Shown here: piece by piece, positions 1 through 64,000 of the stretch
How the letters are laid out: each line of letters begins with the position of its first letter
Position numbering within the stretch: position 1 is the stretch's first letter
Assembly (NCBI GenBank): GCA_034638255.1
Contig: JAWPGT010000024.1
Location: 186,001 to 250,000 of the forward strand
Length of the DNA: 64,000 nt
Reading direction: 5' to 3'
From: Coprinus comatus
Lineage: Eukaryota; Basidiomycota; Agaricomycetes; Agaricales; Agaricaceae
Made by a program: the position numbers and the translations under genes
The notes under the pieces: model-generated
What the model was told of the DNA's origin: nothing
The model's input: only the letters and a program-made list of their open reading frames with translations
Databases searched by the model: none

Positions 1-2885
1 TTATTTTCACAAGTACAGTATCAAAGCGACCAGCTTGGGGGTTTATATGCACCGAATCCACAGTAGAATGTACTTCAGTAAAAGGATCACTTGATATATA
101 TTTGATCTTGTTCCATGTCCAAAATTTGCTCTGCGGCATGAACACTCCCCAGATGGCTTCTTCTACCTGAGTAGGTGAATAATGCGGATAATGAACAAGG
201 ATAATGAACCGGGCAAGTGCTTCATGAAAGAAGGTAGCATGGTATTTTGTCACGAGGTCACTTATTGTGACTTGACGTACACTGGGTCGTTGAGCAAGAT
301 GTAATTTCCATTCCTGAGGATAGAGAGATAAGGGTGCTTGGGGACTGTATGCAGGTAGCTGAGGGAACAGTGTTGACTGATGCCATTCAATAAATTGATC
401 ATGGCGGAGAATTTTTTCCTTTCTCTCGATCCACTTTGTCATTTGTAGAAATTCATCCTTTCGGTTTGTGGCCCTATATGCATCTTTGGTAAGGTCAATA
501 TGTAGACGTTCCGTGTATTCCGTGTTGAAGTTATCGGTTGTCCCAAAGAGTTTAACCTTCTCTGAGTAATGCTGTGCAAAGTGTAGTTTTGGAAGTCGGT
601 TAAATCCCTTTCGAATACCAAGATCAATAAAGACCTGTTTATTCTGATGAAAATTTGCAAGTGCGAAATTGAGTTGTTGAAGAGTGGAGTTTGTGTGATA
701 GGGGTATTGAGCTAGATAAAGAAAATCTAACAGAGCTCGCAAACAGCTCACAAGCTTCTTTGTCGATGAAGTATTGTTGGAGCCTGGCAAAACCAGATCT
801 ACCACAAGTCCAAGTATTATTCTTGCCATTTGATCATGTTCCTTCCCAGAAATATGAGATAAAGAGCTAATGCCCTTGGTAAAATGACGGATATTATGGT
901 TGGGTGGGAGTCGGCGACACCGAGCATCAATTTCCAAGGGTCTGAAAGCGTTGATAAGCCACCCAATAATGTGTTTGACCAAACCTTGGTAAAGCTGGTG
1001 TAAAACATCTGGTGTAATGGATTGGTAGATGTTTGTATAGGGTAGATTCTGCCAAAATGGACGGACAACAGGTTTTATACGAGCTTCTTTGCATTTCTTG
1101 AGAAAGCCAACTGGGTTTGCATCAAAAGAGTCCAAGATATTAAGCACGTGATTTAGATCATGCAATTTGTTGAATGGTTTCCCGCTACCATCACTCTCTC
1201 TATCATTTTCATCGTTGTTGTTCCCATCCTCTTCTTCTTCATCATCGTCAATGGCTAGTTTAGGACACATTGGACAATCTCCTGTGTAAACACATGTTGT
1301 TAGCACTTGCTCTGGATAATCCCCAACAAACGCTGCCAAAATGGGATGCATTCTTCGACAAATACCATCTGCAGTTTCCATCTCAATCCCCGTTATGCCA
1401 AGTTCTGCCAAAGGTTTGAAAATTTCATTCATACATGAATGATACAAGTTTGCTAACATCCGCCGACGTGCAGTTTTGTTTGTAACCCCTTCAAGACGCG
1501 TCATAGGAAGATATCCCAAAAGAACATAGGCTCTTGCAGAAGGCTTCCGACGAATTTCTTTGGGTATGTTTCCAATTGTTAAGTACACTGGATAGGCTGA
1601 TTTATTCCGAAATAGTGTTAACTGTGTCTTGTCAGTAGATATGATGAGAGGAATGATTGAGCCTCCTGGTACGTCTTTATTTAGTACTTTCTAAAATCAC
1701 CATTAATCTTTTATAAATATTTAGAATTTATAGAAACTATCGTACCTGTGTAGCCCACCACCATTTTCCTGTATACATATCATGGTAAATTCGTTCCTCT
1801 TGTTTATCATCAACATAATGCTTTTCAGGTGAAAAATGCATATAAGGGCTGAGACACGTATCCTTGACAAGAGCCCTGATGCATTCAACTACATCTCGAA
1901 AGTACACTTCACAAACTTCCGATCCAATCAACACTTCACGTTTCATGAACTTTGGACGGCCAGGAAGCTTTGTATCTATTATTTCATTCATTTCTTTGGT
2001 ATTATGATATGAAAGTCCAAGCTTTTGAGTGACCTATGGGAATTCTGTAAGTATCTATGTTCTATATTTAACAAAAAATCACATACACCTTCAATGTTTA
2101 ATAGATCCGTAAAAGCCGTGGAACTTGGACCTTGTAACTTAGCCCATCTAGCAATCTCCCAATCGATTTTTGAAACAAATGGTGTGTATCGATTTCCAAT
2201 ATCCTCTTGAGAAATTTTTTTCTGATATTGTTCCTCTGCGGACAATGGATTATCAGGGACAATTGTATTATCTTTTAATCCTGGAAACTTCTGGATATAA
2301 TGAGACTTCTGAGATATGTGGGGTCGTACTGGTATTGGATCTAATATGGTTATTGGTGTTTCATCGTGAACGTCTGGACTTGTTGATGCTTCATTAACAT
2401 TTGACTTGCTACTTGTATAGGGGTGTATTGGTTCGAGTCCAGGTGCAAAATCGAAGTCATTGAGATTGTTATTGTTGGAATTATTGCTTGTAGGTTCTTC
2501 TTCACTATCTTCATCCTCTAAACTCCTGGCTAACTCTCTATCTTCATCTATATTATCACCAACATCTGTAAAAGATGTATCATTGAATTCCCCAAAGAAG
2601 TCACCAGTATTATCAACAGTGATATTCTCGTTAATATCTTGGGTCTTAAAAGTTGGTTCTATTATTTTATCATATTTAAGCTAAGTTTTTTGTTCACTGG
2701 TTAAATTATCATATCTGCTTACCATGTTCATATATAGTATGTTGTTGATTTTGGATAAAATCATCTATTGTCCCTCTTCGTGATTCCCATATGGCTTCCT
2801 TACACCTCCAATTTCTCTTTGCTTGAATATGACTTTTTAGACCACGGCTACAGAAATGTCGATTGCAGCCTACACATTGAGGCAT
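1..2885 (-). CDS. Plavaka-type (CACTA/EnSpm superfamily) transposase, 3' end cut by window start
   Basis: DNA transposase of the fungal Plavaka family. I chose the ATG at 2885 because it opens a cysteine/histidine finger (CVGC...C...H...C) typical of the Plavaka N-terminus. An acidic linker follows, then the core: WARWAKL-like segment (IDWEIARWAKLQGPSS), IIDTKLPGRPKF, YFRDVVECIRAL, APEKHY-like FSPEKHY, MYTGKWWWATQ, then IIPLIISTDKTQLTLF, YPVYLTIGNIPKEIRRKP, YVLLGYLP, TPDVLHQLYQGLVKH, and NTEYTERLHIDLTKDAYRATNRK near 430-530. I translated the core stretch 301-1675 by hand and met no stop. Introns fit near 2056-2100 and 1677-1742 (GTACGA...AAG). The gene is divergent from the DUF6532 gene at 3144. 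Seen: reading frame and motifs. Known: the family moves CACTA-type elements. Inferred: possibly active. The termini of its element are not in view. Confidence 0.86.
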
Positions 2886-3143
2886 TGTTGTTCAATGCAC
2901 AATGTCCGAGTTCGGGATATGCAAATATGACAGGTAGTAGGGGTTCAAAGAGGAGAGTGGCAACTGAAAGAAAGGAAGGAGGGAAGCGAATCAAAGAGAA
3001 GTGATATATCCGAAATGGTCTTCCGTCTTCGGAGTTTCCCTTTTCTTTGTTATTCATGGTATAAATAAGCAGGTAAGTTCAAGTCGACTCCTTCACTGCA
3101 TCCCTCCTTCTCTTGCATTCTACTCTCTGAGATTCTTTTTGCT
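2886..3143. promoter_or_regulatory. divergent intergenic promoter region
   Basis: This 258-bp gap separates the two divergent starts at 2885 (minus) and 3144 (plus). It should hold both promoters. I see a purine-rich patch near 2960-3000 and a pyrimidine-rich stretch near 3080-3125, just before the plus-strand ATG, as is common in fungal promoters. No clear TATA box stands out. Confidence 0.35.
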
Positions 3144-5060
3144 ATGGCTCGGAAAAAAGCAACACGTTCTTCACGTTCAAAAGAGGACCCACCCTCCGAC
3201 TCCTCTATTCAAGACATGCCAGCCTCACCTCAGAAGCACAAATCAACTCGCAAACGTGCATTATCTGGTCCAAATGAGCAAACTCAAGTCAAACGTTCTC
3301 GCAACACAACTAGTATGTTTTGTTTCTAAAATATAACTGTCAATACCCTTTAGTAATATTTATATTCATAGTTACCAATCGTAAGAAGAAGACTCGAAAA
3401 CCAGCACCTGTGATTGAAGAAAATACTGACACCGAGATTGACATACCATCTTCCAAGCCAAAGACCAAGACCAAGACCACAACTGAAGATGATGATGCCA
3501 CTAGCTCAGAGAAGCCCTCATCGGAGTCAGAGGAGACCGGAAGTTCTGATATGGAGGATGACTTGGAAGGACTTCATCTGGATCAGGTTCGCTCGACTCT
3601 TGTTAGTGAGGTCAGTACAACTTTAATCTTGATACTCGAAAATACTAAGATGCATCTAACAATAATGATTTAGATGGTACAGGTACAGGACCAATCAAAG
3701 GCAAAGAAAAATGCAGACAAGTCAAACAGTGTTCATGCACGTAAACGTCATTCCGAAGTAAGTCAAATTTGGTATACTATTGTATTCATGTCTAACCCAA
3801 ACTATAGTTACCTCAGTGGACATCTATCTCTGACTCGACTACATCAGTTGGCGACTCAGTATGTATCTACCTTCAAAACTTTAACAAGCATATTTATATT
3901 TAACTGATATTAAGGAGAAACAATCTTTGACCCCCAATAGTAGCTTGGTAGGAGAGGGTAAATATAGCCTTCCATCGGGTAAAGCTGCTATTAAGCTAAA
4001 CGATCAACCTGCTCCATTATGGCGAGTTATCAAGCTTGGTATTCACTCAGCCATGGAAAAGGCAATTCAGGCAGGATTTTTTAATATCGACAATATTACT
4101 CATATGGGGATCTGTAAACTCATCACTGATATTGCTAAACAAGAAGGTCTTTTGGATCTTGCACAATGCTTTGAGCAAGATACAGATTTTGCTCAACAAG
4201 CAGCACGATTGGTATGTTTTTACCATTTCACTATATTTAGTATAGATGATCATACCATTATATCAGATCTATCATCGTCTCACAATACGCCGTGGCGAGG
4301 CAAAATCTGCCATTGCTGGTCTTGTTGGTGCAACATATGGATTTAATCACCTGGACAAGCCTGAGAAGGTACGAAAAGAGGTTGAAGATCTTTTGGATCG
4401 AAAATATGCATATATTTTCCCTCGAGGAGTAAGTGTCTCATTCATAACCACAATATGTTACTAATATCTAAGTAGGTTAAAGGTTCTCCAATGCGCTCCA
4501 GACCTTACCAGAACTCGTGCATTATTGCTGGTCTGAAGAATTTCCTATTTAGTGGTTCACGCGGGTCCATAGTTGAACGTTATCCTGCAATTTTCAAGTC
4601 CTCAAACAAAGACCATCCAGACGAACCAGAGATACCTCCAGCTATGGTTGCATTGATTGCCACAGCAGTAAGTCTTTCTATACATCTTGTTCCGAACTTA
4701 TGTCCCATGTATTAAATGTACCTTATCTTGTTAGGTACAGGCCTCAATTAAGGATTGGGCCTCTGGAACCTATCACTACAGTCCTTTTGTAGCCGATCAT
4801 GTTGAAGACATATTTCAAGGGCATATGAAGTACTTACAGGGTCTTGGTGAGACTTCTCCAGCCAAGCAGCATGTGATTTTACATCAAATCTATTTGAGGT
4901 GCAGGTATGTTTCAATAATCTGTTAATACTTTTGTCACCATTTGGCTAATATGGAACACTTTGACTTAGTCCTCCCACTACTGCATCATCTTCGTCAATC
5001 ATTAAGGATCTTGCAGACGCAATTGATTTAGATAATGTGGACTCGGCTGATGATGATTAG
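3144..5060 (+). CDS. DUF6532-domain protein (multi-exon)
   Basis: Protein of the basidiomycete DUF6532 family, biochemical role unknown. The spliced frame starts with a basic and acidic low-complexity half (MARKKATRSSRSK, many K, E and S; exons to about 3880), which suggests a nuclear protein. The conserved domain comes next: KLNDQPAPLWRVIK, AKSAIAGLVGATYGF, YIFPRG, PYQNSCIIAGLKNFLFSG, RYPAIFKSSNKDHPDEPEIP, MVALIATAV and an acidic tail ending ADDD with TAG at 5058-5060. About eight introns with GT...AG borders keep one frame: for example after 3312, 3609, 3757, 3859, 4209, 4428, 4668 and 4902. No stop or frameshift was found. It sits head-to-head with the Plavaka transposase and may be cargo of that element; this is inference from position only. 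Confidence 0.8.
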
Positions 5061-5445
5061 CCAGGGCACAATGTGACTCACACGTAGCTACGGTAGTAGT
5101 ATAGTACTCATTGATAGTCGTTAACCAAGTAGTATTCAATGATTAATTGCTCCTATATAAATGTGATTTGTTCCCCAAATTACCTTTTAATAACAATAAT
5201 GTGCATTAAAAGTGATACCAGGAAGAGATAAAGTAGACAGAGGTGACGTTCAATAAGCTGTATCTTATCATGTAATTAACGATAACGTAGATTGTACTTA
5301 AGTATAATTTTAGATAAGTTACACTTGAGGTCCCCTTGTGCGGTGTGAAAGAAGACCAATTATGCTAATTGAGTGAAAGTATCATAATGACTACAATTAT
5401 AAATAATTATTGGTTTTTGTATATACCTTCATCATAATTGGAGAT
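5061..5445. other. non-coding spacer
   Basis: AT-rich DNA between the DUF6532 stop and the truncated end of the old copia. No ORF, repeat or LTR could be recognised. A copia 3' LTR would be expected here but is absent, so the old element lost its 3' end before or at 5446. Confidence 0.5.
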
Positions 5446-8400
5446 CTACCGTTTCCCTGATGTCGACTCTACCCTCTCGAACTTTATGACACCCCTCTTC
5501 ACCTTCTCGCGGATGTAATGATACCTTGTATCGATGTGTTTGGCAAGTTTATGTCCTTTGGCGTTTGAAGACAAAGCAATGGCGGGGTTGTTGTCAGCGA
5601 AGATTTTTCCAGGTAATTCCTGCTCCATACCAATCTCCTTCATAAAAGAGAACATCCACATCATCTGTTGAGCAGCTCGTGACATCGCCATATACTCGGC
5701 CTTGGTTGTAGATAATGCCACTGTAGCTTGTCTTTTCGAACTCCATGATACCGGTCCTCCTGCCATAAAGAATACATATCCTCCAGTGGACCTTCTCATG
5801 TCCAAATCTCCAGCATAATCGGCATCGGCATATCCTATTGGCTTCATACTGCTCCCCTTTGTGTACGTGATTTTGTATTCCATTGTTCCCTTTAGATATC
5901 CGAGTATGTGCATTAAACCTCTCCAGTGTGCGGGTCCAGGATTCTGTTGGAATCTTGCCATGTAGTTCACAGCAAATGCAATGTCGGGTCGGGTGCCTCC
6001 TTGGATCCAGAGTAATGTGCCTAGGACTTCACGGTATGGTTTATCCTTCATATATTCTTTGTCTGTGTCGGATTTGGGAGAGTCGTCTGTTGATAGTGAT
6101 ATGCCATGAGGGAGTGGGGTAGATTTTGGTTTGCAGTCACTCATGTTGAAATGTTGTAGTAATTCCACAATGTAATGTTTTTGTGAAATTGAGGTCGTTC
6201 CTTTCTTTCTGTCTCTAACCACCGAGATTCCCAGCATTATACCAGCCTCAGTGACATCCTTCATCTCATAGCATTCACCCATCTCCCCCTTCGCTCTGTC
6301 CCGTTCATCTTCATTCGAAGACATACCCATTACATCATCGGTGTAGGTACCAGTCACCGTATAATCATTTCCTGAAACTCTAGAATGCATGCATGTATCG
6401 GCAAGGGATTGGTAGTATCCGAGACTCTCATACATCTTCCACAAATTGTCTTGCCAGTCATGTCCAGCCGCCATCGTACCATACACCGACTTCTTCGCAC
6501 GCCAAACAAGACCTTTCTCATTTCCATAACCAGGGGCAGGACGAACATAGGTGTAGTAAGGATTGTCCGAGTTCAAATATGCTGAGACAAAATCGATCTG
6601 CCACAATACAGCATCCATTTCAGTTGCTGTAGCTAAGAGTATGCGCAAGGATTCCAGGCGAATGACTGAAGCATATGACTCTTCATAGTCAACACCTTTG
6701 ACTTGGCGATAACCCCGTAGCACCAGACGAGCCTTCTTCCGACCATCCAATTTTACGGCATACACCCACAGTGTGTCAATAATCAAGGCATCCTTTGGTG
6801 CTTCGACCAACTCAAACACTTCCTTCTCCTTCATCACCTGCATCTCTTTGTCCATCGCCTCCTTCCATACCACAGGATCCATTTCCATGGCTTCTTTGTA
6901 AGATTTTGGTGCCCGCCTCTCTTCCTGCTCATTCGCATCCACATCTCCCACCAAGAATGCTCCTTCTCTGACTTTCCACGTAGGCATAGTTGGTCTTGTT
7001 GTTCGATGTTGGTCAAATTTGGGGGGTCTTGCAGGAATCTTGATTGTGAGGGGTCGTGGACTAGGTGAGAAAAATTGCTCATTGTTTTCATCTGCCGTTC
7101 CGAAACTTGACTCAGATGCATTATCTGAGTCATCGGCTTCATCCTTCTCCCCCAATTCCACGCTCTCCCCTTTCTCCTTCCTCTCGAGGTGTTCTTCTAG
7201 TGGTGACTTGTGAAGTGCAGGATCAGTGTATCGTAACTTTGGTGCCACAGCTGTTGGCGGCCTTACGATGCCATTTACACCTGTCACTGCTTCTTGATCC
7301 ACTGTAAATCCATCCATCGTTTCCAAACTGCCACGTTCCTCAACTTCTACCAGTGTCCTATGTCCTCTCCCCTCTTCAAATACCACATTTCTCACTGTCA
7401 CTATCTGTGTCGATCCTGGGTCGTACAATCGGTAAGCATCATTGCTATGATAGCCCACATGTATATATCTGATGGCAACAGGATCGAGTTTCGAACCCGC
7501 GACCTCTGGAGCTATTTTCGCATATGCAACACAACCAAAAGGGCGCAAATGGGCAACACTTTGTCTCTTCCCCAGCCACTGTTCAGCTGGGATGACACCA
7601 GGATGCCTTGACGAAGGAGTCAAGTTCAGTACGTATGTCACTGTTCTTGCTGCCTCTGCCCACAAGTATGTCAGTAGTCTTGATTCCGAAAGAACACTTC
7701 GTGTTGCTGCAATCACTGTATGTATCCCTCTCTCTGCTACCCCATTTGTAGGATGTGAATAAGCCGCACCAGTCTCCAATATAATTCCTTCACTTCTCAA
7801 CCATGTATCCCATATGTCGTTTATCCACTCTCGTCCTAAATCCGCTCGTACGCGTTTCAACTTCTTCCCAGTCTGTCGTTCTGCTTCAATTACGAATTCC
7901 TTGAATGCCGCTAATGTTGTTTCTGCAGATTTATTCTTTAGAAATATGACCTTTTTGTATGAAGACGCGCCATCCACTATCAACAGCATATATTCAGCTC
8001 CCCCTTTCGATGCAACTCTGCTTTTCCCCCAAAGGTCGATATGTAATCTCTCTAACAACTCCTTTTCTGGTACAACCACCCCATCATATGGTCTTGCTGT
8101 CTGTTTCGCTATTATGCAATCTTCACATTTTCCGACTACCTTCCTCTCTCCTTTTATTATCAGTCCATCTACCAACATCTTCAACTCCATCTCTTTAATT
8201 CGGTTGATGTCCACATGTCCAAACCGTCTATGTCATGTGTCAAAATCTACAGCTTTATCAATTGAGGCAAGTGCTGTAGTTTCATTCTGTTCCCTCAATA
8301 TTGACAAGCCGTCCATCAAATACATTCTCTTTCTCCCATTTCCAATCATCACGACTCTTCCGCTCTTTTCTGTGAACATTGCTTTTCCTCCCCCAAATGT

Positions 8401-9348
8401 CACAAAATGTCCCGCATCATCAAAACGCCCAATGGATATTAAGTTTGCTGCCAGATCAGGAGTATGAAGCACATTATTTAGAATGATGTTGAACGTTTCA
8501 TTTCCTACTTTAGAGGTGAGTTTTATAGAACCTCGTCCGATTATACTGAAACGTCCATCTTCATTTGCAGCTTGTCCTTGTCGGGGTGTATTTAACAGTG
8601 AGTATGTATAAAAGTCTTCTTTCTGGGTGAAACAGTGGTCTGTGGCACCCGAGTCGGCATAAAGGAAATGAGATGTATTGGAGTCTGTAGATGTGACAGT
8701 TGTGCTCGTAATCATAACCAATCTTTTAGGATCATCTTCGTCCTCCTCTTCTTCAATCCTCCCCCTGACCATTGCTGCGAACGCCACTGCCTTCTCTACC
8801 TTCTCCGATGTATCAGCTACTGCAGCAACAGGAGTTTGTTGTACTGGTAAACTTCTCCTCATTCCAAAACCTGGAGGAAACTGACCGTCCTTCCCTCCTC
8901 CTTTCCAGTAACAATCTTGGATCAGATGTCCCTGTCTACCACAATTTGGGTTTGTGCATATCAACTTCCCACGTCCCTGTCCGACACTGTTATTCCTTCC
9001 TGTAGTTGCTTGGAATGCAGAAGTCGAAGTTGAAGTCTGCCAGTTTCCACCTACTCTTGCCCAGTGTAATTCAAGTCTTGCTATTACATCGTGTGAAGTT
9101 TTGCAGTCATATAGTGTGGCTACGATGCTGTCCCAGGACAGTGGTAGAGAGGCCAGAAGGATTGTATGGAAGTCTTGATCAGTTACACTAGCGCCCACTG
9201 CATTTGCAGTTGACCATTTGGTGCATAGGTTTGATATGTGTGCTTTTAGGTCACCTCCATCCTTGAAGTGTGTTGAATTTAGTTCGCATTGTATAGTGAT
9301 CCGTGTGAGGTCATCCCTTCTATCATATATCTTCGTTAACGTTGACCA
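5446..9348 (-). pseudogene. old Ty1/copia element, larger (3') part: late gag to RNase H
   Basis: Reverse-oriented copia polyprotein, close relative of the intact one at 19823-24241. From high to low coordinates: gag remnant from ...WSTLTKIYDRRDDLTRI, zinc knuckle CTNPNCGRQGHLIQDC, protease DSGATDHCF, integrase (HIDLWGKS, RADLGREW, NGVAERGIH), reverse transcriptase with YTDD, and RNase H (YADADYAGD, STTKAEYMAM). One in-frame TGA near 8217-8219 stands where the relative has TGG (ETWHRRF), splitting the frame into 8233-9390 and 5446-8214. The 3' end stops at FERVESTSGKR, short of the relative's last 30 or so residues, and no PPT or 3' LTR follows. The 5' end continues at 26581 across the KDZ insertion. 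Confidence 0.9.
9341..9348. repeat. left 8-bp target-site duplication of the KDZ element (GTTGACCA)
   Basis: GTTGACCA occurs directly outside the left TIR and again at 26573-26580 outside the right TIR. Removing one copy and the element rejoins the gag frame of the outer copia (EAWST | LTKIYDRR), which confirms both boundaries. Confidence 0.93.
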
Positions 9349-9483
9349 CACCTGTGGCTCCCATGATGCCTGTCTAATTAGACGTGTCATAAGGGTCTTA
9401 TGACACGTCTAAAATGAGGGGCCTGTCGGTTATGAGCCGTCCTGCTATAATCCTGCAAAATTACTGTAGGATTTCCCTAAAAA
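9349..9483 (+). repeat. left terminal inverted repeat of the KDZ element
   Basis: Starts CACCTGTGGCTCCCAT, then a hairpin, then a block with TCCTGCTATAATCCTGC and GGATTTCCCTAAAA that matches the reverse complement of 26439-26572. The segment just after the hairpin (9413-9437) is the least similar part. Confidence 0.85.
9378..9412. repeat. left terminal hairpin, 16-bp perfect arms
   Basis: Arms TTAGACGTGTCATAAG and CTTATGACACGTCTAA around a 3-nt loop (GGT). The matching hairpin at the right end differs by a paired change in both arms. Confidence 0.9.
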
Positions 9484-10749
9484 TATAACAAGTGCCTGAT
9501 CAGTGATAGCACAGGACATTTCAGTCACATGCTGGTACAAACTCGGACCCAGGACCTCAAGCCGACATGCGCACGTGCAGGTAGTACTGATGCCTGAGTA
9601 GCGCTGAGTGCTGGGATCTTCGACCCTGAGCAGGGTTGCCTCGACAGTTGTTAACACATGCCTATGTGCATCTCAGGTACAGATGTAATCAATATACATA
9701 ATGCATGGTGCATGATTCTTTTTAAATAAAATTTTATATTCTGTTATGTACAAGCAAACGCTAGTGCTGACTTCACAGTGGACCTAAACTATACTACTAT
9801 GTGAAGATAAGGAATTTATGATACCGATAGCCTGTTGTATGTACATACAAAAATTGTGGAGGGGGTGCAGAGTTGTTGACGTGTCCTGGACGCGTTGATT
9901 CCATCACTTCATTATACCAAAATAGGTGTGCATGTCGACACGTGAACAACACTATCAACATACCTCTGTGATAGGTTTACGCATCAACATGTCAACAACA
10001 CGCTGTTACCAATCACGCAACATGTGTTTCATTTTACCAACTTTAAATTTTGTGAGAAACAGAGGTGTACGCGTCAACACATCAATGTGCGATAACATAC
10101 GTGTATGCGTCGACGCGTCAACAACACACCTCTGCATTAACATGGGTGCACACGTCGACACGTTAACAACACGTGTAGTTGTTACTATAGTGGTTTAATA
10201 ACCATTACCTATAAACATAATAGCGCAGTGTGTAAATATTAGATACACAATACATCTATTTCGTGCCAGTTTCACTTAATAGTATTTCTAAGTTACTTAG
10301 TATATGAGTTCTATTACTAAAACAATATAACTTGCAATGGGGGTGATACTAGTAGGTTGACCATTTCTAATTGAGTATCACTATCACATTAAAGCTAATG
10401 TACATAATCACACTTGTAACTTAACGCCATGTCATGACAGTGACCCATATCTAGTATTGTAATCTTATCTGAGATGGGTATCAGATCCATAGGCACGTTA
10501 TCAATTATCAATGTACATATAATGTATCACATGTCCTCAATCATGATTTTGCATTTCACTAGTATGACCAAGTGTTACGAAGTCCCAACTCAGTATACTG
10601 AAAGACCAAGATATAAATATATTAAAACCTACAACAAGGGGATCATTACACAAAGTCAGAATCACAATGTCTCAAGCTCTCCTGCATGCCGTCAGGCTGT
10701 AACAATGAAAAAGAACTGGAAAGAAGAGATAGAAAAATATGAGATGTAT
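9484..10749. other. left subterminal region of the KDZ element, non-coding
   Basis: No gene is visible. It holds a degenerate repeat array (9926-10172, listed separately). The rest is AT-rich with no clear ORF. Confidence 0.5.
9926..10172 (+). repeat. subterminal degenerate repeats, core like GTCGACACGTCAACAACAC
   Basis: Five copies of a motif of about 24-28 bp: near 9928 (CATGTCGACACGTGAACAAC), 9976 (CGCATCAACATGTCAACAAC), 10070 (CGCGTCAACACATCAA), 10106 (GCGTCGACGCGTCAACAAC) and 10152 (ACGTCGACACGTTAACAAC). They lie 580-820 bp inside the left end, a usual place for transposase binding sites. The binding role is inference. Confidence 0.7.
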
Positions 10750-13700
10750 CTAATCCATTGAAGAAGTATCTTGGTCCCTTTCCACAACTGTTATGACATG
10801 CTCTATACTCCGGTATAATTCGTCTTCGGCCTCCTCAACCTCAAATTCTTCCAGATCTTGTAGATCTTCATTATTTAGTGTTGTTGGACTTGCAGTAGGG
10901 AAGGTCGGATGGAGAGAAAGGGTATTCGCATGAGCATCTGGTAACAGACAACCTCCCACATGTTCAATTGCTAACCCAGGAGAGAGACACTTCTCATTAT
11001 GCAAACCCTTTATGTTTTGCAATCGAACGACGTGGTTTTTGTTTGCTGATTCAAATCGGATTCTTCGAAGGCGTATCTGGTGTGCAAGTAAGGGAGAGTG
11101 GGTTTGGCATTGATCCTCAATCCAATGTAAAAAGAGTTCTTCATCTCGTATATATGCGAGGAGACGAGAGATTTCAATTTCAACCCTCTGAATCTCCTCT
11201 TGAGCCCGTAAAAACTTGAAATGCTGATCAATTAATGAGCGGATGGCTGGGCGTGCCCAGGGGCGTTTGCGAATATCTTCTCGGCAGTTGGAAAGGAGTT
11301 CAAATTCTGAGAGGAATGTGTACTCCACTACCTCACTCCATTTCAGGTGGGGACGGGGAGGGTTTAATGCATCAGCTGATTTGTTGTATCAATCCAATGC
11401 ATTTTGGATTGCTCCTGAGCGACTATGGAGAGCCTTGGCCATCTGTTGTCTCAGATTGTAACCTAGGTACAAAATTATATTCAATATACGACAACATCAC
11501 CAGGGAAACACCACATACCACTCCGCGTTTGATTCATCTTGCCTAATTCAAACATTCTTTGCACAATAAGAAACTCTAGTTTTGACAAGTTTTCACGATA
11601 ATCCCGTTCCTTGATCATTTGAGTAACACACTTCCAATTTTCGCTATCCACTTGCCAAGTCTCCTTGATTGCAAGCTTGGTCTCAAGCTCATGGACTCGG
11701 GAAAGAAGCATATGTTGAAGCTCCAATGCATGACGCCGTTCACGTTCCATTGTGGTTGCTTCTGGAGATGTTGTCAAACCTGATGTAATAGATGTAATAG
11801 TTGTAGGTGTGTCAATATACCATTGTCGATTACTTGCAAGTTTTTGCCTAAAAGAAAGTTGTAGACTGTAATACAATTCAGAAAGAGAACGTTAACACAA
11901 TACCTGACATTTGAGAGACTTTCTAGCTTCTGCACATACTCCATCTCATAAGTTTCTTCTATCGGTTCCTTTTGTCGACTTTGTAGATATGTGCGTTCCT
12001 CGACCAGCCACTCCTCAAAGATGGTATCCGACTCAATACCCAGATCTTGTTTTGCACGATCAAAGGCAGGTTTATTAGTGAGGATCTCAACAGCACGTGC
12101 ATGATTAGTTGCCAGAAATTTACCTTTCAAGGAATTGTCAGATGTATATTCATTATTATTCAAATTGTAGAATGAAAAAAACTCACTAAGAGCCTCATAT
12201 GTATCCATTTCGTCCAAATTCTTGAAGAATGCAGATATCTTTTGTTGCCCGTGAAATGTACTGGAGTGTCGTGTGGATGTCACAAGTTCATTCAATCTTG
12301 AAAACAACCTCTCGGCACCCTCAAGGTCACTAAGCCCAAGACCATCTACATATGTCGCAAGGTAAGACAACTGACACAATCGGTTGTGTGCGTGACCGTG
12401 GAAGGAGCCAACCAGGGATTTGTACTGCAGTTCTTGTGCTCGAGGACCAAGAGTACTTGCTGCAAGTGTTTTGCTGAACCTACACCCTATATCATAACCT
12501 CCTCCCAGTCATGATCCAAACGTCTTCAGTAGTTTGTCAACAACTGCAAGTGGATATTGAGAACTAATAGTTATATGAGTGAAGGCATTTTTGTGTAAAT
12601 GAAACTCCTATAACTCACCCTTCACCACTTTTGACCATATCCGCAACAACCAATACTGAACCGTGACGACAAAGTGCCACAAAAACACCAGTTTCATCAA
12701 AAATCCCCCAGGCCTTTCCTGTCTTCACATCTGACATGTTTTTCCAGCGTTCTGAGCAGGGAGTGTCATTTTCATCGGTATTTAGTTTGAGAGTGGATTC
12801 GACTTGTGATTTACCCCCATTCTATTCTTTGGTGTGAGACTTCAAATCATTATGGTAGTAAGTAAAACCATACGTACCTTTTGTTTTATATACTTAGCAA
12901 CATCTTCTTGTGGAATATAATAGTTATCATCAATTCTTCGACTATCCACAAGCTCGTTGACAGGCCCTCGGGGTTGATGCATACCACCTGCTTCATCACC
13001 ATCATCCACTAATTCCGATTTGCGCTTTGGTACACGTTTCAAGGAATCATTCCCGTCCATAGTAAAAAGCATATGATACTTCATTTCGGCCTCATCCTGT
13101 AAGGTGTATGTGCATGCAGCACATGCATGTTGAAGCCGCCAGTCTGCAGGTCTACACATCAATGTGGAAAGACAAGAGTCAACTTCGTTTAGAATAGAAA
13201 GGTATACATCAAAGCAAATAGAGAATTGCTTATTCAAGTGTGGTTTGTGCGGTTGCTTAGTGGTAATTAGAAGAAAGAAATGTACTCAGATCATATATTG
13301 AAACTCACTCGATGTAAATCACAGAGCCCCTTCACGAAACTCTGGATAGAAAGGCGAGGACATCTCAATGTGAAGACACGATAGGACTCGAGTGTCCGAA
13401 TGGTGAAGCCCAATGCAGGTTTCTGCGGTGCACAGGGAATAAGACTGTGATGGACAATAGAACCAAGGATACCTTGGTTGTGTAGAGGAATATCACTGGT
13501 ATATACGCCTACAGAATATTTGAAAGGAATGAATATTCAATCACAAAATGAGGTTGACTTACGAAATATGTCCAAGACTGTCATATGATAACAATCCTTA
13601 GTCTCTAAGCCATCATCAGAGGTTGATTCTTGGCTTGACTCCCAGTTCAAGCCACTATTGTGACTCCAGGTCAAGTATCCATCTGTCATGGCATGAAGAT

Positions 13701-14172
13701 GATCTCGAAAGGCCTCCTCACGCTTGAGGATTCTGTTGCGACGATCCCGGTTGTCCTTTTTGTCTGATGTCTGCTTATCTTATGGGAGTTTTGAGTTGGT
13801 TTTACTAAATGAAAGAGTGGTACTTACATTCACGCTGGTAGTCCTCTACCAGTATTTCAAACAACTCACCACCAGCATGGCTAATAAAAACCTCTTCCAT
13901 CCCAGCCATTACTTGTTCAGCATATGTTACATCGGACTGGCTTATTGCAATGTTCTCCCAATCACAATCCATGTTGTTATTGTCTTCAGTAATTAAATAA
14001 GATAAGAGAACAAAAAGCATCAGAGGTACTCACCAAGTTTTTCTTTCCCCTCTGTCCATTGGGTATAATGAATTTGCTGTCGTTTGCTACCACCAATGGT
14101 CACTGCATTTCCGGAGCCCTGTGAGTAATAGCGAAACTTCTTGGATATGATACCCTTCTTTCGTGTATTCAT
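10750..14172 (-). pseudogene. KDZ (Kyakuja-Dileera-Zisupton) transposase, two premature stops
   Basis: Transposase of the surrounding element. Start ATG at 14172 (MNTRKKGIISKKFRYY). Exons in order give LKREEAFRDHLHAMTDGYLTW-type N-terminus; IPLHNQGILG and CPRLSIQSFVKGLCDLH; RPADWRLQHACAACTYTL then LFTMDGNDSLKRV (first catalytic Asp region); FDETGVFVALCRHGSVLVVADM; GGGYDIGCRF; SFHGHAHNRLCQL (Zn-like C/H cluster); GLSDLEGAERLFSRLN (conserved Glu) with RHSSTFHGQQKI; GKFLATNHARAVEIL; and a long C-terminal helical region ending DQDTSSMD. In-frame TGA codons at 12509-12511 (before LGGGYDIGC) and 11389-11391 (ALD*YNKSADAL) fit CGA-to-TGA changes. The protein is therefore probably dead now, although the intron borders are kept. 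Family assignment rests on the motif order. Confidence 0.88.
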
Positions 14173-15767
14173 TGAAGGTCAATAACAGTTGAAACGTGGG
14201 ATATTGCATGTGGGAATTTGGAGCCAAGTCGAATACACAAGGTCACATGGGGCCTCTCCTACTGGACACACCGGGACACACTGCACCAGTAATTCTTGAT
14301 TTATCCTGATGCTACTTTAACTTTAATAATACTAGTATAGTTAATTAGAGTGAGGTCAACTTCAATGAATTAAATGTTGTATTTTTAAACTGTACATTAT
14401 CCAAATGACACAAGAACACGCTCTACAATGGGAGATCATACCTCCTCTACTTGTAGCTACCAGTGTTCAAGTTCATATATCTCTACAGCTACTAAACTAC
14501 AAACTTCATGATGTAAAATTATACAAATTGTACCCAGAACTGCTGAGTTATTGGTATTTTTAGACAACGCATTATCTGAATGACACCTCTCATGTTCTCT
14601 CTACTACTATCTACCAGTGCTCAAGTTCACGTATTTCCTACAGCTACTATGCTATAGATTAGATAAATAGTACCTGAAAATATTGGGTTATGGACTAGAA
14701 GGGCCATGTCTGTAGTGTATCTATAATCTGTGTAATAACATCAGTGTAGTAGATTATCAGAAGTTACTACTCAGTACATTTACAAGCTCGCTTCTGCTCC
14801 GATTGGGTTATATCAGAAATTGGTAGACTAACCAGGCAGAATGGTAGTTGAATTTGAAACACAGGGGCTCAGCAACTTACATATATAAACTATTGACAAT
14901 TACCTTAAGTTCTTGAAGTTGAATTCAAGAATATTCATTAGTGCTATAGCTGTAGTACACTTCAATGACTATATAACTCCTGGATACCTTATACAGGATA
15001 TAAGACAATATGGAATGTACCCGAACTTGTTTAAAAAAAAGATACTTGACATGTTCTGTCAGAGTTGAGAAGTACGACGTTGTTTCCGAATGAGATTGTA
15101 CATCAAACAACTCAAAAACATGTTTTTTAACAAAATTATCGTTATACATGCAAAACTCATATGGTTTAATACCAATACTCGAGCCATATATTACCATGTA
15201 GGTATAAAGGGATAAAACTTAGATTCAAGCCTGGAATCGGGGGCCAAATATTGAATCTAATATATTTCTTGAATTTATAGAATACACAATACCCTTATTA
15301 AAATCCCAATACTCCTGGGTATATATTTTATACATAATATCTTTAAAATAAAATACATTGGAGAATAAGTTATTAAGACCTCTGTCTCAAGAAACACAAA
15401 AGGTGTTCTTGTAATGTTTTGGTCATAACATTTTAACCAGACCATCAATTCAAGTACAATAAGAACACCTCATGAGTAAATATAGAGATATATCAATTCT
15501 GGATGGTCCGAATGACCATCATTGCTCTGTTAACTGCCAGAATGTGAGGTGGGTAGAGATTGATGCTTGAGTTGTGTGTCATCGTTTGGTAATTTAGGTA
15601 ATTACTTATGATGCCATTTGGTAAATATTTCCTTAATCAGTAACATTTGTCGATCAATTGATCATATCTGCATCTTCATATCTGCATCTCTGGTTTGGTG
15701 GATTGCCAGGATTGGTATACAATGCCTCGAAGTTCAGGGGTATTATAGAAGTGCAATGTATTACTAA
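14173..15767. other. AT-rich non-coding interval inside the KDZ element
   Basis: No convincing gene. It contains a diverged direct repeat of about 150-170 bp (copies near 14392-14515 and 14558-14690), both with TTATC...GAATGACAC-like and CCAGTG.TCAAGTTCA segments. The promoter of the transposase should lie at its left end. Confidence 0.5.
14392..14690 (+). repeat. diverged tandem duplication, unit about 165 bp
   Basis: Both halves share CATTATC.GAATGACAC, then C.CTACTA, ACCAGTG.TCAAGTTCA and CTACAGCTACTA..CTA at matching spacing. Copies differ at many positions, so the duplication is old. Confidence 0.55.
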
Positions 15768-17349
15768 CTACTTGAGTACATATACAGAATGTACCATGAC
15801 CAACAATACAAAGTAGGTGCAAGCAACAATGTCACTTTCGCATTTCAACATTCGATCTACTGCAGAACCAGCCATCCTAGAAGCAGTGAATTTACCATGA
15901 TAAACTCCGGGGGCCAATCCAACTGGCACCACCCACCATGCCCTCTCGTTGTCAAGCCCAGCTGGTACTGGGGGAGATGGCAACTGCTCTATAGGTGGAG
16001 GTGGACGACCCTTGAGATATGTCACCTTTCCTTGCATGAATTGGGCAACAAAGAATGAATGCGCACCAGCGCACGTATCACCAACATACATACGAACGCC
16101 ATCGGATCGACCTGCACGACGAGAAGCAGTGATGCTAGGATTTAATAGAGGTTAGAGAATGAAACTAGAGAATAATAAATAATAAATAAAAAGTACATAC
16201 ATGCCACGATAAACTCCAGGATAGATCCCAGCGATAACAGCCCACCAATCATTTGCAGAGGGGAAGTGGCTCTCCACCACCAAACTAGTTTCACTTAGCA
16301 ACTTATACACGTTCTTCATCTTGACTGGGACATTCATGTACGCACTGCACACCTTGGTTGGACTACCCAATTTGTGGCATATGGTATTAGCAAGGGGATT
16401 CTTCTCAATTCTGAGCATGTATGGGAACGATTGTGGTTGTGAAATAAGTACTGGAGAGCTTGGTGGACCCTCCGGCAGATTTGGATAGGTTTCTGATTGC
16501 GGCTTCATAAGGATGACTTTGTTAGTATTCTTGTTTCTATTATCAAAATAAATACTTACCTTGCAAGGAGTGAGATTTGGTATGGCAAGATGCTCCAGGA
16601 AACGATAACTCGGAACCGTCCCCATGAGTCCATGGTCCGTGGCATAGACCAATGCAAACCTAGCATCATCATGTGAATGAAAGCCTCGGTAGCGATGATT
16701 ATTGTATCCAGTGATGTTCTCTCGAATAGTTTCCCTATAATTTGAATGTTCATGTTCAACGTCAAGGCTTTGAAGTGTAATGCATGAGTGAAACACATAC
16801 CAATCACCAAATATCCCTTCATCATTGCCATCAAAGACCATGTGAGCGACTTTTGGACAGTGGCAGTTGGTTAACACCTCTTGAATATCGTACTTCCACT
16901 GCGTTGTGTCCACAGGCTCCGGTTCACTTTCAGACTCATAGTCACTGTCTTGAGCATCCTCAATGTCCAGGGTCCCATTGATAGAGGAATTGGTAACAAG
17001 CTCTGTACAGTGCCAGCTAAGGTCAGTCGATATTCTTCATGATTCAAACTTTTCACTTACCAATTTCTATGTCACTTTCACTGATCTCAGCCTCAGATTC
17101 TGATTTGACATATATGGGGACATTGGGACGCTTGGCACCACCGACAGGAGAGAACTGAATGACCTCTGCTAGTAAAGGTCAGTTGATACTTGTCTTACAG
17201 TTACTAATTCAAACTTTTCACTTACCAACTTCCATATCGCTTTCACTGCTTGCAGCCTCAGACTCTGACCTGACGTATATCGAGTCCTCAGTGGAGTGGT
17301 TCCCCACAATGGTTATTTCCATCAGAGCAACTTGTTGGATGTTTTTCAT
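15768..17349 (-). CDS. cargo protein with RNase H1 N-terminal/viroplasmin-like modules
   Basis: Multi-exon minus-strand gene. The N-terminus is acidic and holds two near-identical exon pieces (ESEAASSESDMEVGK and ESEAEISESDIEIGK). The core has three modules with the viroplasmin/RNase H1-N pattern (aromatic-rich strand, GVY, later aromatic or Gly-Phe and acidic residues): GDWYVFHSC with YNNHRYRGFHSHDDARFAL; DWWAVIAGIYPGVYRG with AGAHSFFVAQF; and AWWVVPVGLAPGVYHG, the last incomplete. Introns near 16150-16205 (GTATGT...TAG), 16512-16562, 17022-17060 and 17165-17225 keep frame. Such modules bind RNA/DNA hybrids in RNase H1 and occur in viral inclusion proteins. Here the role is unknown; presence inside the element marks it as cargo. 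The exact start (17349 or further up) is uncertain. Confidence 0.62.
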
Positions 17350-17598
17350 CATGAAGAGGGTAAGGAAGCAAAGTTTTCCTTCAACTACCATTTTAATATT
17401 AACAACAAGGGTAAATAGGCACAATATAGGTTGCCATGTGAACTTTTCAGATGTCAACAGATGTACCTGTGGCACTAGGTACATAGGTACATTTTTATTT
17501 TTTATTCCAAAAAAAAAATACAAACTGATACCAATATTCAGGTTTTAGCCAATATATGGTGATGCTCAGACAATATACAACACAAACTTCGTTCCTCT

Positions 17599-19416
17599 AT
17601 GTCAAGCCTACCAAACGGTCTTGTCGGTGATGAGACCTATGCATTAAGAAACCCTCAACAACCTACACAGGATGTTCGGGCCCGCAATGCTCAGACAACA
17701 AGCTCCACTCCCAGTTCTGTCTCAGTATATCACCATGCGAAACAATGGGCCGCCATCAAGCAAGCGATAGAAGCTGAAGTACAAGAAATCCATGACACTT
17801 GTAAAATGTGGATTCAAGAGATTTCCTCAAAATACAGTGTCAAAGAACAGGTCATACGAGATAACGTCTATCATGTCTCATCCTTCAAACCCGAATGACC
17901 TCTCCACTGGTGGAATGCCCGTGTTTCAGCCAAGAAAGTGGAACTAAAGAAATGTATGTGTTTTTTATTCGTTCTTGATTTAGTAGTATCCATAAATTGA
18001 TGACAATGTTCCACTCTAGTAAATCCTACTGAAAAGCCAACAAGGCTCAAAGGACTCCATCAGCAAGTTCTTGCAAAATCCGAAGAAGATTACACCCCAG
18101 AAGAACGTGAAGAAATATGGCAAGTAGCACGCAAAGAAAGGGAGTGAAAAAAACGTGGAACAAGGCGTACCAACCGAGGTGCTGCACAGGATGTGTACAA
18201 AACTTCTGACCGCATCGTCTCTGAGGTATATATATTCAACTTGCTTATGATTGTAACACCTACTAACTTGGATTTCTCTTACTATATTCCAGATCAACAA
18301 AGTGTGCACAAGGACTGGAGTACAAGGGCTTTTTGCACTCACGAAAGGCCACCAAAACGACATACACAATCCAACTGTGTATGAGACTCCGGGTGCCACT
18401 GGTTTCTGCCAGCACGTTCTGGGCGCTGGTCCAATCGACATTGCTGGGCGACTTGAGTGCTGGGCAACAAGCGGTGGAACAGGTGCGTTAAGTGTTTCTA
18501 AAATTGAGAATTATATGTATTAATGTTTTTCAGCCTTTCAAACATGCCAAGACAGAGCTACTCTCCGTAAGGAATGTACGAATATGATATTGAAAGGCCT
18601 TCGTACATGATTTTTCTTCTTGATTATTGTGCTTCATTGTCTTACTTTAAATAGATGAAATCTCAGGCAGCAAAGTGCAAAAAATGAATTACGATAACTA
18701 TGCAGTTGCTATCGTTCTTCGTTATAGCATTCATCTTGTAGGCTGGCCAGACAACATTCCCATGGCCAACCCTTCTTCTTTCCAGACCATGGATCAGGTC
18801 CGATGACTCCGTGATGTTCTCTTGTCGGGGAAATGTCATTGGAAGAGGATGACTGCTGAGGAATGTCAGGAATATGAAGAGAAGCTGGAGGAGCTTCATT
18901 GTAATGGTGGAAAGGTTGGAGTTGCAAGAAAAGAGAGATCGGACAAAAATAAAAAAAGAAAGCGCACCAATGGGCAGGAAAACGAGCCGGTAGTACCTCA
19001 AGCAAAGAGGGCTGCCATCCGGTCTCAGCTTCCACCCAATCTCTTCAATAACGTGCTCACATTTTCCTCTACCGAGGATGACGATTTTGAAGGATATGAG
19101 GCAGCAAATTCAGTTGGGCCTATAACTTCTGACATTTCTCCTAATGTGACACCTACTTCAGCTTTGTTGTTGGCACCAGACTCTGCCATCCTCGATACAC
19201 CAGCATTGAGTTTGCCATCTGTCACGCTCAATACTCCCACATTTAATACTCCAACCACTGCATCTACAACTGCTGTTTCGAACACAGCCACCACAGATCC
19301 AATCCCACCAACCAAATACGGTGTTGGTAACTGCTCCAACACATCAAATGTTCAACACTTCAGCTTCAACGAAAACATGTTTCACAACGCAACAACAACA
19401 ACAACAATACCTACCT
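17599..19416 (+). pseudogene. 5' part of a decayed basidiomycete cargo gene, interrupted by copia
   Basis: Starts MSSLPNGLVGDETYALRN and continues through HHAKQWAAIKQAIEAEVQEIHD, WWNARVSAKKVELKK, RLKGLHQQVLAKSEEDYTPEE, RGAAQDVYKTSDRIVSE, RTGVQGLFALTKGHQNDIH, FCQHVLGAGPIDIAGRLECW, then MNYDNYAVAIVLRYSIHLVGWPD and SGKCHWKRMTAEE, with a basic stretch (RKERSDKNKKRKR). The pattern matches an unnamed gene family repeated in mushroom genomes; I know no function for it. In-frame TGA codons near 17896, 18146 and 18806 break it, again CGA-to-TGA-like. The copia target duplication TACCT (19412-19416) ends this piece; the frame resumes at 24594. Confidence 0.7.
19412..19416. repeat. target-site duplication TACCT, left
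   Basis: TACCT lies just before the left LTR and again at 24589-24593 just after the right LTR. Confidence 0.95.
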
Positions 19417-19725
19417 TGTTGGAATTGACGTTGGGAAATATTACATTTCCGTTTATGTTTTCTTTTCTTTCCTATTTGGTAACATGTTGCTCGAATCATT
19501 TGTTTATGTTCCGCAAGTTGTTTGGTCATTGACAAAGTATTTAACATGTAAATTTTCTCAACGACACCTCAGTGGTTATATTTACTTTCTAACGCTGAGG
19601 TGAGATTATATTTTACATCTATATTTTCACGTAGCTAACTTGTATCCAAGTCGTATCATTTCAGGTTAGCTTAAATATACATCAGCGGTTATATTTACTT
19701 TCTAATGCTGAGTCATATCATTTCA
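19417..19725 (+). repeat. 5' LTR of the intact copia
   Basis: 309 bp, starting TGTTGGAATTGACGTTGGG and ending ATATCATTTCA. It contains two internal copies of GGTTATATTTACTTTCTAA; the first is the loop of a stem formed by CCTCAG and CTGAGG (19567-19600). Confidence 0.95.
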
Positions 19726-19739
19726 GGTTATGGGCCCCG
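19726..19739 (+). other. primer-binding site, half-tRNA iMet type
   Basis: GGTTATGGGCCCCG follows the 5' LTR directly. It is complementary to the anticodon stem-loop of initiator tRNA-Met (GGGCCCATAACC), as in Drosophila copia, not to the tRNA 3' end. The same site is found in the two other copia elements here. Confidence 0.85.
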
Positions 19740-19822
19740 GGTGTGTTTCTATCTTTTAAAGAAAAACACTGCACAATAGGAACAACACCAACAAAGTCAA
19801 AAACACTCAGAAACATCACACC

Positions 19823-22800
19823 ATGACTAGCCACTCCCCTACCATCCTACCTGACAACGAAAAATTTGATGGAACAAACTGGATAGTATGGAAAAACAAC
19901 ATTATCATACTCGCTCAACTACGAGGAGCAATGGGTTACTTAGATGGACGAATCCAGAAACCTAAACCTGTTTTGTCATCCAACACAACATCACCCACAT
20001 CCATCAATACTTCTACTTCATCATCAAAGTTAAACATCCCCACACTCAAACCCATTAACAAGGAAGCTACTGGTACAGAGAAATCCACAAAACAGACAAC
20101 ACCATCCACACCTACCCCTATTCCTACTCCTACTGCCACAGATTGGGAATCCTTAACTCCAAGCTTGAACGAATGGACAATAAGGAATGCATGGGGAGTT
20201 GTGCTCATTAACTTCAATGTCAAAAACCCTGTCGGACTCGGTCTCAAGCCTGGTTGTGATGCTCACGAAGCCTGGTTGACTTTAAACACCATCTATGATA
20301 GAAGGGACGACCTCACTAGGATCACAATGCAACGTGATCTAAATTCGACTATCTTCAGGGATGGGGAAGACCTAAGCCAACACATCGCAAATCTTCGCAC
20401 AAAATGGTCGAATGCAAACGCAGTTGGATCTTCCATCTCAGATCAGGACTTCAGAACTATCCTCTTAGCATCTCTTCCACCATCATGGGACCCAATCATT
20501 GCCACACTTTACGATAGTCAATCATCTTACGACATCATAGCAAGACTGGAATTACACTGGGTTAGAATTGGAAAAAATTGCCAAAATCAAAACTCGAATT
20601 CTACCTCGGCATTCCAGGCATCAACAGATCGTAGGAACAATCCAGGCCAGGGTCAGGGACGAGGAAAGCTGATATGCACAAATCCAAATTGTGGTAGGTG
20701 GGGTCATTTAATTCAGGACTGTTATTGGAAAGGGGGAGGAAAGGATGGTCAATTCCCAGCTGGTTTTGGAACTAGACGGAACCTACCCATTCAACAAAAC
20801 ACAGTCGCGGCAGTGGCAGATGGTACTGATAATGTGGAAAGAACGGTAGCATTTGCAGCAATGGTGAGGGGAAGGTTGGATGAGGATGAAGATAGAATCG
20901 TAATGGTTACAAGTACCTCTGTCCCCGTAAACTCCTCCAATACATCTCGTAACCTCTATGCTGACTCGGGTGCCACCGACCACTGCTTCACAAACAAAGC
21001 TGATTTCATCACATACTCAAGTCTAAACTCACCCAGACAAGGCCAAGTAGCAAACGAAAATGGACATTTCAGTATAATCAGACAAGGTTCAATCAGGTTG
21101 ACCTCTAAAGTAGGAAACAACACAATTAACATATTACTCGAAAATGTGTTACACACACCTGATCTGGCCGCAAACTTGATATCAGTTGGAAGGTTTGATG
21201 ATGTTGGACATTTTGTAACATTTGGGGGAGGCGAAGCAATATTCAGGGAAAAGAGTGGTGAAATCGTGATGATAGGACATGGTAAAAACCGTATGTATCA
21301 AATGGATGGGTTATCTATCGCAAGAGAAAGGGATCAGACTATGGTGATGGCGTCAATTGATAAAGCAACAGACCTGGAAACATGGCATAGGAGGTTTGCG
21401 CATATTGATGTGAAGCGAATAAGAGAAATGGAGACAAAGGGATTGGTCAACGGTCTGAAAATAAATGGGGACAAAAAGGTGATAGGAAAATGTGAAGATT
21501 GCATAGTCTCGAAACAAACGGCAAGACCATATGATGCGATAGTGACCCCAGAGACGGAATTGTTGGAGAGACTTCATATTGATTTATGGGGAAGGAGTAG
21601 GGTTGCGTCAAAAGGGGGAGCTGTCTACATGATGATAATCGTAGATGGAGCATCATCATACAAAAGAGTGATCTTCCTGAAGAATAAATCAGCAGAGATG
21701 ACATTAGCGGCATTCCGGGAATTTGTAACAGAAGCAGAGAGACAAACGGGCAAGAAGTTGAAACGGGTCAGAGCTGATATGGGAAGAGAATGGATAAATG
21801 AGCTGTGGGACAAATGGTTGAGGAGCGAAGGCATTATCCTAGAGACAGGAGCAGCTTACTCACATGCATCAAATGGCATTGCAGAGAGAGGAATTAGAAC
21901 AGTGATAGGTGGTACGAGAGGCTTGTTGAGCGAATCAGGCCTACCTACATTTCTATGGGCAGAAGCGGCGAGGACTGTCGTATATGCCATGAATTATACT
22001 CCATCGTCAAGACACCCAGGCGTAATACCAGCAGAACGGTGGACTGGCAAGAGACAGAATGTTGCTCACCTACGACCTTTTGGTTGTGCAGCATATGCGA
22101 AAATCCCACCTGAGGTCACGGGTTCAAAACTCGATCCAATCTCCATCAAATATACACTAGTGGGATATCAAAGCAGTGATGTATACCATTTATACGATGC
22201 TGGCTCACAACAAGTTGTGACGGCAAGGAACATTGTGTTTGAGGAAGGTGTTGGAAATAGAACCATCATGATGGAGGAGAAATCAGGAGACCTGTCAATC
22301 CTAGACGATTTTACGTCAAGTGATGAGATGTTGAATCAGGATGATGTTGGCATCAGTGGAGTTGTGAAACCTCCCACCGCATTTGCACCAAAACACCGAC
22401 CCACTGACAAACCACTACATCCTAAAATCTCAAATGATACCTCTCAGACTGCGACAAGAGAAACTGAACACATGCAGGATGAAAGCGACTCCGATGACTC
22501 ATCTGAATCAAGTTTTCAAACGGCAGAAAGTCCCACACCAGGACCTGTGCTACCACAACCATCCAGACCTCTCACTATATGTATCCCCGCCTGCCCTGCC
22601 AAATTTGAAAACAGACATTCATCACGACCTCACATGCCATCATGGAAAGCTAGAGAAGGGACGTTTATGGCAGAGACAAAGGAGAATGTTACTCGAGGAC
22701 GCTCAGAGGCACCTAAATCATACAGCAAGGCCATGCGTCAGGATCCTGTCATATGGAAGGAAGCAATGGACAAGGAGATGAGTATGATGAAGGAGAAAGA

Positions 22801-24241
22801 TGTTTTCGAATTGGTGAAGGCCCCAGACAATGCCCTGATTATCGACACGTTATGGGTATATGCAATTAAGCTTGATGGCCGTCACAAGGCTAGGTTGGTC
22901 CTACGTGGTTACAAACAAGTCAAGGGACTTGACTACGAAGAGTCTTATGCCTCCGTAATCCGTCTGGAATCACTGCGCATCTTACTTGCTGTGGCAACTG
23001 AACTCAATGCTATCTTATGGCAGATTGATTTTGTTGCTGCTTATCTCAATGCCGAAAATCCTTATCACACCTATGTTCGCCCTGCTCCAGGATATGGAAA
23101 CAATGAAGGTTTAGTCTGGCGTGCTAAGAAGTCCGTTTATGGCACAATGGCAGCAGGTCACGACTGGCAGGATGCATTATGGAAGATGTATGAAAGTTTG
23201 GGGTACTACAAGTCCATGGCCGACCCATGTATGCATTCGAGAGTACGGGAGAACGACTATACAGTGACTGGCACATACACTGATGATGTTATGGGTATGT
23301 CATCGAATGAGGATGAACAAGACAGGGCAAAGGGGGAGATGAGTGACTGTTATGAGATAAAGGATGTTACGGATGGAGGAATGATGTTAGGAATTGCGAT
23401 AGACAGAGACAGAGAAGCAGGAACAACATCGATTTCTCAAAAGCACTACATTCTCCATATGTTGAAGAAGTTCAAGATGGACGAATGCAAACCAAAGGCC
23501 ACACCACTACCTCACGGAATATTGTTAACGACATCTGAATCTCCGAAAAATGATGTTGACAAAGAATATATGAAGGACAAACCTTACCGTGAAGTATTAG
23601 GTGCACTACTTTGGTTACAAGGTGGTACGAGACCAGATATTTCATTCGCAGTGAACTACATGGCGAGGTTTCAGCAAAATCCTGGAACTGCACACTGGCA
23701 TGGTTTGATGCACATATTGGGATACCTAAAGGGGACGCTGGATTATAAGATAACGTACAAGAAGGGTGGAGGTTTGACTCCGATAGGATATGTGGATGCG
23801 GATTTCGCAGGGGATTTGGACTCAAGGCGGTCAACAGGGGGAAATATTTTCTTTATGGCTGGTGGACCAGTATCATGGAGCTCCAAACGACAACCAACAG
23901 TCGCATTATCTACCACAGAAGCCGAATATATGTCCATGTCAAAGGCGGCACAACAATCTGTGTGGATGTTTTCTTTCTTGAAGGAGATCGGAGTTGGACA
24001 GAACCCACCTGGTAAAATCTATGCTGATAACAACCCCGCTATGGCTTTATCCGAAAATCCAAAAGGTCACCAACTCGCAAAACACATAGATATCCGATAC
24101 CACTACATCAGGGAGAGGATCAAAAACGGTCAAGTTTGTTTTGAACGAATTGACTCCGCTGAAAATGTTGCGGACATTCTCACGAAACCATTACTCAAGA
24201 ACATTCACTCGAAGATGGTATTAGGCCTAGGTTTGATCTGA
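19823..24241 (+). CDS. copia Gag-Pol polyprotein, intact, 1472 aa
   Basis: One frame encodes Gag, protease, integrase, reverse transcriptase and RNase H. The N-terminal Gag has FDGTNWIVWKNNI (about residues 15-27). A central UBN2-like region has WLTLNTIYDRRDDLTRI (about 151-167). The zinc knuckle CTNPNCGRWGHLIQDC lies at 285-300 with CX4CX4HX4C spacing instead of CX2CX4HX4C. Protease DSGATDHCF follows near 381. Integrase shows HRRFAHI, CEDC, then HIDLWG, RADMGREW and NGIAERGIR. The reverse transcriptase carries YTDD in TGTYTDDVMGMSS; RNase H has GYVDADFAGD and STTEAEYMSM. Start chosen as the first ATG after the LTR, in the same context as the related old element. No frameshift between gag and pol, usual for copia. 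Confidence 0.96.
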   Translation: MTSHSPTILPDNEKFDGTNWIVWKNNIIILAQLRGAMGYLDGRIQKPKPVLSSNTTSPTSINTSTSSSKLNIPTLKPINKEATGTEKSTKQTTPSTPTPIPTPTATDWESLTPSLNEWTIRNAWGVVLINFNVKNPVGLGLKPGCDAHEAWLTLNTIYDRRDDLTRITMQRDLNSTIFRDGEDLSQHIANLRTKWSNANAVGSSISDQDFRTILLASLPPSWDPIIATLYDSQSSYDIIARLELHWVRIGKNCQNQNSNSTSAFQASTDRRNNPGQGQGRGKLICTNPNCGRWGHLIQDCYWKGGGKDGQFPAGFGTRRNLPIQQNTVAAVADGTDNVERTVAFAAMVRGRLDEDEDRIVMVTSTSVPVNSSNTSRNLYADSGATDHCFTNKADFITYSSLNSPRQGQVANENGHFSIIRQGSIRLTSKVGNNTINILLENVLHTPDLAANLISVGRFDDVGHFVTFGGGEAIFREKSGEIVMIGHGKNRMYQMDGLSIARERDQTMVMASIDKATDLETWHRRFAHIDVKRIREMETKGLVNGLKINGDKKVIGKCEDCIVSKQTARPYDAIVTPETELLERLHIDLWGRSRVASKGGAVYMMIIVDGASSYKRVIFLKNKSAEMTLAAFREFVTEAERQTGKKLKRVRADMGREWINELWDKWLRSEGIILETGAAYSHASNGIAERGIRTVIGGTRGLLSESGLPTFLWAEAARTVVYAMNYTPSSRHPGVIPAERWTGKRQNVAHLRPFGCAAYAKIPPEVTGSKLDPISIKYTLVGYQSSDVYHLYDAGSQQVVTARNIVFEEGVGNRTIMMEEKSGDLSILDDFTSSDEMLNQDDVGISGVVKPPTAFAPKHRPTDKPLHPKISNDTSQTATRETEHMQDESDSDDSSESSFQTAESPTPGPVLPQPSRPLTICIPACPAKFENRHSSRPHMPSWKAREGTFMAETKENVTRGRSEAPKSYSKAMRQDPVIWKEAMDKEMSMMKEKDVFELVKAPDNALIIDTLWVYAIKLDGRHKARLVLRGYKQVKGLDYEESYASVIRLESLRILLAVATELNAILWQIDFVAAYLNAENPYHTYVRPAPGYGNNEGLVWRAKKSVYGTMAAGHDWQDALWKMYESLGYYKSMADPCMHSRVRENDYTVTGTYTDDVMGMSSNEDEQDRAKGEMSDCYEIKDVTDGGMMLGIAIDRDREAGTTSISQKHYILHMLKKFKMDECKPKATPLPHGILLTTSESPKNDVDKEYMKDKPYREVLGALLWLQGGTRPDISFAVNYMARFQQNPGTAHWHGLMHILGYLKGTLDYKITYKKGGGLTPIGYVDADFAGDLDSRRSTGGNIFFMAGGPVSWSSKRQPTVALSTTEAEYMSMSKAAQQSVWMFSFLKEIGVGQNPPGKIYADNNPAMALSENPKGHQLAKHIDIRYHYIRERIKNGQVCFERIDSAENVADILTKPLLKNIHSKMVLGLGLI

Positions 24242-24270
24242 AAAACGGACAATTTCATTGTTCACAACAT

Positions 24271-24279
24271 CAGGGGGAG
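24271..24279 (+). other. polypurine tract of the intact copia
   Basis: CAGGGGGAG directly before the TG of the 3' LTR; primer for plus-strand synthesis. Confidence 0.85.
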
Positions 24280-24588
24280 TGTTGGAATTGATGTTGGGAA
24301 ATATTACATTTCCGTTTATGTTTTCTTTTCTTTCCTATTTGGTAATATGTTGCTCGAATCATTTGTTTATGTTCCGCAAGTTGTTTGGTCATTGACAAAG
24401 TATTTAACATGTAAATTTTCTCAACGACACCTCAGCGGTTATATTTACTTTCTAACGCTGAGGTGAGATTATATTTTACATCTATATTTTCACGTAGCTA
24501 ACTTGTATCCAAGTCGTATCATTTCAGGTTAGCTTAAATATACATCAGCGGTTATATTTACTTTCTAATGCTGAGTCATATCATTTCA
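24280..24588 (+). repeat. 3' LTR of the intact copia
   Basis: 309 bp. Differs from the 5' LTR at three sites, all C/T transitions. Its stem ACCTCAGCG/CGCTGAGGT (24427-24463) is perfect, whereas the 5' LTR has one changed base. Confidence 0.95.
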
Positions 24589-24593
24589 TACCT

Positions 24594-24973
24594 TGACATC
24601 AGTGACCCCCATTACAGTGTAGGAGCATACTGGATCTACCAATTGTGACATGGGGAACCCCACTTCATTACTTGCCCACAATTGGTTTGACAACTTCGAC
24701 TTCAGCTTTATCACCAACGATATGGATACTACTCAGATTACTGCACCGGAAACCCTGTTTTCACCACCACCTCAACCCGAAGTATATTTGCCAGCTCCCT
24801 CATCTCCTCTCCAATCGGCTACTGCTACTACTGCTACACTTGCAATTCCTTCTAATGTTACCTCAAATACTGAGGCTGGTACTGGAGATACTGGGGCTAC
24901 TGAAGAGTTAACAACTGGGCGCCATAGCGCTCGCATTAACGGTCGTCATGTCAGGGTCATGTTTGATATTTAG
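24594..24973 (+). pseudogene. 3' part of the cargo gene split by copia
   Basis: With one TACCT removed, the frame of the 17599 gene continues: IPTLTSVTPITV, an in-frame TAG near 24618, then EHTGSTNCDMGNPTSLLAHNWFDNFDF and a Pro/Ser/Thr-rich tail ending HVRVMFDI with TAG at 24971. This shows the copia landed in coding DNA. Function unknown. Confidence 0.7.
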
Positions 24974-25313
24974 TTTGAATTGTGATTTATCTGGATTTAC
25001 TTAATATGAACTTAAATTTTAATTGATGGATTTGTTTAATATGAGCAGTGATTCTCTAGACAAAAAATGTGACTATGTAGTAGTGAATACAGTAAAGTTC
25101 TCATGTCTCTAGTAATTCACACATGTACTCATACCAGACACGTCTGACACGCGACGCGAACGTGCATGTGCCATGTTTGTTGATTGAGTTACTTACCAGA
25201 CATCAGCCAGACATACAAACGCGCACGTGCCATTGTTGATCGATGGTCAGGAGTATTATGGCCTGGGTCAATTGATACGTTGGACTTAGATGCTTACATG
25301 TCTAATAATGACG

Positions 25314-25423
25314 CGTATATACAGACTCCTTCCCAGTCCACGTGTCGCTCCTTATATAAGCGACTTGTAAACAAGGGCTTGTCGCGTCAGTGGACTGGCA
25401 CAACTTGTGTGTGGCTTTATTTG
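25314..25423 (+). repeat. left arm of a 110-bp internal inverted repeat
   Basis: Nearly identical to the reverse complement of 26072-26182, including CGCTCCTTATATAAGCGAC and TTGTAAACAAGGGCTTGTCG. A TATATAA is included. It may be the TIR of a smaller nested element of about 870 bp; no target duplication could be confirmed. Confidence 0.85.
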
Positions 25424-26071
25424 ATATAAACTTCTAAGACCCGTGTGAACCCAGCAAACAAAGCATACTTCCCGTGCCCAACTATCCAATTTAGTAACAG
25501 CAGAACTGATGCCGGTCGGATGCCAGTGGCGGATCCTGATACAAGAACCTTGGGAAAGCCTTGGTTGTCCCCTCGGCGGAAGAGCTACCATATACATTGG
25601 TATGAAAATGTTTGTTCGACCCGAATTCGACCTCATAATCAGGTGTATTTCTGTGCGTAGTCTGTTTTAAATTTTAACTATCTCGAAAGCCCATTTAAAT
25701 GTGATGTCGGGCTCATGCTTATGCATTAATATATAAAAGGTCTGTAATACTAGATATATCACATATGAGCAATGTTCCATGATCTGTATATGGTGTGTGA
25801 TCAAGCTCCAATGTTAACTTCCATTCATTCATGAGTTGTCAGAGTTGTAGCACTTCAAGGATTGAGAGTGGCACTGACCCGGGGTAAGTGCGGTGGTGAT
25901 GTGAAAAGCATGTGTCTACTTATTTAATACACAACTTCCTGTTTCCTCATGTGTCGGGATGACCCCCCGCCCTGCCCCCGCCTTCCCAATTGTGTAACTT
26001 CCGAATTTGGATAGGGTGCGCATGATGGCCGTTGTTTGTGCATTTCACACGGGTTAGCGGAAGCTCCAGGA

Positions 26072-26182
26072 CAAATAAAGCCACATACAAGTTGTGCCAG
26101 TCCGCTGACGCGACAAGCCCTTGTTTACAAGTCGCTTATATAAGGAGCGACACGTGGACTGGGAAGGAGTCTGGCGTATATA
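26072..26182 (-). repeat. right arm of the 110-bp internal inverted repeat
   Basis: Reverse complement of 25314-25423 with only a few differences, for example GTCAGCGG versus GTCAGTGG. Confidence 0.85.
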
Positions 26183-26438
26183 CTGATAAGGAGTGGAAGA
26201 GATGCACGTGCCATGTTTGTTGATTAGGGAGCCCGGAGTAAAGTACTAATAAGTATGCGAGAGGCCCCGAAAACTAGAGAATAACGCGTGCTAGTGGAAC
26301 ACGATATCTCAGGGTCTTGCTTCAGAGTTTCATGGCCTGCCACTGCCAGTGGTTTGTCGGTTTATGGTTGGGGGATTGCGGTGCACGTGTCACAGGCCTT
26401 GGCTTGTCGGCAGATATGTGCATGCACCACTGTGTTTA

Positions 26439-26572
26439 TTTTAGGGAAATCCTGCAGTAATTTTGCAGGATTATAGCAGGACAGCTCGCAACAGATGAGT
26501 GCTTCATTTTAGACATGTCATAAAGGTCTTATGACATGTCTAAATTGAGGGGCCGGATGGGAGCCACAGGTG
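26439..26572 (-). repeat. right terminal inverted repeat of the KDZ element
   Basis: Ends ATGGGAGCCACAGGTG, the exact reverse complement of the left tip. It carries the partner hairpin at 26508-26544. Confidence 0.85.
26508..26544. repeat. right terminal hairpin, 16-bp perfect arms
   Basis: Arms TTTAGACATGTCATAA and TTATGACATGTCTAAA. Compared with the left hairpin, one G-C pair is replaced by A-T in both arms. Confidence 0.9.
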
Positions 26573-26580
26573 GTTGACCA
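26573..26580. repeat. right 8-bp target-site duplication GTTGACCA
   Basis: Identical to 9341-9348. Confidence 0.93.
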
Positions 26581-27027
26581 TGCTTCATATGCATTTAGCC
26601 CTGGGTTCAATCCTAACCCGATTGGGTTTTTAATGTTGAAAGTGAGGAGTGCCATTGCCCAGGTGTTCCGCATTTTCCATTCACTTGAGGATGGGGACAT
26701 TGAATCCCATTCGGTCGGTTTAGATTCTGATGATGGGATGGGTGCAGGTTCAACTTTGGGGGTTTTCGTGGTGCCTTCGTCCTCACCGTCACCGGTTTTG
26801 GAGATGCGTGTGGTGGAGATGCGTGTGGATGTGCGGGGATGGATGGATGGAAGGTGTATGCCATTGGATGACGTTTTGTGTCGATCGGGGTCTTTAATGG
26901 TGCCATTGAGGTATCCCATACCTCCTCGTAAGTACGCCAGCATAGTGATGTTGTTTTTCCATACTATCCAGTTTGTTCCATCAAACTTTTCGTTGTCTGG
27001 TAGAATGGTTGGAGAGTAGTTTGACAT
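26581..27027 (-). pseudogene. old copia, 5' part: Gag N-terminus
   Basis: ATG at 27027; the Gag begins MSNYSPTILPDNEKFDG and matches the intact copia (about residues 1-152) up to GLNPGLNAYEAWS. The frame then runs into the KDZ terminal repeat. With the piece at 5446-9348 it forms one element of about 4.75 kb, split by the insertion. Confidence 0.93.
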
Positions 27028-27100
27028 TTAGAAATGTTGTAAGAAGTGTGGTGTTTAGGGTATTGTTGAGCAGTGTATTCTTATAAAGTAGAATTATGCT

Positions 27101-27114
27101 CGGGGCCCATAACC
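27101..27114 (-). other. primer-binding site of the old copia
   Basis: On the minus strand GGTTATGGGCCCCG directly after the LTR; identical to the site of the intact copia. Confidence 0.85.
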
Positions 27115-27430
27115 TGAAAACGTATGTCTCAGCGTCAAGAAATGTAAAGGTAAACACTGTTTATTATTAACCAACCTGAAAACGTATGTCTACAATAATG
27201 GTAGTACAAGTTAGTTAATTTGACGTTCATTACATGGGAGAATAAACCTCACCTCAGCGTCAAGAAATGTAAAGGTAAACGCTGAGGTACATGAGTGAAA
27301 ATTTACATCTTAACAACCATCGAGTGACAAACAAAGTGCGGAACATTTGAAGATAAACAAACATAGAAAAAGGAAAGAACATTTACAAATCGGGAAGTCT
27401 GTAACGTGTTCTTGGTACCACCTTCCAACA
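27115..27430 (-). repeat. 5' LTR of the old copia
   Basis: 316 bp, TG...CA ends. It keeps an internal duplication and the stem ACCTCAGCGT/ACGCTGAGGT (27250-27288), the same architecture as the LTR of the young copia despite much sequence change. Confidence 0.85.
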
Positions 27431-27582
27431 TATTCTCTTTGCATTTAAAACAGGTTGAAATGAAATTGAATTATGTCTTGCCAAAGGGACGAATATGTTA
27501 TTTTTGGTATACCGTAGTCAAAGGATGACGCTGGGTCTAATACAGGTTCCAAGATGAAAACCGACGGAGATCGCGTGGAGAG

Positions 27583-28186
27583 TGAAGGGAGGATAGGTGA
27601 ATAGTAGTGAAACGAGGCGCGAGTCGACTGTGTCCATCAGTCAGACTTCGAAACCTGACGAGATTAGGTTGGGGATTTGGAATTTCGAGAGTTTCGAGGT
27701 AAAATCAATAGCATGGTGAGTTCGTCAACAACGAACATGTTATCGAGACAAGAGAGATGAGCTCGAGAGTGAGCGAGACGTCGAGACTGATCAGACAACA
27801 ACAACTGAAATTCGCTGTCTAGTTACCACAGTCCTATCCTACTTATATACCCAAAAGTTGAAACCCAATGAGATACCGAGAGACCGTGACGTAAATTAGA
27901 AAGCAGAGATGAAAGGGAAATCAAAAGAAAGGAATTAAAGTATGTTCTTGTGTAGTAGTGGAACCGAATATAAAGTAAAAGAAGAAAGAAAATATAACGA
28001 TGAAAGGGACCGAGCAGTTGAATGCTCGAAGGGGTCCCATGGTGTTAAACCACGACGTTATGAAGTCTTGGCGTGATACGTTGTCTTCGTATTGAATTTT
28101 GAATGTCGAATACGTATGGAATTGTAAGAAGATTTCGCCAACTGGTTGACAAGATGATATTGTTGATATGATGCCATATCTTTACA
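27583..28186. mobile_element. 604-bp insertion, possible solo LTR
   Basis: NLR module 3 has continuous sequence (GTGGAGAG then CCTTACTGG, near 40628) where module 1 has this extra block. The block starts TGAAGGGAGG and ends CTTTACA; on the reverse strand it starts TGTAAAG and contains TATATAAGTAGG. No exact target duplication was found, so LTR identity is tentative. Confidence 0.5.
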
Positions 28187-28353
28187 AGTGCCTTACTGGT
28201 GGAGGATAATCACAACTGGGAGTCAACGAGTTAACGGGAATGTTTACGACCCAAGGGAAAGCTTAAAACTTTTGGATACGAAGTCATAGACGTCCACGAC
28301 TCGGAGGCTCAAGTAAGAAGAAATAATGGTAGAAAAGTAGTATTGTCAATCAA

Positions 28354-31282
28354 TTATTCCTTATTGTACGGAATAAATACATCCCAAAAATCATAATTCT
28401 CTTTTTCATCGACTATACACAGACACCCTGGTAGAAAGATATAACATGAGTTCCCTGAGCCCACAAATTTCCCAACTGGACAGTGTGTCCGACTCTTATC
28501 TTCCCACATTTGTTTAAGAATTGAGAAAAAGTGTGCCATCTCCTCTGAGTCAGGATATCCACAAAGATGTTCAAATTGACCACAGCTTATTGAATCATAC
28601 CAAGTTTGCTGTTCCAAGGTCATATCCTGCAATGACATGTCAGCCCTCCACGCCAAACAATGACCAGGATGATTGGTTTTGTACACACACTGTATAACAT
28701 GATTATGTCCTCCTTCTCCTCCTCCTCAGTATCTCCACATCTGTAAACCACAGCCTCTCTGAAAACATCAATTTTTTCCATTTTAATCTCCTTGGCATCC
28801 ATAAACACATGGAAAAGCTCAGGATCTTGGTTGTGAAACTCCGCCACCTTTGCGAGTAAGGCAAAGAAAAATAAGTACATCAGTTTTTCCAGTGCTGAAC
28901 TATAAATCTATCTAAACACTCACCAAATAATAGACCGATTTCATGAATTCCATTTTCTGTTCAATTCCAACGCTCCACATAGGTACAACCGAGAAATCAA
29001 AGTTATGGATAAAACTTTTTAGTGTAAAAAAGATCGAGTGATCTTTATCGGCGACACCAATGTCATCCATGTACCGAAAACAGTAGTATAACATATCAAA
29101 TTTCGCCTTAAAGCACAAGTCAGGCTCTTCAAATGTAGTGGTTAGTTTGATGTTATCCACTTTAAATTGTCCATCTGGATCTAACGAATGCGTGAGTAAG
29201 AGCTACGGTGACTTGAAATTTGATCAGTAACCTACCGTCCATGACTTCATGCAGGATCCGATGCAAACCCGGGACATATTCTTCGCTCCCGCTCATGCAT
29301 CCAATGAAAAATGGGCCAGAGCGAGATCCATCGTCTAGATAGTCCACAAAGGACCTATGTCCAACAAAAGGTAGATACAAGTGGGCGGAGTAATGCTTGG
29401 CATAGGATAGCACAGAATTCAACTTGTGAAGAGAACTGCGTATTTGATGTATCGGAAGTTGAAGTAGGTTACTCACGTCACTGAAAGACTCGAGGTTGAT
29501 CACCGGATCCATAATCCTAATAGATAGTATTCGTTTTGTGAGGGGAAAGATGTCGTCTGGAACAGTGGACATGATAAAGGTGTAGAGAGCATCCAGATCT
29601 GCAAAGGGATTTCGCTTTCTTTCCGAGTCCTTTTGGTTCCTCCTCGCATTCTCGATACCGTCAATGACCTGGTTCAAGAGTGTAACAGGGTCCCGATAGT
29701 CCACATCATCAATAAACTTTATCACTGTAGAAGCAAAAGCAAAAAGACCACCGGCATAACTGGCAATCGTCAGGAACTGAGTCTCTGTTGGCCATTGATG
29801 TGGATTGGGAATAGAATGAGAATTCCTATCACGAATTTCTTCAAATTCAGATCGTAGGTACCGTTCAACATCAGCACATGATTCATCCGAGTCAACCTCG
29901 ATCTCGTCCATGTCATAAGTTGGTAATATCTTCGGGCGAGTAAACATGGCTTCTATGTGTGATTCGGGACGACTGCTGACAAGCCAAAGGAGAGGAGCAG
30001 TTGGATGGTCGGACACAAATGTGGAAATGAGTTCAATGATTTCACATTGCGCTTTCTCTCCTTTGCACTCGTCAAGTCCATCTAAGATGATGACGATTGG
30101 TTGAGTATCAGTGTGCAACTTCATATGAACAAATGGTTGGGTGATAAAGTGGAAGAACTGGATTTTCATTGATCGTTCAGGAAGAATGGGATCTTCATTG
30201 AGCTTCGACAACAAATATTGTCGGTATGGCGGGTAGCGTGCATATAGCTGGTAAGCGATGGTGGTGAAGAGTTGTTTAGGGTCACTACGACCTCCAGTTG
30301 AGTCAGATCTCCAGAAAAAAAATGCCGCTCCTGGCTTCACAGCTGGAGGAGAGAATAGGGATTCTGCGATTGATTGTAGAACAGCAGATTTGCCAACACC
30401 TGCAGGTCCTTTCACCCAAAAGAACGGTTTCTGTCCACATCCACGATTGAGAATCCATTCACGTAATCGTTCCCGAAGACAGACTCGGGTGTCGGGATGG
30501 CATTTAGGAGGCGGGTTACGTTCTGAGGAATCCACGTCAGCACCGCGAACAGTATATTTGAGCAGCATCTTCAAAGCTTAGGAATGTGAGGTGTCAGAAG
30601 TTATGTAGTAACCGCAGTTTTTGAGATTACTCACTCCTGTTATCAGTATCGGTTGTGTGTTGGCAATTATTTGATACCATTGTTGGGTTATTTATTACAA
30701 AGTCGTGAGATTGAGCAAAGAATGTATTTGAAGGGGGGAGACTCGAATTGGTCGTGTTGGATAGTTGACCAGGTTCAGTGGTAGCAAGTGGGAGGCAGTC
30801 TCTTGCATTTTGTTGGTTTCCTAATACTAGAACTAATTAGTACAATCCTGAGCTTAATGCGAAATCAGATTGACTTACTCGTTGAAGTAGTTTCGGGCAC
30901 CTCGGACTCGTTGGACTCAGGCTGTGCCTCGGAATTTCCTACACCGGCTGGGCCTTTCAGCCAAAGGAATGACCTCCTGGAACGTGAATATGTATTGTTG
31001 ATCCAGTTTAGAGTCCACTGTAGCAGCGGTTGATTATGTTCGGGCAAGTTAGAGTTCGTGCCTGAGGCTACGCAGCTGAGAGGGGTAATGTAGTAGCATT
31101 GGTATAGACAAACGATACTTACTTGAAGGGTTACTGGTGTATGAAAGAGAGGAAACATTGCTTGTTTGATGTAAAGTATCATTTTCATTCCCTAGCTGAG
31201 GTTCACTACTAAACGTCTGCGAACGTTGAGGCATATTACTATGGCCATGTGCGAGGCTCTGGCCGTAGTACGGTAGAGGCAT
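28354..31282 (-). CDS. NACHT STAND (NLR-like) protein, copy 1, first NACHT domain deleted
   Basis: Signal-transducing NTPase of the fungal NLR class. ATG at 31282 (MPLPYYGQSLAHG), leader exon, then a first NACHT cut off within its P-loop (FLWLKGPAGVG joined to NSEAQPES). The complete second NACHT lies in 29162-30574: NPPPKCHPDTR, Walker A GPAGVGKS (residues 56-63 of that exon), Walker B IVIILDGLDEC (160-170), a sensor-like LWLVSSRPESHIEA, then a helical arm. C-terminal exons continue to 28354 (IPYNKE stop) and show no WD40, ankyrin or TPR repeat. Introns near 29161, 28860-28925 and 28623-28684 keep frame. Likely role in non-self recognition or cell-death signalling is inferred from the family. 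Confidence 0.8.
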
Positions 31283-32180
31283 CTAATAATCGTGTCAACA
31301 GAGTGGTCAGAGGCTGAGAAGTGGAAGACCGACCTGTGAAGAGATCATGATGCTGTGCAGAATCCATAAATATTTCACACAGGAATTTCCTCGCTCATAA
31401 TCATGACAGTGCAGTCTTGTACAAGACCATACGAATAGGCCGTGTCCGAGTCTTGACCAGTGCGCGTTCTTCCAGCGTTCTTCCAGCGTTCTTCCACAGC
31501 GGAATGTCGCGTAGAGAATCACGTAGATCATTAAGCCCAGTCATGTGATCTACACACACGTCCCATTAAGGAATGTATCAAATTCGAACCTTGACCACAA
31601 TCCAGTCGCTTTGCAGTTTGGTATACTTCACACTACTCTCTAATACTCCCTTCCCGGTTCTTCAATCAACATCCAGAGGGCATACAATAGATGATCTCTG
31701 TAACAACAACAACGAACAAGTCGAGCTCGAAGGTGAATACAAGAAAGCGCAATTATCATGAGCCGGAAGCATATTATTGTAGAAACGTAGATGTTTGTCT
31801 TTGGAAGACAACCATACCCATATCTACAACAACCCCAACGATGACAAGAGCAAGAACATGAAACTGGGTATCCCTCACCAAAGGAGTTATGGGACTGAAC
31901 GTTGAATTCTGCTTCGATTGCTAAATGTTTTGTCAGAGATGCTTTGGACATGTCTGAAGCTCAAGATAGTTGGTTCAATTCCCTTCTTGTTTTACGTTTG
32001 AATTTGTGAATTTATTTCTTTAGATTTAGATTTCTATTTTCCGGGAAGCGTACCCTGTCGAAAGGTAGAAAGAGGTGCACCTGTTACCAGTATTCAAGTG
32101 TTTGGGAAGAAAATTACCTATACCAGTATGTCCCTTCTTATCTTGTCATTAGTAGTAAGTCTTATAATATCACTAAACTA
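31283..32180. other. spacer between NLR 1 and the degraded gene
   Basis: The first 265 bp belong to the repeated module (promoter side of NLR 1), with three copies of GCGTTCTTCCA near 31468-31495. Beyond 31548 the sequence is unique and no gene is apparent. Confidence 0.45.
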
Positions 32181-33830
32181 GTGTACTATGGAACATCTGT
32201 AATTGAATGTGTACGCACACCATCTCAACAACAGCCACGAAAAACAATCACCGTGATCAAGACTTCGGAACCTCAAAAAGCTCCGAACCCTTTATCCCTT
32301 TTAAGACCCGTTAACCGAATTGGAAGAGTTGCTAAAGTTGTAGGGAGGGTTGTTAGGAAGTTTGACACGAGAGCAGTTTTGGTTGATCAAATATGTACAT
32401 GATTAATGGGACATCGTACTTTATTTGTTTGACTCATTTAAGACAGCTGCTTCAAATCTTGGCAAACAGTTGAAATATTGGAAGATTGTGAAGAGCGTAC
32501 ATGAGACGTGTTATTCAAGACCCGGACCTTTTTCTATTCCTTCTCATGTACCTCAAGAACCGCATAATGAGAATGAGAGAACACCCAAAAAAGGTGGTGC
32601 TTGCACAAGCGGAGTGGCGTATCAACCGCCTTCGCCATCTGCGGTTATTCCATCAAGTCATGGAACGGTTGCGGCCTCTAGTCCAATGACAAGTCCTGCT
32701 AAACCCAAACCCATCTTCCAGGTAAATCCTCTCCCACACCTTTACTTTAAGATACTGACTACTTCTTTCTTTCTTTGTTAACTACAGTCACCCCCTAAGC
32801 TACGACATCCTTCACCACTACATTCCCATAATATAACGGCTACTACATTTCGATTCAATGTCAAACATTTCGTCAGTAATGTTCCTGATGACTTGTTTTC
32901 GGATACCGAGTACGACAACGGTGATGACGATTGGAACGGTAACGGTGATGGTGACATGAACTTTCTCCCAAGTAATCAGTTGGCTCGAAATATGTCTCTG
33001 ACGCCCTCAAAAGCATCAACATCAAATTAAAACCAACATTAATGTCAAGTCGATACGGACATGGATTTGAACACGATAACGATTTGACTCCTCGACCGAA
33101 AAATAAACATTGTATTCCTAAACCAACCACAAAGACGAAGGATGGTCAAAAGATGTATACTCACATTATCTCTTATGGCGAAACGAGTGGTTAAACAAAA
33201 AGCTCAACATATGATTAAATAACAAGAAGAGCAAGGAACTGTTGATACAAATTCAAGTTCAAGATCTACGAAGGCCTCCTCGTCCTCTTTCTCGTTGACA
33301 TCTTCATCTTCATCGAAATACCAATCATCGTCTTCCTTATTCAAAATTAGCAAAGCATCACTTGCCTCGAAGAAAAAACGATTATTCCAATATGCGATTT
33401 GTGAATTACGGAGAGATGGAAGTATTAGTTTGTGGGAAGGACCTAAAAGAAAGTGTCTTTTACCAAATTCTACTAGTGCTAATGGTGCTAGTATATTATG
33501 GAAATTCAATTCCACAACAATGTCAATGGCGAATACAAATACGCCGTTATTCAGTAATGCTACTTCAAGCACCACTACGCCGAAGAGTATATTCAACAAA
33601 GATGTTAATATGGAAATAGAAGATTTATCTGAACCGGAATCAGATGAAGAAGCGTATCTATTAACGAAACCTGAAATATTATCAACATCGATGGACAGTG
33701 CATTAGAAGGATTAAAAGAAAAAGAAGGACATGAATTGGTAACGAAAGTGGGTAGAAGGAAAAAAGAATTGAGAGGTGTTGGGTGGACTAAAGAAGAGAT
33801 TTTGGCATATATGAAAAGAAATGATAGGTA
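32181..33830 (+). pseudogene. degraded unrecognised gene
   Basis: Pieces in different frames read as one old gene: SLLRPVNRIGRVAKVVGRVVRKF, a middle Ser/Pro-rich segment with an intron near 32720-32788 (GTAAAT...ACAG), VKHFVSNVPDDLFSDTEYDN, then after several stops (33026-33225) RLFQYAICELRRDGSISLWEGPKRK and an acidic stretch MEIEDLSEPESDEEAYL, GWTKEEILAYMKR. I do not recognise the family. The stops near 33030, 33095 and 33220 support a pseudogene. Confidence 0.5.
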
Positions 33831-33865
33831 TTCTTTGGCATGCTCAGAATCTACTTTTGACTTGA

Positions 33866-34297
33866 ATATCTCTCCCTTTCAGACGCCACTGTCCTCACTT
33901 TTCTTTCTCCCTTATGTTCCGCACTTTCTGGAGCCCTGTTTTTAGGAGAAAAGTTGAGCTGTAGACAAGCTGTTGCTGGGCGTAAGTCTCTATCTCTTTC
34001 ATCTACATCATTCAAATACATGCTAATTGCGAATTTTATCAACAGTTTTTAGTCTTTTTGGCATTATACTTATTGCTTGTCCACCTTTCTTATTCGGTCG
34101 TGGAGGCGATTCTGTTACTATTCCACATTTGTGTGCGGGACTTCGACTTCTTCATGAGGTTAATGCCGAAAAACGGGTGCTTGCTGTCTTGTACGTGCAC
34201 TATAATGTTATTACTCTTTCAAAGTGTCCCGCTTATTGGATTGCTGGGTGCTACTGGTGCCTGTAAGTCTTTCCAATCCATATATTTGGTTTTGTAG
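33866..34297 (+). pseudogene. fragment of an EamA/drug-metabolite transporter
   Basis: Exon SDATVLTFLSPLCSALSGAL then FLGEKLSCRQAVAG, an intron (33981-34046, GTAAGT...CAACAG), then FSLFGIILIACPPFLFGRG and later, in a shifted frame, LIGLLGATGAC. These are the hallmarks of the second half of an EamA-domain membrane transporter. Only about 100 codons remain and the frame breaks, so it is a remnant. The 5' part is missing. Confidence 0.72.
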
Positions 34298-34648
34298 CTC
34301 AGGTATTGTACATTCAAGGTATCATCCCAACTCCTTCCTTTATATTTGAACTCGTACACTACATTTATCCAAGGAGTCGGTATGATTCGAGAAAGAAAAA
34401 CCTAAATTCCATCGTCTTCTCAGGTACTAGTTATTGGTATCAAAGAGTTATTCTGGGGGCTGCTTAACTTCCCCAGTGGCTCGGAGGCTAGCTTTTGAGC
34501 TGCCAGTTCACCAAGGCTAGTATTGATATTCCGAGATTGAAAAAATCTTTACCATTGGTCAGATCTCAGGCCTCAGGTGTCAGTTGATAAGAAGCAATAA
34601 TATTGGTAGCAAAAGTAAAAAATATTATCAAAATAAAAATATAATCAA
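34298..34648. other. spacer, no feature seen
   Basis: Unique AT-rich DNA up to about 34,640, where the NLR module 2 homology starts. Nothing recognisable. Confidence 0.4.
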
Positions 34649-37600
34649 TCATTCCTTGTTGTATGGAATAAGCACATCCCAATTATTACAACGCCCACTT
34701 CTATCAGGTATATGCAGATATCTTGGTAGATAGATATAACATGAGTTCTCTGAGCCCACAAATTTCCCAATGTGACTGAGTGTCTGACTCTTATCTTCCC
34801 AACTTTGTTTAAGAATTGAGAAAAAGTGTACCATCTCCTCTGAGTCAGGATATCCACAAAGAAATTGGAATGGATCACAGTTTATTGAATCATACCAAGT
34901 TTGCTGTTCCAAGGTCATATTCTGCAATGACATGTCAGCCCTCCACACCAAACAACAACCAGGATGATTGGTTTTGTACACACATCGTATAACATGACTA
35001 TGCCATCCTCCACTGAAGTGAAGTCATATCGGTAAAACACAGCCTCTCTGGAAACATCAATTTTTTCCATTTTAATCTCCGAGACATCCATAAACACGCC
35101 GAAAAACTCAGGATCTTGTTCGCGAAAGTCCTTCACCTTTGTGAGTAAAGCAAAGAAAAATAGGTACATCAGTTTTTCCAGTGCTGAACTATAAATCTAT
35201 CTAAACACTCACAAAATTATAGACCAATTGCATGAATTCTATTTTCTGTTCAATTCCAACGCTCCACGTAGGTAAAAGCGAGAAATCAAAGTTATGGATA
35301 AAATTTCTTAGAGTAAAAAACATCGGGTGATCTTTATCGGCGACAGCAATGCAATGCATGTACCGAAAACAATGGCACAACATATCAAGTTTTGCCTTAA
35401 AGCACAAGTCAGGCTCTTCAAATGTAGTGGTTAGTTTGATGTTATCCGCATTAAATTGTCCATCTGGATCTAATGAACGCGTGAATATAAGAGAAACAAT
35501 TTAAACTTCATGGTGACTTGAAATTTGATCAGTAACTCACCGTCCATGACTTCATGCAGGATCCGATGACAACACGAGTCATGTTCTTTGCTTGCGCTGT
35601 CGCGTCCAATGGAAAATGGGCCAGAGCGAGATTCATCCTCGAGATAGTCCACAAAAGACTTATGTTCAACTTGAGGTAAGTTGTTGGACTTGGGCTCAAA
35701 CTTGGGGTAGTGCAGCACAGAATTCAACTTGTGAAGAGAACTGCGCATCTGATGCATCGGAAGTTGGATAAAGTTGCTCAGCTCACTATCATCTAGTTCA
35801 GAGAACAACCTATTTTGATACAATATTACAGACAGCATTCGTTTTGTGGTGGGCAAAATGTCATCTGGAACGGTGGACATGATAAAGGTGTAGAGAGCAT
35901 CCAGATCTGCAAAGGGATTTCGCTTTCTTTCCGAGTCCTTTTCGTTCCTCCTCGCGTTCTCAATACCGTCAATGACCTGGTTCAAGAGTGTAACGGGGTC
36001 CTGATAGTCCACATCATCAATGAACTTCATCACTGTGGAAGCAAAAGCAAAAAGACCACCGGCATAACTGGCAATCGTCAGGAACTGAGTCTCTGTTGGC
36101 CATTGATGCGGATTGAGAACGGAATGAGAATTCCTATCGCGAATTTCTTCAAATTCAGATCGTAGGTACCGTTCAACATCAGCGCATGATTCATCCGAGT
36201 CAACCTCGATCTCGTCCATGTCATAAGTTGGTAATATCTTCGGGCGAGTAAACATGGCTTCTATGTGTGATTCGGGACGACTGCTGACAAGCCAAAGGGT
36301 AGGGGCAGTATGATGATCGGATACAAATGTGGAAATGAGTTCAATGATTTCACATTGCGCTTTCTCCCCTTTGCACTCGTCAAGTCCATCTAAGATGATG
36401 ACGATTGGTTGAGTATCAGTGTGCAACTTCATATGAACAAATGGTTGGGTGATAAAGTGGAAGAACTGGATTTTCATTGATCGTTCAGGAAGAATGGGAT
36501 CTTCATTGAGCTTCGACAATAGATACTGTCGGTATGGCGGACAACGCGCATATAGTTGGTAAGCGATGGTGGTGAAGAGTCGGTTAGGGTCACTACGACC
36601 TCCAGTTGAGTCAGATCTCCAGAAAAAAAATGCTGCTCCTAGCTTCGCAGCTGGAGGAGAGAATATGGATTCTGCGATTGATTGCAGAACAGCAGATTTG
36701 CCAACACCTGCCGGTCCTTTCACCCAAAAGAACGGTTTCTGTCCACATCCACGATTTTGAATCCATTCACGTAATCGTCCCCGAAGACGAACTCGGGTGT
36801 TGGGATGGCATCTAGGAGGCGGGTTACGTTCTGAAGAATCCACGTCAGCACCGGGAACAGTATATTTGAGCAGCATCTTCAAAGCTTAGGAATGTTGAGT
36901 GTCAGAACTTGTGTAGTAACCGCAGTTTCCATATTACTTACTCCTGTTATCGGTATCGGGTGTTTGTTGGTAATTATTCGATACCATTGTTGGGTTATTT
37001 ATTACAAAGTCGTGAGGTTGAGTGAAGAAGGTATTCGAAGGGGGGAGACTGGAATTGGACGTGTTGGATAGTTGACCAGGTTCAGTGGTAGCAAGTGGGA
37101 GGCAGTCTCTTGCGTTTTGTTGGTTTCCCAGCACTAGAACCAATTATCACAATCCTGAGCTTAATACGAAATCAAACTGACTTACTCATCGAAGTAGTTT
37201 CGGGCATCTGGGACTCATTGGACTCAGGCTGTGCTTCGGAGGGAGCTACTACCGGCTGACTGTTTGGTATTAGCTCTCCAGAATTTCCTACAGACAACGA
37301 TGACATGACATTGGAGGAAAAGGAAACAGTTGCTATGAGTATGTATGAGCCAATGAAAGATGGGCTAGACTCACTGTATTGTGTACTCATACCCCCCGTT
37401 GAACCCAACCTCAAGTGGTAATCATCAGAAACAGTGGGAATATCTTTTGTCGCATAAATTGGTTGGATGATTGTCAACGAAAATGAAGCAAGTAGATGAG
37501 GCTGTGGACGGCTGCTGATAATCCAAAGGAAGGGTGAGAAAAGGTGGTGCTGCACGAAAGACGAAATAAGTGCAATGATCTGGCATTGATCTTGTTCACT

Positions 37601-38255
37601 TCGACATTCATCCAGTCCACCAATGAGTATGATAATGGGAATTGTGGTGTCTATTCGTCCTGTGACAAATGGTTGGACTATGATGCGATTGAATTGTGTT
37701 TGAATCGGTTGTTCAGAGAACCTAGGATCTTTGTTCAATTCGGAAGTGAGATACGTGTGATACGAAGGGAAATAGGTGCCCAGTTGGCCAGCGATTGTGA
37801 TAAAAAGTTGTCGAGAGTCGCTGCACTCTTCTCTTGAAAAGAAGAATGATGCTCCTCGGAACCTTCCAGAGTGAGTGATTGAAGTTGAAATAGCCCGCAT
37901 AATATCAGGTTTCCCCACACCGGCTGGGCCTTTCAGCCAAAGGAATGGCGTCCTGGAACGTACATATGGGTTGTTGATCCAGTTTAAAGTCCACCGTAGC
38001 AACGATTGATCATGTTCCGGGAAGTTGGAGTTCGTGCCTGGGGCTACGTGGTTAAGAGGGGTAATGTAGTAGCATTGGTGTAGACAGAAGATGCTTACTT
38101 GGTGAGTAGCTGGTGTATGAAAGAGAGGAACCATTGCTTGCTTGATGTAAAGCATTGTTTTCATTCCCTAGCCGAGGTTCACCACTAAACATGTGCGAAC
38201 GCTGAGGCGTGTCACAGCCATGAGCGAGACTCCGGTCGTAGTATGGTAGAGCCAT
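34649..38255 (-). CDS. double-NACHT STAND (NLR-like) protein, copy 2
   Basis: ATG at 38255 (MALPYYDRSLAHG). An intron at about 38038-38098 joins a leader to the first NACHT: WLKGPAGVGKPD (P-loop Ser/Thr replaced by Pro), IPIIILIGGLDEC, FLWIISSRPQPHL. After introns near 37290-37377 and 37144-37186 comes a linker typical for fungal NLR N-termini (HDFVINNPTMVSNNYQ). An intron near 36886-36940 then leads to the second NACHT (TLKMLLKYTVPGADVDSSERNPPP, Walker A GPAGVGKS, Walker B IVIILDGLDEC). Every junction keeps phase, so I model one protein of about 1,050 residues with two NACHT domains. The alternative is two genes, the second starting near 36877. The last exon (34649-34920) ends IPYNKE like its sisters. 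Confidence 0.78.
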
Positions 38256-38478
38256 GTAATAATCCCGTTAACAGAGTGGCCAAAGCTGAGAAGTGGAAGA
38301 CCGACCTATGAGGCTACGAAGTGAACATGAGGCATGGTGCTGTGTCTGTTTGGCCCATTTAATTTAACGAGGTAAACACATTACACATGTGACCTCTTAC
38401 CTCTGAAACGCCTTCACTCAACCCAGCGATTTACGGGGAGGCTTGTTCTTGACCCAGCTCGTCTAATCTGAAGAAGCC
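38256..38478. other. junction of NLR module 2 and the RAD52 remnant
   Basis: The module homology (GAGAAGTGGAAGACCGACCT) ends near 38,310; unique DNA then runs into RAD52 sequence without its first exons. Confidence 0.5.
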
Positions 38479-40353
38479 ATGGGCATTTGCGCACTGTTTG
38501 GTTTGATCTCATCTGGTCTCACTACCGATTTTATCGAGAAGAATGATTCTTCTGGCAGATATAATGTTGGCGTAATGGCTATTATAAGAGTTTCGCTGAG
38601 GGATGGAGTGTATCACGAGGATATTGTGTACGGAATGTTGGAGAACAGTAAGAGTCAAGGTCAGGCTTTGGATAAGGTATGATTATTATTTTCTTCTGGG
38701 TCAAACGGAGTGCTGAATATTACGTAGTGTAAGAAAGAGGCGGTCACGGATGGCCTCAAATGTGCGTTGAGGAACTTTGGAAAGCTCATGGGCAATTGTC
38801 TATACGATAAAGCATATGCACAGGAAATCGTCAAGATGAAGGTTCCTCCGGTAAGATAAACCTTCGTGCCTTCTCTGAGTAGTTTTTCAACCTTCGTGTT
38901 ACATAGGCCAAGTTTGATAAAAGTGACCTTCTTTGAAGAAAAGAATTCGCAGAACCTGAAGAGACAAAGCCTACAATTCCTCCCCAACCTGCAATCAATA
39001 ACAACTCTCGACACCTGTACCGCCTTTCAATTCTTCTAATACATCATCAACTACTGCTCGTCAACCACAATCTAATGCAAATGCTTTAACATCACGCGTG
39101 CCACAAAACTCTGCTACGAATATGCGTTCATCAATCCCAACACTTCTATGAATAATTTAAACATATCTATATCCAAACCTTCTGGTTCTAACCCAACCAA
39201 AACACTCGTTCCAATCAACCTCAACTCCGACCTCTGCAAAATCACCATGTTTCATTTGCTCAATCATCGCCATCCACTTCTACCTCTCATCCGAATCGTA
39301 CAGAAATACTCGTTGCTCAGACAAAATGTACTACATTGAAAGCAGAACAAGAAGATAGCTTTGATTTCGGTGATGATGACGCATTTTTCGCAGCTTTGGA
39401 TATGAGAGAAGCAGATCTTGGAAGACCACTTGAAACGGAAACTGATACCGACCTTGGACAACCTATAGTATTTGATGAAACTTTTGACACAATTCGGAGT
39501 GGTGACAGGTGTAGTGTGATTAACGATTCAATATCAATGGCGAATATTTCTACTGTTGTAGATAAATCGAAAGATCAAGCTGCTATTAATAAGGCTGCTA
39601 GGTTACAAAGATTACAACAACAGATTAGGGGTACGAGTTTGACTATGGATGATGAAGATGGTATGGATCAATCGATTTTGCCAGAGGAATTGACGATGAA
39701 TAAGACCCAATCGAATTCAAATTCGAAGAATCCTCGATCGTTTCAAATGTCAACTATTGGTCAACGTCAAGTAACATCCACTTCGAATGTGAACATGCAA
39801 AGGAATCAAAACCAAAATCAAAATCAGAGACAACAACAACAACAGGATAGAGATCAGAACCAGAATCCGAATACCACTCCTTCAAATTCTAATGATAAAT
39901 CGAATGGTGGTATTGGTAACGGAAATGGGAATGGGAAGAGACCACTTACACCTTCTATGGGTGGTTTTCATTTTCCTCCTGGAATGGTATGAATATTTCT
40001 CTTCTTTTCTTTTAACAATATATGTGTGTTACGGTTTGACGAAGTTGAAATATGCTTACAAATTTTTTGTTTGTTAATAGAATCCGTTACAAACGCAAAA
40101 TCTTAATGGTAATGGTACTTTGAATCGGTCAAATGGAATCAAGAGACCTGCGGATGCTATGACTTGCTCTGATGGTATTACAGCTCCTGGTTCCGGTCTC
40201 GGTCTTGGTAATGGTAACGGTCTTGGTAATGGGTATAGAGGTTCGAGACCTGGAATGGGATTACAACAAGGTGCTCAACCTATTATTAGAAGAGAACCGT
40301 TTGCGCCGTTGGAAGTTGGTGAAGGTGGGGATGTGAAGAGAATTAGACGATGA
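38479..40353 (+). pseudogene. RAD52: 5'-truncated RAD52 (Rad22-like) copy
   Basis: Homologous-recombination mediator remnant. The conserved DNA-binding core is clear: LTTDFIEKNDSSGRYNVGV, RVSLRDGVYHEDIVYGMLEN and QGQALDK, an intron (38677-38727), [20 protein letters not shown] and [21 protein letters not shown], an intron (38850-38907), then AKFDKSDLL followed by an in-frame TGA. The start of the domain (about the first 80 residues of the family) is absent; the residues before LTTDF do not match. After further frame changes the C-terminal half (39336-40353) reads DSFDFGDDDAFFAALDMRE, then Gln/Asn-rich and Gly/Asn-rich runs and a tail RREPFAPLEVGEGGDVKRIR. Likely a pseudogene; a functional copy should exist elsewhere. 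Confidence 0.85.
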
Positions 40354-40783
40354 TAAATGGTGATAATGATGATGATGACTTGGAGAGGAGAGCAAGCTTT
40401 TGTCGTTGGTGATGTTTTTTTTATTGGTTATATTTATTGTTGCTAGTTGGATTCAAGTTGTTTGTTTTGTTAAGATTTTTATGTTATATGAGCTTCAAGT
40501 TTGTATTTCTATTCTCTTTGCATTTGGAACAGGTTGAAATTAAATTATATTAAGTTATGAAGGCACAAATATGGCATTCAAAGGATGACCCTGGGTCCAA
40601 GACAAAAACCGGTGGAGATTGTGTGGAGAGCCTTACTGGTGGAGGATAATCACAACCTGGGAGTCGGTGGGTTAACTGGAATGTTTATGACTCAAGGGAA
40701 AGCTTGGAATTTTTGGATACAAAGTCATAGGCATCCCCGACTTGGAACAGAAATAATGGTAGAAAAGTAAAATTGTCAATTAA

Positions 40784-43700
40784 TTATTCCTTGTTGTACG
40801 GAATTAACACATGCCAAGGATCACAGCACTTTCTTCCTCCATAGGATATACACAGATATTGTGGTAGATAGATATAACATGAGTCCCCTGAGCCCACAAA
40901 TTTCCCAACTCGACCGAGTGTCCGACTCTTATCTACCCAACTTTGTTTAAGAATTGAGAAAAAGTGTACCATCTCCTCTGAGTCAGGGTATCCACAAAAA
41001 TAATCTGATTCATTACAGCTTATTGAATCATACCAAGTTCGTTGTTCCAAGGTCATATCCTACAATGACATGTCAGCCCTCCAAGCCAAACAACAACCAG
41101 GATGATTGGTTTTGTACACACATCGTATAACATGACTATGCCATCCTCCACTGAAGTGAGGTCATATCCGTAAAACACAGCCTCTCTGGAAACATCAATT
41201 TTTTCCATTTTAATCTCCGAGACATCCATAAACACGCCGAAAAACTCAGGATCTTGTTTGCGAAAGTCCTTCACCTTTGTGAGTAAAGCAAAGAAAAATA
41301 AGTACATCAGTTTATCCAGTGCTGAACTATAAACCTATCTAAACACTCACCATATTATAGACGAAATTGATGAAATCCATTTTCTGTTCATTTCCAATGC
41401 TCCGCATAGGTAAAACCGAAAAATCAATGATCGGGATAAAATTTCTTAGAGTAGAATAGGACGGGTGATCTTTATCTTTGTAATGACTGTAATACATGCC
41501 GTGCAAACAGTCATATAACATACCAAATTTTTCCTCCAAGCACGAGTCTGGCTCTTCAAATACAGTTGCTAGTTTGATGTTATCCACTTTAAATTGTCCA
41601 TCTGTATATAATGAACGCATGAGTAAAAGAAACAATTCAAACTTCATGGTGACTTGAAATTTGATCAATAACTCACCGTCCATGACTTCATGCAGGATCC
41701 GATGATAATACGAGTCATATTCTTTGCGTGCGCTGTCGCGTGGAATGAAAAATGGGCCAGAACGACATTCGTCCTCTAGATAGTCCTTAAAAGACTTATG
41801 TTCAACTTTAGGTAAGTTGTTGTACTCGGACTCGGACTCGGACTCGGACTCGGCGAAGTGTAGCACGGAATTCAACTTGTGAAGAGAACTGCGTATTTGA
41901 TGTATTGGAAGTTGCAGAAAGTTGCTCAGATAAAAATGATTTGGTTCATGGAACAAGCCTAGATGCAATATTATAGACAGCATTCGTTTTGTGGTGGGTA
42001 AGATATCGGCCGGAATGGTGGACATGATAAAATTATAGAGAGCATCCAGATCTGCAAAGGGGTTTCGCTTTCTTTCCGAGTCCTTTTGGTTCCTCCTCGC
42101 ATTCTCAATACCGTCAATTACTTCGTTCAAGAGTGTCACGGGGTCCCGATAGTCCACATCATCAATGAACTTCATCACTGTGGAAGCAAAAGCAAAAAGA
42201 CCACCGGCATAACTGGCAATCTTCAGGAACTGAGTCTCTGTTGGCCATTGACGCGAATTGGGCATAGAACATGAATTCCTACGACGAATATCTGCGAATC
42301 CAGATCGTAGATACCGTTCAACATCAGCGCATGATTCATCCGAGTCGATCTCAATCTCGTCCATATCGTAAGTTGGCAATACCTCCGGGAGTGCAAATAC
42401 GTCTTCTATGTGTGATTCGGGACGACTGCTGACAAGCCAAAGGAGAGGAGCAGCTGGATGGTCGGACACAAATGTGGAAATGAGTTCAATGATTTCACAT
42501 TGCGCTTTCTCCCCTTTGCACTCGTCGAGTCCATCTAAGATGATGATGATTGGTTGAGTATCAGTGTGCAACTTCATATGAATAAAGGGTTGGGTGATAA
42601 AGTGGAAGATCTGGGTTTTCATTGATCGTTCAGGAAGATTGGGATCTTCATTGAGCTTTGACAACAAATATTGTCGGTATGGCGAGTAACGCGCATATAG
42701 TTGGTAAGCGATGGTGGTGAAGAGTCGGTTAGAGTCACTACGACCTCCAGTTGAGTCAGATCTCCAGAAAAAAAATGCTGCTCCTGGCTTCATAGCTGTA
42801 GGAGAGAATATGGACTCTGCAATTGATTGTAGAACAGCAGATTTGCCAACACCTGCTGGTCCTTTCACCCAAAAGAACGGTTTCTGTCCACATCCACGAT
42901 TGAGAATCCATTCACGCAATCGTTCCCGAAGACGGACTCGGGTGTCAGGATGGCATCTAGGAGGCGGGTTACGTTCTGAGGAATCTACATCAGCACCGGG
43001 CACAGTATATTTCAGCAGCATCTTCAAAGCTTAGGAATGTTGGGTTTCAGAACTAATGTAGTAACGGCAGTTTTTGAGATTACTCACTCCTGTTATCGGT
43101 ATCAGGTGTTTGTTGATAATCATTCAATACCATTGTTGGGTTATTCATTACAAAGTCGTGACATTGAGGGAAGAAGGTATTCGAAGAGGGGACACTGGAA
43201 TTGGTCGTGTTGGATAGTTGACCAGGTTCAGTGGCAGCAAGTGGGAGGCAGTCTCTTGCGTTTTGTTGGTTTCCTAGTACTGAAACTAATTATTACAATA
43301 CTTTGCTTTAATACGAAATCAGATTGACTTACTCGTTGAAGTAGTTTCGGGGATCTCGGACTCGTTGGACTCAGGCTGTGCCTCGGAAGGAGCTATTACC
43401 AGCTGACTGTTTGATACTAACTCTCCAGGATTTTCTACTGGTAAACCATGTGGAGGAAAAAGAATTAATGGTGGTTATGAGTCTGTACGAGTTAATGAAA
43501 GATGGACCAGACTCACTATATTGTGTGCTCACGCTCGCGATTGAACCCAAGTGACCCAAGTGGTAATCATTAGAAACAGCAGGAATCTCTTTTGTCGCGT
43601 AAATTGGTTGGATGATTGGCAACGAAAACGAAGCAAGTAGATGCGGCTGCGGACGGCTGCTGATAATCCAAAGGAAGGGTGAGATCGGGTGGTGCTGCAC

Positions 43701-44400
43701 GAAAGACGAAATAAGTGCAATGATACAGCATTGATCTTGTTGATTTCGACATTCATCCAGTCTATCAATGAGTATGACAATGGGAAATGTGGTGTCTATC
43801 CGTCCTGTGACAAATGGTTGGACTATGACACGATTGAATTGAGTTTGAATTGGTTGTTCGGAGAGGCTGGGGTATTTGTTCAATTCGGAAGTGAAATACG
43901 TGTGATACGAAGGGAAATAGGTGCCCAGTTGGCCCGCGATCGTGATGAAAAGTTGTCGAGAGTCACTGCACTCTTCCCTTGCAAAGGAGAATGACGCTCC
44001 TGGGAACCTTCCAGAGTGAATGATTGAATTCGAAATAACCCGCATGATATCAGATTTCCCGACACCGGATGGGCCTTTCAGCCAAAGGAATGGCATCCTG
44101 GAACGTGTATATGCATTGTTGATCCAGTTTAAAGTCCACTGCAGCAACGATTGATTATGTTCAGGCAAGTTAGAGTTGATACCTGAGACTACGTAGTTGA
44201 GAGGGGTAATGCATTAGCATTGGTGTAGACAAAGGATACTTACTTGAAGGGTAACTGGCGTATGAAAGAGAGGATCCACTACTCGCTTGATGTAAAGAAT
44301 TGTTTTCATTTCCTAGCTGAGGTTCACTACTAAACATGTGCGAACGCTGAGGCGTGTCATGGCCTTGAGAAAGACTCCGGTCGTAGTATGGTAGAGCCAT
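40784..44400 (-). CDS. double-NACHT STAND (NLR-like) protein, copy 3
   Basis: Best-preserved copy. ATG at 44400 (MALPYYDRSLSQG). NACHT-A in 43371-44168: WLKGPSGVGKSD, IVILIDRLDEC (D then R where sisters have G), FLWIISSRPQPHL. NACHT-B in 41339-43027: NPPPRCHPDTR, GPAGVGKS, IIIILDGLDEC, LWLVSSRPESHIED. The intron before the C-terminal exons seen in the sisters is here read through, so exon B is longer (562 codons) and contains an ESESESESE run coded by a 6-bp repeat. C-terminal exons end at 40784 (IPYNKE). No disabling change was seen in either P-loop. No recognisable repeat sensor domain follows. Confidence 0.8.
41825..41854 (-). repeat. hexanucleotide microsatellite CTCGGA, coding
   Basis: Four to five copies of CTCGGA; codes alternating Glu-Ser in NLR copy 3 only. 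Copies 1 and 2 lack it, so it arose after duplication. Confidence 0.85.
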
Positions 44401-44644
44401 CTGATAATCCCGTTAACAGAGTGGTAAGAGGCTGAGAAGTGGAAGACCGACCTGTGAAGAGATCATGATGCTGTGCAGAATCTATCAATATTTCACACAG
44501 GAATTTCCTCACTCATAATCATGACAGTGCAGTCATGTACGAGATCATACGAATAGGCCGTGTCCGAGTCTTGACCAGTGTGCGTTCTTCCAGCGTTCTT
44601 CGACAGTAGCATGTCGCGTAGATCATTAAGCCCAGTCATGTGAC

Positions 44645-45413
44645 TCTAAATTACGTATGACACGACGGACAAAGTCTTGTCAAGTCACGCGTCAACATGT
44701 TTTGTCAAGTCACTTGTCACTCCCTTGTCCAGGCTCCTACCCTACCCCTCTCTGCGCATGTCGAAGCCAAACAGAGACAAGCTCTTTACGTAAACGTAGG
44801 CTCCGAGCGCAGCGAGGGGCTGGCACAAGTGTCTGCTTGGGCATCACCGAGCGGAGTTGATATGTCAGAGATCAATGAAAGATATATAAAATACTGACAT
44901 ATGTAGTAGATTACACGATATAGATAACACATATTTGTCACATCACTTCTCACCAATATGTATCTTATTCCACTGCAGAAATTTGTTTTGTAGTTACATT
45001 CTTTACTTTGAAGTAAAAACAAACCTCCTGAGATGATAGTGCACAGAGCTAATCCACAAGGGTGGACTTGTATGTGTCTTTCAAGTTTCACCTGATTCTC
45101 TTGTCCTAGCTTCTTTGAGTAGATGATCCATCACGAGAGGACACTTCGTAACAAAACTATCAACAAATTGCATGGAAGACACCTCCACTTCAAGAAAGAG
45201 ACGTTGGATGAAGCTTGCAAGGGAATTTTCGACTGCTGGAAGCATTTGACGAGTTTCTCTATTATAAAAGGGTCATTTAGAGCAATTGTAATACTTTCAT
45301 TGTTGCTCATTGTTGAGATGGTAGTGGTAGAGTTTAGAAAACATATTTTCAATAAATTTTGGCCTTTTATGCTACAACAGCTGTCGTGCTATCGAAGAAG
45401 TAAAGAATGTTTA
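44645..45413. other. spacer before copia 2
   Basis: No supported gene. A 26-bp segment at 44803-44828 (CCGAGCGCAGCGAGGGGCTG...) is repeated in inverted form at 51866-51891 across copia 2. A short ORF at 45123-45419 has a hydrophobic stretch but no family signal and runs into the LTR. Confidence 0.45.
45409..45413. repeat. target-site duplication GTTTA of copia 2, left
   Basis: GTTTA also follows the other LTR at 51737-51741. Confidence 0.92.
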
Positions 45414-45653
45414 TGTTAAAACAAGAGTGTAGCGTAGTATGCATGGGTAGGTACGACTAACACTTACTGAGGGTGAGGTGGTTGTTGTAGTAGAAGAAAC
45501 TAAAGTATATAATGCTGGAGTACAAACTTATATACATATCTACAGTGGTCTGTGCGAGAATATACTAGGTCACATGATATGGATCATGAAGGTATATTCA
45601 TCGAGCGTGATGCCATACGAGAATGTCATGATAGAACTAATAATAGTTCAACA
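45414..45653 (-). repeat. 3' LTR of copia 2
   Basis: 240 bp, starts TGTTAAAACAAGAG, ends AATAGTTCAACA on the plus strand; followed by CTCCCCT, the complement of the polypurine tract. Confidence 0.93.
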
Positions 45654-45689
45654 CTCCCCTGAATACGAACATGGCAGCTATGAAGCGCC

Positions 45690-48600
45690 CTATGTTGGGA
45701 CCATATTATTTGAGCGCTTGGCAGCACTATATGTGGGATTAGAAAACTCCAACCCGTAATAGTTATCACAGAAGTATTCAAACTTCACGCGTCCTAGATT
45801 CTTCGTGAGAAGATCAGCAGGGTTCTCAGTGCCTGGGATGAAATAGAGCTGAACCTTCTTTTCATCAATTACTTGACGAATGAAGTGGAAGATGATATCT
45901 ATGTGTTTTGATCTCTTTTCGATGGCAGGATTTTGCGCGATGAAGAGAGAGCCCATATTGTCTCCACAAATATCCATTGGTTCATTGTTATGTAAACCAA
46001 GTTCAGTCATTAGGCTTCTGATCCAGATGGACTGACAACTACAATCGGAAATAGCCATGTACTCAGCCTCTGTGGACGATAACGCAATAGTCTTCTGTGA
46101 TCGACTGACCCAGGCTACTGGACAGGATGCAACAGTGGACAGATAACCAGTTTGGGATCTTCAAGTAGAAGGATCACTAGCCCAATCAGAATCACTATAT
46201 GCAATAAAGCCTTCATTACCAGCACCATTAAGCGTCATTCAATATTCTTGAGTCACTAGTAGGTATCTGCAAATATAGAGAGCTCTACACAAGTGTTCTT
46301 CTGTAGGGTTATGAGAATGTTGACTTAGCTTAGTCACAGTGAACGAAATGTCCAGACGTGTGCCAATAGCAATGTACAACAGTGATCCGATCACCTGTTG
46401 GTACCTAGAACGGATGGAGGAGTTGATCGGCTTGTTGTTCGGAGCTGGATAGTACCCTTCTGGCAGCGGAGTTCGCGCCGGCTTGGTGTCACGGTCTGAG
46501 CCAGTGATTTTAAACCTTTCCAGGATCGTCTCTAAATAAGCACATTGATCAAGATAGATCTTTCGATTAGCTCGATCTCTCCTGATGCGCATACCGAGAA
46601 ATTCTTTGACTTCTCCAAGGTCGCGGCATTCCCACTTTTTCATGAACTCTCCTTTAAGCTTTTTAAGCAGGGCGGAGTCATTTCCCATAAAAAGTACATC
46701 ATCAACATACACGACAGCAATGACAAACTTGCCATCTTTTCGACGATATATACAAATACCAGCATCGGATTCACATTGCTTGAAGCCTAGTTAGTTCATG
46801 GAAGATGCCATCTCCTTCCACCAGGCCAAGCCGGCTTGTTTAAGGCCGTACAATGCTCGTCGTAACCTCCACACCATGTGTTCTTTACCCTTAAGTTTAA
46901 AACCTTCAGGTTGATCCATGTAGATTTCCTCATCCAATTTGCCATAGAGATATGCTGTCTTTACATCGACAGACTCAATGTCCCAGTCTTCAAGGGCGGC
47001 TAACCCGAGCAGGATTCGAGCGGACTCATATCTAACTACTGGAGAGAATAGTTCGTCAAAATTGATGCCCTCGATTTGAGAAAATCCTTTAGCAACTAGT
47101 CTAGCACGTTTGCGACCATCACTCTTTTCATTAAAGACCCATCTATTTTTTACGGTTCTTCTTCCTTCTGGAAGTTTCACCAACTCGTAAACTTGTCGCT
47201 TTTTCAGTGCATCTAGTTCTTCAAGACAAGCTTTGTGCCAGTGTTTACGTTCCTCTGGATTCAATTTTACAAGATCACAGAATTGCTCAGGAACTGTATT
47301 TGAACTTGCTTTTGCCAATAAAAAGTTCATCAATTCTAACCCCCCTTCCTTAGTAATCCGTTGAATCTTACAATCTTCATATTCTTCCATTGTGTCAGGA
47401 TGTTGTTCCCTTGCATATTGCCGTGAAGCATCCTTGTGTTGTCTGTGTATTTCATTGCAACGTTCTCGGACTTCTTTGGGCAAAATGGGATGTGGATCTA
47501 CTTTTGGGCAATCTCGTTGATTGCGGATTCTAAAATCAGTTCCACAGAGACGAACTCTCCCCTGGGGTGGTAGAGGTTCATTGTGATTGTAATCTCGTAG
47601 GATTTCAGATGGATGTGTTCTCTCCCCATAAATGTTACCTTCTCTAAATGGAACAAACTTTTCTCTGCCAGAACGGCAAGGTAAAGGTTCAACTGGTCTA
47701 GTTAAGTGTTCAGGTCGTTCAGGTGATGGAGAAATGGGACAGGTGGAGTCAGTCCTAGGAGCAGGGCTCAGACTAGGTTGACGAATTGGTGATCCTGGAT
47801 CAGTGTAAGATAACGCGTCATCATCATCTTCATCAGATACTTCCTCAACTGTTGGTTTCCTGGGAGCAGGTTTACTCGGACTGGGAACAGGAGGTTTTTG
47901 AGAAGTAGATGGTCCAGGGATCGGACCTTGCGGTCTAGGCATGGGTGTTCTATCACTGTCATCTTGTTGAGATGTGTCCATAGGATCATCAGGATAAAGA
48001 TCAGGTGTAGTATCCTCGTCATCTTCATCAGACGCCGGAGGAGGAGGATTTATTTTGGGGTTTTTAGAAGAACCGGAGTCCTTACGATTTTCGTGATCCG
48101 GCTTGCATTTGGGATACCAGCCCTCGTCGAAAATAGCTGTTTTCGCAGTATAAATAACATTTCCTTTTTGGTGTCGCATAAACGTAAAGTTAGCGCCAGC
48201 ATAACCAAGGAAGATCATTAATTCAGATCTGGGAGATAATTTGTCATCCCTTGATTCCTTTGGAATGAAAATGTAGGCTGCACAGCCAAACACGTGAAGC
48301 TCAGATAAATCTGGCTTTTTCCCTGTTACCATTTCCATGGGAGTTTTCCATTCAAGATGTTTGATGGGAGTTCGATTATAACAATGAACTGCTGTGTTAA
48401 GGGCAAATTCCCACCAAGAATCTGGTAAGCATGCAGTAAGTCACATGGCCTGTGCTTTTTCCTGAAGTGTGCGGTTCAGTCTTTCTGCTCTACCGTTCTG
48501 CTGGTGTATATGTGGTGCAGACATCTTGTGAACTATCCCTTTTGAGTGAAGGAATTCCTCAAATTTCTTAGAGACATACTCTCTGCCATTGTCGGTCCGG

Positions 48601-49667
48601 ATACGCTTAATCGTGTTACTGAATTGTTTTTCCTCAAAGGCACAGAATCTTTCAAGTGCCATCAAGGCATCAGATTTGGCTTGTAGGAGGAGGATCCAGG
48701 CGTGGCTTGAATAGTCATCATAGAACGTCATTGCCCACTTGTACTTGTGATACGAGGCAACGGGGAATTCTAGAAGATCACTATGGATCAATTCTAAAAA
48801 TGACTTCGCTTGTGTTGAAGAAGGACAATGTGCATCATCAGACATTTTGCCATGAGCACAACCATCACATACTTGACCGGAGATAGGAATATCAAACTCA
48901 GGTACTTTCTCTGAGTGTTTTGGGAGTTGTTGCAATACTTCCTTTCCAGGATGCACCAATCGATGGTGCCAAAGATCATAAACAGAAAGCTTCGATGTGC
49001 AATATGATAGCACCTGGTTTGCAGTATAGTGACGCACCATCCTAGTGTGAACATGATGGAGGGCATCTTCCATAACTTTAAATGTTGTGATGCGTGATGC
49101 ATGCATGAATAATTTTCCATTTGAACGAAATATGTTGGTTCGCTTTAAGTTAGACTCACTCCTCATTCCTTGCAGCCATAAGGCGCCAGGTGAAATGATT
49201 CTAGTGGAGAGAGACTCTAGATAATAGACCAGGTATAGTGGAGTCGTTCTAATAACTCTGTCTACGTTGTGTTGAAAGAGAATTTTCCCACGACCTTTTA
49301 TGGTTATGAGTTTATTGCTGGCATCTCTAACACCACCAAATTCTCCTTCCTCTAACTCGATAAAGTCAGCTATATGCAGTGTGCAATTAAAGCTAGCGCC
49401 TGAATCGAGGAGCCAAACTGCAGACTCTCTAGCATAATTAGGTTTCTCTTTATCTTCACAAAAATTGCATAAGCATTCAAGAGGTTTCGATGGTTCATCA
49501 CCATTTTTAGGATCTTTTAAGTATTTCGTCGGTAAGACAAAATGATCACAAGTTGAAATGGGAGAAGGAGTCATATTCGAAACAGAAACGGGAGTACAAA
49601 CAGTAGTAGATGTAATAAGAGAACTATCAATAGTCCGACAATAGTCCAGCAGTCCATTATGGCGCAC
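45690..49667 (-). pseudogene. copia 2 pol: protease, integrase, RT, RNase H
   Basis: Protease WLLDSGASFNCTLH and integrase zinc region (HHRLVHPGKE...CDGCAHGK) lie in 48441-49667, with LIHSDLLEF, RIRTDNGREYV and QQNGRAERLNRT. A stop follows (AQAM*L), then the integrase C-terminus and RT N-terminus in 46791-48338 (LHVFGCAAYIFIP, KNRWVFNEKSDGRKRARLVAKGF). A stop after SSMN precedes YVDDVLFMGND in 46239-46712. Stops near 46236 and 46158 precede RNase H (SSTEAEYMAISDC) in 45690-46100. The order is normal for copia. Stops are single-base changes in one frame, so the element died by point mutation. Confidence 0.9.
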
Positions 49668-49697
49668 TAGAACATGGGGTCTGATGGAGCGATTGGT

Positions 49698-51212
49698 TCA
49701 TCTCCCCAACCTTGCTGGGTTGGGGCATCTCTGTAAGTTCCATTTAGTTAAGAAGAATTCTTGAGAGAAGAAAGGAACGTACTCATTGTACCAACCATCA
49801 TCGACCTCGTAATCACCATCAGCTTCGTAGTCCGGATCATTCATGTAGGCATCAGCCTCGGAGATCGCTTCGGGGACATTGGAAGGTGGGACATATGAAG
49901 GAGACTCAGATCTGCACATGGGGGACCCAGGTGTAGAAACCGAAGACGAATCAATTTCCTCTTCAGGAAGGATGTGTGACACCATTGCATCAAGCGATGG
50001 TGGAGGTGATGGGGGACAAGGTTCAACCAAGCTGAAGCCAAGGCGAGCACCCATCTTCTCGAAGACCTCTGTCTTCTTTTTCTGATACCGGGTATGACCG
50101 ACCAGGTGTCCAACAGGGGGAAGAAGAGTAGCACGAGGAGCAGCAGGCTCGACACCGTGTACCACAACTTCATCTGCAGCCTTTTTCAAGGCTACTGCCC
50201 TGAGGCAGGGATCAGTTGTCTTCATCCTCTCAATGAGAGAACGAGTGGAAGGAGTAGTGTTAGTGGGAGTCGTAAAAGACTCCAGAACAGCAGGAGACAG
50301 AATCATGTTGACATTACCATCTTCTCCTTCGGCCTTGTTTGCCTTGTTGCCTCCACGTTTTCTGTGTCGATGCTTCTTCTTTTTATCCTTATCCCCCCCA
50401 GAAGCATCACTGCCAGAACCGGAGTTCTGGTTTTGGTTCTGATTAGAACCGGATGCCTTCTGTTGTTGTTGGGGCTGCTGTGGAGCGCCTCCCTGAGGTT
50501 TAGAATAGGGCTTTGCACCCTTGTAGTTTTTAATGCTGGTTGAAGCGGCACGAGAAGCAGAAGCAGCTCCACGAGAATCTCGCCATGCACCCATGATGGC
50601 GTCTGAGACAATCTGGACCGTTAAGGTCGAAAGGGCGTTACCATATTGAACGAGGAGGGCAGCACGAGTGGCACTCCATTGAGGAGGAATGCGTGTCATT
50701 AACATCAGCGCACGGAGAATTCCGGGGACGTTGATTGGGGGCAAGGCTTGCTCTAACTGCGTGAAGTAGTCTCTAAAGGTGGAGATCTCCTTGGAGGGAT
50801 CGTTCACACCAGATAGTCGAAACGAATCTGCAGAAGCATACAGCTCGTAAGCTGCACCTGCTGAAAAAGTGCCGTATACTCATCTCAGGTGTGTCCAAAG
50901 ATCATCTGAGGTTGTTTCACCATGCCAAAGCATCTCATCGCTCAATCGGGAATTTAACATCCCAAGAGCAAATGCCTCAACGTTGTCGAACTTTCGAATC
51001 TCATCGACGTTTGTGGGGGGTATCATAGCGGTGGTGGCAGTTGCGGGGGAACCACCAACAGCTGCAGGCCTTGTGGCACTGCCATCGATCATTCTCGCTA
51101 CACACCATCCATCCATGTGGATCATGTTGGCAATTGACATAACACGTGCTGACCACACTTGGTAGTTGGCAGTGCCTGTGAGGACTGGGATCGAGGGGAT
51201 CAAAGCAGCCAT
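49698..51212 (-). pseudogene. copia 2 gag
   Basis: Starts MAALIPSIPVLTGTANYQ at 51212, continues WSARVMSIANMIHMDGW, a TGA at 50880-50882 (LR*VYGTFSAG), then FRDYFTQLEQALPPINVPG, a Gln-rich run, and a Lys/Arg-rich run (KDKKKKHRHRKRGG) that may replace the zinc knuckle as a nucleic-acid-binding part. Its C-terminus is acidic with PSYVPPSNVPEAISEAD. Only the one stop interrupts it. Confidence 0.8.
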
Positions 51213-51482
51213 GAGTAATGTTTGGAGATGTAAGTCTACAACAGAACATTCGTCAGAACTAGGAACTAAAGCAGCATTAACTGCGCTATGTTCTACTAAG
51301 TTACAAGCTATCCGGCTAACCGAGTACGGTAAGGGTTTGCTTAGAGAACACTGGTAGGTCAATTGTCTCGAGTGAGTGGAACTCAGACTTCCCTCACAGG
51401 TGAATCCAGCTTCACCCTCGAGCTCAGTGCTGCACAATGAGTAGTACTCATCAAGTGCGCGTTGTGAGTCGTACAGGCTAAC

Positions 51483-51496
51483 CGGGGCCCATAACC
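51483..51496 (-). other. primer-binding site of copia 2
   Basis: Minus strand GGTTATGGGCCCCG directly inside the 5' LTR; the same half-tRNA iMet priming as in the other copia family here. Confidence 0.85.
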
Positions 51497-51736
51497 TGTT
51501 AAAACAAGAGCGTAGCATAGTATGCATGGGTAGGTACGACTAACACTTACTGAGGGTGAGGTGGTTGTTGTAGTAGAAGAAACTAAAGTATATAATGCTG
51601 GAGTACAAACTTATATACATATCTACAGTGGTCCGTGTGAGAATATACTAGGTCACATGATATGGATCATGAAGGTATATTCATCAAGCGTGATGCCATA
51701 CGAGAATGTCATGATAGAACTAATAATAGTTCAACA
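51497..51736 (-). repeat. 5' LTR of copia 2
   Basis: 240 bp, five differences to the other LTR, all transitions. Confidence 0.93.
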
Positions 51737-52883
51737 GTTTACTGATTACTGCTTTCAAGCAGTGTCACATTGAGCATTATCATGTCTTACTAATCATCAG
51801 AATAATGGCTTGTCGTTTGAGGTTCCCTTGTCCTTCACAGCCACTGGTGATGCCCGGGAAACCTGTTGTGCCAGCCCCTCGCTGCGCTCGGTATGGTAAT
51901 ACCTCCCCTGTTTGGTTTGTTTGGCTGGAGCTATCTCACTTGCGCAGCAAGGTCAGCTGGGAAGGAGCCTGTCCCTTGTCAAGTCACACATCAGTATTGT
52001 TTCAAGTTGTCACATTACTAGTCACCATATTGTATTATATAGCACTTTCAACAACCACTGTTGCGGCCAACTGGAAGCCAGGCATAGTAAAGTGCTGTAG
52101 TGAAAAGACATATATTCTAGTGGCCAAACCTGGAGAAAACAGAGCTGTAGATGCTTCATGTGCTGAGTTCCAAAGTAAACCCTCAAGGGTAACAGATGTG
52201 ACAAGTGACATCCAGAGTTCAACACTGAGAAGCAGAGAAAATTGAAGCTTGAAGCATCAGTTATTGGAGATAAAACTCAAATTTTAGGGCAATTATATCA
52301 GGCTTTGAAGCTGTGAGTAGTATGTCAAGAGTTTGCATTAGTGTGGATATTGGGGTAACTATTATTTAGTGGTTTTGTGACTTGTCTGATGTCAGGCTGT
52401 GACAGTGTACAATAATGTGACAAAAAATGCCAACGCATGACTTGATGTGGCACTAGCATGACTATTAGATAATCATGGTAGAACACATGAAGCCTTAGTG
52501 AAGTTGGTCAAGAACGAGTAAGTGTTCCAAACAGTACAATTCGAAAAGCCTGCCTCTAGGTAAATACAGGAGTAAGCTTTATATACAGGATTTTCTTGTT
52601 TGTAACATAAATAAAATGAAACATAACCACAGTAAAGATAAACATATGATCGTTGGATAAGATAATGGGTATAATCATGTGGTAAACAAGAGAAACACTA
52701 CATATGCCCTCTGGATGGCCTAATAGTTAACAAAGGACGTTCAATATACAGTAACAGTGAACATGTTAAAATGAATGTGGTGATCAAGTTTTTTCAAAAG
52801 AGAAAATAAAGAGTGACCATTTTCAAATAGAAATTAAACAAATGAAAGAAAAGCCAATTTTAGGCTAAAATCAATCTGAATCC
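51737..52883. other. non-coding spacer
   Basis: No supported gene. It contains the inverted copy (51866-51891) of a segment at 44803 and a CTTGTCAAGTCAC segment near 51977 also present near 44683. The rest is unique and AT-rich. Confidence 0.45.
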
Positions 52884-53718
52884 CTAGACCTGGGAGTTCC
52901 CAGTGCTGTTGTTGCTGGTGGCTCCATTAGGCATATCTACATCATCAGTGTAGTCAATAAAATCTTCTTCAGCATCTATTTCACCAGGTGGAGGTGCAGA
53001 AGAGGAGTCCAAGGGGTTGCCCTGGGTATTCAACATGGATGGGTTGATGGTAGGAGTGGGAATAGAGCTTGGGACCGTAACCACCATACTGTTAGACAAA
53101 GCCAAGCTTGACGCATTTGCCTGCTGAGATTGATTGAAGGCAGTCATAAGTCCTGAAACAAAACTCTGGAAGTCAGATCGAGCCTCAGTAGAGGTGATTA
53201 GGTTGAGAGTAGGATCAGAAGAAGCAGGAGGAGCTTCTAATGCAGGGAGTACTAGCAACAATGGAAGTATTGGTTTCCAAAGTGCAGGTTCCCACAGGTT
53301 GACCCACATGGGTGAAAATGCAACCTCAACTAGTGTTGAAGAATGGGGATGAAGTAGCATTTGTCATACAACAGACATGATGAGTGGCAGGACCAGCACC
53401 CCGACCCCTATAGCCATGAGATGGAGTTGAAGGGGGAGGAGGCGGAGGAGGATTGTTACCCATGCCAGTAATATTAGGTAAACCCAACAAGTTCCTTGCC
53501 ATAGACATTATTAAGTTGACAGCAATGTTACCCCTATCATCTTGGAGACCTAAGTCAATCAGAGCTTGATGCTTTTCAGGAGGATGGGTGTCACTATAGA
53601 TGGTGAGGTCAATGTGGGATAAGGTGATATGATCAGCACCAGAAGGAAGAACATATTTTTTGCTCTCCTTGTCCCATTCAACCAACTAGCTTAGACACCA
53701 TGCCTTCGGCACGGCCAT
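52884..53718 (-). pseudogene. unrecognised protein gene, one stop and a frame change
   Basis: ATG at 53718 gives MAVPKAWCLS, then a TAG, then LVEWDKESKKYVLPSGADHI, LSHIDLTIYSDTHPPEKHQA and LIDLGLQDDRGNIAVNLIMS, ending in a Pro run and GYRGRG. A second frame (52884-53360) continues with a Ser/Asn-rich segment and an acidic end (EIDAEEDFIDYTDDVDMPN). Either an intron or a frameshift joins them near 53,350. I know no function. It lies beside the helicase remnant and may belong to the same element. Confidence 0.45.
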
Positions 53719-53834
53719 CTTTCTAGGCTATATCCGAGTTCTGGTTCACAATCCTGAACATAATTACAAATATACAAATGCTTAAACTTAATGACTTGAA
53801 GATATATGGAAAAAAGTACAAAATTTCGAAATTA

Positions 53835-56000
53835 TTACAGATTTAACCCCTGTAAAATCTCTTTGTATACTACATTTACTGTTTTATACCTCTCTTCTTG
53901 TTCTGGTAACAATACTTTGATTTGACCCACAGATGTACACCTTGAGAGAGCAACATATAATTGTCCATGTGAGAATACTGCTGTTCGCAGATTTATTCCT
54001 ACTGTCCTAAGTGATTGTCCTTGAGATTTATTGATTGTCATAGAGAAAGCAAGACAGATGGGAAATTGGGTCCGCAAAAGTGGAATGGGAAGAACGTCTG
54101 CTGTTGGCTTCAACTTTATTCTTGGAATCATTGCTACTCTTCCTTCAAACTTTTCATCTGTACTAATAATCTGACATTGAAGTACCTTTTGAAACACTCT
54201 CAGAACTACCATTCTTGTTCCATTACAAAGGCCATTTGATAGATCAAGATTCCGAAGAAGCATAACCAGGCAACCAATTTTGAGATCTAGCTTTGCAAGT
54301 GGTAAACCACTAACATTAAGAGAGCATAGATATTCTGGTGGATATGGTTGATGTTGGTTTAATGTTGCATTGTGTAGATTCACAGTATCATGACTGTAAA
54401 GGGTGTGGATATCACCTGGAAATTTATCTAATATTGATGCATTGAGATCATCAACATCATCATTCCTAGCAGCAAGAATTGTGTGGTGGAGGAAATATTC
54501 TGGTGGTTGGGGTATTTGAATAAGGGGATATATGAAGTGAATTAATTCTTCCAGTGTTTTACAACACATTTCTTGAGGTAGTGTGATGTTTTCAAGATTA
54601 TCCAAATTTTTTCCAGCACCAATATCTAAAAGCCACCATGCATGTTCCTCACTACCAGCATCTCTTTCTAATCTCATATTTTGAGTCAAATAAATGACTG
54701 AGATCTCTCTCCAAAGATTACTCCTACAAAGAGATGCTGCTATAATATCTTGTCTTGACCCATGAGTTACTACAGGAAGTGTTTGGTGAAAATCTCTACC
54801 AAATACTACAGTAATTCCTCCAAATAAAGTATTACTCTATATAAATGAAGTTAGTAAATATTGAGTTTAACTTTTATAAAATTAACTTACATTAAGTAAA
54901 TCTCTAAGACACCGATCTACAGAGGTAATAGCATATTTATGTTGCATTGGTACTTCATCCCAGATAATAACTTTTGTTTGTTAGAGTACTTCATGAATAA
55001 GTAAATCCCTTTTTAAACTTGCAACTGAGGTTTCATCAACAGGAATAGGAATCTTAAACCTAGAATGTGCAGTTCTTCCTCCCTCAAGAAGTAAAGATGC
55101 AATCCCAGATGATGCAACACATAAAGCAACTTGTCCCTGTGATTGGACCTTAGCTGCAATTGTGTTACATACAAATGTTTTCCCACATCCACCTGCACTA
55201 TGTATAAATGCCAACCCTCCATGTCCTCCATTTATATACTCTAAAACCTGATCAAAAGCCAACTTTTGTTCTGCATTAAACTTGTTGTAATTTTCATCAA
55301 CAGTTTGATGTAGTTGTTCATTATTGTAGTTGAGCTCTTGTGCTAATATATAGTTACGTCCTATATCATGCCATGGCTGCCCATTTCGACCTTGGGGTAA
55401 AGGCATAGGAGAGAAATTTACTAAGCTCTGCCCTGATTTCATCAACAGTTGATTGATAAGATGAAGTCCAAAATCATAATACTCCTCTTGAGTAAACTCT
55501 TGATTTTGATAGATAGGCATATGTTCCAAGTGAAATCGAAGATCATCACACATCCTACCCTTGAATTCTTGCCACAGCTGTTCAGACTGAGTAGGATGAC
55601 CATGAAGTAGAATAATAACAAACAATCTTCTCAGTGACTCTCCTGTTTGAACCTGTGCTCCTTGTGTTAAACATAACACCCATTCTCTACCATCCTCCAG
55701 TAAGCCTCTCACTGCACATGCCTCTTTATATGTCTCATAAACAACTCCTTCAAATGTTCATAAATGTTCAAAAGTAGCTCCAGGAACAACTGTTAAAAGT
55801 AGCTGAAGATAAAACTGTTCACCTTGAGCAGGTGATGCGAAATACATTCTTCCAATTGCATAGCCTCTCTGTCGTGTTTTCCATTTTTTTTGTTGATTTT
55901 ACAAAGGTAAATGACTTTGGAAAATCTTGATAAAGTACTGTTTGAGCTTCTTCAAATTCCTGATTAGCTTTGAACCATGCAGTAAGTGTTATGACCACAA
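53835..56000 (-). pseudogene. Helitron-type Pif1-like helicase, C-terminal part, broken
   Basis: Superfamily 1 DNA helicase as found at the end of Helitron RepHel proteins. Visible: TAWFKANQEFEEAQT, YAIGRMYFASPAQGEQFYLQ in a shifted frame, a stop after TFEHL, GLLEDGREWV, FNAEQKLAFDQVL, Walker A AGGCGKTF, VASSGIASLLL with GRTAHSRF, a TAA after LIHEVL (about 54980), Walker [12 protein letters not shown], an intron (about 54840-54890), FGGITVVFGRDFHQTLPVV, LTQNMRL, and the C-terminal TINKSQGQSL and LYVALSRC. The Rep/HUH half is absent. An LTR fragment joins the 5' end. Not functional as seen. Confidence 0.85.
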
Positions 56001-56230
56001 ACTGAACACCCTGGAACTTAAACACTAGGTGCAGTTGTGTAGGAACATGCATTCAATAAACACTTTGCTGCAATCCTAAGGCCTTTCACACTAGTGACCA
56101 AAGGGTATGGAGACAAAGATGTATAAGGGATACAACAGAAGAGATTAAAGCTTAGGGCTTTAATCATCTAATACATTGAGTATTTATACTATTCTAGGGA
56201 TGTACCTAATAATAGCTACTGACTACTTAT
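55987..56230 (+). repeat. truncated LTR, inverted relative of the solo LTR at 58469
   Basis: TGTTATGACCACAAACTGAAC and about 240 bp after it match the reverse complement of 58860-59103 (shared GACCAAAGGGTATGGAGACA, GCTACTGACTACT). The far end is missing; a palindromic tandem repeat follows instead. The LTR cuts the helicase frame. Confidence 0.8.
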
Positions 56231-56258
56231 ATCCTAAATACTCATCATCGCTTTATAA

Positions 56259-56410
56259 TTTAGTAGGATCCTACTAAAGGTATGAGTTCTTTAGTAGATT
56301 TTTACTAAACATATGTGTTCTTTAGCAGGATTCTACTAAACATACAACTTCTTTAGTAGGTTCCTACTAAATATATATGTTCTTTAGTAGGATTCTTCTA
56401 AAGACTCAAG
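56259..56410. repeat. five tandem 31-bp units, each a palindrome
   Basis: Units start at 56259, 56290, 56321, 56352 and 56383. Unit 1 begins with a perfect palindrome TTTAGTAGGATCCTACTAAA; the others are close versions (TTTAGTAGGTTCCTACTAAA, TTTAGCAGGATTCTACTAAA), separated by variable 8-nt pieces and a constant TTC. Confidence 0.92.
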
Positions 56411-56464
56411 TTTTCTAGACAATATATAGTATATTTCTTTATTAGAATGTCAAACTATTATATT

Positions 56465-59400
56465 TTACTTCAAAAGATTCAATATTCTACTTCTGTTCCA
56501 TAATGATAGAAAAACTGCAGTATATATAATTGCTCTTTCTTGCCCCATATATCTAACTGATTTTCTAATTCTTGTAAGTCCTCCATTTCCACATTCTGCT
56601 GCACTAGAGTTGATTTTTCCTAATGATGGTTGGCTAGAAGAATATGTTTTAAGAAAATAGGCTGCACTACAAGATTTATGACCTGTAGAATGAAAATTAT
56701 CAATGAGAAATAGGGTATCCATAAAAAAGTCTGGCTCCCTTGAACGACAATAAGGTCCAAGCTGGCAAGCAAAATCATAAATAACATATTTGGGAGCTTT
56801 TGGCCATCTTGTAACCATTGCTGAAAATACATCATTTCTTCCTTCACTTGAAGGAATACAATGATATCCATAGCAAATAGAATGAGTGCACCATGCACAC
56901 ATAATTCCTCCAGTTAAGCCAGATTCTCCATAAGTGCTGTAATATTTATTACATTTTCCACCTCTGTCTTTTGGCTCATTTCCAGCTTCATGTTTAAGAC
57001 CAGGATATTGAGGTCTATAACGATTTGGGGTAAACTATATTTACATCCACTCTATAGAAATTTAGTAAAAAAAATAAGGCAGTTATAATATAAAAAATAC
57101 CTTTTGCCATCCACCTTCAGTTTTTTCAATATTATCTATAATCTTGGGACAAGGATATTTTATTATCTTTTCCACCAATCCTTTACATCTTTTGTTTATC
57201 CAAGAACAAACCCCAAGAATAGAGTTATCCCAATATGGTTGTTGTTTTCTTTCATAGTTTAGAAGCCAAAATAACGATGGAATACAACACAAATGATCAA
57301 AATTTGTTTTTTGGGTAGGATCATTGATAAAGTCTTCCAATAATGTCAATGCTGGTCAGTTAATAACTTGAAGAGCAGAGTCATTACTTCCTAACTATTG
57401 AATATGAGAATAGTATTGGTAACAGTTAATCAAGAATTGATAAAATACCTGGTAAAAAAATGAAACAACTTCTTTTGGACATTGATTATTATGTTTTGTT
57501 ATTGCACTTGTAGTGCAATATCATTTAAAAAGTAAACCCAAAGATTGGTTTTCTTTATTAAGCATATCTTGAAGGATAGGGAGATTTTCAAGTCTTGTAA
57601 TTAGTTTTTGAAGATTTTTGGTAATTGTGGTATGAGATTCATCCTCAGAAGAATCATTATCAGAAAGCAAGTTTTTGGAAGGAGGAGTAAGACATAAAGG
57701 TTCTGAAAATGTAGATCTTAATAGTTTTCCTCATAGGTAGGATGTACTTTCATATATTCTTGTTCACAGGAACATTTGGAGAAATTGTTCAAGGAAAGAA
57801 GAGGTGGAAGGTTGGTAACAGGAGGTGCTTCAGAATATAGGGCAATATTGTCAGTAGGAATCCAGAATGATAAAGGAGGTAATATAGGTTGATATGAAAT
57901 GGGTTTATTGTCTTTAATCCTCATAATAGGAATAGAAAGATTATCTAGAGATAAACCTTATTAATAAATCATAAAATGTTTAATAAATGTTTTCACCTCT
58001 ATTATTAGGATCTTGAGATACCAAAAATCCATTTCCATTGAAATAGAGTATTGATCTTTGTATATGAGTACACTTGGTTCCAGGATCTTTGTTGCAACTC
58101 CAAGTTCCAAGACCATTATCAGGACCCTTATAAGAAGTAATAGTGTGACCTTTAACAGAGTTGGGATCTTTTTTTGATGATACTGAAAAAAGATTAAGAA
58201 ATCCAAATTCAATCCTTTCTTGTAGGAAAATAATAACATCAGAGTCAATATCTAAAATATAACTTGAGTTATGAAAAAATAACTTTAGAATAGAATTTAA
58301 CCTTCAGGATCTTCAAACTTATTAGGATATTGTAATAAAAATCTTGTATGAACGCAGTTATTGGTTAATATTCCTTGACCACAATAACAAACAGGTATAG
58401 GAGGGCTTGAAGAATAATCCATTTGTAAATGAAACCATTGATCCTATTATAGGTTTAGAAATGGAATGTGTTACGAACCGACCCAGACCAGTCCAGATCA
58501 CCACCACTGAAGAAGACCTATTCGAGCTCTTCCCTGAACTTATCCCCACGGAGGGTAACCCCATGGACTCCACAGAATAATGGAGCAACCTCTGCTCTGC
58601 ATTATAGTGATCACTATAAGGTTTCATTCTGGCCTGTCGCCAAACTAAGTATAGTTTCCATTATGCTTAGAATACATTCCTCCTGTTGCTATTAATAGTT
58701 CTCTCCGCTCCATCCATTCTTGTTGACAGCTCTTACATTGTATATAGAATGGTACTGTTATCTCGTCTTGATCCATAGCTCCTGTTGGCAACTCTTCCAT
58801 TGCATACAGAGACTTATTCCCATTTGTGAAGGTGGTACAATGTATTAGATATATTTAGTAGTCAGTAGCTATTTATAGGTACATCCATAAATAGTATAAA
58901 TACTCTATGTATTAAGTGATTAAAGCCTTAAGCTTTAATCTCTTCTGTCATATCCCTTATACATTTGTCTCCATACCCTTTGGTCACCAGAGCGAAAGGC
59001 CTTTGGATTGCAGCAAGTGTTTATTGAAAGCACATTCCCAAATGACTGCACCCTAGCATTTAAGTTCCAGGGGTGTTCAGCTTAACATTTCGTGGTCATA
59101 ACAGAATGTATTATTTAAGTATTAATACATACCTTTAGAATAGATGATTTTGCATCCCAACCTGGAACAATATATATATTTGATGTAAGTCGATGGAAAG
59201 GAATTGCCTTAGTTAAAACTCCATTGACAAATTCATCATAGGTATCTTGAGGAGTTGGTAGTCCAAATATATCATCTTGTATATATTGATCTGGTACTTC
59301 AGGCTCTGAAGATAGATTAAAGGTAGGTATACCAGTTATTGTAAGATGATCAAAAGGTTTAGAAAGTTCTTGAGATGTGGATTTAAAAGAAATAGATTTT

Positions 59401-59570
59401 CTTCTTCTTTTGAACCCAGGTTTTTGATGACATGGTTTTTTCTGAGGTGTTGAGCTTGGACCAGATAGAGGATCATCTAGAGTAGTCAAAGAAGAAAATG
59501 GTTCTGGAGGAGATTCCAGTAATAAAAGAGATGTAAAATCATTAGAGATTTGTCTTCGTCTTTTGCCCAT
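56465..59570 (-). pseudogene. KDZ-related cysteine-cluster protein (HMGXB3-like family), broken by a solo LTR
   Basis: ATG at 59570 (MGKRRRQISNDF), a basic and Ser-rich N-terminus, DQYIQDDIFGLPTPQDTYDEF, VPGWDAKSSILK. A solo LTR follows (58469-59103). Further exons: VCYCGQGILTNNCVHTRFLLQ, GLGTWSCNKDPGTKCTHIQR, ISYQPILPPLSFWIPTD and YSEAPPVTNLPPLL with CSCEQEY, a poorly readable part (57350-57717, many stops), then DFINDPTQK, NYERKQQPYWDNSILGVCSW, an intron near 57020-57100, and WCTHSICYGYHCIPSSEGRN, VIYDFACQLGPYC, FHSTGHKSCSAAYF, SAAECGNGGLTRIRKSVRYM. Paired C and H residues suggest zinc binding. The pattern is that of proteins Iyer and colleagues linked to KDZ transposases. Probably a dead copy. 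Confidence 0.68.
58469..59103. mobile_element. solo LTR, 635 bp, target duplication GAATG
   Basis: Starts TGTTACGAACCGACC, ends GTGGTCATAACA, and is flanked by GAATG at 58464-58468 and 59104-59108. Internal part lost by LTR-LTR recombination. The superfamily cannot be told from an LTR alone. Confidence 0.9.
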
Positions 59571-59646
59571 AGAGGTAGGAATAGAGAATATAACATAATA
59601 GTAGATGGAGTATAAAGATAGTAATACAAATTACATAAGTTCAACC

Positions 59647-60771
59647 ATGTCTTCTTCCAGACAATGTCGTCCAACTCAAAAGATCCTTGATACTCCTATT
59701 GGTATTAAAAAGACCCGTTGTCCTCCTACATGTCATATATGCCCAAATAGACCACTTAAAAAGAATTGTGGATGTAGTGGGAAAAAAAAGGTAAGGATTC
59801 TTACTTCACAGGTGAATTTTTACTTTTATAAATGAATAGGTCTAATATTTTAATAGGAAGTATTGGAAAAAGCATTAGTAGATGGACAAGAAGAGGAAGG
59901 AAGTCTGGAATTGAGAGATGATAGTCCAGAGGAGGATAATATCTCTCATCATGATTCTCCTACTCCTCAAACTGGATTACAATCCTCATATATTCCAGTT
60001 CCAAGAACTCCGTTATCTGATAGAGAAATGAGAAACTGGTCTGAAACACCAGGAACCGAAGATTCAAGAGGCTCAACAGACTATGATGATATTGATAATG
60101 ATTCAGATAACTCATCAACTCCAACAGTCTCAACTATGAATACACCAACTCCTGGAGGAACAGGAAATTTATTTGGTAAAAAAGGGGGTAATAAAAGTTA
60201 TAGTAATGGATTGGGCTATGTAGAAGGTGCAATGAAAGGAAATCAAAAATGGGGTATGTTTTTTTGTTATTATTGAATAATAATAAAACTAAGAAAAGAT
60301 AGAAATAAAACACCCAAGAGAATTAAGACCTTTAATCCAAGATGCAACAAGACGAAGTAAAAGATATAATCATTTACTTCCCAAGTTAATAGAATCAGTA
60401 AGTAATGCCAAAATCTTATTAAACTATTAATAATAAAATTTTCTTTATAGGTAGAACAGTTTGCCCAAGAAACTGATTCATATACTATTATTCTTTCACA
60501 ACCATCAAGTGGTGCACTTATGGATGCACATTATAGTTCACCAAGATTAAGAAGAGAAGGAAAGGAAGAAACAATTGAGTTTATTGAGAAGTTTCGGCAA
60601 ATGGTTAATACTATGGTAGTTGCAAGGAGGGGGGATACAAAAGGATTGGCAAAAGATTTGGATAAGGCAAAAAAAGAAGTAGAAAAAGCAAAGGAGGAAA
60701 TATTAAAAAAAGATGAGCTTTTGGAGGAATTAAGAGCTAAATTAGCAGAGATAGAAAAGCAGACATCTTAG
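59647..60771 (+). CDS. coiled-coil protein, KDZ/Helitron-neighbourhood gene
   Basis: ATG at 59647 (MSSSRQCRPTQKILDTPIG). The N-terminus has a Cys cluster (CPPTCHICPNRPLKKNCGC) that may bind zinc. Four exons; introns at about 59791-59858, 60255-60300 and 60400-60451 (GT...TAG) keep frame. Middle: acidic, Ser/Thr/Pro-rich. Then RPLIQDATRRSKRYNHLLPK, ETDSYTIILSQPSSGALMDA, YSSPRLRREGKEETIEF, and a C-terminal coiled coil rich in K and E (KDLDKAKKEVEKAKEEILKK and on). No stop. Similar proteins are common and unnamed in mushroom genomes. It is divergent from the broken KDZ-related gene and convergent with the PHD gene, so all three may be one element's cargo. Confidence 0.65.
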
Positions 60772-60850
60772 ATATCTTAGTAATAAACCAAACAGCAACA
60801 TTTGTTTCATTTTTTTAAACTAAAAAAACAACTTTCAACAAACAAAAAAA

Positions 60851-62543
60851 CTACAATGTAAAAAACGTTTTATCAATGGTTTCTCCTCTTAAATTCTCAT
60901 ACCTATAAAACCAAAATCCAAGAATCCTTCCCATCCCTGTATCCTGGTTTCCTTTCATAAGACCCAGTTCAGTTGAACCTGGCATAGGATAAAATGTTAT
61001 AGTATTATTACAAGTAGCATTACCACAAGATATGGTAATGGGCAATAAATGTAGGATAGAAAATAAGTAGATATCAAAGATAAAAACAAAGATCTTACCC
61101 CAGCTGATATTCTTTAATTTTGTAATAGGCTTGTCATCTTTATTCTTCCTAAGAACCCATGGTTTAAAAACATGACAAGAATAACAGGAGTTTGGAAGGT
61201 AATGGCCAAGTGGCTGGAATTATTTATTACCCCAATGAAGGAAACAAATTTCATCTGAGTCTTTCTTGATCAACATTATACAATCTGTACCAAGTCCAAG
61301 ATCAAATTCAGAGTAAAGAATATTGGGAAAAAGGTTTTTGCTGTCCAAGATAAGTGTTTGTTGGAGAAATCGGAGGATAAAGAGATTGCAGTTGACAGGG
61401 TGAAAATCAAGTTGTAAAAACGCCATAGAAAGCCAAAAGTATCTAGTAAAATAATAAGATAGGAGATAATAATTAAAAATAATGCTTATGGAGATACAAG
61501 TTGATGAAGGTCAGCCCTATCTTTTACCGAGAGAAAAGGACCACCACACATAATAAAAAACAAAAGGGCTGTTTCATCTTTCTGAATTATTTTAAGTAAA
61601 GATGGAGGGAAAATGATTGGAAATAACTAAGAACATTATTAGTATATGAAAAAAGAAAAAGAGTAAAATCTATACCTCAGAAATTGGAACAGCCTCCATG
61701 TTGGGAGGAGGATCAACCCAAATAAGCCCAGTATCAGGAGTAGAATGTGTATGGAGGAAAAAAATATAATGTTTGAATCTAAATAAATAGTTAGATAATT
61801 TTATTTCTGAATATTAAAATAGAAAATTACTTCTTTAGTTCAGTACAAAGCTTCACAATTCTCTTTTTGAGTTTCTCAACTGCAGTATCTGCAGATAGAT
61901 CAATTTTAATTTCAATTAACTCCAAATAGCCATAAGGAGATCCTTTAGATCTTGGAAAATAGGATAGGAGATGTCCATAAGCCAAAGTAGAGACACATGA
62001 TTTTGGGTTGAGAGATGAAAGTCGAAAAATAACAATGGCAGTATTATCGATATTAACAGTTGAGAACTTGGACCGAAATAAGATATTAGACTGGAGTGGA
62101 AAAGTTTGATTGAGATTTTCGAAAGGCTAAAAAATATCTGATTAGGTTTGGAATATCAATAATTAAAAATATGAACCTTATATGGAGCGTAGTCTCCATT
62201 AGTCTTAATCCAACATTGAGGGCAGGTAAACTTCTGCTTTAAGTGTTGTCTTTCCAAGTTGGGAAGACAAACATCTCTACAGATTGCACCATCACAAGTA
62301 TCACAAAAGATAAGATCTCCACCATTCATACAAAGAGAACAATACTAGATAAACATGTAAGTTAAATGAAAACAATAAAGAAACATATTATACAATGTGG
62401 TCATTTGTAGAAGTTGTGGTCTGATGGCTTGAAGTAGTAGGACCATCAACTTCCATAGAATCATCTTCTTCAAGAGAAGAAAGATCACCATCAAAGAGAT
62501 CAATACTGTTGAGAGAGAGTTTAGAACATTTTCGAGGAGGCAT
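60851..62543 (-). CDS. PHD-finger-like protein with C-terminal zinc ribbon
   Basis: ATG at 62543 (MPPRKCSKLSLNSIDLFDGD). An acidic leader, an intron (about 62345-62393), then a PHD-like finger: YCSLCMNGGDLIFCDTCDGA, ICRDVCLPNL and FTCPQCW. More exons: LQSNILFRSKFSTVNIDNTA, SYFPRSKGSPYGYLELIEIK, KLKKRIVKLCTELKK, FLHTHSTPDTGLIWVDPPPN, ALLFFIMCGGPFLSVKD, LGTDCIMLIKKDSDEICFLH, CYSCHVFKPWVLRKN and a last Cys pair in SCGNATCNNTITF before the stop at 60851. The order (finger, central hydrophobic domain with CGG, end ribbon) matches an unnamed family in mushroom genomes. Exon borders in the middle are approximate and an undetected frameshift is possible. Confidence 0.6.
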
Positions 62544-62600
62544 GATGGTGGTACAAGTTAGAGAATGAAAGATATAATCTTGAAGTATTTGAATCAAAGA

Positions 62601-62625
62601 TCAATCAATCAATCAATCAGTCAAT
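62601..62625. repeat. TCAA microsatellite
   Basis: Five to six copies of TCAA with one G substitution, 55-80 bp upstream of the PHD gene start. Confidence 0.9.
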
Positions 62626-62738
62626 AGCTATAAAAGGAATCTTATATTGAATTTAACACAGAGATGCTTAAAGAAGAAATATGATATTAAAATATATTTC
62701 ATTATAATATAATAGTTACAAGTGCAAAAAAATGGCAT

Positions 62739-62755
62739 TTAGGGTTAGGGTTAGG
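62739..62755 (+). repeat. interstitial telomere-like tract (TTAGGG)
   Basis: TTAGGGTTAGGGTTAGG, just under three units. TTAGGG is the usual telomere repeat of filamentous fungi. Confidence 0.9.
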
Positions 62756-63332
62756 ACGACATTTTAGCAAAAAATTATATACATTCAAAATACAAGTCAA
62801 GAAGAAGATTAAAAACACTTTCAATAAGAAGTTTGAGCTAACTTCATATTAAAAGTGAAAATGAAACATATACTACTTGTGGGTGCTCAAGCCACAAGGA
62901 ATACATGTTCCAAAAGAAATGTATACTATGAAAAAAATACTATATACAACTACACTACTTTACCTAAGACCTTGGAATGATGAATCAGTATTAGAAATAA
63001 AGAACAAGTAAAAGAAACATCACCTTAAAGCTTGTAAACCACAAACCACAATTTCGTGAACAACCTGAAATCCCAAATACATCAGTTGTCTAACAAATAA
63101 AAAGTTGAACTTACATTTCTATTCTAAATCTCTCCCACCCAAGAAAACATAGAAAACACTGATTAGAATAGAATAGATTAACAGACTGACACTCACCAAG
63201 TTTATCAACACCCAACACCTATCCCAACAATCTATCAGACAAGCCAAAAGTTAGATAAGTAGAATTGAAATAGAAGTACTTACAAAAACGGATGTTTAAC
63301 CATACTGAAGATGAAGACACAAGAAGAAATCA

Positions 63333-63739
63333 TCCCTCCTCCCTTGTGAACAAGAGAACCCTTGAAACACGAAGTCTCAAGGCACATTAGAGTGGACAAT
63401 AGATAGCCCCCAGACCCAGAACAACCACCTACCTCCTCCAAAGAAGGGGTATCTTGGAAGTACGAAACCTCCAAGCACATAAATGGTTATTGAAAAGAGA
63501 ACACACCATCTCTTCCTGCAAACAGGAAGAACCCTGGAAGTACGAAACCTCCAGGCACATTGATGATGATAATAATAAAGGGACAACTCAAGGACCATCC
63601 TTCTCCTGCGAACAAGAGAAACCTTCACAACACGAAGTCATGAAGCACATTGAATGGCAAGGGACAACCCACACCCACCCCTCCTCCTGCGAACAAGAGG
63701 AACCCTGGAAGTACAAAACCTCCAGGCACATTAGGATGG
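63333..63739. repeat. five tandem three-way-junction units with covarying stems
   Basis: Units of about 79-93 bp: 63333-63396, 63423-63488, 63507-63565, 63595-63657 and 63675-63739. Each has a closing stem P1, a stem-loop P2 with a YRAA-type loop, a stem-loop P3 with outer 6-bp arms, inner 2-bp stem and loop ACRAA, then the constant linker CACAT. P3 arms: CCTTGA/TCAAGG, CTTGGA/TCCAAG, CCTGGA/TCCAGG, CTTCAC/ATGAAG (one mismatch), CCTGGA/TCCAGG. P3 inner pair: AC/GT in units 1 and 4, GT/AC in 2, 3 and 5. Loops and linkers are conserved while stems change in pairs. Either strand could be the active one. An ORF crosses the array but shows no protein family. Confidence 0.85.
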
Positions 63740-64000
63740 AACAGCATAAGAACAATGATATCAACGCCAGCTCTACGTTTCCGAAACGAGCGGCAAGTCA
63801 ACATGTGTCCCTATGTAACGAAGACCTTTCAAAGAAAGGTAACACCAGTACCACACACAATCATGTTCATAGCTGGGGCCCTCAGCATGAATGAAGATTA
63901 TGACGCAGGGCTGCCTCTGGTGTGACATCGTCAAGGTAGAAGAATAAACGGGAAGACTGAAATAAAAATACCAAGAATAGAAGTAACTTTACATTATAAA
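63740..64000. other. non-coding tail of the window
   Basis: No gene recognised. Two more small hairpins are visible: CGTTTCCGAAACG near 63776-63788 and ACCTTTC/GAAAGGT near 63824-63840, which might be a sixth, decayed unit. Confidence 0.4.

Follow-up and report, generated by a model that had tools for sequence, protein, structure and literature searches.

The locus analysed here raises the question of why a stretch of a mushroom genome keeps five neighbouring copies of one fold while the letters of their stems differ, in which molecule the fold is kept, and to what larger unit the copies belong. We addressed it by computational analysis of a window of 64,000 nucleotides from Coprinus comatus; coordinates without a prefix refer to this window, and those with a contig prefix (C24 and the like) refer to contigs of the same genome.

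Results

Five tandem three-way junctions and their fold

A tandem array of five units, proposed in a first-pass annotation, lies where it had been placed, and a repeat search groups the units as one family of five. The features are as follows.

63333..63739, minus strand: array of five three-way-junction units, defined by minus-strand fold and covariation; unit 5 comes first in the RNA sense
63675..63739, minus strand: unit 5, with P1 CCAUCCU/GGGGUGG, joint AAUGUG, a 9-bp P3 with loop UUUGU and an 8-bp P2 with loop UUCG; z -4.5
63594..63658, minus strand: unit 4, with P3 CUUCAUGAC/GUUGUGAAG, paired via G-U; z -4.1
63504..63568, minus strand: unit 3; z -6.2
63423..63488, minus strand: unit 2, with one bulge in P2; z -3.8
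63333..63395, minus strand: unit 1, with one bulge in P1 and a possible outward extension of P1; z -2.4

The five units of the window are 58-82% identical in pairwise comparison, and the array is missing from the TRF listing, presumably because the copies are too diverged. On the minus strand each unit runs through P1, a joint, P3, a linker of two letters (a single letter in unit 2 as predicted), P2, and P1 again without a gap. P3 has 9 bp and a UUYGU loop in all five units. P2 has 8 bp in three units, 7 in unit 1 and 9 plus a bulge in unit 2, and its loop has four letters, or three in unit 2 as predicted, while P1 has 7 bp in four units and 6 plus a bulge in unit 1. The joint reads AAUGUG, or UAUGUG in unit 2; the constant linker CACAT that had been noticed after P3 corresponds to the conserved joint AUGUG on the RNA strand, identical in 5/5 units. 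A model built from the five units (R1) scores them at 66.7-85.2 bits, which is a match by construction.

Paired changes and one-sided wobble pairs point to minus-strand RNA

Folded as minus-strand RNA, the region reaches -166.8 kcal/mol (z -7.2), compared with -103.9 kcal/mol (z -3.5) for plus-strand RNA. The stems had originally been read on the plus strand, and that assignment gives way to the better supported minus-strand fold. Two of the irregularities in the plus-strand reading are thereby removed, as the minus strand has U-G pairs where mismatches had been met in P3 of unit 4 and P1 of unit 5; unit 1 keeps its bulge in P1. Windows of 160 nt across the array gave minus-strand z values from -0.4 to -4.2, so local stability alone would miss parts of it.

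In the alignment of the five window units, 14/22 pairs carry changes on both sides. Standard pairing was observed in 96.3% of the 108 cells between units, a level reached by 0/500 shuffles, and fell to only 53-62% once the 3' partners were slid by one to three columns. The covariation count is conservative because the unit alignment puts P1 of units 1 and 2 out of register. When the single-unit structures were predicted, all 119 pairs were standard, 18 of them G-U on the minus strand, and one G-U pair was retained in 5/5 units. With the equal-length units 3-5 placed in one frame, 61 pairs are Watson-Crick, 11 are G-U on the minus strand, and 0 would be G-U on the plus strand. Stem changes between the units are thus paired, the opposite of what would speak against the proposed structure. 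This disfavours ordinary minisatellite decay and upholds the earlier proposal that the structure is under selection. Covarying stems, which are expected of a conserved structured RNA gene, were found both between the units and in the outer stem of a domain compared between two families (A and B, below).

Paired changes can also arise without selection by template switching. The array could accordingly have a DNA-level origin, with palindromic arms kept by template switching or gene conversion, or with cruciforms or single-stranded DNA, and with no RNA function; long palindromic terminal repeats are borne by the same element. However, template switching restores Watson-Crick pairs and erases wobble pairs regardless of strand, yet 18/119 pairs are G-U, with a split of 11 to 0 in units 3-5, and a TATA block and splice sites flank the array on the same strand. 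One-sided wobble pairs are hard to obtain by DNA template switching and thus point to minus-strand RNA, and we consider an origin at the DNA level very improbable. A plus-strand structure, whether of RNA or DNA, was rejected given the weaker plus-strand fold and the 0 plus-only wobble pairs in units 3-5. The initial proposal of "RNA or single-stranded DNA" is narrowed to its first half: the one-sided wobble pairs and the same-strand splice sites favour minus-strand RNA, and single-stranded DNA is disfavoured. We are highly confident that the array is a structured minus-strand RNA.

Variation among copies of the array

DNA searches of the genome returned 14 copies of the sequence (family A), some of them broken or partial, and all 14 were aligned. 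Across these copies 1504/1508 stem cells are still paired. Variable sites amounted to 31/407 in the array, 4/82 in the 5' domain, 5/123 in 62787-62909, 7/189 in the PHD exon and 60/320 in exon 1. With CpG sites included, stems varied at 7/238 sites and loops at 16/86 (P 9e-6); after CpG removal the counts were 7/237 and 2/71 (P 1.0). Conservation of stems over loops among recent copies was dropped as evidence, as the difference is gone without CpG sites. Selection on the stems is suggested by how the units, and likewise the families, diverged at an earlier time, not by the recent copies.

Units have been lost in copies C6, C27a and C65, unit 4 carries a 10-nt deletion in C24b, and unit 4 of C82 does not fit the unit pattern; the full set of five is therefore not indispensable. 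The unit pattern has 64 matches in this genome, 59 inside the 14 family-A copies and 5 elsewhere. We take the latter for chance matches, as a reversed control gives 4.

The array lies in a KDZ transposon with a TET/JBP gene

The following features place the array in a mobile element.

56259..56402, no strand assigned: 31-nt palindromic repeats belonging to the terminal repeat array at the left end, with related repeats in C27a
56465..57034, minus strand: KDZ-type transposase exon (PF18758 24.7 bits, cut-off 26.6)
62156..62344, minus strand: PHD-like zinc-finger exon of a neighbouring element gene (PF00628 E 0.0016, 18.9 bits, cut-off 24)

The element is a dispersed repeat of ~17 kb. In copy C27a it measures ~16.8 kb, and each end there carries repeat arrays that are related and occur in both orientations. 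The window copy starts near 56259 in the palindromic repeats, is interrupted by interposed sequence, resumes at C24:252851-259800 and ends at ~C24:259800, beyond the window. The transposase exon scores just under the Pfam cut-off and has 444 homologues. The PF18758 domain was found in part of the 120 listed, at 61-77% identity, and the named homologues among the matches listed come from mushrooms such as Mycena, Pluteus, Collybia and Lentinula. A TET/JBP gene was found inside the element, above the cut-off of 34.9 bits in C27b and C78 (54.1 bits each) and below it in C27a; the window's own copy, taken with its frame neighbours, scores 35.3 bits against the same cut-off. Because a KDZ (Kyakuja-Dileera-Zisupton)-type transposase and a TET/JBP gene occur in one element, we assign it to the TET/JBP-bearing KDZ transposons.

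The element also holds an RRM exon that scores above its cut-off, with RBMS proteins nearest among solved structures. This RBMS/MSSP-like exon (L030:2867-3646) is on the strand opposite the RNA gene described below, between it and the TET/JBP gene, and may derive from a captured host gene. The element ends, as seen at the left of C27a (L029:1438-2623) and at its equivalents, consist of ~145-bp palindromic repeats in both orientations and in variable number. At C24:251041-251140 (L009), beyond the window, there are GC-rich nested palindromes CCCGTAACCGTATAATACGGTTTACGGG (z -3.4 on the plus strand and -5.5 on the minus strand), near the point where the window copy and C93 diverge from most copies. 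Some 630 bases of the window copy (58474-59100) are missing from that position in ten other copies and present in C89 and C1, a pattern as for a small inserted element. The stretch C99:25000-27500 was found to be unrelated.

Other parts of the window were read by eye. Two ORFs at 53835-55757, near the left KDZ end, resemble a PIF1/Helitron-type helicase. Three similar long minus-strand ORFs (29162-30577, 35470-36885 and 41339-43030) share the P-loop GPAGVGKS and look like a local gene family of NACHT/NLR type. ORFs for Copia-type polyproteins are seen at 19760-24241 and 5446-9408, and one of them stays open for 1493 aa.

A putative spliced RNA gene around the array

The array is surrounded on its own strand by the following features.

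64361-64367 equivalent, just beyond the window, minus strand: apparent TATA box, from the aligned copies
63957..64000 and on to C24 250010 (= 64010, beyond the window), minus strand: putative intron A, GTGAGT...TTTCAG, 54 nt
63284..63956, minus strand: putative exon 2, with the 5' domain, hairpins and the array; splice-site sequences at both bounds in aligned copies
63842..63923, minus strand: conserved 5' domain, with outer stem ACACCAG/CUGGUGU, GCCCUGYGUCA, apical loop AGGGCCC and UGUGUGGUAC
63747..63816, minus strand: long imperfect hairpin between the array and the 5' domain, from the fold of 63735-63956 (z -2.2 for that whole stretch)
63232..63283, minus strand: putative intron B, GTAAGT...TAG, 52 nt
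63159..63196, minus strand: possible, uncertain intron C, GTGAGT...CAG, 38 nt, read from the sequence, with its donor side seen in the alignment
62816..62910, minus strand: 3' domain of two long hairpins (62864-62910 and 62816-62857), from the fold of 62739-62910
62739..62755, plus strand: telomere-like motif TTAGGGTTAGGGTTAGG, separating the RNA gene from the PHD-type gene

On the RNA strand, the TATA block GGCCATATATACC (C24:250359-250371, beyond the window) precedes the array by 0.6 kb; it is kept in 13/14 copies, being missing in C83, and only 1 site varies among the surrounding 46. Intron A has GT and AG in 14/14 copies, with 1/54 sites variable. The GT donor of intron B occurs in 11/13 covering copies and reads AT in C24b and C96. 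Against shuffled sequences, exon 2 folds with a z of -6.5 (20 shuffles) and 62739-62910 with a z of -5.3 (0/200 shuffles), while the 5' domain alone is modest (z -1.3 in family A, -2.4 in family B). Arguments from promoter, splice sites and ORFs suggest that the array-bearing gene is transcribed, spliced and noncoding, and we are fairly confident that the array is part of a gene borne by the element.

The motif TTAGGGTTAGGGTTAGG, with two to three telomere repeats, was found in 13/14 aligned copies, the 14th ending short of it; the chance expectation for TTAGGGTTAGGG is 0.01 occurrences in the window. It is located ~110 nt upstream of a TATA-like block of the PHD gene, at the edge of the only block of this region (62739-62866) matched in family B by DNA search, and might act as a promoter element bound by a factor that recognises telomere repeats. 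The CR4/5 domain of telomerase RNA is a three-way junction as well, and the array gene is near CCCTAACCCTAA on the same strand. Unlike CR4/5, however, the array has five copies and a 9-bp P3, is multicopy in a transposon and has no Rfam match, and unlike in telomerase RNA the template-like repeat is found 3' of the junctions, adjoining the promoter of another gene. We rejected telomerase RNA as an identity for the gene, despite CCCTAACCCTAA on the same strand, as the order, the copy number and the neighbouring promoter do not fit.

A sister family has the gene without a recognisable array

The 62739-62866 block, which holds the second 3' hairpin, matched eight other loci at 69-71% in a DNA search. 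We refer to these as family B and, at three of them (C33, C89 and C26), compared 951 adjacent bases. All three stretches have a TATA block followed by a domain of the same architecture as the family-A 5' domain. No alignment between the two domains was obtained with blastn, and yet both contain GCCCUGYGUCA, the identical loop AGGGCCC and UGUGUGGUAC. The outer stem is ACACCAG/CUGGUGU in family A and CAAGUAG/CUACUUG in family B, so that 4/7 pairs have been replaced by other pairs and 3/7 are the same. The family-B domain is followed by a splice donor TTGTAAGTG, comparable to that of intron B. When this genome was searched with the 5'-domain pattern, 22 matches were obtained, of which family A accounts for 14 and family B for 8, with 0 in the reversed control; a DNA search with the family-B sequence found 12 loci.

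No array unit was detected in family B, either by pattern matching or with R1, which gave at most 4.4 bits in the three stretches (185 C33 bases before the 3' block excluded). In C33 the 3' block has a transposase-like stretch of 79% identity ~2.6 kb away, arranged and oriented relative to it as in family A. The RNA gene and the 62739-62866 block remain neighbours in family B. Since family B has the gene without a recognisable array, the array is best read, from the two families compared, as having expanded within an RNA gene that is itself conserved.

Coding and leader explanations of the array

We considered whether the array is instead a coding exon whose pattern reflects an encoded repeat protein, one of the cases named in the first-pass annotation as overturning the structural reading. 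On the plus strand the ORF 63403-63894 is open through units 3-5, encodes a repeated SC[KE]QE[EK]P motif and has a PF08469 match of 17.8 bits, below the cut-off of 22.3. On the minus strand the longest ORF in 11/14 copies spans intron A and has 84-87 aa, and in both families the frame is open at the EGP and VWY codons conserved in the 5' domain. However, the plus-strand ORF runs full length over the array in 6/14 copies only, and none of the four ORFs tested reaches a curated Pfam cut-off. The frame of the 5' domain is not kept, because the spacing between the starts of the first and second motifs is 28 nt in family A and 29 in family B, and the six shared EGP and VWY codons show no synonymous (wobble) difference between the families. 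The 84-aa ORF found no homologue in one search, which is weak negative evidence because that search requires shared 5-residue words and similar length. With the broken plus-strand ORF and the sub-threshold Pfam scores, a coding exon is disfavoured, and we regard it as the least probable of the explanations weighed here.

The main rival to a scaffold RNA (Discussion) is that the array acts in cis as part of a long, spliced and structured 5' leader of the downstream PHD-type gene, whose start codon is at ~62543, controlling translation or export of its mRNA. The array and the PHD gene are in order on the same strand, introns B and C fall between them, and the RNA gene and the 62739-62866 block are adjacent in family B as well. 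On the other hand, the PHD gene has a TATA-like block of its own, TTTTATAGCTATT, ~90 nt upstream of its ATG (with a one-letter change in C65, C96 and a few others, by eye), the compact hairpin domain with a z of -5.3 is interposed between it and the array, and scanning through so stable a leader would be hard. We judge the leader explanation rather unlikely, and retain a separate noncoding gene as the preferred reading.

Comparison with known structured RNAs and transposons

An Rfam search of 60000-64000 at E up to 10 returned five matches, all below threshold. The array and the 5' domain had none of these, while IBV_D-RNA fell on the 3' hairpin (19.4 bits against a threshold of 35). The family-B loci L277 and L278 gave no Rfam match at E up to 1. 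These searches bear on the possibility that each unit is a small ribozyme, self-cleaving or otherwise catalytic, and the array a multimer processed into monomers by cleavage. A three-way junction with an AUGUG joint identical in 5/5 units and nearly fixed loops would suit a ribozyme, and the tandem copies resemble multimeric ribozyme repeats. Yet, in addition to the absence of Rfam matches on the array and in family B, the hammerhead core CUGANGA is absent from 5/5 units on reading, as had been noted from the start, and the predicted structure has zero unpaired nucleotides between P2 and P1, leaving little room for a catalytic core. We consider a ribozyme improbable. The analogy with three-way-junction ribozymes such as the hammerhead, drawn earlier, finds no support in these results, and assignment to the hammerhead or another Rfam family was rejected.

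Self-cleaving structured RNA motifs do occur in repetitive DNA, as in retrozymes and schistosome W elements, which are hammerhead-bearing repeats. The array differs from them in having neither a hammerhead core nor an Rfam match and in being carried by a DNA transposon with a transposase. Outside this genome, the unit pattern matched 91 stretches in viral contigs and at least 118 in prokaryote genomes; R1, run on 80 of the 91 and 80 of the at least 118, gave 16.9 bits at best, compared with 66.7-85.2 for the units themselves. The 5'-domain pattern had zero matches in viral contigs.

Kojima 2025 (PMC12730594) described KDZ DNA transposons (Kyakuja and Zisupton) that carry TET/JBP, and the element studied here resembles those presented there in its KDZ-type transposase, in having TET/JBP in the same element and in the mushroom hosts of the named homologues. 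It differs from Kyakuja as characterised in that work, which has 7-bp duplications, CA..TG ends and no TIRs, in that C27a has inverted repeat arrays at both ends, which argues against membership of the Kyakuja subgroup. The terms "noncoding" and "non-coding" are absent from the main text of that article. Two screens for structured RNAs in fungi (PMC5640933, 2017, and PMC8216456, 2021) are alike with our analysis in that RNAs were recognised by comparing fungal DNA. The 2021 screen covered ascomycete genomes and aimed to leave out transposable elements. Junctions presented in the two papers include an HDV-ribozyme joint, a motif of two stems and a 3' UTR structure with four stems, and the word "tandem" does not occur in their main texts. 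Among the literature matches listed, going by titles and the beginnings of abstracts, such an RNA is undescribed in KDZ or other cut-and-paste elements. We rate the RNA as representing a new class, that of a structured RNA borne by a cut-and-paste transposon.

Discussion

Computation establishes the structure of the array, its strand and its place in the element. Our overall reading, which we hold to be the most plausible with moderate confidence, is that the array belongs to a gene for a noncoding RNA and that this gene resides in a KDZ DNA transposon with TET/JBP. The gene would be transcribed from the minus strand, starting from the TATA box at the equivalent of 64361-64367, and its transcript would be spliced, with the array in exon 2. 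In the predicted fold of the RNA, a row of five three-way junctions stands between a 5' domain and a 3' domain of hairpins. Tandem duplication inside the gene, in one transposon family, would have given rise to the junction units, and selection would then have kept their fold.

For the function of the array we can offer a tentative proposal, namely that it provides five equal binding sites for one protein and that the transcript acts as a multivalent scaffold. A scaffold with added sites is favoured because there are five equal tandem junctions with near-identical loops and joint, and because a sister gene lacks them. Such a scaffold would gather a protein of the element or of the host, either at the element itself or at its transcripts; one purpose might be to keep the element active or unmethylated. 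The data suggest that the RNA does a job so far undescribed.

We hypothesize further, as an unlikely but specific possibility, that the RNA is a dedicated partner of the KDZ element, forming an RNP with the PHD-type, RRM-type or TET/JBP protein that would be needed for mobility or escape from silencing, the array amplifying binding sites and having evolved in one family. We know of no RNA component of a eukaryotic cut-and-paste transposon; a dedicated KDZ partner, if confirmed, would be one.

Structured RNAs of this kind can escape screens that avoid transposable elements and basidiomycetes, like the 2021 fungal screen (PMC8216456). Eukaryotic cut-and-paste DNA transposons are viewed as protein machines acting on DNA ends, whereas here the element would also invest in RNA. 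The RNA gene would offer a concrete object for studying how such elements recruit proteins or evade DNA methylation.
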